This document shows positions 1 to 64,000 of a DNA stretch of 64,000 bases, piece by piece. The notes beneath the pieces were generated by a model. The model had not been told where the DNA came from. It did no database searches and was given only the letters and a program-made list of their open reading frames with translations. The DNA lies in the NCBI GenBank assembly GCA_964036295.1, contig OZ038465.1:881615-945614 (forward strand), given 5' to 3'. Numbering within the stretch: position 1 is the first letter of the stretch; every line of letters starts with the position of its first letter. The translations under genes and the position numbers were made by a program. Source of the stretch: Plumapathes pennacea. Its lineage: Eukaryota > Cnidaria > Anthozoa > Antipatharia > Myriopathidae.

Positions 1-618
1 GGAAAGTTGAATTGACAGAAATAGGACCCAGGTTTGAGATGAAAGGTACTGTATAACTAGTGTCATTTTGTTTCTGTAAAAATAGTAATGCACATATGTT
101 GCTTGGAGGATTCAGTTTGGATGTTCAGTGTTTCTGTTTTGTTTCTCAGTTTATGAGATCAAGTTGGGTACTGTGGACCAGGGAGAGGCTGACATAGAAT
201 GGAGACTCCGACCCTATATGAACACTGCAAAGAAGAAGAAAGCCCTTGGTGTATAACCACACACACAGTGAGTCAGTACATAATGACTGACCAGTGCACA
301 ACCACACACAGGCAGCTACACAGTGCTGTGAACTGGGCATTGCTGAATGACTGGTTGGTACACAGACAGACAGACATTTAGCAGTGTACTGTATGTGCCT
401 TTGAATGATTGGCTGGCACATTTCACTGTGTCTGTTTTGCAGTAGTTTTTGGTGAACATGGAAACATTCTCTTCACACAGTGAGAAACAAGAAGTAAGAT
501 TATTGCAATATGGATATTTACTTTATTGATTCAATGGTGCTATATTTGAGGGTACAGTAAAGACTGTGTATTGCTTCTCTGGTTGAAGAACCAGAACCAG
601 TAGATTCATAACACAGGA

Positions 619-650
<32 letters not shown>

Positions 651-1004
651 CAATAAAATGAGAAATATATCTTCAATATTTTACACACATTCAGTACTGC
701 ACTCATAAGTTTGGACTACACATGTACAGCTACCAATCAACCCTACTGTTGGAAATTGGACCACTTGACACCCCCCCCCCCCCCCCCCCCCGCCTTGTTT
801 CTATCACCTAACACCATCACACTTCATTTATATCCTAAAATTCAATCAATATTAATTATTTTGGCTTTTGGTGTGACAGTTCACAGTTGAGTGGAGTACA
901 GTATATTTCTGGAATCAAGCAAACAAAGTTTTGCTCAGAGATTTAAACATATACTTTAAACATATACTCTCTGCGCATCACTTTTGTACTTTTTTCTGTT
1001 TTTC
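1..1004. other. Intergenic, no gene seen
   Basis: I see no convincing exon here. There is a poly-A run at about 623-651, a poly-C run at about 771-791, and short CA/ACAG-rich stretches near 260-380. The 3' untranslated region of the minus-strand ADHFE1 gene should occupy the right part next to the stop codon at 1005, but no clear AATAAA signal was picked out. Confidence 0.6.
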
Positions 1005-4000
1005 TCAATACAATGTCATGGTGTCTTCAAACAGCTTTGCCAGTTCTTCTTCTCCGGGGGCACCTGCAGGAGCAAGTTTGGTCACTCGGTGTTGAGGCAA
1101 TGTCCCTTGCACAAGAGCTGCAATATCTGTGCTTGAGAATCCGATGGCATTGAGGCCATTGTCCACCCCCAGGCTGTGCATAAACTCCCGTAGTGTGTCT
1201 GACAACACTAGACCTGCGTCAGCTTTCTTCACATTTGAAATGTCAGCACCTGAAAAGAGCAGGATTCACAGTTGCTATATTGCTAATCAACTAGATTCGC
1301 ATACATCTGCATGATTTTAGCCCATGCCACATCTGAACACTGTAAATACCAGTGTTTACATATTGTTTGGATGCTGTGCATGTTTATTTAACTTGCCACA
1401 AGTACAGGATTTTACAGAGAGGAAAAAAATATCATATATGAGGTGATGAGGAAGCCTGAACTGGATGTCTTGTGTAAAAAAGATTACATTCACTTTATTA
1501 TAAACAGTACATTTATGCTAGAACACATCAGTTCCAAGTTTAAAAACACTAATATTGAACTATGGTCTGATGAAAAAGGATGCACAGTACACTTGTATTG
1601 GTGAGAGCAACAAAAGTTGTTAGTAGATCATCACAGTGTATGACTTACCCATGATTTGGGCAACCTCAAGGTGTCGCTCTGGACATGCCGGGGCAGTGAA
1701 CTTGAAGACTGCAGGAGCTGTCAGCACTACAGATAATCCATGAGGCTGGAAGACAAAAACCCGCCCAGCAAAGTTATACATCAATTGATGGTAGTTCTCC
1801 CAAACATGAAAAACAAAACCAATGATGTAGTGAGAAATGATCATTTAATCAGCCATCATCTGGCCTGGGCTCAAGCTGTCAAATGATGTGTACAGTAGGA
1901 CATTACAACCAGATTACAGGTAAACTTGAATTGAAAACAATGCATGCTCACCACTATTGGATGGTCCACATCATAATCCTTTGCTTTGTATGATTTCACC
2001 AGCCCTGAGATGGGATATGACATGCCATGGCTGACAGAAGTAAATGAAACAGGTCTTTTATTGTGTCACTTCTCAACTCTGGTACCATGATAAACAATCT
2101 ATACACAAATGTTATAACATCACCATGACTTACCATAAGTGGACTCCAGCATTACCAAATCCAATTCCAGCGTACACACTGGCAAGATGCATCTTTGAAC
2201 GAGCTTCAAGATCACCTGGGTCCTTCACAGATCTAACAAGTGGAGGAGCAAGTCACATTAGTTCATTAGTATATGCTGCACTCTCATGTTTTGGTGGGCT
2301 CCATTTTTTTATAGGTTACTGTCTCTCCTAACCTACCTGCCCACTTCACCATGCCCATTGGATTTGTAGTCTTTCCCTAAAGTGACTACTGTAACTCATT
2401 CTCGACACAACATAATCCTAGTGAGTGACATACCTTTTCATGTACTTGGCAACCACACCAAGTGCATGTGTTGCCCAGACATCACTGACTGGGTTACTGC
2501 CTTGGTAGGCTGGCCTCATGTTGGGGTTGGAGGGGCATGGGCCTCGCTTATGAAATGGAATGGCTGTGTAGGACTCTATAGCATGACTGTTGATCAATGT
2601 CAATGAAAGTGTTGGAAGAGATGCAAATTATGGTTAAAAATCTCAAAGTTAACCTCAGCTACTCCTGCTACTGTTAGTGCCCTGAGCTTAGAAATGACTT
2701 GTGTGAGGGAGTTTTACTAAACTCTACATAATATACAGTACTAACCACAACACATCAAAACCACTGTTTGCTGCCACTCTCTCTGGCATGTGCAAAGTGT
2801 GCAATGGATCAACAATACCAAGCATGGGCCGCAAGGCACGGTTAGCTACCCCTAAGGAAGAACAATATGCAATTCATTAAAATGCCATGCAATGGGCATC
2901 AACAGCTCCCTAGTCACACCCCCTTTCCCAGAGATGCTACCAATATTATTACCTGGGAGTATTGTTGAGCTACAGACATCCAAACCTGAGACTACCTACC
3001 TGTCTTGGCTTTCAGGGGCTCATAATCAAATATTGCCACACCCGTGGTCTCACTCCCTGTCAAGGAAATGGGAATGTTACAAAACGTTCACCAGTAAGTT
3101 AAATAACCAACACAGTAGCACTGTCACCCAAAATAGGAAGACGAGATCTCACCAGTTCCTGCTGTTGTTGGTACTGAGGAATAAGAAAAACATAAATGTG
3201 TGAGAAAATCAGATAACATAATATTTAGATTCCTATTTATTTCCTATTTTATTTAGAAGACCTCCCTAAATGTTTAATATAGAGTATTATGATGATCACA
3301 TACCGTAAAAATTTGAATAAGCGCCCTCCTTCCAATAAGCGCCCCCTCTCAAATAAGCGCCCCCTCCACTGCGTCTTTTTAAAATAAGCGCCCCTCCCGA
3401 TAAGCGTCCCCACCCCTTCTCTTGCTGTATGAATGATTAACTGGGTGGGTGCGCTTATTCGGGAGGGGGCACTTATTTAATTTTTGAAAAGAACATTGCA
3501 ATCTGAGTCCATAGAAAACACAACTTTAATAACAATTTAACAAGAACTGGAACAATAACAAGGTATTCGTTTACATGATCAAGGACTTGGTACAAAACCT
3601 GACATACTGTCAGTGTGTACAAATGAATCAGAATGGCTCTGTAAATAGTATGTGGAGCGTCCACATGTGACTTGCCTGCTATAAGGGGCTTCAAAGCTTT
3701 GTTGACAGGAAGACCCCGCCCCACTGGAGCATTCACAAAGTCCAGGAAGTTGTTTTCAGGATGGCAGAGGTATAAGTTTGCAGCTTTTGCAGTGTCAATG
3801 ACTGAGCCTCCACCAACAGCAAGAAAGGAGTCAAAATGCCCACTTTTGGCAAAGTTAATGGCATCCATGAAGCTGGTAATGACGATGAAAGTATGATGCA
3901 AGTTAGTGGTAAGCATGTTGATGGGAGAAATTTTTCATAAAAATAATGGTTTGCCAAAGTGCTTGACATTAAGGTTTTAGGTTGGCTGCCCTGCAGACTG

Positions 4001-5281
4001 TAGCTTGACTTCAAACAGTTGGATGTTTTATAATTTCTGGTTGCCTGGTCTTGAATTTACCTGACCAACCAAATTTTTTGGTTTCCCCGGGATTAGCAGG
4101 CAACCATTAATGTCGAGCACTGTGTCAACTGCTGCATTGGAACTTCTTACATTTCAGCCCTAAATTAGTTCTAATCTGTCTGTTAATTCACACTAACTGC
4201 TTGTATTCCATCTTGATACTTTGTTGACTTAATAGTGCTAACCTGGAATCAGTAGGTTCAATTCTGACTTTGTCAAAGAGTTCATAGTTGACCCCATGTG
4301 TTTCCAGTGATTCTACTGCCTCTTTTACTGGAGGTAAACCTGATAGCATTTTATCTGTCACCAGACAAACTTTCTTTAATCCAAGATTTTTGAAATCCTG
4401 CCAAAGAGAGAATTATTTTGTCAAATGTGCATACACTGGTTTGCACTTGTATCGAAGTTTAAGCTGTTGACTCACCATGCCAACTTCTTTTGTGACACCT
4501 GCTCCATAACGGATGCTGGAGTTGGCCACCTGCAAAACATAATTAAGTTGCACATCATCAAGTAAAACTGTCTATATATATTTTATTTTGAACAGTACGG
4601 GAGTTAGCTCACACTCAAAATAATTCATTCAAAAGTGGCTCCTTAAATCATGCTGAGCTGTGCAAAGTATATTGTACAGTATCTCATCTACTAACTCCAT
4701 AGTTGGACATTTAACAGAGAGTTAACATTTGGTATATATAAAACATCTGTAGTCCAAGGCAGTTATGGAAGCAAATTGAGGGAATTCACCTCAAAGGCAT
4801 ACTCTGGCTCTGAATGATCTGCAGCAGCAGAGGATCCTAATCTGGACCCTGCAAAACAAACAAAGACGAAAAATTAAGAAAAGCCTTAATGGGTCGGGGG
4901 CAGGGGTAGGGTGTGATGGGTGCAACAAATCGAGGAAAACCAAATTCCCCAAATCGTGCCATCATTGAAATACAGTACAGCCATAGTAGTCGCTAGTGTT
5001 CTGATCATTATTGAGCCCTCACTGCATTCTCAGAAGCGGCCAGAGAGAGTGAACGACTTATTACCATCTGAAAAGAACAATGTCATGAAGATCTGACAAA
5101 CCTGCAGCATACGTTTGAGAATGCATAGGGCATCTACATCTGTTGTGGAAACAAAGAGAGAGCGAACAGATCAGTTAGTAATTCGCGCTTGTCGGACGTC
5201 TGCGGCCTAACACACTTACGAGGCAGAGCCCACAATTCGCATTAGCCGGAGAGCTTGTTCCCTTGCAGCGTACGAAGCCAT
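1005..5281 (-). CDS. ADHFE1: Hydroxyacid-oxoacid transhydrogenase, iron-type alcohol dehydrogenase family, mitochondrial (14 exons)
   Basis: Converts 4-hydroxybutyrate to succinic semialdehyde while reducing 2-oxoglutarate to 2-hydroxyglutarate, in mitochondria (family knowledge). Predicted exons, 5' to 3': 5281-5220, 5139-5102, 4848-4790, 4529-4476, 4397-4243, 3872-3676, 3173-3153, 3056-3000, 2851-2746, 2586-2434, 2232-2134, 2030-1952, 1745-1649, 1249-1005. They join in frame to 473 residues, close to the human 467. Visible motifs are the nucleotide-binding [16 protein letters not shown], the metal-site segments CHAIESYT and [27 protein letters not shown], and the C-terminal [15 protein letters not shown]. 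The N-terminus [16 protein letters not shown] is arginine-rich with one acid, as expected for a mitochondrial presequence. Oddities: exon 7 is only 21 nt, and exon 6 ends at a GC donor (AG|GCAAGT) instead of GT. Both are required to restore the family sequence [19 protein letters not shown]. Identity is very sure; the exact start is slightly less so. Confidence 0.95.
3302..3485. repeat. Fold-back (inverted-repeat) element in ADHFE1 intron
   Basis: The left arm (about 3302-3375) repeats the word AATAAGCGCCC several times. The right arm (about 3450-3482) carries its reverse complement, as in GCGCTTATTCGGGAGGGGG. Both ends are A/T-rich (AAAAATTTG versus TTAATTTTTG). It lies in the intron between the 21-nt exon 7 and exon 6 of ADHFE1. 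The structure fits a small non-autonomous MITE-like repeat. A second element at about 18834 starts with the same TACCGTAAA word. Confidence 0.6.
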
Positions 5282-5986
5282 TTCTACCAGGCACTTACTG
5301 AACCGGGCTTCTCACGCGGATGGCCCTGGGAACGAGATTGAGGCGCAGCGGCCGCGCGCTTGTTATGGGGGCATGAGCTCCATGCCCAAGACGGGCAGCA
5401 GCAACTGAGACAGTACCAAGCACTGGCAACTACGCGGTACAGAACCAATTATTAGGAAGAAGATGGAGGCTCGTCAAGGTGCGCGCCTAGGTACGGGTTT
5501 GACTCATCCGCTGACCCGGAAGTGTGGGCTCCTGTTAATACAGGTTGGTGGCCTCTTGACCATCAACACCTCCCTTGCAAGGTTTAGGCGTGAAAAGGAA
5601 ACCCTCGAGGGAGTAGCCAGTAGGAAGTGTTGCTGATAAATCAAAAAGCGCAGCCAACAGCATACTCAGAAAATATATATATATCACTAACAAATGCTTT
5701 CGACAGTCAATCGAAAAACTCTCTGACGAACCACGGGTTTTTTGTTCAGTGCTCCTCTACATTATATGGACTTTTTAGAATGCACGTAAAAAACAGCCTG
5801 GCGCACTAGTCCGCCACTAAAGAATCGCGCTGTATTACAGTACATAGGCCACGTGACACCCAACACTTTTTTTCCCGACTGCTCAAGGTAAAAATCAAAT
5901 TCAGGCTCAGCGGTAAGAGGTTCTCTTTATTGTTTTCTTTTCTTTTCAAAAGGTCCTGTGCAGTTTAATTTCTTTATTCCAAGAAG
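5282..5986. other. ADHFE1 upstream region and DDX24 3' end, no further gene
   Basis: This stretch lies between the ADHFE1 start codon (5281) and the DDX24 stop codon (5987), both on the minus strand. It should hold the ADHFE1 promoter and the DDX24 3' untranslated region. The part near ADHFE1 (5210-5560) looks relatively rich in CpG. I saw no TATA box or further exon. Confidence 0.5.
5973..5978 (-). terminator. DDX24: Possible DDX24 polyadenylation signal
   Basis: AATAAA on the minus strand begins 8 bases after the DDX24 TGA stop. If used, the 3' untranslated region would be very short. No cleavage site can be proved from the sequence. Confidence 0.4.
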
Positions 5987-8900
5987 TCAGTGCTTCTTTC
6001 CTTTCCTCCTTCTCTTCGTCTTGACAGCGTCCACCGCAACTTGTGTTTTATTGGCGACTGAATGATCTGTACCACCAAGCACAAAGAAGCAAAAGGTAAA
6101 AAAACTTTTGTACTATGGACGGATACAAAACCACGAGACCTTGGTCAAACTCAACACGAAGGGGCACCTACGAAGGTTTACGTAGAAAAAGTCTTAAACC
6201 ATTCGCTGGGTGTCGTTACCTGCTATTCCTGGAACTACCAACTTGCCAGTCTTAGTTGGGTATTTCCCGCTGAAACCAACAGGCAACAGTGGCGTCTCTA
6301 GAAGTGACGACAGCGCCGCTAATTCACCAACAAACAAACAAGAATTACTTCAGTGAATGATTCGACCCTTGTGTATACATATTTCACAGTCGTGTTTAAA
6401 TCCAATACCTTTTCGTTGTCGTAGCTTTTCCTGTTGGTCTTTCCTCTCCTTGGAGTCTCCTAAATCCTCTAATCTGAGAAAAAGTCAAGGGCATGGGGCA
6501 CTACTAGAACTACGCGGAGACTGAGGCAATCAGGAGACAACAAATACATAGAAATAACCTTAACATGGCCACTGAATACAGCACACAGTAAACAGAAGAC
6601 AGACGAGGGGGAGGAACAACAAAGAGATCTATACAACAAGGAGACAAGACCAAGAGGTCCCAAGAATCCCTACAAGAAAACTGTAAAACGAGGAGACAAA
6701 GAGATCTGTACAACGAGGAGACAACAAGATCAAGAGGTCCCAAGAATCCCTACAAGGGAACTGTACAAAGAGGAAACAAAGAAATTGAGATTCCAGAAAA
6801 GGAGAAGAAGCAAAGCACGACCAGGATACAGATCGTCGTCGACTTCAATATCCATCGCTTTAGCGGAAGCCAGGAGCCAGCTGTTCTTGTTTTGCTTACG
6901 TTTTGACCTGAAATGAAGAAGGTTCGTGGATTTCGTGTATTACCGCCGTGCAGTGCGTCTTAACCATGTGTGTGCGCATGCGTAAGAGACTATGCGTGTT
7001 TCCTTCACAGACCAACCTGAGTTCTTCTTTGTCAATCTCTTTTGCCAAAGTCAGCCTCTTTTTTATACCGGAAATAAACGCTGCATCCACTGGAAATGGT
7101 TGTAGGTCGTTTCCTGCAACGCAGAGGTTAAAGTATGAGAGTTTAAACTTATTAAATTATTTTTATTGCTATCTCTACTTACTACTTTACCTGAAACAAC
7201 AACAACAACAACAACAACAAATGATTTCTGCCCTTACCTTTGTTGAGAGTTTTCATTATTCCCTTGTAGGATTTGACGTCATCAGGACCAACCAAGACGA
7301 CACTCAAACCTTCCCGTGATGCTCGGGCCGTCCGACCACTTCGATGGATGTATAACTGACAAGACAGCAAAAACAAACAGACAAAAACAACAGCCGAAAG
7401 AACAGTTAGGTCCCATTAATTCGAAAGCACTCATGTGCCACGTGTTCTAACACCTGTTTCGTGGAGATAAGACACTGATATACAAGAAACACGAAGAGAG
7501 CTGCTTCATGTACTTTGAATGTTTCGGTCTCGGGGCCTGTCAAGCCTGAAGGTGACTTTGCGTCGCACTTTATATCCGAAACATGTTTTGCACTCTCACG
7601 AACTGAACAAAACTGGTTGTGACATCACACCGCACAGTAGACAACGCAACCGTTTCGGAAGGCAGGGTCGGGTTTTGAAAATCAAACAATGTCAAGAAAT
7701 TTCGCAAGGAAAATCTTGCTAGTCAGACACTATGTACTTGTAAGTGAACAAGGCAGAGATCCCCACCCGCTATACCCGAACGGCAGTGACGTCACCTCAC
7801 CTCCGAGTCCTTTGGCACTTGATAGTGAATCACGTGTTGGACATCCGGGATATCCAGTCCTCGGGCGGCCACGTCAGTAGCCAGTAGCAAGCCAGTCTCG
7901 CTGGTTTTGAATCTGTTGAGAATCGAGGTGAGAGCTGCATGGTGGGAAAATGTGTTTACGTCAAAGCATCTACTTAGCAACGTACTGCAAAAAAATAAAC
8001 CCATCTTCACGAACTGCACGCTAAACTCACAACCCAGCCATGCAACCCGTACACACGATACCAGCGTAGAACAAGGATGCGCGCGCACCAGTGCCTTCTA
8101 TACACATACGTGTTGCTTATTCGATGGTTACAAAAAGTAGATGATAGAAAATTGAGAAGCAAGAGGGATGCGAACCTGTCTAAGTTCTTGAGTCGCTGCC
8201 TCTGTTGCATACTGGCGTGTAAGGGCCACGGGGAGCGATCCAACAGTCTGAGAATTGACGACAACCGGCGAACGCAGTCGATTGTGTTGGCAAACACCAG
8301 AGTGCGGCCTGGGTACCGCAACAGAAAGTAGTACAGGTAGATATCCTGAAACAGACAAAACATCAGGTGAAAAAAACAAGGAAGCGGCGACAATAACGCT
8401 GCTTACACTGAAATGAATGATGACTATGACGATGATGATGATGACGATGGTGATGATGATGACAGAGATTCCGCTAGACCGGCATATGCCGGTATTTTAT
8501 CGATAAAAATCGTACTGTACCGGAAAAAAAATGAGGCTGCCGGTATGGCGTACCAGAAAACATGAAGTACAACATTTTTTTCTGACGGCTCTCCTGTCCA
8601 GATGGAGCCCACACTGAATATTCTACTCATACTACCGAAGAAATGCTCCGAAACGGTCAAAAACTCCGCGATGAGATAGATTATCTTGTGTCCAGTTCCG
8701 CTGCAGCAGAAGAAACGATTATTTTGCTTCACATATATGTTGTTCCGGTTCCAGATGGCTCCTAACCGGAAAAAAAAATTCCTACCAGTACTCTGTACTG
8801 GCTGATGGACAAGTGTAGCGGAATGGTGGTGGTCAATTACAATATAGTAGTTACAAAAATGACATTGTGGTGACGTCTAAAACAGCAATAACAAAAGATG

Positions 8901-11853
8901 ACGATGATAACGAGCAAGACAGCATTATCAGTATAATCAACATCAAGTGGTATAACGAGCAAGACAGCATTATCAGTATAAGCAGGTCATCAAGTGGTAT
9001 AACGAGCAAGACAGCATTATCAGTATAATCAACATCAAGTGGTATTACTTCATGCTAACAGCACAGCTGAAGTGTTCACAACTAAACGAGCAGTTGGATC
9101 ATAAATTCACCTTTTCCTCCGTGGAACACATGATCTGTGCTTCTGTGAGAGTCTCCACTGTTCCCTTCCTGTTCGTAACATCCAACACTTTGCAAGTTTT
9201 CTTGTCCAGTCCAACTTTGTCAATCAGTGAATCTAATAATGTGAACGGTAAAGGCACCATTTTTAGTGAACGACAATGTATGCAGCCAGAAGCAAATTTC
9301 TCGCTATATTTTGTGTGTATAGACTGCTCCATAGTTTTGCCTTGTGGATCGTACCAAGTGTTTCTCCTTTAGAAAGCCTGTGTTCTTTGCCTCTCTTCTG
9401 GAATGACTTAGGTAACGCGAGTGTCGCTGAGAAGATGAACTTCTGAATTCTTGCCTTCTTGCTTGCTGAAAATCCCAAAATGTTATAGAATGTAAGAGTG
9501 CAGTTTATAAAATATAATCTTCAGCACAGGAAGTAAAAAGATAAAGATGGATCAAGTAAGAAAGTAAACTAAGAAGTAGGCATTGGTCATGTCAAGTCTG
9601 AGGACTCTGTGCATTATACACTGGTCTTACTTTTATTCCCTTCTTCCCCTTCTTCATGGGCTTCATTCCTGTAGAGATTAACACATAATTGAAATACAGT
9701 AGGGCTCTTGTTTCTTCAGCCCAACTGCTGAGAGACTATGGGCAGTGAGGGGGCAGGGATATGGAGGATGCTGGACAATGCTAATGTACATAGAGAAGGA
9801 ACATGTCCAGGAGACTAAACTGTTGAGGAAAAGGGCAAGTACAGGGACAATCATTCAGGAAAAAGGACAAAAGGAAAGAACAGCAGTCAGGCTTATGATA
9901 TCACTGAGTGATTTTACCTGGAATGTTTGATAAAATCAAGAATGGAGGTGAGCTCGTTGAAGTGCCCCTGTTCCACCATCCGATCTGCTTCATCAATGAC
10001 CAGAAACTTTAGACTTGTCATGTCACTCACATGCTCTTCATTCTGAAACAGTGACCAATCATATTTTTTTTGTGTAAAAAAGTTACAACAAATTTGCATA
10101 CACTGGAGTACAACATATCCGCACTGGGAATCACTCAATATTACAGTGAACAATACTGTATAGGTACAGTGAGGGCATACTGTAGTTGCTTGCCCTTACA
10201 AATGCTAAACAATGAACACCCGAATGGTTAGGATCATTCTGCTTCATGAGCTTACATGTAGAAGTGAAGCAGGTACATACATTTTGTATGTCATTACATA
10301 CTCTCCACTTGAAGATGAAGCTCACAAACCTCTGATATCAGTTCCCACAGTCTTCCAGGAGTGGCAACAACAATCTCTGGATGTTGTTTCAGCAACCTTT
10401 GTTGCTTCTGTGGAGCCATTCCTCCCACAACAGCAGTGACCTGTAAATCAACACTCTTATTATTAATCATACATGTAACTAATATTATTATAGTAAGTGT
10501 TATTGCCCTGAAGGGTGAAGCCTACGAGTGAGCTTGTAAGAGCTGGATATTGCTACATGTTTGGAAGGGTCCAGTATACTGTACGACTACTTTACATGTA
10601 CCTTGATAGGTGTATGTTTAGCTGCCTTCTGTAGGTGGTCCTTCACTTGTAGTGCCAGTTCACGAGTTGGTGTCATGACAAGAGCAAGAAGAGGGCCCTC
10701 TCTCCTGAATTTCTCTCTTGCAGGTTTCTCATGTTCAAGAATTTTGGGCTCATTTTCTGATTCCCCTTTCATTTTTTCAGTTGATAGATGACCTTCAGCA
10801 TCCACTTTTAAAATGTGCTGAAGCATTGGGAGACCAAATGCCAGTGTCTTACCTGATCCCTAAAATGAATACAAAAGAAAAATGTATATCACATGATACT
10901 AACCTACTGATCACATGATACTGTTAGTTTAATGTTCTCCAGTAGTGGGATTGCACACAGAAAAACTTGACACTCCTAAACATGAATGCTTACAGTTTCT
11001 GCAGCACCAATGATATCCTGATGATAATGGATAGCTGGTGGTAAAGACAGGGATTGTATCGGTGTTGGGTTTGAAAATCCCTGCTCTCCCAGAGCTTGCA
11101 GCAGCGTAGCATGCAGACCAAGCCCAATCCAACCACTCATGTCTACCGTGACACCTGGGAAAATAGACAAAGTTCTAATATTACTACAGTGTGTATATCC
11201 TGATCATGTAAAATGTCCTGAAGTTAAACACACACAGTCTACTTTCTATACTTCTCGCATGTGTTCACAATATATTTAACAAAGTAACCTTTTGCTCCAG
11301 ATGTCTCCTGTGGTTTTGACTTTTCAGTCTCGCATATCTTCTTCTCCTTCTTTCCTTTCTTCTGTTTCTTTCTTTTCTTTTTCTTGGGTTCTGTGTTTTG
11401 TAATCGCTCCTCCTGTTAGGATATCAGGAATGTACTCAGTAAAAGTGTAATTTCAGCGAGGGACACAAACGACTAAGCTCACATTAATTCTTTGCACAAA
11501 CACGCAAACACGCGCGTCTATACAGCGCCTCTGCTACTGTAGCTATACAACAGTAACAACACATCCTTCAAACTTAGCTCATTTACCTTCCCAGCTTTAG
11601 ATTCCTCGATGTATTCTTCGCCGGGCCCGTGGTCGTCTGAGAGTGTTTCTGCAGTTGATATTTCTGTGTCTCTTTTGACACCACGCAACTCGTCTAAATC
11701 GTAATCTTCCAAAATTTCAAGCGACACAAATCCTTCCATGTCTCCAGTGAAGAAAGACGGATTGTCCATGGATACCGGCTTCCATTTTCGTTTTCTGCTC
11801 TTTTGGGATTTCTGTTTAGTCTTTAAGCTGTCCATAACTCTAAAATGTTTCAC
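5987..11853 (-). CDS. DDX24: ATP-dependent RNA helicase DDX24 (17 exons)
   Basis: Nucleolar DEAD-box helicase, related to yeast Mak5, acting in large ribosomal subunit assembly (family knowledge). Exons 5' to 3': 11853-11587, 11412-11289, 11154-10994, 10859-10602, 10440-10330, 10042-9918, 9668-9631, 9465-9355, 9232-9111, 8345-8176, 7912-7801, 7355-7238, 7113-7017, 6907-6830, 6473-6409, 6297-6220, 6057-5987. They join in frame to 701 residues. Motifs in order: GFSNPTPIQ (Q motif), GAAETGSGKT (motif I, split by an intron near residue 184), [22 protein letters not shown] (DEAD), [10 protein letters not shown] (motif III), [29 protein letters not shown] (V) and [11 protein letters not shown] (VI). 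Exon 2 is a lysine-rich linker, and a basic tail ends [12 protein letters not shown] second in-frame ATG lies at 11835, so the true start is uncertain by six residues. Confidence 0.95.
8420..8465. repeat. GAT-rich simple repeat in DDX24 intron
   Basis: A GATGATGAC-type trinucleotide repeat about 45 bases long lies between DDX24 exons 9 and 10. It is low-complexity DNA with no exon signals. Confidence 0.6.
8906..9045. repeat. Three-copy tandem repeat, about 47-bp unit
   Basis: Three nearly identical head-to-tail copies start at about 8906, 8952 and 8999. The word ATAACGAGCAAGACAGCATT opens each copy, and the unit ends in CATCAAGTGGT. The middle copy differs in a few bases near its end. It lies in the DDX24 intron between exons 9 and 10. 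Confidence 0.85.
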
Positions 11854-12058
11854 CGATCTTGCCGTATTTCAAATGAAACTTGAAGAGGTGAAAACGATCG
11901 TTTCGTCCGCCATGTTTGACTGCGGGGGATTGGGAACAGGTATCTATCACGCATGCTCCACTTGGAAGTCCACTTACACTGATTGCCGTCGTCGTCGTTC
12001 TTCACTTGCATGGAAATATCATATCAAGACAAGGCGAAATTTCTTCAGAAAGAGCATC
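11854..12058. promoter_or_regulatory. Bidirectional promoter between DDX24 and RTCB
   Basis: About 205 bp separate the two start codons, which face away from each other. The sequence has a balanced base composition, several CpGs and no obvious TATA box. It contains CGCCATGTTTG near 11909 and a CGTCGTCGT run near 11987. Both genes must start transcription in this interval or share overlapping untranslated regions. The promoter role is inferred from geometry only. Confidence 0.65.
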
Positions 12059-21232
<9,174 letters not shown>

Positions 21233-21525
21233 AAACGCGAAACAGAAGGAACGCTGCTACTGACCGAGGCTACGTGCACGAAGTGGGAAGTGGCCACGTT
21301 ATTATATTCACTTCAAGATGGCCAAGGAAGGAAGCAAAGATGTCAACACTTTGCGGCATCAAGACTACGAAACTAAAGTTAGTAATGAGAATACAACAAT
21401 TTTATGACATCCAAAGAAAACCAACAACATCTTAACAAGAAAGTTAACCTGACGATTCCTGAAGCGACCGGTTGATACGAGCTCATAAATCGGGGTTTAC
21501 TCGTATTATATGGTGTCAAGAATTA

Positions 21526-21531
21526 AATAAA
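21526..21531 (+). terminator. RTCB: RTCB polyadenylation signal
   Basis: AATAAA lies about 294 bases after the RTCB stop codon, a normal distance for a 3' untranslated region. Usage is inferred. Confidence 0.6.
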
Positions 21532-21532
21532 A

Positions 21533-22310
21533 CTAAAACCTAAAAAATCGAGGCATTCAGTACACTGACTGGCGAAGGCGGAGGGGTGGACTAGGGGAAT
21601 GTACGAGAAGGATCACACACGACACAACGAATGGATGTTCGTCATATTTATTCTACACAATATTGAAGACAAATCATGATATATATATATAAGCGGGATT
21701 TATATGTTAAAAAGAAGAAAATGAAGAACCAGTCAAGTGGGCTTCCACTTTTAGAAGAAAATAATCGATATGTACATTGTCCACAGAACTTACTAATTAA
21801 TGAATTATTGGTAATATTAATAATTCTGTCGGAGATCTTTCTACTTCTCGATGTTTCTGGGTCGGTACGTCCATTTGATCGATCATGTCTTCTCAGTGCT
21901 TCTGCAGTGTCTTCATGTTCGAAGTATTAAAATGACAACTCTTGCTACTTCTTACCACAAATCATCCGGCCTTGCATGGAAGGAAAGGTTTTCTAATAAC
22001 GGCAAACGGCACAGAGTTTGCATGTGCTTTAACACAAGCTTCGTTATTTAGTCCGAGTCTTTCACTTGAGGTCTTTATCAGTGGGTGTTAAATGAATTCT
22101 TACATGAAGTATCATCCAACGCGCGTTAGTCAAGTGAACCGGCCGAAGAAATCTTACATGTGTCCACAGTTCTCAAGTAGTTCAGTTTGCCTTGAATAGA
22201 AACTACGTTGGCTAGCTCGCAACAAGCCATTAAAATAATTAAAATTAAATTTGTTCGTATTAAATTAAAAGCATTATTACTGGTTCAAGCAGTCTCCATT
22301 GTTACCACCA
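21533..22310. other. Intergenic between RTCB and the arginine-rich gene
   Basis: The two genes converge here (tail to tail). The stretch is AT-rich, with an ATATATATAT run near 21680, and should hold the 3' untranslated region of the minus-strand gene. No exon or repeat family was recognised. Confidence 0.5.
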
Positions 22311-25300
22311 TTATGGGATGTTATAAGTGCCTGGGGCCTGGGTCGGAGTCGCCTTATTCGCTTTCTTCTTGCCGCTGTCAACCGGTTGCTGAGGCAACAT
22401 TTCTTGTTCAGCGGTAGTTGGTCGTGCGCCAGGCACTGACGAGGCGTTGAGCGCATCCTTGCTTGTCGCAGCCTTGTCTCGTTGCCCTAAAATAGATAAC
22501 TACAGTTTAGGCTCTCTTGGGAAGCAGAAAAAGTGTTCGTAACTGGAACACTGTCCGCCTACGAGAATGTGTAAATACACAGTTTGACTGAGCTAGAGTT
22601 TAAACGGGGTAAGGGCGTCCGTAAGTAGAGCTGTCCACTGCTTCACAAGCAAAACAAACAGGTTTGTATGATTTTTGGAATCCGTCAGTGTCACTTACTT
22701 TTTCCCCTTCGTGCTCTTCGTCGTCGTCCTCTTCCTAGCCGTCGTCCTCGTAGTCGTCTTCTTCGTAGCCGTCGTCGTCGTCGTCGTCCTCTTCGTAGCC
22801 GTCGCCTTCTTCCTAGCCGTCGTCCTCGTAGTCGTCGTCTTCGTAACCGTCGTCGTCGTCGTCGTCCTCTTCGTAGCCGTCGCCTTCTTCCTAGCCGTCG
22901 TCCTCGTAGTCGTCGTCTTCGTAGCCGTCGCCTTCTTCCTAGCCGTCGTTGTCGTCGTCCTCTTCGTAGTCGTCGTCGTCCTCCTCTTCCTCTTCGTAGT
23001 CGTCCTCTTCCCAACCGTCGTCTTCTTCTTAGCCGTCGTCCTCTTCTTAGCCGTCGTCCTCTTCCTAGCCGTCGTCCTCTTAGTCGTCGTCCACCTCGTC
23101 CTATTCCTAGCCATCGACGTCGTCGTAGCCATCTGAGAATGCTTCGACCTGCATTTACAATTTCCATGTGTGTTTATGTGAGTTGGTGACATATTGTGAA
23201 ACCGGTTAATTTGCAATGATAGAATTTGTCGCCGATTTGTTCAAGAAAACACGAGTGCCATTTCCATGTGGGATTTCTAAATGCCCGCCTGTGTCCAAGT
23301 TGAATTTGAAGCGTTTGTAGTTCTCCAGGTTTTCAATTTGATTCTCAAACTCACGTTTGACAAATGTAGTGCTAGATAGCTGGGGAAAATGCATATGCAG
23401 TACCCGAAATCAGGTACAAACCACATAACTGGGAAAACTTCTCAAAATATTTGTGGCACGAAAGCTTTCACACTTGTAATGAAGGTGTAAAAAAATTTAT
23501 GCCTATATCAGTTTAGTTAAGTTTCGTTAAGATAAACTATTCCTATGTAATCCAACATATTCCTTATTGTATAGAGTTTGGGTATCACTGCTAGAATGAT
23601 GAACTTTCGTCTTGGAGGCCACAAGTTTTGTAAGTTAAATTCTAACCTCGACGTTCTCTTCTTCGTCGACTGGTTATCCAATATACTCTTGTTCCCCTGA
23701 TAACGATCCTGCGATATTTTCCGTTGCGACTAACCCAGATTTTGTGATGATGCATAAGAACATGCCTCCATCGCCCGTTGTTGAAAATTCCCGTTGAGTG
23801 ATTCTTTATCCAGTTTAACGGAACGATCTTGGGTCTTTGCCCGAATTTGCGCTTCACTACAAAGCTGCCCCACCTAGTGAAGACTCTTCTGAAGCGGCCG
23901 TGTATTTTCATGACAAATCTGGGTCTTCGCAGTCGTTCTAATCAAGACAAAAGGAAAAGATTGATTGTTAATCTGTGCATGGTGTACGTGTGCATACTTG
24001 TGCCGTTGTGAATTTTTAATGAGATTGCGGGATTTGTTCGTTCTGTGCCCTTACGTCCTCTTCGTCTCTTTTGCCTGCGTAGCCGTCTTTGCGTCCTCCA
24101 TCTTATCTTCCTCCATCTGATCCTCCTCCATCTGTTCTTCCTCCGTCTTTCCCTCCTTCGTCTCCTCATAGTGAACATTCTCAACAGTCGACCTAATGTA
24201 AGAAAAAAAATGGCGCGAGAAACAGCATTATAGATACAGCACAGTTTTGAGAATGTGGGATTTGTTCGTTCTGCCTCCTTACGTCGTCTTTGTGTTCGTC
24301 TCGCTGATCTTCGCCGCCATCTTAAATACTTTGCCAACTTCCTCCATGTTTTGAACCCAGTTCTTCGTCGACCTAATAATACAAAAAAACAATTGCGTAG
24401 AAAGCAGTACAAATACTGTACAGTTCAGTCAGTTCATGTGCCTGGTTCATAGTTCCGCTGAGTTGAAAGCCAAGGGTGGTACTTTTAGCGCAGGTTTCAA
24501 GACATTTAATTAAAGAAGTTCAAAAAAATTATTTTTAAACTTTTGTGCTCTCACAGGAAATGCCAACCATCAAGCTAAAAAGAGTGAATCATTAAGATGT
24601 GGACTACATTAATCTTGCCCCCGAGCCCTGCGAAGTTACTAATTAAGATCTCTATTTTGTCTTTGAATGTTCGTCAGTCAGTCGTCGGGCAACTAACACT
24701 TCATGTAAAGACTCACGGAAGACTCTTGCCCTGCGATGTTGACTTTTTCGCCACCACCTCAAACGCCTTCGTCGTCTCCTTCGGCCGGAAATTTTTCCTC
24801 TTCGTTGTGCCTTTGATTTAGTTTTTTGCATCGCTCTCTGCACGTATCTCCTGGACATACCCCGACTGACAGCAATTAGTCGTCTTCGTTGTTCTTCTCT
24901 TGCTTTTTCTGATTTTGTTTGGGCCTAACATCAAAAAAAAAAGAAAATCAATATCCTATTGCCAGCCGGTGAATGCACGAAAAATATGCTGCTCATACCA
25001 TGATTGAATCAGGCTTCGCAGATCATTGTAAACACATAAGATTTTAATTCGATATAATTAGAGTCGCCATACTTTTGTTCTGGGTTGTTTTTCATGTGTT
25101 TCCATAGGTTCCGGTTCATCAGTAGCTTCTTCTTCCGGTTCATGTCCTTTGATAAGACTTTCAGCCTCAAACAGATCTGATGAATTAACTCGATTTGGAC
25201 TTGTGAAGTCAACTGATGCCTCTTCAGAAAGGGAGCTTTTATTTTCAAAGCTAGCAACCAAAACTACTCCATAACTGCACGAAAAGAGACAAAAGGAATG

Positions 25301-26309
25301 AAAGAACAATCATTAATACTACCGAGTTGAGGGGGAGTGGGGAAGGTGGTTGTGCTTGAAATCACAAGTTGCGCTTAAACGGCGTTGGGCTGAGTTTTTT
25401 TTTTATAAATTTATAGTTCATGAGAATCAAAGCTATTTGAAATTCAAGTTTCGCGGAAGTCAAATGCTGTCGTGTCTAAAATTTTTGTTCACTGACCACA
25501 CTGACTCGATGATCGCAGAAAACACATTTATTTTTAGGTTTTGATTTTTGACCATCAGCAGATCAATGAAACAAGTTTCGATTAATAGCAATTCGACGAG
25601 CAAGTCATTCTGGAAGCAAGTTTACCCGAACAGCTTTCTTTTTTTTTTTTTTTTTTTTTTTCTAGTGCAGTCTTTGAGACAAAGAAAGGTAATGATATGA
25701 CAGTATATACATGTTGACTGGAGGGTATAGTATGCGAAGCGTTCTATCGAAACCCGTGAAAACCTAACAATATCTAAAAATACGCCATTGAAGTTAAGTA
25801 AAATGAAACAGTTCTGAATACTGGTTGTCGAGCAGGTACTCAGCACAAACACCAGGACAATTCAACATTTACGTTGCGATCTTATCATGTTATTTTAGTG
25901 AAACTATTTCAATGTTTTGTTGAAGTATAGTACATTTTAAGATTGTTGTCCACTTATATAAATACTTTTGAAAGAGTTTGGTCAACCTGTGCCCCCATGG
26001 CAGGTGCAGGGAGAGAGGACGATTTAATTAACAAGAGTTTCGTGTCAGAATTTATAGGAATTACCACACCGCACTGAAGCCAGTTCATAAAGGAAAACTG
26101 TAAAATACGCAACTAGTCGGTCACGAATGCACAGACAGAAACAGAATGATAGGTGACGAGAGAGGGAAAGAAATTTAACAAAAGGAAAATAACTAAAATG
26201 AAGTTGTTGAAACCTGCGGAGTGCTCTTTGGAGAGAACCATTTCTAACAACTTGGGCAGTGTGAACACGGCAGTACTTACAAGAGTAGCATGGAAAATCG
26301 TAACCACAT
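22311..26309 (-). CDS. Unrecognised secreted, cysteine-free, arginine-rich protein (8 exons)
   Basis: I do not recognise this gene. Exons 5' to 3': 26309-26281, 25274-25073, 24924-24717, 24372-24283, 24192-24055, 23937-23647, 23148-22699, 22486-22311. All eight splice in one frame to 527 residues, with phase 1 at every intron from the third onward. Residues 1-18 (MWLRFSMLLFYGVVLVAS) form a typical signal peptide. Residues 19-77 are acidic, with Asn-X-Ser sites and a Glu/Pro stretch. Residues about 78-469 are extremely basic: RWWRKSQHRRARVF, RWRRIRWRKIRW, a middle part with NNGRWRHVLMHHHKIWV (about residue 285), then about 150 residues of GRRLRGRRLGRGRRLRRGRR type. The tail of about 58 residues is Ala/Pro/Gln/Thr-rich and ends APGTYNIP. 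No Cys is present. A secreted antimicrobial precursor, an extracellular-matrix or biomineral-binding protein, or a gamete basic protein are all possible; none is shown. Confidence 0.75.
22784..22932. repeat. 78-bp tandem duplication inside the arginine-rich exon 7
   Basis: Two adjacent copies start at about 22784 and 22862. Each begins GTCGTCCTCTTCGTAGCCGT and contains TTCTTCCTAGCCGTCGTCC. Seventy-eight is divisible by three, so the Arg-rich frame is kept. The rest of exon 7 is made of shorter, less regular GTCGTC/CTCTTC repeats, pointing to growth by slippage. Confidence 0.8.
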
Positions 26310-27341
26310 GTTCTGTAAATGCTGCTTGTCTACATCTAGTTGTTCAGATCTTGGCTACTCGAAGTTCGCTTAACACTAAAGAACAATTGTGGCGAACATA
26401 TTAAACTATTCGACAGGTTTTGGACGCAAGTTACACAATGGCATTGAAAGTGTTGTGACAATATAACCAAGCTAGAGTTGCCGTCATGGCTATAGTTTAT
26501 TAAAGAGGTGACGTTTTGACAACTTGAGACTGGTATTAGACCTTAGATAACGGTTTAGGTGTCCATGTTTATAAGTTACAAAATGCCATTGACATCGCTG
26601 GTTGGTGACATCGCACGGTGTGGTCGATGCTAGTACGATACAGCCAATCAAGTTGCCGTGATACCTGTAGTCGGCTAAATAGGTGAAATGACTTTAAAAC
26701 CTCGACAAGTTTTAGACCTTCCCGTTTTTTTTTTTTTTTTTTTTTTTCTCCCTATTTTTTCTTTCTTTCTTTCTTTCTTTTTATATTTTTTTCTTTCTTC
26801 CTTTTTGAAGTCCATTTCGAGCATCTTGAATGCAGTTTACTGTGTTAAAGTACAAACTTCTCTATGGTGCGGGTACGGCACCCAGCCGTACCACTCGATG
26901 AAAAACCTCAAAATCTCCCCGTTTTTCGAACATGCGGCAGCATCAGCTCCACTTCTCTTTCGAAACTCATTTTAGATTTCAAAAAAAAAAAAAACAGCAG
27001 TGGGCACACGAGGCCAACGTTCATTTGTGCTCTCTTCCGCTGTGTGGCCGCCATGTTAGATATTGGGAAAGAGCGTTACAGACGGACGGACTATTAAATA
27101 AACTAGGAATCCATAATAGAAGTGAAATGCTGCCTACTCGCTCTTGCTAGATATACATACATCTGATACAGCATCTTCCTGTATTTTCTATCATTTCCAT
27201 TACCACGTCACTCCAAATTCTGAACTGATCTATAGAACGATTACGCAAGGCTGCATTGCTGTAAAGTGTATGCGGTCAGGAACACAAAATAACCGGATAC
27301 CTGTCAAAGAGACCTTCGTAGCGAATGTGAAGTGTTGCTGA
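26310..27341. other. Upstream region of the arginine-rich gene; repeat-rich
   Basis: It should hold the promoter and 5' untranslated region of the minus-strand arginine-rich gene. A poly-T/pyrimidine run lies at 26726-26800 and a poly-A run at about 26980. The stretch at 26805-26980 is a dispersed repeat also seen at 20134. No other exon was supported. Confidence 0.5.
26805..26980. repeat. Dispersed repeat with coding-like plus frame
   Basis: The open plus frame reads ISSILNAVYCVKVQTSLW, then NLKISPFFEHAAASAPLLF. The first part is also present, inverted, in RTCB intron 18. It is flanked by a pyrimidine run on the left and a poly-A stretch on the right. This suggests a mobile or processed sequence; no family is assigned. 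Confidence 0.6.
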
Positions 27342-28103
27342 TTCGTAGAGTGGTACTCAGATAACAGGCTGACAATAAATGCCAAGAAGACTAAACTGAT
27401 GCTGACTGGCAGTAAAGCAAAGCTGTCTGCATTTGAAAATTTTGAGCTGCAATCAGATGGAACACAAATCGACCGTGTGCAGTCTTTTAAGTATCTTGGT
27501 GTTACAACGGACATGAAATGGAGCTGGAGGCCGCACGTCAGAAATCTGATGAGGAAACTGGGTCGTCGACTCTCTGTTTTTAATCGTGTTATTCATATGC
27601 TTGACAACCCAACGCGCATTGCATTTTATAATTCCTTAGTTTTACAACACCTAGACTATGCGGACACCCTATGGGGAGACCAGCCTGGCTTGAAATCAGA
27701 AATGGAGCAATAACAAGCCTTCCAAAACAGATTCACCAAGAGCATCCAAGGAGGCAAAACATCGTCCACAGAAGCTCTAAAATCTCTCAAATGGGTCCCA
27801 CTGGCTGGGCGACGTTTTGGCCATCGTTGTGTTGCCGTGCAAGATGCAATCAAAGGAGATATCCCAGAGCATTTTGAGAGCTATCGATCAACGCTACGTG
27901 ACTCACATGGACACAACACCAGAAATGGATACTTGCCAAGGCTACCTCAACCCAAAACTGAATGGGTAAAGAGACTGACATTTTACAGATGCACGAATGA
28001 CTGGGTGTCCTTGCCGGGCAATTTAAAGAAACCAATTAAGTGCAAGATTTTCAAAAAGAAACTTAAAAACTTTTTAATAGATCAATACCTAGGGAATTTG
28101 TAA
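27342..28103 (+). pseudogene. Non-LTR retrotransposon (LINE) reverse-transcriptase C-terminal fragment, broken
   Basis: This frame covers 254 codons including one internal TAA at 27711-27713. It contains WYSDNRLTINAKKTKLMLTG, FKYLGVTTDMKWSW, RIAFYNSLVLQHLDYADTLW and, after the stop, PLAGRRFGHRCVAVQDAI and ends near FLIDQYLGNL. These are the thumb-side motifs of Jockey/CR1-like LINE reverse transcriptases. The catalytic palm (the YADD region) is missing, so the copy is 5'-truncated. With the internal stop it cannot make a complete enzyme. Confidence 0.85.
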
Positions 28104-28413
28104 ATACCTTTTTCCTGAGCACATATGGGCTCTTAAGTATTTTAAATAACTTTATAGATAGTAATGTCTTCATTATTTATAATATTATATTTCAACCTGT
28201 AATTCTAGCCTAGTTTTAGCCTTGTTTTTGGATACTCCGATAAACCTTGAAGTATTTTATACACTTTTAGATTGTATTGTAAGTTCACATTCTAGATTTT
28301 TAAGCTTTTTCCATTATGGAGGACCTCCCTGAAAACAACGTCTTTTACGTGATGGGCGCTTCCTCCCGTAAAGATTATGTATTATTACAGTACAGTACAG
28401 CAAAACCGCTTAA

Positions 28414-28801
28414 GGCTCGGTTCAGACGCCGCTCCTGACATGCGCCGAACCTAATAGTAATAGATTCGACCCTGGTTCGACATAGGAGCGACTGTTGATT
28501 CAAACGTCGAACTTTTCCTGCCGCACCAAATACACAATAGTGCTTATGTTTAGGGATACATGTTTTTAATTCAAAATAATTTAAAATAATTCATGATATA
28601 GGTACGGCACATGTGAAGAGCGGCGTCTGAATCAACGTCGCTACCAGGTCGGATTATGCGACAGCGTCAGTCGAACCTAATACCGCTGCCGTACCTAATT
28701 CAAATATGCCGAACCTAATTGATTCAGACGCCGCTCTTCTGCCGTACTTAATGTCAAGCATTAGGTTCGGCGCATGTCAGGAGCGGCGTCTGAACCGGGC
28801 C
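28414..28801. mobile_element. 388-bp MITE, PIF/Harbinger-like
   Basis: Perfectly placed terminal inverted repeats of about 41 bp start GGCTCGGTTCAGACGCCGCT on the left and, as reverse complement, GGCCCGGTTCAGACGCCGCT on the right, with one mismatch. TAA flanks both ends (28411-28413 and 28802-28804) as a 3-bp target-site duplication, which is typical of PIF/Harbinger elements. Further inverted words (GGTACGGCAC, GAGCGGCGTCTGAAT) give the inside its own fold-back. It has no transposase frame. It lies in a satellite monomer: removing it rejoins GCAAAACCGCTTAA to TCTTTCAAAGGTGTGATG of the array. Confidence 0.85.
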
Positions 28802-31800
28802 TAAATCTTTCAAAGGTGTGATGTTTTAATTAGTGGATGATTTGCTGTAATTTCTCACAACGCGCGGGCTTAAAGTTTAAAGAAAACTATGCAAAAACCG
28901 TCGACATAGTCCCAGGAACATTTTCTGAAAGCTTCATGCGATTCTGAGATGGTCGAAAAATGACCGAATTTTCACAAAATACTAAGGCTATAGCACAGGG
29001 TTTTTTTGCCGATTTTGGCCAAAAATTGAAAACTCTTCAAACTCTTAGGAAACCTTTCTGGGACTATAAGAAGACTTTCTGCAATACATTTACTTTATGC
29101 ATCTTCATCCGTTGGCGAGATATGGCTGCAAAACCGCTTAAAACTTTGAAAGGTGTGATGTTTTAATTAGTCGACGACTTCCTGTAATTTCTCACGAAGC
29201 GCAGTCTTAAAGTTTACAAAAACTATGCAAAAACCGTCGGCATAGTCCCAGGAACATTTTCTGAAAGTTTCATGCGATTCTGAGATGGTCGAAAAATAAC
29301 CTGATTTTCAAAAAATACTAAGGCTATGGCACAGGATTTTTTGCCGATTTTAGCCAAAAACTTGAAAGCTCTTGAAACTCTTAGGAAGCCTTCCTGGGAC
29401 TATAAGAAGACTTTCTGCAATACATTTTCCTTATGTCTCTTCCTCCGTTGGCGAGATATACCTGCAAAACCGCTTAAAACTTTGAAAGGTGTGATGTTTT
29501 AATTAGTCGACAATTTGCTGTAATTTCTCACGAATCGCAGGCTTAAAGTTTACAAAAACTCTGCAAAAACCGTCGACATAGTCCCAGTAACATTTCCTCA
29601 AAGTTTCATGCGATTCTGAGATGGTCGAAAAATGACCGGATTTTCACAAAATACTAAGGCTATAGTACAGGGTTTTTGCCGATTTTGGCCAAAAATTGAA
29701 AACTCTTGAAACTCTTAGGAAACCTTCCTGGGACTATAGGAAGACTTTCTGCAAAAAATTTTCTTTATGTATCTTCCTCCTTTGGCGAGATATAGCTGCA
29801 AAACAGCTTAAAACATTGAAAGGGGTGATGTTTAAATTAGTCGACGATTTGCTCTAATTTTTCACGAAGCGCAAGCTTAAAGTTTACAAAAAATATGCAA
29901 AAACCGTCGGCATGGTCCCAGGAACATTTCCTGAAAGTTTCATGCGATTCTGAGATGGTCAAAAAATGACCGGATTTTCAAAATAGGACAGGGTTTTTTG
30001 CCGATTTTGGCCAAAAATTGAAAACTCTTGAAACTCTTAGGAAACCTTCCTGTGATTATAAGAAGACTTCCTTTAATACATTTTCTTTATGTATCTTCCT
30101 CCGTTGGCGAGATATACCTGCAAAACCGCTTAAAACTTTGAAAGGTGTGATGTTTTAATTAGTCGACGATTTGCTGTAATTTCTCACGAATCGCAGTCTT
30201 AAAGTTTACAAAAAATATGCAAAAACCGTCGACATAGTCCCAGGAACATTTCCTAAAAGTTTCAAGCGATTCTGAGATGGTCGAAAAATGACCGGATTTT
30301 CACAAAATACTAAGGCTATAGCACAGGGTTTTTTGCCGATTTTGGCCAAAAAATTGAAAACTCTTGAAACTCTTAGGAAGCCTTCCTGGGACTATAAGAA
30401 GACTTTCTGCTATACATTTTCTTCGTGTATCTTCCTCCGTTGGCGGGATTATGGCTGCAAAACCGCTTAAAACTTTGAAAGGTGTGATGTTTTAATTAGT
30501 CGACAATTTGCTGTAATTTCTCACGAATCGCAGTCTTAAAGTTTACAAAAACTATGCAAAAGCCGTCGGCATGGTCCCAGGAACATTTCCTGAAAGTTTC
30601 ATGCCATTCTGAGATGGTCGAAAAATGACCGGATTTTCACAAAATGCTAAGGCTATAGCACAGGGTTTTTTGCCTATTTTGGCCAAAAATTGAAAACTCT
30701 TGAAACTCTTAGGAAGCCTTCCTGGGACTATAAGAAGACTTTCTGCAATACATTTTCTTCGTGTATCTTCCTCCGTTGGCGGGATTATGGCTGCAAAACC
30801 GCTTAAAACTTTGAAATGTGTGAAGTTTTAATTAGTCGACAATTTGCTCTAATTTCTCACGAATCGCAGGCTTAAAGTTTACAAAAACTATGCAAAAACC
30901 GTCGGCATGGTCCCAGGAACATTTCCTGAAAGTTTCATGCGATTCTGAGATGGTCGAAAAATGACCGGATTTTCACAAAATTCTAAGGCTATAGCACAGG
31001 GTTTTTTTGCCGATTTTGGCCAAAAATTGAAAACTCTTGAAACTCTTAGGAAACCTCCCTGGGACTATAAGAAGACTTTCCGCTATACATTTTCTTTATG
31101 TATCTTTCTCCTTTGGCAAGATATAGCTGCAAAACCGCTTAAAACTTTGAAAGGTGTGATGTTTTAATTAGTCGACAATTTGCTCTAATTTCTCACGAAT
31201 CGCAGGCTTAAAGTTTACAAAAACTATGCAAAAACCGTCGGCGTGGTCCCAGGAACATTTCCTGAAAGTTTCATGCGATTCTGAGATGGTCGAAAAATGA
31301 CCGGATTTTCACAAAATTCTAAGGCTATAGCACAGGGTTTTTTGCCAATTTTGGCCAAAAATTGAAAACTCTTGAAACTCTTAGGAAATCTTCCTGGGAC
31401 TATAAGAAGACTTTCTGCTATACATTTTCTTTATGTATCTTTCTCCTTTGGCAAGATATAGCTGCAAAACCGCTTAAAACTTTGAAAGGTGTGATGTTTT
31501 AATTAGTCGACAATTTGCTGTAATTTCTCACGAATCGCAGTCTTAAAGTTTACAAAAACTATGCAAAAACCGTCGGCGTGGTCCCAGGAACATTTCCTGA
31601 AAGTTTCATGCGATTCTGAGATGGTCGAAAAATGACCGGATTTTCACAAAATTCTAAGGCTATAGCACAGGGTTTTTTGCCAATTTTGGCCAAAAATTGA
31701 AAACTCTTGAAACTCTTAGGAAATCTTCCTGGGACTATAAGAAGACTTTCTGCTATACATTTTCTTTATGTATCTTTCTCCTTTGGCAAGATATAGCTGC

Positions 31801-34800
31801 AAAACCGCTTAAAACTTTGAAAGATGTGATGTTTTAATTAGTCGACAATTTGCTCTAATTTCTCACGAATCGCAGGCTTAAAGTTTACAAAAACTATGCA
31901 AAAACCGTCGGCATGGTCCCAGTAACATTTCCTGAAAGTTTCATCCGATTCTGAGATGGTCGAAAAATGACCAGATTTTCACAAAATACTAAGGCTATAG
32001 CACAGGGTTTTTTGCCGATTTTGGCCAAAAATTGAAAACTCTTGAAACTCTTAGCAAGCCTTTCTAGGATTATAAGAAGACTTTATGCAATACATTTTCT
32101 TTATTTATCTTTCTCCTTTGGCGAGATATAGCTGCAAAAGCGCTTAAAACTTTGAAAGGTGTGATGTTTTAATTAGTCGACGATTTGTTGTAATTTCTCA
32201 CGAATCGCAGTCTTAAAGTTTACAAAAAATATGCAAAAACCGTCGGCATAGTCCCAGGAACATTTCCTGAAAGTTTCATGCGATTCTGAGATGGTCGAAA
32301 AATGACCGGATTTTCACAAAATACTAGGGCTATAGCACAGGGTTTTTTTGCCGATTTTGGCCAAAAATTGAAAACTCTTGAAACTCTTAGGAAACCTTCC
32401 TGGGATTATAAGAAAACTTCCTTTAATACATTTTCTTTATGTATCTTCATCCGTTGGCGAGATATAACTGCAAAACCGCTTAAAACTTTGAAAGGTGTGA
32501 TGTTTTAATTAGTCGACAATTTGCTCTAATTTCTCACGAAGCGAAGGCTTAAAGTTTACAAAAACTATGCAAAAACCGTCGGCATGGTCCCAGGAACATT
32601 TCCTGAAAGTTTCAAGCGATTCTGAGATGGTCGAGAAATGACCGGATTTTCACAAAATACTAAGGCTATAGCACAGGGTTTTTTACTGATTTTGGCCAAA
32701 AATTGAAAACTCTTGAAACTCTTAGGAAGCCTTCCTGGGACTATAAGAAGACTTTCTGCAATACATTTTCTTCGTGTATCTTCCTCCGTTGGCGGGATTA
32801 TGGCTGCAAAACCGCTTAAAACTTTGAAAGATATGAAGTTTTAATTAGTCGACGATTTGCTGTAATTTCTCACGAATCGCAGGCTTAAAGTTTACAAAAA
32901 ATATGCAAAAACCGTCGGCATGGTCCCAGGAACATTTCCTGAAAGTTTCATGCGATTCTGAGATGGTCGAAAAATGACCTGATTTTCACAAAATACTAAG
33001 GCTATAGCACAGGGTTTTTTGCCGATTTTGGCCAAAAATTGAAAACTCTTGAAACTCTTAGGAAACCTTCCTGGGATTATAAGAAGACTTCCTTTAATAC
33101 ATTTTCTTTATGTATCTTCATCCGTTGGCGAGATATAGCTGCAAAACCGCTTAAAACTTTGAAAGGTGTGATGTTTTAATTAGTCGACGATTTGCTGTAA
33201 TTTCTCACGAATTGCAGTCTTAAAGTTTACAAAAACTATGCAAAAACCGTCGGCATAGTCCCAGTAACATTTCCTGAAAGTTTCATGTGATTCTGAGATG
33301 GTCGAAAAATGACCGGATTTTCACAAAATACTAAGGCTATAGCACAGGGATTTTTGCCGATTTTGGCCAAAAATTGAAAACTCTTGAAACTCTTAGGAAA
33401 CCTTCCTGGGACTATAGAAAGACTTTCTGCAATACATTTTCTTTATGTATCTTTCTCCTTTGGCGAGATATAGCTGCAAAACCGACTAAAACTTTGAAAG
33501 GTGTGATGTTTTAATTAGTCGACGATTTGCTGTAATTTCTCACGAATCGCAGGCTTAAAGTTTACAAAAACTATGCAAAAACCGTCGGCGTGGTCCCAGG
33601 AACATTTCCTGAAAGTTTCATGCGATTCTGAGATGGTCGAAAAATGACCGGATTTTCACAAAATTCTAAGGCTATAGCACAGGGTTTTTTGCCAATTTTG
33701 GCCAAAAATTGAAAACTCTTGAAACTCTTAGGAAACCTTCCTGGGACTATAAGAAGACTTTCTGCTATACATTTTCTTTATGTATCTTTCTCCTTTGGCA
33801 AGATATAGCTGCAAAACCGCTTAAAACTTTGAAAGGTGTGATGTTTTAATTAGTCGACAATTTGCTCTAATTTCTCACGAATCGCAAGCTTAAAGTTTAC
33901 AAAAACTATGCAAAAGCCGTCCGCATGGTCCCAGGAACATTTCCTGAAAGTTTCAAGCGATTCTGAGATGGTCGAAAAATGACCGGTTTTTCACAAAATA
34001 CTAAGGCTATAGCACAGGGTTTTTTGCCGATTTTGGCCAAAAATTGAAAACTCTTGAAACTCTTAGGAAACCTTCCTGGGACTATAAGTTGACTTTCTGC
34101 TACACATTTTCTTCGTGTATCTTCCTCCGTTGGCGGTATTATGGCTGCAAAACCGCTTAAAACTTTGAAAGGTGTGATGTTTTAATTAATCGACAATTTG
34201 CTGTAATTTCTCACGAATCGAAGTCTTAAAGTTTACAAAAACTATGCAAAAGCCGTCGGCATGGTCCCAGGAACATTTCCTGAAAGTTTCATGCCATTCT
34301 GAGATGGTCGAAAAATGACCGGATTTTCACAAAATACTAAGGCTATAGCACAGGGTTTTTTTGCCGATTTTGACCAAAAATTGAAAACTCTTGAAACTCT
34401 TAGGAAACTTTCCTGGGATTATAAGAAGACTTTGTGCAATACATTTTCTTTATGTATCTTCCTCCGTTGGCGGGATGTGGCTGCAAAACCGCTTAAAACT
34501 TTGAAAGGTGTGATGTTTTAATTAATCGACAATTTGCTGTAATTTCTCACGAATCGAAGTCTTAAAGTTTACAAAAACTATGCAAAAGCCGTCGCCATGG
34601 TCCCAGGAACATTTCCTGAAAGTTTCATGCCATTCTGAGATGGTCGAAAAATGACCGGATTTTCACAAAATACTAAGGCTATAGCACAGGGTTTTTTTGC
34701 CGATTTTGACCAAAAATTGAAAACTCTTGAAACTCTTAGGAAACTTTCCTGGGATTATAAGAAGACTTTGTGCAATACATTTTCTTTATGTATCTTCCTC

Positions 34801-37800
34801 CGTTGGCGGGATGTGGCTGCAAAACCGCTTAAAACTTTGAAAGGTGTGATGTTTTAATTAGTCGACAATTTGCTCTAATTTCTCACGAATCGCAGGCTTA
34901 AAGTTTACAAAAACTATGCAAAAACCGTCGGCTGGTCCCAGGAACATTTCCTGAAAGTTTCATGCAACTCTGAGATGGTCGAAAAATGACCGGATTTTCA
35001 CAAAATACTAAGGCTATAGCACAGGGTTTTTTTGCCGATTTTGACCAAAAATTGAAAACTCTTGAAACTCTTAGGAAACTTTCCTGGGATTATAAGAAGA
35101 CTTTGTGCAATACATTTTCTTTATGTATCTTCCTCCGTTGGCGGGATGTGGCTGCAAAACCGCTTAAAACTTTGAAAGGTGTGATGTTTTAATTAGTCGA
35201 CAATTTGCTCTAACTTCTCACGAATCGCAGGCTTAAAGTTTACAAAAACTATGCAAAAACCGTCGGCTGGTCCCAGGAACATTTCCTGAAAGTTTCATGC
35301 AATTCTGAGATGGTCGAAAAATGACCGGATTTTCACAAAATACTAAGGCTATAGCACAGGGTTTTTTGCCGATTTTGGCCAAAAATTGAAAACTCTTGAA
35401 ACTCTTAGGAAACCTTCCTGGGATTATAAGAAGACTTCCTTTAATACATTTTCTTTATGTATCTTCCTCCTTTGGCGAGATACAGCTGCAAAACAGCTTA
35501 AAACTTTGAAAGGTGTGATGTTTTATTTAGTCGACAATTTGCTCTAATTTCTCACGAATCGCAGTCTTAAAGTTTACAAAAAATATGCAAAAACCGTCGG
35601 CATAGTCCCAGGAACATTTCCTGAAAGTTTCATGCGATTCTGAGATGGTCGAAAAATGACCGGATTTTCACAAAATACTAGGGCTATAGCACAGGGTTTT
35701 TTTGCCGATTTTGGCCAAAAATTGAAAACTCTTGAAACTCTCAGGAAACCTTCCTGGGATTATAAGAAGACTTCCTTTAATACATTTTCTTTATGTATCT
35801 TCATCCGTTGGCGAGAGATAGCTGCAAAACCGCTTAAAACTTTGAAAGGTGTGATGTTTTAATTAGTCGACGATTTGCTGTAATTTCTCACGAAGCGAAG
35901 GCTTAAAGTTTACAAAAACTATGCAAAAACCGTCGGCATGGTCCCAGGAACATTTCTTGAAAGTTTCATGCGATTCTGAGATCGTCGAAAAATGACCAGA
36001 TTTTCACAAAATACTAAGGCTATAGCACAGGGTTTTTTGCCGATTTTGGCCAAAAATTGAAAACTCTTGAAACTCTTAGGAAACCTTCCTGGGACTATAG
36101 AAAGACTTTCTGCAATACATTTTCTTTATGTATCTTCCTCCATTGGCGGGATTATGGCTGCAAAACCGCTTAAAACTTTGAAAGGTGTGATGTTTTAATT
36201 AATCGACAATTTGCTGTAATTTCTCACGAATCGAAGTCTTAAAGTTTACAAAAAACTATGCAAAAGCCGTCGGCATGGTCCCAGGAACATTTCCTGAAAG
36301 TTTCATGCCATTCTGAGATGGTCGAAAAATGACCGGATTTTCACAAAATACTAAGGCTATAGCACAGGGTTTTTTTGCCGATTTTGACCAAAAGTTGAAA
36401 ACTCTTGAAACTCTTAGGAAACTTTCCTGGGATTATAAGAAGACTTTCTGCAATACATTTTCTTTATGTATCTTCCTCCGTTGGCGGGATGTGGCTGCAA
36501 AACCGCTTAAAACTTTGAAAGGTGTGATGTTTTAATTAGTCGACAATTTGCTCTAATTTCTCACGAATCGCAGTCTTAAAGTTTACAAAAACTATGCAAA
36601 AACCGTCGGCATAGTCCCAGGAACATTTCCTGAAAGTTTCATCCGATTCTGAGATGGTCGAAAAATGACCGGATTTTCACAAAATACTAAGGCTATAGCA
36701 CAGGGTTTTTTGCCGATTTTGGCCAAAAATTGAAAACTCTTGAAACTCTTAGGAAGCCTTCCTATGATTATAAGAAGACTTTCTGCAATACATTTTCTTT
36801 ATGTATCTTCCTCCGTTGGCGAGATATAGCTGCAAAACATCTTAAAACTTTGAAAGGTGTGATGTTTTAATTAGTCGACGATTTGCTCTAATTTCTCACG
36901 AATCGCAGTCTTAAAGTTTACAAAAAATATGCAAAAACCGTCGGCATAGCCCCAGGAACATTATCTGAAAGTTTCAAGCGATTCTGAGATGGTCGAAAAA
37001 TGACCTGATTTTCACAAAATACTAAGGCTATAGCACAGGGTTTTTTGCCGATTTTGGCCAAAAATTGAAAACTCTTGAAACTCTTAGGAAACCTTCCTGG
37101 GACTATAGAAAGACTTTCTGCAATACATTTTCTTTATGTATCTTCCTCCATTGGCGGGATTATGGCTGCAAAACCGCTTAAAACTTTGAAAGGTGTGATG
37201 TTTTAATTAATCGACAATTTGCTGTAATTTCTCACGAATCGAAGTCTTAAAGTTTACAAAAAACTATGCAAAAGCCGTCGGCATGGTCCCAGGAACATTT
37301 CCTGAAAGTTTCATGCCATTCTGAGATGGTCGAAAAATGACCGGATTTTCACAAAATACTAAGGCTATAGCACAGGGTTTTTTTGCCGATTTTGACCAAA
37401 AATTGAAAACTCTTGAAACTCTTAGGAAACTTTCCTGGGATTATAAGAAGACTTTCTGCAATACATTTTCTTTATGTATCTTCCTCCGTTGGCGGGATGT
37501 GGCTGCAAAACCGCTTAAAACTTTGAAAGGTGTAATGTTTTAATTAGTCGACAATTTGCTCTAATTTCTCACGAATCGCAGTCTTAAAGTTTACAAAAAC
37601 TATGCAAAAACCGTCGGCATAGTCCCAGGAACATTTCCTGAAAGTTTCATGCGATTCTGAGATGGTCGAAAAATGACCAGATTTTCACAAAATACTAAGG
37701 CTATAGCACAGGGTTTTTTGCCGATTTTGGCCAAAAATTGAAAACTCTTGAAACTCTTAGGAAGCCTTCCTATGATTATAAGAAGACTTTCTGCAATACA

Positions 37801-38440
37801 TTTTCTTTATGTATCTTCCTCCGTTGGCGAGATATAGCTGCAAAACAGCTTAAAACTTTGAAAGGTGTGATGTTTTAATTAGTCGACGATTTGCTCTAAT
37901 TTCTCACGAATCGCAGGCTTAAAGTTTACAAAAACTATGCAAAAACCGTCGGCATAGCCCCAGGAACATTATCTGAAAGTTTCATGCGATTCTGAGATGG
38001 TCGAAAAATGACCGGATTTTCACAAAATACTAAGGCTATAGCACAGGGTTTTTTGCCGATTTTGGCCAAAAATTGAAAACCCTTGAAACTCTTAGGAAAC
38101 CTTCCTAGGATTATAAGAAGACTTTCTGCAATACATTTTCTTTATGTATCTTTCTCCTTTGGCGAGATATAGCTGCAAAACATCTTAAAACATTGAAAGG
38201 TGTGATGTTTTAATTAGTCGACAATTTGCTGTAATTTCTCAGGAAGCGCAAGCTTAAAGTTTACAAAAACTACGCAAAAACCGTCGGCATGGTCCCAGGA
38301 ACATTTCCTGAAAGTTTCAAGCGATTCTGAGATGGTCGAAAAATGACCGGATTTTCACAAAATACTAAGGCTATAGCCTAGGGTTTTTTGCCGATTTTGG
38401 CCAAAAACTGAAAACTCTTGAAACTTTTAGGTAACTTTGA
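28802..38440. repeat. Satellite array, about 29 copies of a ~335-bp monomer
   Basis: Head-to-tail copies repeat with a spacing of 335-336 bases. Landmarks in each copy are TTTTAATTAGTCGAC, TAAAGTTTACAAAAACTATG, GTCCCAGGAACATTTCCTGA, CGATTCTGAGATGGTCGAAA and GCAAAACCGCTTAAAACTTT. The A/T-rich monomer carries a 68-codon open frame that is intact in at least ten copies (for example 28960, 30961, 34315, 35656, 37337) and broken by indels in the others. The array shows local homogenisation and three-monomer higher-order repeats. It may be a heterochromatic or centromere-like satellite; that is inference. Confidence 0.95.
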
Positions 38441-39665
38441 AATGTGGATCTTTTAATTAGTTTTAATTAGTTCGAATATAAGAAGACTTTTTGCAATACA
38501 TTTTGCCTGATCTTTTCTCAACCGTTGTTATATAGCAGCAAAACCACGTTAAATCTTAGGCCGCTTTGTTCGAAAAGTGCGATATTTCAGTCGATGATTT
38601 CCTCTAGTTTCTCTCGGCCCGTTGGATAAAACATCATAAATTTCACACCAAAACCTTTGTCATACTCCCAGGAACGTTTCCTGAAAATTTCATGCGATTC
38701 TGATATGTGGCAAAAAATAGCCATTTTTTCAAGAAATGTCAAGCCTATAGGCCCATGCTTTTTGCCAAAAATAGCCGAATTTCAACAAAAATTTAAAACT
38801 CCTGAAACTTTCAGGAAACTTTCCTGGGACAACGGCGAGACTTTTTGCAATACACTTCCCTTATTTCATTTGAGCAGTTGACGAGATATAACAGCAAAAC
38901 CACGTAAGCCCTAAGGCTTCCTTGTTCAAAAAGTACGATATTTTAGTCGATGATTTGCTCTAATTCCTCGCGATCCGTTCGATAAAGCATCACAAATTTT
39001 ATACCAAAAGTTTTGCCATTCGCCCAGGAACATTTCCTGAAAATTTCATTCGATTCTGGGATTTAGTCGAAAATAGCCATTTTTTCAAAAATGTGAAGAC
39101 TATAACCCATGCTTGTTGCCAAAAATGGCCGAATTTGAGCAAAAATTAAAAACTCTTGAAACTTTCAGGAAACCTTCCTGGGATTATGATGAGACTTTTT
39201 GCAATACATTTGCCTTCTGTTTATTCAGCCGTTGACGAGATATAGAAGCAAAATCACGTAAACCCTGAGGTTCCCTTGTTGAGAAAGTACGATATTCTAG
39301 TCGATTATTTGCTCTAATTTCTCGCGACCCGTTTGATAAAATATCACTATTTTCACACTAAAACCTTTGTCATACTTACAAGAACATTTCCTGAAAATTT
39401 CATGAGATTCTGAGATGTGACTAAAAATAGCCACTTTTTCAAGAAGTGTCAAGCCTATAGCCCATGCTTGTTGCCAAAAATGGCCGATTTTGAGCAAAAA
39501 TTTAAAACTCTTGAAATTTTTAGGAAACCTTCCTGGGACGAGGCTTTTTGCTATACATTTGCCTTATTTTATTTCAGCCACTAACGAGAAATAACAGCAA
39601 AACCAGGTTAAACCTGAGGCTTCTTTGTTCGAAAAGTGCGATATTTTAGTCGATGATTACAAATT
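38441..39665. repeat. Diverged satellite edge, ~352-bp monomers
   Basis: Three to four degenerate copies follow the main array. Their spacing is about 352 bases, as measured between TCGATGATTT landmarks at about 38593, 38947, 39301 and 39650. They share the layout of the main monomer (CCCAGGAACATTTCCTGAAA, GAAACTTTCAGGAAACCTTC, GACGAGATATA), but many positions differ. This is a separate subfamily or the aged border of the array. Confidence 0.85.
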
Positions 39666-40285
39666 TCCTAGGCTGTAACAAATTTTAAAGGAAAGCGAGA
39701 AAATACAACAGTGTAATGCGAGCCGTTTTTTGACAATTCATTTGTACCTGTGGTTTTGTTCAAACTGTTACTTTACGCATTCCTATTTTCTCCATTACCA
39801 TTAAGTAACGGTGGAAGTTATTAATAGCACATTAAACAAAATACAACAAATAACCACTATAAAACTGCAAACTAAGATTGTTAGGCATAAGCTCGACCAT
39901 CATTGACAGGGGGCTTCATGGTTCAAGCAGAAGGCGATCTTTTGTTATTTGGTTGAACTGGCAACACACCTCTTTGTTTTGTTTATTTTGTATTTTTATT
40001 TAAATCAATGCTTACAAATTACAGAAACGTCTAGATAATAGTTCAAGGAATCTCGTGAGCCGACAGGTTTTGGGCAGTCAATCAACAACGGGGAGAAAAT
40101 TTCTTTAACAATGGCGACGACTGTAGCACAATTATCAATACCTGCACCATAAACACAAATTAGACTGACAAAGCCCAGCGATCCAGTACCTATTGGGCAT
40201 GCATGCATGGGAATATTGTTTACTTCTAATTCCTGATCAAAATTTGCTCAAATAATCAAAGTTCGTGCGAAAGGAAAAGAGAACT
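39666..40285. other. Intergenic, no feature seen
   Basis: AT-rich sequence between the satellite edge and the stop codon of the pentraxin gene. The right part should contain that gene's 3' untranslated region. No other exon or repeat family was recognised. Confidence 0.5.
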
Positions 40286-41567
40286 TCATGGCTCACAAGC
40301 AAAAGGCAGCACCTTGACATCGCCTCGGATGCCAACGCGAAAATCTGCCCATTTTTTGACATTCCCAACGGAGCCATGGCACGAACGCGACATCTTTCTA
40401 ATCTCATCCAGTGAAAGAACCCGATTCCAGACATTCAGGTCGGTCAGCTCACCAACGTAGCACTGGTTTGCGTCGAAACCGCCACCGACTGTGTCTTGCT
40501 CTTGCCCAATGACGAGTGTCCCTGCAGAACTGATCCGGTAACCCCTTTCAAAACTAGGGCCAGAGGCTTGATGCGCACCGTCTCTGTAGAATTTATACTC
40601 GCCCTTCACGTTCTCCCAACTTGTACAAATGTGGTGCCAGGAACCGTCTTCAGTAGGATGAAACGAGACATTTCTGTGGAATTGAAGAACTATAATCAAA
40701 ATTTTGGGATCGTGTGTGTGTGTGTGGACCGGCGGAATGCTGGGTTCATGTGCATTAAAATTAATCACGCAGCAAGGAACAATCAAATCGTATCACAAGT
40801 CAAAAAAAAAAAAGGAAGGTCAATCAAACAAAGAGTGATGTGTTCATGACCCAGAGAAATTTACCTCCTCCTCGTAATCGGTATAGAATTTCAGTTGATG
40901 TTCGTACTAGTTGGTTCATCATCGCTATAGTACATAACCAATAGCTTTGCTTTTGTACCTTCTTTCACTGCCGATGTACAATCGCATTTTGCTGGGATCG
41001 GTAATCAGTAAGATTTCGTTGTTATTTGCAGAACTCGTGGCGTAGCTGAACACTAGAGCAACATCGCCTATAATTATATAAGAAACTTCAACAGCTTTAC
41101 TAGTTCGTACCTGTAGCTGCTGCCGCCGATCTGCAATCGCAGTTTGCCGCCGGCAATGGTAATCAGTAAGATTTCGTTGCCGTTTCTTGAAGAACTCGTG
41201 GCGTAGCTGAACACAGTTCTATCGGTACTGGTCTCCGTTGCTCTCACGCGGTAACACACAGTGAAGGCGTTGCTTACTGACAGTCCGTGGTGAACGACAT
41301 AGTCCTTGATCCCCTTTTCGGTGAAATAGAGATCGAATGAAGGAACTGGGAAAATGATGCGTGAAACAGTTAGCAAGAGCTGAGAACCTGACAATGGCAC
41401 CATCCCACCCACCCCTTCTAACCACTAACTGCTGCTCGCTGTTCATGTCCTGCAAGATTCTAGAGGGATTTGCTGTAAGTTACCTGTGTGCTGGCTCCCA
41501 GGGCAACGGGTTCTTGGCAAAAGACAAAAAGAACAGAAAAAACCCAAAGCTTCCGGGTGCTGTCCAT
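40286..41567 (-). CDS. Secreted single-domain pentraxin (3 exons)
   Basis: Pentraxins are secreted, calcium-dependent pattern-recognition lectins of innate immunity (family knowledge). Exons: 41567-41484 (84 nt), 41379-41111, 40673-40286, joining in frame to 246 residues. Exon 1 encodes a signal peptide with a hydrophobic core, LWVFSVLFVFC. Exon 2 gives the first half (VPSFDLYF, VFSYATSSSRNGNEILLI). Exon 3 contains HHICTSWENVKG, close to the pentraxin signature HxCx[ST]Wx[ST], then GQEQDTVGGGFDANQCYVGE, the calcium-site region, and WADFRVGIRGDVKVLPFACEP at the end. The exon 2 acceptor is uncertain: 41379 keeps the frame, but a stronger-looking acceptor near 41350 does not. Length is close to the C-reactive protein family (about 220-230). 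Confidence 0.88.
40959..41067 (-). pseudogene. Partial duplicate of pentraxin exon 2
   Basis: This 109-base stretch, inside the intron between exons 2 and 3, repeats the last part of exon 2. It reads LVFSYATSSANNNEILLI compared with TVFSYATSSSRNGNEILLI. It is open, ends at a GT donor in the same phase as exon 2, and is preceded by an ATAG acceptor-like site. Its upstream half is missing and its entry phase does not match exon 1. A relic of tandem exon duplication is most likely; an alternative exon is possible. Confidence 0.7.
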
Positions 41568-44034
41568 CTCTTCTTCACATTTTTCAGTATTCCGAGGCGG
41601 AGACAAATTCTCTAACTGTTTGCAAAAGTTAGTTTGGGATAAGCATTGCTATATAACAGTGAAATAATTTTTCAAATATTTTTAAAAAGGAATGAAAACA
41701 GCAAACCAAAGGAGCAAGGCAGGTCTAAGCTCGCGAATTTGTGAAAATTACTTTTGCGGCTTAGGTCACATTTTATAATTTGCTCAATTTTTGGTATGTG
41801 GAATTTGGAACCGTTTCCGCGGGCCTCCACTTTCGCTAAACTGCGTATTCGAATAAGTTTTAGTTTTAAAAGCCCTCCGTTTACAAGGCGGCAGAGGTGA
41901 AAACTATATGTGGCGCTCGAAATGAGAGAATTTAGAATTATCTCCAAAACACTGCGGCAATCATTTAGTACTCTGAACCGTGACGGGACTTCCCAAGCCG
42001 GCAAAAAAAGGTCTATCCGTGACTTTTTCGCCACCTCAATATTTATCAGAGACCATGATATCCAGCCTGGGCTGCATCGAAACTAAATACGTGCGCAAAG
42101 AAAACTATGGCTTTCTTCTTTTGGCCAGTTTCAAGTTAAATAAAATTTAGGGAAATCCGATACACTTGTTGACAATTGTACTTGCGGTTTTGGTCAATCA
42201 TATTCATATTTGAATTCTTCTTCCAGTATCCAGTATCATGCACAGCTAGTCTGTGACACCTACAAATTTATCAGAAGCCATGATACTACGCCTAGGCAGC
42301 ATCCAAACTAAATACGCACGTGGAGAAAACTGTGCCGTTCTTCTTTTGGCTGAGTTTCAAGTTCAAGAACATGACTTGCGGTTTAGGTCACGCATTCTTC
42401 TTCTTCCATTTGTGTACAGCTTTTATTGTTGTGGAATATGACAATTTGAACAAGTGACAGCGACCTCGAAACGTCAGCTATTGTCTCTTTGACGGCGTTC
42501 CATTACCCTCATCAACACTTAGTTGATACACCAGTTTGGCTTCTGAAAATAAATCGACTTTATTTACCCTCACCACTCCGTTTAAATAGTAACGCGAGCG
42601 TTCGTCAAACATTTCAAGTTCACAAGCTGCGGTTGCACCCTCATTCAGCGGCTGGTTTTCGTTTAAAAACAACGCAATGGCTGCACTTTATGATAACAAT
42701 ATAGCCATGCAGTTTGACTATTAATTTCAGTGTCTTCAATGTCCGTGCTCAACGGCGTTATATTTTCGAGCCTTGATGATCACAATGTAATCTACATTCG
42801 CGGAAACTTTTAGGCTCAACGGTCAAACAAACTTCGAATGCTTGACCACCAGACAAATGACAACGAGTTCCAGAAAAGCTCCTGTACAAAACTTACTTGG
42901 AGAACTGCTATTATAACGCGTAACACAATCATGCCCAAATTTGGAACTGACAAGTTCCTTATTTGGAAGTTCATTGTTGACACAGAAGCCTGGAAGGACA
43001 CCGCGACTGCTTTAAGGCCGCCCCCACTTCGTGGGCGACCTTAAAAAAACGACTATCGATAAATTAAAAGAGTGATAATATAACTTGATGTATCCTGCTG
43101 TGCAGTATCCGCTACAAAACATGCTTCATAGCGTGGCGCCTAGTACACCAGATACACAAAATATACACGATACCATACGCCATACGAGTCAAGTGATGAC
43201 CAAGTCGCCTTTTTGATGATAATTAATTTAGTTTGTGAGACAAAATCAACTCTCCAAGACGGACACCCTCGGGACCAGCACTGTCCGTTTTGGAGGTGTC
43301 CGTCTCAAAGAGAGTTATTAAAATAAGAGTGAAGAGAGAATTTAAGATTGCCGTATTCGCAATCCGCAAGAAGTCACATCTGCGTATATTTCTGTTATGT
43401 TTTCAACACCAGGAAGCATTCCTTCAAGGCAAGTCAAATACCGCAACAATAAGCTTCCAACCCGTTATTTCAAAGTTTGCTACCTTTGGCAAACGGGGCA
43501 CATGCAAGTCAGATCGTGTGACTTTTTGCGGTTTTCGGACTGCAGTACACGGCAATCTTAACTGCCTAACTGCTCCTTCTAGCTGTCCGTCTTAGAGGGA
43601 AGTCCGGCCCGGTTAAGAGGCCGGAACTGATTGTTTGCTGCTTTCATCTCACTTCACTGAGCACTTAACAGTTGATCAGTTAAGTTGGCGAAGCGATGAG
43701 AAGAAACGTCAACCATAACAGAAACTCAATAGGTCAGAATTTTTTTGAAGCCACATCAGATCAAACCTGTGTAAATTAAAGCAAAACTAATTACCATCCA
43801 AGAGGTTTTTATAACACAGGCTCATACAACAAGTCGGATACATGTGATGATCTCGAACTCACATGTCCGCGTTCATCAAACTTGAACAGTTAAAACATAT
43901 TGCTCCATAAAATGGAAGAACGCGCATGTTTGGAAACAATATCTTGAATATTATCAAAATATCAAGATATAAAACCACTGGTGAGTTCACTCGATCGAGG
44001 AGGTGAATAACACCACCGAGGCGAAGAGAAATCA
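41568..44034. other. Intergenic, mostly unexplained
   Basis: No exon could be supported in 2.4 kb. At 43257-43310 there is a short inverted pair (AGACGGACACC and GGTGTCCGTCT). A related word, TGTCCGTCTTAGAGG, recurs at about 43582, so a small repetitive element probably covers 43200-43620. A hairpin-like word (AAGGCCGCCC with GGGCGACCTT) lies at about 43014-43042. Two similar stretches near 42040-42130 and 42250-42360 share ATGATA, CAGCATC and TGGC words, a diverged direct repeat. Confidence 0.45.
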
Positions 44035-46435
44035 ATGGAGAACTCCACATGGTTACATGACAAGGAAAGCAGCATCAAAACAGAAACTTTACTCGACGTC
44101 GCTGTTCGATACATTTCGGTCTATACTGTCGCAGCAATCGGAGCTTTTCTGGTCACAAAGGAGTTCCTGATAGGTGAGCGTTCCTTGTTGATTCAGCCAT
44201 GCAAATCAAGAAACAACACTGTTTCACTCTTCATCACACTATCGTTCATGACCTCTGTGTCTTAGTAATACACTAAATTGCTTCTCCAGTGTGCATAACG
44301 TGTATTCTCTACAACAGCCAACTGACCACGGTTTCAGAGTTGCTATATATTTTAAATATAATTTTTCAAATTAGTTATTTCATAAATACAGCGGCCCATT
44401 TTCTAAGGCAAACAAAACGGAGTCGGTTTCCTTTAGATGCATTTTCTTCTCCTTTATCCTGTGGTGCCGTTTGCTGATAAGCCATATTTAAACAACAATA
44501 ATTAGTGAACTAGACATTACCACACTGTCCTAATAGCCTCAATCCCTAACATCCTGTTGTTTTTCTATGGCGTATGCAGTCCTCAACACAAACAGATTTG
44601 AGACAGTGCTGAAAAACCCGGATTTTCGTGGGCTCAGTGATTGACTTGCAGCCTTTCTTACGGCTGAGACATGCTCTTTCGGCCAATCAAACATATTCGC
44701 GCTAAAAAAAGTTGTATACTGGTTCCGAAGTTGTAATTTTAATCTTCGGTCCACAAAATGCAACAAGGAACAATAGGCATGAGTAGATAGTGATTTGAAA
44801 TCACGTTGTAAACACATGTCATATCTCTTTTATTGCATAGAAAATACTTTTCTATATAAAGTTCTAAATTATTTTGCTCAAAATGAACAGATGACAGAGT
44901 GTAACGGAGTTAAACGGGGTGAAAGATGACCTGGCACGGTTGATCTGGCAAATCGACACGACAAAATCCTAATGTTTGTAAACGACTGAACTGTGATGCA
45001 CACCTGCTATGAATAAACATGTGCTGCCATGCGTTCTTTTCGGTGGCTTTGTGTCAGCACCGACTTTTTCGTTCCGTCTGTGAAAACGTTTCTCAGTGGG
45101 AACTATTATATGATAATCCAATGATAATATCTGTTTGATTATTACACTGAATCTACTATTATAAATCTTTAATTCTGTAAGGTCGTCAGACCCATGATGA
45201 CGTTTGTATATATTTTTTCTATTTACAAATCCTGTTATTGCCTGACGCCATTACTTTTACTTTATTCTCGTCAAATGCATGTGAAGCGTGCTTGCCGGGT
45301 TTAAATACTTCCATTCTCAGAACAAGAATTTACCTTACTAATGGGATTTCTTCTAATTTTGAATCATTTTCTTAATTTTGCAGGAGAGTTCGCCGTTTGC
45401 CAACCAATCAACAAAGCGATACGAGAGAACCTTTCATACAGCCCAACACAAGCCCGCTACGACGCAGCGTTCTGTACGGCTAGCATGCTCGACTTCACAG
45501 AAAACCTCCAGGTGGCCTCGACGACTGATCATGGAGCAATTCCTGGAATTACGATTCTTGGAATAAAGGGAAAAGCCGCTCCAGCCCTTCATGAGAAATT
45601 CATCCCATTCGCATTTCTGATCCAAGCCGCGGTGTTCTATTTACCAACACTGGTGTGGAAACATCGTGGAGCCGAGTTGCTCCGCGCGGCGGTCAGGTAC
45701 ATTGCAGCCACTTCCTGGAAAATCTGCCAGAGAGAGGCAGCCTCGACTCCATCACAAACCAACACACCCAGACGAGGCTCGTTAGAACGTCACTTGGACG
45801 AACTGGAGAATGACGTGAACATGTGGCTGTCTCAAAGATCTCTAGTGAATGTTTATGTTTTAAAGTTGATGTTCACAGCACTTTTGCTTGTGGCTGCAAT
45901 ATGCCTCTATCTCCTCTATACTCCTCTCAACATATTCAGCTTTAGAGGCATGTTCGTTTGTCATGTGGATAGACAGGCCCTGGTTCGATGCCTCATTCCT
46001 GACACGCATCTGTTCAGACTGTTCTGGATTGTCAATCTTGTCTTGGTTGATCTTTGTCTCGTATTTACAACGTTTCAGCTGCTCAACTTGGCCTTCTGCG
46101 CACAGAGGCGTCGCAATTTCTTCTTTTTCAGATATCTCGGCATATCCGATAGGAAACATTCTAAAGTCGCCACAGACGCGCATCTCATATCACAGTTTTG
46201 TGATGAGAATCTGAGCATCATGGCGCCTGAAGCCCTCAGGAGCACTTTACCAACCAACGAGTTGTACTGCTCTTCTCTCATCGCGCTGGGAAGTTCGGGA
46301 GGTTCCTCTCTCAGATCCCTTGCGTACGATACTGCACCTCAAACACCCCAAAGGATGTCTGAAGAAAAACAAAACCTGCAGGTTCCCACAACAAGCACAG
46401 TTCAACCACCACCAAAACAAGACGACAAGATATGA
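44035..46435 (+). CDS. Four-TM large-pore channel-like protein, pannexin/LRRC8 superfamily type (2 exons)
   Basis: Exons 44035-44173 and 45384-46435 join in phase 1 to 396 residues. Four hydrophobic segments are visible: about residues 23-43, 119-138, 203-226 and 258-282. The two loops between TM1-TM2 and TM3-TM4 carry two cysteines each (near 52 and 77, and near 239 and 249), the hallmark arrangement of pannexin/innexin-type channels. The pattern FVCHVDRQALVRCLIPDTHL before TM4 and the segment after TM4 (HLISQFCDENLSIMAPEAL) also resemble the pore and linker regions of LRRC8 anion channels. There are no leucine-rich repeats; instead a Ser/Pro/Gln-rich cytoplasmic tail ends the protein. Such proteins form plasma-membrane hexamers or larger rings passing ions or small metabolites. 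Family placement is by eye and moderately sure. Confidence 0.72.
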
Positions 46436-47133
46436 GGTACTTTGCAATTTTACCCACAATACAAGTCCCTGGAACTTAAGGCCGGTATGCAGACCCTACG
46501 GGCCGTACTTTTAAACAAAGCCTAACTTAGACTCGGTTTATCGCGAAATTGAAGGTCAGACGAAGTCTGTAAACCAGATTTTGCCAAAGGCTAAATTGCA
46601 CTTTTAGAACACGGATCGGTGTCGGTTTATATATACCACGTTACAACCGTGGTCCGATAAGCATGGCTACTGTCTGGACCTTGTTCAGACCAGGACTTTC
46701 TTTGGACCGCGGTCCAAACCTACATCTTTAGTCCCTGTGACAACTAGTTTTGCTTTGAGTCGGTGAAGCGGTGAGACTCGTGTAATCGTAAAGTTGCTGA
46801 ATATTCTGAACACCGTATGGAATATAACGGCCCACGTTTCGTGCGACCTTCCTTCGTCAGAGAAAACAGATTCCCTTTTTGCTTTTCTGTGAAGGAGTTG
46901 GAATTAGCCCAGTCCACATGCTCAACATTTAACTGTACTTCACCGGCACTTTACAGTACTTCTTTATGTGACTTGAAGCGAGTTGGATTAAGCTGAACGT
47001 ACGGTCTAACAAATACAACAAGGTCACTTCTTGGTTATTTTATTACTACTAACACATGAAAGAAGCCTTATCTCAGCTCCAGTTCCTTATCTCAGTTCCA
47101 GTTGCTGCCACATCCTTTTACGGTATCCGATGC
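46436..47133. other. Intergenic between channel-like gene and GST gene A
   Basis: The two genes converge. The stretch should hold both 3' untranslated regions. No AATAAA signal, exon or repeat family was recognised with confidence. A GGACCGCGGTCC palindrome sits at about 46704. Confidence 0.45.
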
Positions 47134-50100
47134 TCATAAGAACGTTGCTGTCTTGTTGTTGATGGGGCGTGTGATGAACTTGTCCGACTTCATGAACTTT
47201 GCAATGGAAGGAAGCGCCTGTAGAAGAGAAATATAAGTTGTTAGAGATGAAGTGCAGATCAACACAACACAAACGAACGTAAATCATGTACAGCGAAACG
47301 AGTGGAAAACAAGGCGAGGCCAAATGAAATGAGATAAAACCACCTGAAAAGGTCGAACAAAACAAAATGAAATCTAAACAGAGCTTTTATCCATCACGTT
47401 TTACGTTTGCCTAAAGATATCCAACGGAAAAAAAGGAGTTGCAGTATAGACAAGTGTACAGCAATATAAAATGAATCAAATAAATATAAACCATGTATAG
47501 AAGCCATGACTAGTAGCAGAAAAACGCCGACAACTTGCTTACCTCGATTCTGTCCATAAAGTCCTGCACAGACACACAAAAGAAACGAAATATCAATACT
47601 GATAATTATGAGACACCTACACGTGTAATTATATATTATTATTTATTACATTATTTTATTATTAACGCTTGGCTAAGATAATTCTTTTTTTTTTTTATTT
47701 GTTTAAACAATATTTGGGCATTACATTTGAGCATTACATCTAAGATAATTCCTGGTCCTCTGTGCTCTCTTTCTAAACTTCACACTTTCTGAACTTGAAC
47801 AAATACAATAAACGCTGAGTCCGTTACCCTACCATAGTTTGTCTGTATGCGTGTTGCGTGTCTGTGCGTGATGTATGCGTATGTTTGCGTGTGTGCGCGT
47901 GCTTGCGAGCGCCTAAATGTTTCTCAGTGTGTAGGGATTTACATTGTCGGCGAAGCCTTTTAAACGCAGAAATATAATGAGACGTCCATAACTGGATCCT
48001 TCACCTTACTTCAATTCCTATTACATATTGGCTCGTATGTATGTGAGTTCCAGCTGTGAGCGAACCATGTGCCCGTTATGTCTTTGTGAGTCTTACGTCA
48101 AAAAAGGCAGCGCTTAAAGAGATACTCACCCCCCCCCCCCCCTCCGGAAAAAAAAATTCACCTCGATAACATGTGCGCACTGATCACCCACCTTGAGGTT
48201 TCCATGCTCTTCGAACAGTGAGGATTCAAAGATCCGATGTTGATCCAGCAGCTCATACATCACGAAATCCACAAATGTAATCTGAAAACAAAACTCCAAG
48301 ATGCAATCTAAAAACGTGAAATGAAATCAGACACCACACGATACGATGAGTTTCCCTGAAAACTAAAGAAAATTATACCACAAGTAAAAAAAAGCGACAT
48401 TCTGTGTTGCGTGTGCCTGCGCGTCCGTGTAGGGGCGTATGCGGGCGTGCGTGTGCGTTTATGTGTGCACACATGGGTGTGGCAGGGTTCAAGGGAATGT
48501 AAAAGCAACCTGTATACTCTCCTAAAGAAATAAATTTGTACTAATACCCATGGGCTCTTTACATAACACAGCACAATACCTCTTCTCCAGAAATAAATTT
48601 CCTTGTTCCTAGAAAAGTGGCAAACTTCTTTAATACATCCTTGATCCTATCAATGTACATTGGCTTGTAAGTCTCCTGCAAATGGAGGTTAGGTCAACTG
48701 TCGGAGCTCAGTGGGGCTTTCAAAGCATAGAATAACATTCTCCTTATTGAGTATTTCAAGTTTCCAAAGAACCAGTAACTTGAACAGCCATAAACGTTCT
48801 GTGATACATTTCAACTGAATTGCAATACTTACAAAATCCTTGCCATAGCAGAGCCTCACAAAGCCATTGCGTAAATCCATCAGCTTTCAAAAGTAAAATA
48901 ATTAAAGTAAGCATGTAAGCACAAATTGAATACCAAGGTACCAAAATACCACTAACACTTTTATATAACAGAAACACAGAATCACATAGAGATATCCTCC
49001 CTACCTGGTTCTCAGCCATGTCAACTCGTGCTTTCTCTGCATCAGTTTTTCCACCTGAGTAACACAGAAAATAATTTTATGTACATTTGTTTATTTATCT
49101 ACATAATGCCCAAGAGTCCAAAGCTTCATTTAAATGAGCACATGAACATGAATTGAAAAACTTCTAAACTTTCTGCATAAAATATTTCTAACTGTATAAT
49201 ATATATTATATATTATAAAATACTTCTAAATTGTCCGGCATAAAATATTTTCAATATTGTATATACAGTGGTACACTCAACATGATTGGCTGAAAACATC
49301 TTAAATGAGAGTACACTACACACTGGCATGATGCAATTTCCCTGTACCACCATCATAATTATTATTTTATAATTCAAGAAATATGTGGCCTCATGGTTTC
49401 CCTACACTACTCTCATGTTCTCACAACTTCCAGCATGTTTTAGATGAGGCTATATTACACAGGAATGCATTATATATTTCTTGGATAATAGAACAGTATT
49501 ATATTACATAAATGAAATACTTCTTAATTGTCTGCCATAAAATATTTTCAGTTGCATATATATTTACATATATATAATACTTCTGAATTGTCTAATACTA
49601 AATATACTAAATATAGTTAAATATATTTAAATACATATAAATATAATAAAATAAAAAATGTATAATTTACTAAATATGTAACTTTGAAATTGTATGATAA
49701 AAATACTTCTAACTATTTGTAGTTAGCTGTAAGTAATTTTCCTAAAATCTAAAGATAAATTAGCCATGAGCATAGATAAGTGACTGTGCATGCAGTAAGT
49801 TTATAGATCACAAGCAACCAAATAAACTATGATGCATATATACTTACACAAGCTATGTTTTCTTGCTATGTGCCGCAGAATCTGATGACAAATTAAAGAA
49901 GTACACACCTTAAATATTACTATTGCCAACATTTTACATGACATGAGTAGATTCTATTGTTCCAAATATTATGAGACTTACAGCATTACTTTGGGTCAGC
50001 TTGATCTCTCCATCAAGATAGTATGGCAGCTGAAAAAAAATATATATATAATGTTCAAAACAATGAAGTACAGTATGCACTACAGTCAAACTCCTATTAG

Positions 50101-50745
50101 CAGCCGGCTATCAAAGTCCTGAATACTGTAATTATTACATTTATTACATTTATTCATTAGATGACACACAAAGATTTACATAAAGAAGTAAGGCCAAAGC
50201 CAGTGGCTTAAATGGCTTGGGGTCAACAGAGAATTAAGTGTTTCATCGCAGAGGTGACGCACTCAGCAAATACAATGTTACAATAACAAATAGCAAATTA
50301 AATTAAATTAAATTAAATTAAATATAAACCTAACAGCAACAACAACAGAACTAACATTCCTATAAAGAGTAGGTTGAACTAAGCATATTGTAAACTACAT
50401 ATTAAATACATATCATTTCTTATTTTATACTGAAGTAGATGGAATTAGAAAGAAATTACAGTCCTTTGAAGATTAATCCCCTATAAACGGCCACCTCTTG
50501 ATTGTTCTGATGAGGGTTCTTGTATAAATTCATGCAGTTTTGGCTTTGTTTTGTAAACATGACAAATACAAGCATTTGAGTCATTAATACTAAATAATTA
50601 TAAGCAATCAAACTCACTGACTGCAGTTAAAATACTTGCGGAGGCAGTATACAGTCAAAATACTTACATTGGGGAAATCCAGTCCCAGGTTGTCCTTCTC
50701 TTTGAGCCAGCACTCTCTGCTGTAATCAGGAGCTACAATGTTGGG

Positions 50746-50781
<36 letters not shown>

Positions 50782-51346
50782 TGCATACACATTTACTTGT
50801 AAGTACGAAAAAACATCACATGTCCCAAGCTTAAATATACAGGCTGCATTTTATATATTTTAAAAGTAATTTATTTACAAATTGGGTTTATGGAGATTAG
50901 AAGCTTCCACTGTTGGAAACCGGCCAGACTTTTCCTGTATCCGCTCCTGAATACTATCCTAATGTTAGGGACTGAGTGTCTAATCGATACATGTGGTATT
51001 CACAGAAGATCACTTACCATCACCAACTTCGTAAGTCTTGTCCTCGAATTCTGTCTCAGTGTAGTGCAAAAGCAGTCGGATGGGCTGGGCAAGCTGCATC
51101 GAAATCGTAATATTAAAGACTTACATAGAAAAGACCTCACCAAAATATAGCAGATCAGGCTACGGCTATACTCCCTCTCTAGATAACTAATCCAAAACCT
51201 CGTGGCAGTACTTTCGTATTGAGCTGGGCATAAATCTGTAGCGTTTTATAACATGTACAAGTACAAGCCAATTACATCAGTTTTACACACGAGTAAGAGT
51301 GGAAACTTACGCCTCTAATTTTCCAGTACGCAAGAACAGGGGCCAT
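47134..51346 (-). CDS. Glutathione S-transferase, Mu-class-like, gene A (11 exons)
   Basis: Conjugates glutathione to electrophiles in the cytosol (family knowledge). Exons 5' to 3': 51346-51311, 51093-51018, 50732-50668, 50029-49982, 49881-49848, 49054-49005, 48883-48833, 48675-48580, 48281-48192, 47563-47543 (21 nt), 47217-47134. They join in frame to 216 residues; Mu enzymes have about 217. Visible motifs: LAYWKIRG with the catalytic Tyr, LAQPIRLLLHYTETEFE, CWLKEKDNLGLDFPNLPYY, the glutathione-binding TQSNAILRHIARKH, FISGEEITFVDFVMYELLD (helix 6 N-capping region), and a C-terminus ALPSIAKFMKSDKFITRPIN. The 21-nt exon encodes DFMDRIE. Nothing essential seems missing. Gene B on the other strand has the same exon pattern. 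Confidence 0.94.
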
Positions 51347-51858
51347 GTGAAATCCGCACGGTACGGTGTTGGTTTGGATGTGCTTTGGGGTAGAGGGTGG
51401 GATGTGTCACAAAACCTGGGTGGGGGAGGGAGGGGAAGACGCCTGACGCCCCCAGCAGGGATTTCCTTTGTTGTATACTTTCGAACCTTGGCTCTCTGAC
51501 CTTGTCATTTTAATACCAGCCTAAAATGACAGCTGTACGACGTTTGCTTTGAAATTGTTTATTTTCTTACCGGGGAGAATTCATTTCGGGCATGCCGCTT
51601 TGCAAAATGGCAAAATAGCTGCAGAAGTTCATTTATGCTGAAAGAAATAGTTTAATTAATTTAATGTCGATGAAACTGTCCCCCTGAATATGCGGTGGAC
51701 ATCTGGAATAATTATTGCAACAGCTACCCATAAGATCCCCCAAACTGGCTCTAAACGAGTGTATCCTGTTTGTAACAGGTCCGACCGGTCCGGCTGCATC
51801 CTTAGTCTTGCGGTGACACGGCTGAGTTTGTACACGATTTTTTTCGCCCCACATCGAA
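51347..51858. promoter_or_regulatory. Shared upstream region of two divergent GST genes
   Basis: 512 bases separate the two start codons. It must contain the promoters of both genes. It includes G-rich stretches (GGGTGGGGGAGGGAGGGG near 51417) on the GST A side. I did not identify a confident antioxidant-response element or TATA box. The minus-strand open frames here are short and unlike known proteins. Confidence 0.55.
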
Positions 51859-54800
51859 ATGTCCCGACCAGAATTTGGATATTGGAACGTTCGCGGGGTA
51901 AGTTATTACTCGACAGAACTGCACAATGAAACGACCGCAAAAAATGGCGGCAAGACATTCTGTTTCAGCCTTATGCTTTGATGATTCTCTCTTCGATCTC
52001 ATGCTTGAAAGTTTATATGAGCGCACAGGAAGGTTTGCGATTTTTGTATGCAACCGGCTGTGGACAGAATATCATGCAGCAAGCTCCACGAACTACGAAC
52101 ATGGGGGAAGGGATACTCCATACATAACCACCAAGGGATGTGCCGCCCCGAAGGGTTTAATTTTCAAGCATTTATTCGAAAATAGGTTACAGCTTGTTTA
52201 TTTTTGGTGGTTTATTTGGCTTGATTTGGTATTTGGTCTGAAATAGGCCACAAATTTTGGGCTACAGTGCAAATTAAGCCCGGGAAATTAGGACCAAGGG
52301 CAAACTCAAAGGCGTAGTCCAGTTAAGCCAGCTTTATGCGCCGATCATCCACCCCCCTCCCCCCAGCCCCGGCATACCCCGGGCATTTGACACCCTCCCC
52401 TGTCCCGGGGGTGGGGAATTTGACCTTTCAAACTACTGTGGGGGTGGTGCATTTGACCCCGCTCCCTGTTGGAACTAAGTTTCTCGATCGCACACATGCA
52501 TCATGGAGTCTACTTTGAAATATTTTAGCGAATAGGACAATAGGACAATAGATACGTATATGGCGTGTTTATACAGGTTTAGCGTTTCTTTTTTTTCTTT
52601 TCTTTTTTTTTTTTTTTTTGAGTTGCTGAGTTTCATGATTTTTAAAATGCGTCACCCGCCGTCTTTCGCAACCCGAATACAAATCACTTCCACCTATAGA
52701 AATCGAGAGTGGCCCGGGGTGGGGCAATGCCTATCCATTTTCCTTGCAAGTGGGGGCATTTAAACGGCTTTTGGGGCCCGAGAGTGGAGAAATCGGAACA
52801 TTCAAATGCCCGGGGGTATGCCCGAAGAAGGGGGGGGGGGGGGGGGGGATCGGCGCATTACGATGTACGAGTGGGTGGGGTCGGGGAAATACCAGACGAG
52901 CTCAAGCTGGTTCTAATCGCATGTGATGTTTCAAATGACATTTAGATCGCAGAACCAATCTTGTATCTGCTCGCCTTCACCAAGACAGACTTCACCCTGA
53001 AAGACTACATCACTGGAGACGGTTGGTTCACGCATGACACCAGAATACACAAACTTCATTTATACTCACCGGTATCAGGCCATAAATAGACGTTATCATG
53101 GAAGTTCCTTCAACTCTGAATGAGAGTCATCTCTTGAGATCCGTCTTGTCCGTCATCTTGAATAGGCTGCACGCATACACGGCCACTAATGTTGCCCGCT
53201 GCCTCAAACCTTACGCTGTTCAGATAAATCTGTACAGTGTTCATAAGAATAGACCCCACATCCTCTTGAACTGTGTACTGGCGTGACAGCGTGACAGCGT
53301 GACTTGACTTCCCGCTTGTATTACGTCATATCCGGTCAGCGGAGCGTTGTCATCTGACATTCTTGTCAGAAGAACTTCCGAGAGCGGGGGTTTACCAAAG
53401 GCTATTTTCGTTATCTTCAGCTCCCGATTATGACAAGTCCTGTTGGTTGTCTGTGAAAGAGAAACTTGACCTTCCATTCCCAAACGTAAGTAATATAGGT
53501 TTTTATACCAAGTTCAGTATATTGGTAATTATTGTAGTTAAGTATTATTTTCATTGTTTATATATATTTTTAAAAAGGAAATACTCCACCTCTATTTCAG
53601 CTTCCCTATTACATTGATGGTGACGTCAAGCTGACGCACACAAACGCGGTAGGGCACATGTATTACTTAATGTTTTGTAACTTATACATTGCGTATTGAT
53701 TTGATCAGTTGTTCTCAGTTGATTCGAGTTCATCTTTTATTTTCAGATATTGCGCTACATTGCTGGCAAACATGATCTCTGTAAGCTAAGTTTACTTCTA
53801 ATTGATTTGATACTGGGTCACTTAACTACTGTAGGATCATTTTCCTTGCTTCCCAGGCGGTATTAACGTGATGTATACTATTTATATATTCAGTTCATTG
53901 CATGATCACAGCAATACTTCACGTTTTTTCAGGTGGCAGATCTGAACAGGAGAGATTGCGCGTCGCCATGATAGAGAATGAGGTATATTCCTGCGTCAGT
54001 GATTACAGCGACACGTGACTGTCTTAGAAAAGCCGCATACAAACCTCTTTCGATTTCTCGTTTACATCACGCAGTCAGTTTTGCTCTCTTTTTTTTCTTA
54101 ACAATACTTTCTCCTTCTTCCATTGCCACAGACTTCTGACCTTAGGATGGGGTTTATAAAAGCGACCTACTTCGTACCAAACTTTGTAAGTGCAGTTTAT
54201 TATACCCGCGTATAAACCGTAACGAAAGTTGCTATATCGGCAAAAACAACCTTGGCTTAGGTTTCATCATGTTTTTTAAAAACATGTTTACGTTATAAAT
54301 AGTTTCACTTTTATGTCCTTGCGGTTACTACATGCACAATCCTACAAGCTGCAAGTGTTTTGATTGTAGGAGGAAAGCAAGAAGAATTATGTGAAGAATA
54401 TTCAAGTTCAACTGAAGCGCTACTCTGATTTTCTTGGCTCGTTTCCTTATTTTGCTGGAGAAAACGTAAGTACCCTGTGTTGAAAGTTTACATCGATTTT
54501 GTTGGATAATCGTCTTTGGATTACGACCAATGGCTCGGTCACGTGATACGTTTGTCTTTCGTGCAGCTGACGTTTTGCGACTTTTCAATGTTCGAACCGC
54601 TGGACCAGATGCTCGCTCTTGAGCCCACAATCCTGGACAATTTCCAAAACTTGAAGGTAATTGTTAAATAGAAAATGTAACAGTGACATAATGAGAATTG
54701 ATATTTAATCAGCTTTCATCTGGGCAAGGTATCAAAAGCCAGGTTCTCCTTACTGTAAATATATTTCTTGTAAGAAACGTAAGGAGAAAGTTGAAGCTGA

Positions 54801-55120
54801 TTACTCTTGGAAGTGAAGGGTCTGCAGTTACTTAGTTAATCATCTTTACGCAAATAGCTGAATAGCTGGTGTTCTCTACTTACAGGATTTTATGGCCAGG
54901 ATGGAGGTGAGTAAACTGTGGCGAATTCAAACAAATTGTTGACTGTTTAGCTTTCCACAAGTTTCATGCTTCAAACTGCTCGCTAAATCCCATAAACCTC
55001 TTTTAAATCTGTCAGGCGCTGCCGGGGATGAAGGAATACTTGCAATCAGAGACATTCCTCAAGAGACCAATCAGCAACAAGATGGGGCTTTGGGGCACTC
55101 AGCCAATCCCGCGCAAGTAA
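51859..55120 (+). CDS. Glutathione S-transferase, Mu-class-like, gene B (11 exons)
   Basis: Paralogue of gene A. Exons: 51859-51897, 52946-53021, 53421-53485, 53601-53648, 53747-53780, 53933-53982, 54132-54185, 54370-54465, 54567-54656, 54886-54906 (21 nt), 55016-55120. They join in frame to 225 residues. Internal exon lengths and phases equal those of gene A except one codon more in exon 7. Motifs: FGYWNVRG with the catalytic Tyr, IAEPILYLLAFTKTDF, PDYDKSCWLSVKEKLDLPFP, LPYYIDGDVKLTHTNAILRY, YFAGENLTFCDFSMFEPLDQ and a longer C-terminus ending NKMGLWGTQPIPRK. The usual glutathione-contact pair Gln-Ser is His-Thr here (LTHTNA versus LTQSNA in gene A), which may lower or change glutathione binding. 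It could be a divergent active enzyme or a binding protein. Confidence 0.93.
52345..52850. repeat. Inverted-repeat element in GST B intron 1
   Basis: The left end has GGCATACCCCGGGCATTTGA (about 52370-52389). The right end has the opposed TTCAAATGCCCGGGGGTATG (about 52801-52820), followed by a run of about 18 G. Internal G-rich/TTTGACC words recur. This arm-spacer-arm design fits a MITE-like element. Confidence 0.6.
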
Positions 55121-55198
55121 AGGCCACGTGACCTGATGAAATCAACTTTGCCGAAGAGCCAGTCATAGGATATAACCTTTGTCAGTACTTGAAGTCCT

Positions 55199-55204
55199 AA
55201 TAAA
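55199..55204 (+). terminator. GST B polyadenylation signal
   Basis: AATAAA lies 78 bases after the GST B stop codon and is followed by GTGTGATAC-type sequence, a plausible GU-rich downstream element. Confidence 0.65.
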
Positions 55205-55716
55205 GTGTGATACTATGATAATGTGACCACGTCGTGTTCTCTACAGCGACCTATTATAACAGTCTAAGCTGATTACCGACAGTCTTTGCGAACTATTTGA
55301 GAGGTCCGCTGACCAAAACTCTGTTTTGTCCTCAGGCTCGTTTTCCCATCTGCCGTCACAATGAATATTCGCCAGTTTTTCTATCCAGGATAATCGTATT
55401 TTCTTATCGAGTGCACTTTATAGATAACTTGTTTTCGACGCTTATGGGAAATAGGCCTAGTGTACAGAGGGGCAAATTCAAGAAACTGTACAATAGAATT
55501 TGCCCCAAAGTAACTTCGGTCAAATATTACTTCTTACTCATATAATGGAACCTCTTTGCTTTGTAGAAAGTCTAAAGCAGCACAGAGGTTTTCATTGTGG
55601 CATCAGTGTTTTGTGAACTTCAGTTTCAGGCCAAACTAACACAAGTCTAAACAAATGCTTGGTGGGCGATCATGGCTTGCTATTTACAAAGTGCTATGTT
55701 AGCGGATGTTTAAGAT
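55205..55716. other. Intergenic between GST B and multi-pentraxin gene
   Basis: Tail-to-tail spacer. It should hold the 3' untranslated region of the minus-strand pentraxin gene. An open plus frame at 55297-55545 has no recognisable motif. No repeat family was recognised. Confidence 0.45.
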
Positions 55717-58700
55717 CTAATCTTGGATAGCTGATAATTCATTGTTTTCTGTAAATAAACCAGTTGCGAGTTTAGCCTCATCATACGCAAAGCCCCGGAT
55801 GTATGGCACCTGCTTGAGAGTGCTAGAGCGGTAACAGCGCCACAACTTTCCCTCTTGCTCTTTCTTTCTATCGAACAAGACCAATTGGGTTCCGTGCTTG
55901 TCCTTACAGAATTTGTCGCGCCTTTCCATTACCGTTGCCACTGAGGGAACGAGATATTAATAAGGACAAAAGTCCGAATTAGGAATGAGGTTTATATGAC
56001 CTGCGTAACTAAAAGAATATGAAAGAGGAGAGCGATAGGTTCGCTGACGGAGAGAGCTCGAGAAACTGAGATATTCGAGCGCGAGGAGAAAAGAACTTAT
56101 GAACCTAGAAAAAGCGTTGAAAAATAGAAAGCAGAACTACCAAGGTACTGAAATTAGTAAACTGGAGAAAGTATACTGGCGCGTTACTAGCTCAGCCCTC
56201 CCCCTCCACTTGTAACATAATATTAACGAGAGCTATGACCGTTAATATGTGAATATTCACTAATTTGTTAAAGCAACAAGCTGAACAACACGTACCGGGC
56301 AAAGTGCATTCAGAAGGGTACAGCACCGCTGCGTGTCCATGCAAGGTCATGAGTGGGTACCGCCAAGCTATCACGTTCCCGATCCACATCCCACAACCAT
56401 GCGACATTTCCCAAATGAACTCAGTGTCGACAACCGCATCCCATAAGTTAACGCGGCTGATGCGGCCTACTAACGCTTGGGAAGCGTCAAAGTTACCACC
56501 TGGTGATGAAAACGTTTAAAAGGATTGTTCGAGAGTTTTAACCTCTGATCTCCACATAACATCCGGGCCCTAATTCACCCAAGTCATTCTTCCTTCGGAA
56601 ATTCAATAAAACAAAATAATGCAAGAATCACAGAGAAGCGCTACACAGACCATGCAGTTATTACTTGGACAAAGATCAACTGACTGGGTTGGAATTCTAA
56701 ACAAAACTCCCGGGAGGGGGGAGGGTACTCCTCAAAATTTTAGGTGGGAGTGTGCCGCTCGGGACTGAAAACCCTTACCTATTTCAGACCAAAATTTGCG
56801 ATTTTCGACCTTATTTCAGACCACAATGTGCAATTTTTGACCCTGTTTCAGACCAAATACCACAATTTCCGACCCTTTCCAGACCAAAGGTTAAAATCGA
56901 TACCCTATTTTAGACTAAAATGCTAAAAATGATACTCTTTGGGGCGGCACATACCTATATGGCTCATATATGGGAGTACTCCCCCCCCCCCCTCCCCCGG
57001 GACAAAGCTACAACCCCCACTTCACCCGCAATACAAACATAGGATAACAGCATACTGACACAGTTTAGTGAGAAAAGTATAAAACTAAAGATACAAACAC
57101 TCCAGGCACTATCTAGAAACACAATAAGGCCACGTAGTAATAATCGAGCAAGTTCACTTTACCTTTCTTATCCTGATCTTGTCCAATAACAAAGATACCA
57201 TCTCCAGGAAGAAACTCTCCCGTTTGATACTGGCTCAAACAAGACCCTTCAACTCCATCCACCAGCACGCAAGCTTTGCCGTTAACATTCTCCCACGTGA
57301 AACACACGTGATGCCAGGCTCCGTCGCGGAGGTTGAAGGAGCCTTTCTTGCTTCTAAAATAAAATTGAGTGAGTCGTTTAGCTAAATACTCGACCCACTT
57401 TTGTTGTGTGATAAAGTACTACCTTCAGCTTGTTCATTCATTGCTAGATGGGGAACCCTCCTCAGATGAATAGCACTTGGGTTGTTTCGCTTTCTCTTTA
57501 GGTTATCGGAGATTGGGAAATGTATGAACTACAGATTAACAGTCACACACACACAATCATTTCTATGCTATGTAATGTTCGGTTAATCAACAGACACACA
57601 AACAGTGAACATTTAGTGAACACGTGTAGAGGAACCGGACAAATTCATCTCTCATGAGTTTCTTGACAACAATCAATACAGAGTGCTGTGACAGTTGCAT
57701 GCCGGGCAGGAGGAAAGTGTCCGTCATTACGATGTCCTGCTGTCTTAAGTGAATACGATGTATTATAACGGAAAGCCAGTCATAGTACTGTGTCCTGTGT
57801 GACTACCTGACGCCACGTTTTTTTCATTTTTGTCCCTTTTTATTTTATCATTCTATGCACCTTTATGAAAACTATACTATCCAATACACTGTTAAAGTGC
57901 AGGCTCAACAAGAAACAAAAGACAGACAGACAGAGAATACTCACAAAGTTTTGAAAGTGTTGGTGTTACAAGAAAAATCGAAATCGTTATTATCCAGGCC
58001 TCCGTATAACGCATTATGATAAGCAGTAGTAGCATATGAGAACAAAGCCATTTTCCCTGCATCGTTGGTCTTAAGCCAGAGACAAATAGTGAGCTCATGT
58101 AGGGACTGGGACGAGGACATAAATAAAAGGGCGTGGTCAACTGCAGTTCTGCTTTGAAATAACAAGTCGAAGTCGCTCTCTTGAAATGTAGTGGGAACTA
58201 AACGTGTAATAGAGAAGAAAGAGGAACACAAGTCAGCAATTTACTCTGAAGTGGCGTACCGACATATTCAAAATGTACAAATTATTAAAGACGTGAGTAT
58301 GTAACCAAGCTGAGCTCTTTTATGTCATTTATTATCCCATGGTCACCTGACATGGCGCGGGATTGAGACGAAACAACTGTCGCGTCGCCTCTAACGTCAT
58401 TCCTGAAGTCCCTCCAGGATACAACATTTCCAGTCCAGGGCCAGCCTCCACGCGACATAGTCCAGATGAGAGAGTAACTAAGCATGTAATCCCAAACGTT
58501 CACCTGACTAAGGACGCCATTAAACATTTCATTTGTGTTAAAACCACCACCTGCGGATAAGTTTAGAAAAAAACAAACAAACAAAAGAAAACAGAAGAAA
58601 CCTCAACTCACAACGGCATAAAACGTCATTGCTATAGACTTAGAATCTGAACATTGCTGAATGCTCTAATACCCCCCTCTCTAATAAGCACCCCTCTACC

Positions 58701-60049
58701 AGGTCAGTTCTAACCTCCCTCCCCCGCCCCACTCACGACCAAATAACTTAATTTGTCTGCCCCACGAAAGACAAAAATAACATAACTCAATCCAAGTAAT
58801 TCCGCCCGCTCACCGAAAGTGTCCTGTTCCTGTCCTAAGATCAGTTTACCACCTCCGTCAATGGTCTGATCCTTAGCGAAGGGCTGGGAGCTGCCGTAAG
58901 TGACGCCATCAACGAAAAGATAAAGTTCTCCGTCACTCTTTCGCCATCTGACGCACATGTGGTGCCACGCACCATCCAGGAGACCAGGAGCTGGTAAAGC
59001 GAAATCTCTGCCGAAAATGAAGATATAGGAAGGAATATACAACTGAATGCTGTGCTAGAGTGATCTTCAATTGATTTTCTTAGAACCAATACCAAAATTT
59101 CAAAGCAATTATGATGCGAAAAAAAGCGACCGTCTCCACTTGTTGCTTGCTAACTTGCATGTCGTTGGCCAAAAATGCTGGCAAAATGGAACCAGTATAA
59201 TAAATGCAGCAAAGTAAAGCAAAGCCAAAACATTCACAATTTACTATCGGTAGTCAAGCAAAAGGGTAAAAACGTAAATCGGAAGTAGCCAGATTACGTT
59301 TGAATAAGAGGCCAATCAGCAAAGCAACAACATTTACTCGCCACTTGCACCTCTTGTTTCGACAAAGTAGATGTCAGTTGCTCTTTCTTTTGCTTCCTGA
59401 GTTGGTCTAGAATAGTTCAAAACTTTTTTAGCCATGTGTAGCGCAACAACCGCAAAATCAAAGCAGTCACTGTAAAACCTAAAAAGGATTAGTTTCCGGG
59501 TTGGGTTCATTTTTTGTCTAGAAAAGACGAAGAACAAATAGGAGTTAAGAAGAATTAGTTGTAGCCTACGTACTGACATACCCTCCTCCTAGGTTGTTAA
59601 TGGTGAAGGTGAGAGTGCTGTTGCGTGTCGACATCACTATCGCGTCAGGGTTATCACTTGCCGACGAGTACGAGAACATGGTCAGCGGCCTTATTTCTGA
59701 GTTTGTACTCTTCATCCACAGGCATGTCGTTAGTGCTGTCAGAGTGGGCATGGACTCGAACATCGCGTAGTCGGAAGCTGATTGTCTATCAAACTTAACA
59801 TCAAAGTCAGACCGGATGACTGGAAACCATCAGAAAGCAGGAAAAAAAGTGAGTCTTAGAATTCACCGGATTCTGGTACATAACTACAAGTGCATTTTGT
59901 AAGCATGCACTGTTACATGCTCTCTGTTCTGATAACGGTGGCCAACACATTCTCTGTGCAGTGATAGTGTACATAAAGTCTTATAAATATCCAAACGGAA
60001 TACAATGTAATGTGCTTTTGTCTTCCCGGAATCAAAAAAAGTTATTATT

Positions 60050-60085
<36 letters not shown>

Positions 60086-63000
60086 GGCTTTACAACGTTC
60101 AGCACATCTACCACTTAACCGAAGCAGAAGTTAATTCTCACCAGAGTAGTGTTCCCTTGTCTTATGTTTGTTTGTTTGTTTGTTTGTTTGTTTGTTTGTT
60201 GGTGCAAAGTTTACAAACATATTCTCCCAAGTTCCCACCATACGTTGCTTAGTACTGTTCTCAAGTGACGTATTTCAGAGCTCTGCATCGCAAAAAAATT
60301 CCATGCAGACATTAAAAACTATAAATACTGGCGCAGGGCAAGGAAATACGATTAAGTAGTTTATCTGTTTTGCATATATACAAATCAGTGAGTATATGCT
60401 CCTTTGCTTCTCTACAGTTCGTGTGATGTCTATGATTCACGCATGCGCACCTCCTTCAGCTCCACAAGTCGCTGGTACGGTGACCTCTACTCCTCCCCGA
60501 ACTTTTGTCCTGAAATCGGCCCAGGCTACCACGGTTCCCCTGTGTCTGCCACATCCCTGGGCCAACCTCTTGATGGAGTAAGCAGTGTATTCTGTGCTCC
60601 AAATGTTAAACCCGCTCAGTACACCAACAAATGCTTGATCTGCTTCAAAACCTCCACCTGTAAAATCAAGAGAAAACAAATTACTCCAACAAAGCGGGAA
60701 GGTAGCCAACCATCAATTGCTGTCGGATGATGCCGGATGATGTCGGATGATGCCGTTTCATTCAGACTCTGATCCAGCTCTGGTATCCCTTCTTACTACC
60801 ATTTGTGTCTGTCCATTTTTATCTCAGTAGACGGGTTAGAAACTAAAAGTAACTCGCCTTTGTTATTGAGCAACAATGCGAACGCCATTTATTTGCCTTG
60901 TACTTCTCGAGAGCTTTCATTTGAGTGGTCACTTCATATGACAGTTAAGGAGCCTTTAAGCATGAACGAAACTACAAGGTGTTTCATCCAATTCACATCC
61001 AATTCAAATTAACAAGGCCTACCGAATGAGTCCTGCTCTTGTCCCAAGACGAGTGACTGCATCCGGACTTTTGAACCAGTGCAAAATGAATCTCCTGTAG
61101 TCGCTTGACGTCCATCAAAATATAAGTACCACCGACCATCGGAACTGCGCCACGTGAAGCAAAAATGATGCCATTTATCATCCCGGAATGGCGATGTAAG
61201 AACATACGATCTGAGGAAGAAAATGCAAGTGAAGAAATTATTTGCAATCACAATCAGCATAAGACACAAATAACAACTTTAGTACTTGTAATTATATCGC
61301 CAACTATACTAAACAACTTTCTGAACAACTCAATTATATCGACCAAATAAATAAATAAGAAATGATAACCAGCAATTATTATATGACTGTGACGTAGTTT
61401 TACCATATAAGGTCGCAACAGAGTGCCGGTACGGGAGCGTATTACGCACTTCAAATCCGTATTACACTGTAGAAAACCGGTTTGACCGGTTTAGACGCGC
61501 GCGTATCACAAATGAATCAAAGATTTTTCTGAGTGCAAGGTAAAACGGTGCAACGAACGTCTATGACTTTTCAGATACAAGACCCTTCCATCGAAAGAAA
61601 CGTTACTGGATAATTTGTCAAGGAAGAGAAAGCATAGTTCAGTTGGTGAAAAGCGAACAATCGCCATGGACAAACGGAAGTTCTGACTCCGTAAAGTTTT
61701 CCGCACGATGCCGTCACTGTAAACACTGCAAAATGATTTTCGCCGTGTACGAACACTGTTTTGAGTAGTTCCTTTGCTGGAAGGGGTCTTAAACTTTCTA
61801 CAACCAGGCAGGAAATCGGTGAGTTGTTAATAATCTATAACTTGACAACGTGTCGGCGATAAAAATCCTAGTTGTGTTATGAAAGTTTCAGATTCTTCAA
61901 CGTACACATTCGCTGGCTCTGTTCTTGTGTTTATTCCTTAACTACTCCGAGAAAATAAAAACCCTGTTTTGAGTACAAAGCTGCTTGTTATTGAAGAACA
62001 AAAATGGTTAAAAGTTTAGTAGTGGTCGATTTCAACCGCTCGAAGCACGTTTGTTCGCTGAATATTTATTCTGTCCAAGCAAGCATTTTCGTCTCCAGCG
62101 CATTTATCGCAGCACATTTAATCTGAATTGAACTTCGATCATTTGGTGGCATAACTTCTTTAATTTTCTCTGTCAAGATTTTTAAATCGATGACCGGATT
62201 GGAAGCTGTAAGTGAATCTTTGTGTAAATGAGTGTGCGTACATTTTGCCTGGGATTGAATGAAAACAGTTTTGCTCGAAGTCTCTGTTTTATGTTTGCTG
62301 AAATATATTTTATATAAAGGTAAAACTACGTCACAGTCATATAATAAATCCCTCATTCGATGGTTTAGCGCGTAATACGGGCCGGCATTTTACTCGTTAC
62401 TCGCATTTTTCCTCGCCCCGCGGCGGGGCTCGGAAAAATACGAGCAACTCGTAAAATACCGGCCCGTATTACGCGCTAAACCATCGAATAAGATGTATAT
62501 ATCGAATAACCATGATAGACAATGATTAATGGAGAAGGGAGGAAAAGCCTGGCCAATAAACGCATAAACAATAAATTGATCTTTGACATAAGTAGACATG
62601 ATAGCAACCTTTTGAAGTCAAACGAATTCTAAAAACTAAAGAAAACGCTTGAGACAACAAGTCAACAAAACGCACTCACAACTGATAGTTTCAAATGCAA
62701 CTAAATCAAAACATATCAAATGTGCACGTGCACATACAAGCATCTTTTCTTATCTTGCTGCTGCTTTTCACTTATTCGCCAAATCACATTATTATCCAGT
62801 AATGCCGTACGTGGTCGTTGGGCTTGTGACCACTCCCTCCTGTTCCCGTCCCCACCCCCAAGATTCAAACACGACGTACAAAGGCTTCCTCCTTCACAAA
62901 ATATGTTAAAATTTCTTGTCTAAATACAAACCTTTTATCTTCTTTCATATAAAAGTTTGCTTTACTGCCATAAACCATGACCGTTAGAGCTGCAGTGTCG

Positions 63001-63557
63001 GGAGCTTCAGCAAGGATAGAGACTGGAGTCAGCGTGCCATCGTCTATGGTCTTCATCCACCAACACATACTCAAGTTGGTCAAGGAGGGAGGGGAGGGAG
63101 GGGGAGCCAACACTACGGAGTCTGTTACCGTCCTCGTGGGAAACTTCAACTCATAATCATTTTGTTCAGCTGTAAAACAAAAATACGTCCTCTGTCTTCA
63201 CACATCACTACATACATCCATACATTTCAATGCTTTCAATTAACTTAATCAGCACTTGTTCATATACACACATGACACTGTTACATACACATAGCATCCC
63301 TTACAAACATGCACAGATGGTTCACATGATTACTAAATTTAAACAGGTTAAACCTGGTCTGGTGCAGCTGGATGGAGTTAAGATCTTTGCTGCGCCTCTG
63401 ACGTCATTTCTCAGCTGGGACCAGGACAGGGCGTTGCCGTTGCACAGATCCGGGACACGTAACATATCCCTGATGAAGTCTCCCGGATGAACTAGGTTCC
63501 ATACGTTCACTTTGCTAAGCAGACCACTGAAAGCCTCTTCACTTGTCAAACTACCAC
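55717..63557 (-). CDS. Multi-domain pentraxin protein, 5' part beyond the window (11 exons seen)
   Basis: At least four pentraxin domains in one gene; the first is only partly inside. Exons 5' to 3': 63557-63354 (end of domain 1); 63169-62932, 61210-61023, 60657-60451 (domain 2); 59819-59582, 59007-58814, 58550-58347 (domain 3); 58197-57945, 57353-57163, 56499-56296 (domain 4); 55940-55717 (tail). All phases agree, and each domain uses the same three-exon module with boundary phases 1, 2, 1. Middle exons carry the pentraxin signature: HHFCFTWRSSDG, HHMCVRWRKSDG and HHVCFTWENVNG, followed by GQEQD or GQDQD. Third exons start GGxxF and end with WADFRTKVRGG or WRDFRNDVRGD types. The tail is 74 residues, basic, without a known domain. 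Probably a secreted, calcium-dependent recognition protein; a signal peptide would lie to the right. Confidence 0.9.
56706..57002. repeat. Inverted-repeat element (MITE-like) in the pentraxin gene
   Basis: The left end is CTCCCGGGAGGGGGGAGGG, then TACTCC. The right end is the opposed GGGAGTACTCC, then a C-rich run and CCCCCGGG. Between them lies a tandem unit of about 35 bases built around ATTTCAGACCAAAAT. It sits in the intron between the last two exons of domain 4. Confidence 0.75.
60048..60086. repeat. (TTG)n microsatellite
   Basis: About twelve TTG units in a row lie in the intron between domains 2 and 3 of the pentraxin gene. A (TTTG)n run follows at about 60165-60200. Confidence 0.9.
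61377..62346. mobile_element. Element with ~27-bp inverted ends in a pentraxin intron
   Basis: The left end contains ATATGACTGTGACGTAGTTT (about 61381). The right end has its reverse complement, AAACTACGTCACAGTCATAT (about 62323-62342). About 27 bases match without a gap. The roughly 970-bp inside has no transposase frame. It lies in the intron between the first and second exons of pentraxin domain 2. A non-autonomous DNA transposon is the best guess; target-site duplications are not clear. Confidence 0.55.
62355..62489. repeat. 135-bp near-perfect palindrome
   Basis: The left arm starts ATTCGATGGTTTAGCGCGTA and the right arm ends with its reverse complement. The arms are about 66-68 bases long with few mismatches and meet at CCCCGCGGCGGGG. 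There is essentially no spacer, so single-stranded DNA or RNA would fold into one long hairpin. It is directly beside the inverted-end element at 61377-62346. Confidence 0.85.
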
Positions 63558-64000
63558 CTGTGAAAAATAAAGACCCACTCTCAGCATGAAGTATATGGAA
63601 ACACGAGTGAGCCAAAGAATCGCAGAGCTGGACTGTGGACTGTCTGAGCAGGGATTAACTACTACAACGTCAATTACACAGGCCGTAAAGAAGAACTTTA
63701 AAAGAACCAGAAGCCACAGTAACAACTCTTCACTTGCTTGCACTATGAGAAACAAATCAGATCACAACTGTTAAGCATGTAACGGTATTTCGATTACTTT
63801 TGCTTTACAATGAAAGCATAACAAGCTTCAAGATGAAGCCTTAAATCAGATTGGTGAGCCCGGCTCAGAGAATGTCACAAATTTGCTGAGAGTAGTCCTA
63901 AAATCGTACCAAGCGCAGAATTATTGAAGGCAAGTAGAACACAATTTGGACATTCAATCAATCAAAAAACCGTTTTTCTATTTTCCTGTGATTTATATTG
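63558..64000. other. Intron of the multi-pentraxin gene up to the window edge
   Basis: By the repeated three-exon pattern, the middle exon of domain 1 should lie to the right of this stretch. I looked for the HHxCxxW signature on the minus strand and did not find it here. No other feature was seen. Confidence 0.5.

Follow-up and report, generated by a model that had tools for sequence, protein, structure and literature searches.

A compact gene for a predicted secreted, arginine-rich protein in Plumapathes pennacea is very probably an old paralogue of a giant arginine-rich locus

Introduction

Can a chain of arginine-rich open stretches that resembles no known family be a genuine gene, and if so, what might its product do? 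The question is raised by a locus in Plumapathes pennacea (Cnidaria; Antipatharia), within a 64,000-nt stretch of contig OZ038465.1 (positions 881,615 to 945,614 of the forward strand) that is referred to here as the window. The original prediction joined eight exons in one frame into a secreted, cysteine-free, arginine-rich protein of 527 residues. A chain of open stretches can arise by chance when splice sites are freely chosen; hence, the real test of the model is a paralogue on a second contig, C1. With that paralogue in hand, the window gene is very likely a real gene, and the exact chain of eight exons is a likely prediction of its structure.

The window gene and its predicted product

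Each exon was located by its own letters with a script, and the minus-strand gene was rebuilt from the raw sequence as eight exons between 26309 and 22311, the same ends as in the earlier model. The exons join to 1584 nt encoding 527 amino acids, an exact reconstruction of the predicted protein. All seven introns are GT-AG, and the entry phases of exons 2 to 8 are 2/0/1/1/1/1/1. The features are as follows.

Exon 1, 26309-26281, minus strand: 29 nt; MWLRFSMLL, the first half of the putative signal peptide; donor gtaagt; C1 counterpart
Exon 2, 25274-25073, minus strand: remainder of the putative signal peptide (25274-25250) and acidic segment (residues 19-77); C1 counterpart
Exon 3, 24924-24717, minus strand: arginine-rich, includes RRRRRRRLRWWRK; the least certain exon
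Exon 4, 24372-24283, minus strand: Arg/Trp-rich, phase 1-1; donor stretch in common with exon 5
Exon 5, 24192-24055, minus strand: RWRRIRWRKIRW, phase 1-1; probably duplicated in part from the exon 4 stretch
Exon 6, 23937-23647, minus strand: phase 1-1; degenerate copy of the C1 Trp/Arg-repeat domain
Exon 7, 23148-22699, minus strand: poly-Arg/Leu/Gly, phase 1-1; built on a minisatellite
Exon 8, 22486-22311, minus strand: near-neutral tail ending TPTQAPGTYNIP, then stop; counterpart of the C1 terminal exon
3' UTR and 3' flank, 22310-21634, minus strand: blockwise similarity to the C1 locus
Poly(A) signal AATAAA, 21652-21647, minus strand: within block AGAATAAATATGACGAACAT, identical in the C1 locus

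The product contains 183 Arg, 31 Lys, 20 Glu, 6 Asp, 15 Trp and no Cys, with a calculated pI of 12.0 and a net charge of +188. Eleven of the 15 Trp residues adjoin Arg or Lys, and the furin-type motif RX[KR]R occurs 55 times. Residues 1-18 (MWLRFSMLLFYGVVLVAS) are signal-like when judged by eye, and it is from this N-terminus that secretion is predicted. The acidic segment that follows (residues 19-77) has a net charge of -10, the long basic region (residues 78-468) has a net charge of +192 with 177 Arg in 391 residues, and the near-neutral tail (residues 469-527) has a net charge of +5. The acidic-then-basic layout described originally holds, and C1 has a conserved counterpart of the acidic exon. 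The idea that this layout marks a charge-masked precursor is rejected, because -10 cannot mask +192; moreover, in the C1 relative an acidic segment of comparable shortness precedes about +2990. Sequences close to the gene include a 335-bp satellite array and a LINE-like fragment.

The remark that no family with this layout is known was borne out in Pfam and the PDB. Neither the whole protein nor exon 6 matched a Pfam domain, and a sequence search of the PDB gave only two chance-level kinase matches (E 1.5 and 2). No relative of the arginine-rich family was found in the PDB by sequence or by profile, in viral contigs (two of eight scans) or in prokaryotic genomes (one scan). Pfam assigned no family to 19 repeat domains from C1, with two stray weak matches from one member each, and Rfam and tRNA searches returned nothing useful. 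Excerpts from the literature contained no description of such an arginine-rich protein; for example, the main text of a Nematostella matrisome paper uses the word arginine zero times (PMC12549020). Hence, the family appears to be categorically new with respect to the Pfam, PDB, viral and prokaryotic collections, none of which covers animal proteomes.

A relative that shares both ends of the gene

The genome of the same species (290 Mb in 24 contigs) was searched for relatives; the window lies on contig C4, and the relative lies on C1. A search with residues 1-336 gave eight matches, comprising six to the gene itself, one weak match (E 5.85) and one on C1. The C1 match is to exon 2 (C1:6198317-6198538; 61% protein identity, E 1.5e-15), and the DNA there is 78% identical to that of the window exon. 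About 3.5 kb upstream of this match is a C1 exon 1 that encodes MWVQYFLLL in 29 nt, with the same phase and the same gtaagt donor as in the window. The split of the putative signal peptide over two exons, as originally proposed, is conserved in the relative together with the 29-nt first exon. Across exons 1 and 2, 47 of 75 aligned residues are identical (dN/dS 0.52), and the reading frame is kept across all three gaps in the exon 2 alignment.

The similarity extends to the other end of the gene. The same strand of C1 carries, about 72 kb further downstream, a terminal exon that ends TPTQAPGTYDIL (compared with TPTQAPGTYNIP in the window), with 28 of 57 aligned residues identical (dN/dS 0.71). 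A genome search with exon 8 returned two matches, exon 8 itself and the C1 terminal exon (E 5.2e-7). Within a 124-kb stretch of C1, a single place matches exons 1-2, and there is a single exon 8 match at E below 1. The 3' UTRs are similar in blocks, one of which, carrying AATAAA, is identical. On the 5' side of the ATG, the two loci show little similarity beyond the last few dozen bases. The copies differ by a dS of about 0.4-0.6, and the exon 2 donor is in phase 0 in the window gene and phase 1 in the C1 relative.

What do these matches say about the model? They mark the first exons, the last exon and the 3' end as genuine parts of a gene. The two loci have both ends of the transcription unit in common, with a chain of arginine-rich exons between them, and the window gene is very probably a compact, old paralogue of a giant arginine-rich locus on C1. 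Selection on the window copy has been only modestly purifying. Two simpler accounts of the locus were rejected. A chance gene model does not explain a paralogue with both ends, the exon 1-2 boundary, the 3' UTR blocks and the poly(A) block; and a bare low-complexity artefact does not fit exons 1, 2 and 8, which are not of low complexity and have matches outside the window.

The middle exons

The exons between the shared ends were compared with a profile built from 17 C1 repeat exons, with each window exon set against 1000 of its own shuffles. Exon 6 scored 27.7 bits, compared with a shuffle mean of 16.5, and this score was reached by 3 of the 1000 shuffles; for its trimmed core, the figure was 5 of 1000. 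Exons 3, 4 and 5 did not stand above their own shuffles on this profile, their scores being reached by 826, 967 and 149 of 1000, respectively. Exons 4 and 5 have a 46-nt stretch in common at their donors (85% identical; about 11 nt exonic and the rest intronic), indicating that this stretch was duplicated.

Exon 7 overlies a minisatellite (22715-23130) with fitted periods of 18, 30, 48 and 78 bp, and is open in two minus-strand frames, the second of which is a Thr/Lys frame. Support for this exon rests on its phase and frame. Between minisatellite copies at lag 26, there are 27 synonymous and 48 nonsynonymous codon changes, and selection for Arg was not seen in this comparison. Exon 3 appears to be the weakest point of the model: it has no C1 match, and its splice donor falls within a dispersed repeat some 110 bp long (about 24732-24602), which accounts for 40 of 44 genome DNA matches among the matches listed. 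In addition, exon 3 is entered in phase 0, whereas exon 2 of the C1 relative ends in phase 1.

The giant arginine-rich locus on C1

The C1 locus spans 76 kb of the minus strand (C1:6202068-6125800), with dozens of arginine-rich, phase-1 exons between the shared ends. These exons were sought by dynamic programming over the minus strand from 6203000 to 6124500, using splice matrices and an amino-acid composition trained only on the window gene. In phase 1, the search reached a score of 5469 and found 62 exons; 52 of them are large and together contain 19,317 coding bases. Controls on the same region and strand scored 579 in phase 0 (10 large exons) and 2148 in phase 2, while the opposite strand scored 87, 38 and 175, and reversed letters scored 0, 98 and 162. 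The phase-2 control is not empty, having 27 large exons. A companion run, with matrices also trained with C1 exons, chose 58 exons. Of these 58, the 44 that scored above 20 and lay inside the locus were treated as strong, and the other 14, weak or outlying, were set aside.

The 44 strong exons encode 5,460 amino acids, with 2,584 Arg (47%), 409 Lys, 1 Asp, 2 Glu and 26 Cys; exons of ordinary composition were excluded from these counts, and the percentages lean high because the scoring favours Arg and penalises acidic residues. The longest Arg run within one exon is 31 residues, and 204 of 218 Trp residues in the strong exons adjoin Arg or Lys. Among 19 aligned repeat domains, aromatic residues lie 18 positions apart 2.4 times as often as expected, and spacings of 4, 14, 22 and 36 are also raised (1.9-fold). 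Seven of 11 extracted repeat exons were compared pairwise, and all 21 comparisons gave dN/dS between 0.23 and 0.72. Pfam matches on the C1 minus strand include FN2 (3.3e-16), VWA (2.7e-37), an F5/8C-like domain (1.2e-17, from two stretches joined by eye) and sub-threshold Tudor-like/DUF4537 matches. The putative single product of the locus is predicted to be secreted and nearly half arginine, and it resembles no family in the searched libraries.

The two loci are alike in their signal and acidic exons 1-2, terminal exon, 3' UTR blocks, poly(A) block and phase-1 arginine-rich exons. They differ in that C1 has dozens of middle exons, compared with five in the window gene, which has one degenerate copy of the Trp/Arg repeat and lacks FN2, F5/8C, VWA and Tudor-like domains. 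Since its 527-residue product has no matrix domains, the window gene is best described as a paralogue and not as a full-length member of the C1 family.

What might the protein do?

The original prediction offered three kinds of role: an antimicrobial precursor, a binder of acidic matrix or mineral, and a gamete coat protein. The C1 paralogue makes a role in extracellular matrix or mucus more likely, and the second of the three is favoured, with the product probably a positively charged binder of acidic matrix molecules. Specifically, the protein would enter the secretory pathway, lose its signal peptide and leave the cell as an extended polycation bearing Trp-Arg pairs. Once outside, it could bind and condense polyanions, such as sulfated glycosaminoglycans, acidic mucins and other acidic polymers, through charge and cation-pi contacts, and so act as a condenser of matrix or mucus. 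The FN2, VWA and F5/8C modules of the putative giant C1 protein are of kinds that often bind collagen or glycans, and may make it a scaffold; the window protein, in which Pfam finds none of these matrix-suggesting domains, may instead serve as a polycation in soluble or accessory form. Targeting or export may conceivably be helped by the acidic segment. With 55 furin-type sites, the product may not survive the Golgi intact. Taken as a whole, the reading of a genuine gene, a compact and old paralogue of the C1 locus, whose secreted polycation condenses acidic matrix or mucus, has a little under an even chance of being right.

The same furin-type sites make an antimicrobial polyprotein conceivable, although we consider it unlikely. 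Furin-like proteases would cut the basic region at RX[KR]R into short Trp/Arg peptides that kill or shape microbes, and RWWRK and RWRRIRWRKIRW resemble known Trp/Arg antimicrobial peptides. Nevertheless, if all of these sites were cleaved, the pieces would be only a few residues long. The matrix-type domains on the C1 relative also argue against this role, as does the finding that the C1 repeat exons, of about 110 amino acids, are under purifying selection as whole units, unlike precursors in which peptides are separated by spacers. Arminins of Hydra are short precursors in which an acidic pro-region balances a basic peptide; the window product, with 527 residues, a net charge of +188, no Cys, and -10 set against +192, differs from precursors of this type. 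What the two have in common is a signal peptide and a biased charge distribution, arminin being compared by description only. Hydra antimicrobial peptides are described as products of larger precursors, and a bipartite charge layout is found in most of them, which favours an antimicrobial role; most also have a complex cysteine pattern, unlike the cysteine-free window protein (PMC10945409).

It is also conceivable, if again improbable, that the window gene is a decaying duplicate, that is, a partial copy of the giant locus that has kept its ends and open frames and makes no functional protein. This has to be considered because selection is only mildly purifying (dN/dS 0.52-0.71, not far below 1) and exon 3 borders a dispersed repeat, from which it takes its donor. 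The degenerate repeat of exon 6, the minisatellite-like exon 7, and the nearby LINE-like and satellite sequences point the same way. However, a neutral copy at a dS of about 0.4-0.6 would be expected to have gained stop codons or broken splice sites, whereas all eight exons are open and all seven introns are canonical; the kept frame in exon 2 and the conserved poly(A) block also speak against decay. A further reading, in which the polycation is part of the skeleton matrix or an egg coat, is in keeping with a secreted-type polycation that has a matrix-type relative; excerpts from the literature on arginine-rich skeletal matrix proteins contained no such protein, and we regard this reading as distinctly improbable. 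Compared with these alternatives, the matrix or mucus condenser remains the preferred reading.

Two other groups of proteins invite comparison. Protamines and sperm nuclear basic proteins have very high Arg content and no signal peptide. The window product matches them in its very high Arg content and differs in its signal-like N-terminus (judged by eye, and conserved in the paralogue), its secreted-type paralogue, its Trp-Arg repeats and its multi-exon, phase-1 gene structure. Modular matrix proteins with FN2, F5/8C and VWA domains resemble the C1 locus in having such domains on its strand, but C1 has poly-Arg and Trp/Arg-repeat exons between the domains, and the window gene has no Pfam domain.

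Implications

Tentatively, the window gene and the C1 locus may represent a new class of giant secreted animal proteins that are nearly half arginine and almost free of Asp and Glu outside ordinary domains. They would carry an 18-residue Trp/Arg repeat and poly-Arg stretches reaching 31 residues in one exon. Such a class could have gone unreported since trypsin-based proteomics would be almost blind to it: fragments too short to identify may explain its absence from proteomes. Poly-Arg slows or stalls ribosomes. If real, proteins of this kind would be expected to stall ribosomes, to resist translocation and to undergo furin cleavage, implying special handling in the secretory pathway. An animal that makes and exports proteins of several thousand residues, with repeat exons of about 47% Arg, would offer a natural model for the translation, export and protease protection of polycations. 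The proteins would also be a candidate matrix or mucus building block that trypsin proteomics would miss, and their Trp/Arg repeat sequences could be drawn on for adhesive or antimicrobial materials. The giant on C1 is the more remarkable member of the family; the window gene is the small and experimentally tractable one.

How widely is the repeat spread in this genome? A genome search with one C1 repeat exon gave at least 35 matches with E no higher than 0.01, and every one of them lies on C1, in the interval from 6.128 to 6.230 Mb. A related repeat occurs in a second C1 gene, which is on the opposite strand and runs from about 6208301 past 6231769; at least 28 of 29 matches from a further search fall in this gene. 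In the dynamic-programming search with the window-trained model, the exons of the second gene fit phase 2 best (599, compared with 334 and 315).

Related loci on C1 and across the genome

Contig C1 of the same genome carries a giant Arg-rich relative of the window gene and, on the opposite strand, a second Arg-rich repeat gene:

C1:6125800-6202068, minus: giant Arg-rich locus, dozens of predicted phase-1 exons
C1:6208301-6231769 and beyond, plus: second Arg-rich repeat gene

Poly-Arg runs of up to 31 occur within a single exon of the giant locus, which also has FN2, F5/8C-like, VWA and Tudor-like exons. In the plus-strand gene a related Arg-rich repeat is present in 28 copies or more; the gene reaches a long N stretch, beyond which there is an open Asn/Thr-rich tail. 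A genome search with the Tudor-like/DUF4537 exon of the giant locus gave 17 matches in all, 16 of them further open stretches, some arranged in tandem:

C1:330152-349549
C1:42081313-42083223
C2, C3, C4, C8, C11 and other contigs

Repeats and neighboring genes in the window

Two segments of the window gene are repeats common to other genomic places, and the one in intron 7 is also found near the giant C1 locus:

24732-24602: spans the exon 3 donor
22639-22515: inside intron 7

A LINE-like fragment lies ~1 kb upstream of exon 1, and the window also holds two satellite arrays:

27342-28103, plus: tail fragment of a LINE-like reverse transcriptase, weak RVT_1 match
within 28802-39658: 335-bp unit, 28.7 copies, 93% matches
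within 28802-39658, after the 335-bp satellite: second array, 354-bp unit

Domain matches in five stretches of the window mark exons of ordinary genes:

3473-3934: Fe-ADH
8007-8402: helicase C, just below cut-off
16512-16934: RtcB
40286-40792: pentaxin
45305-46435: innexin-like, just below cut-off
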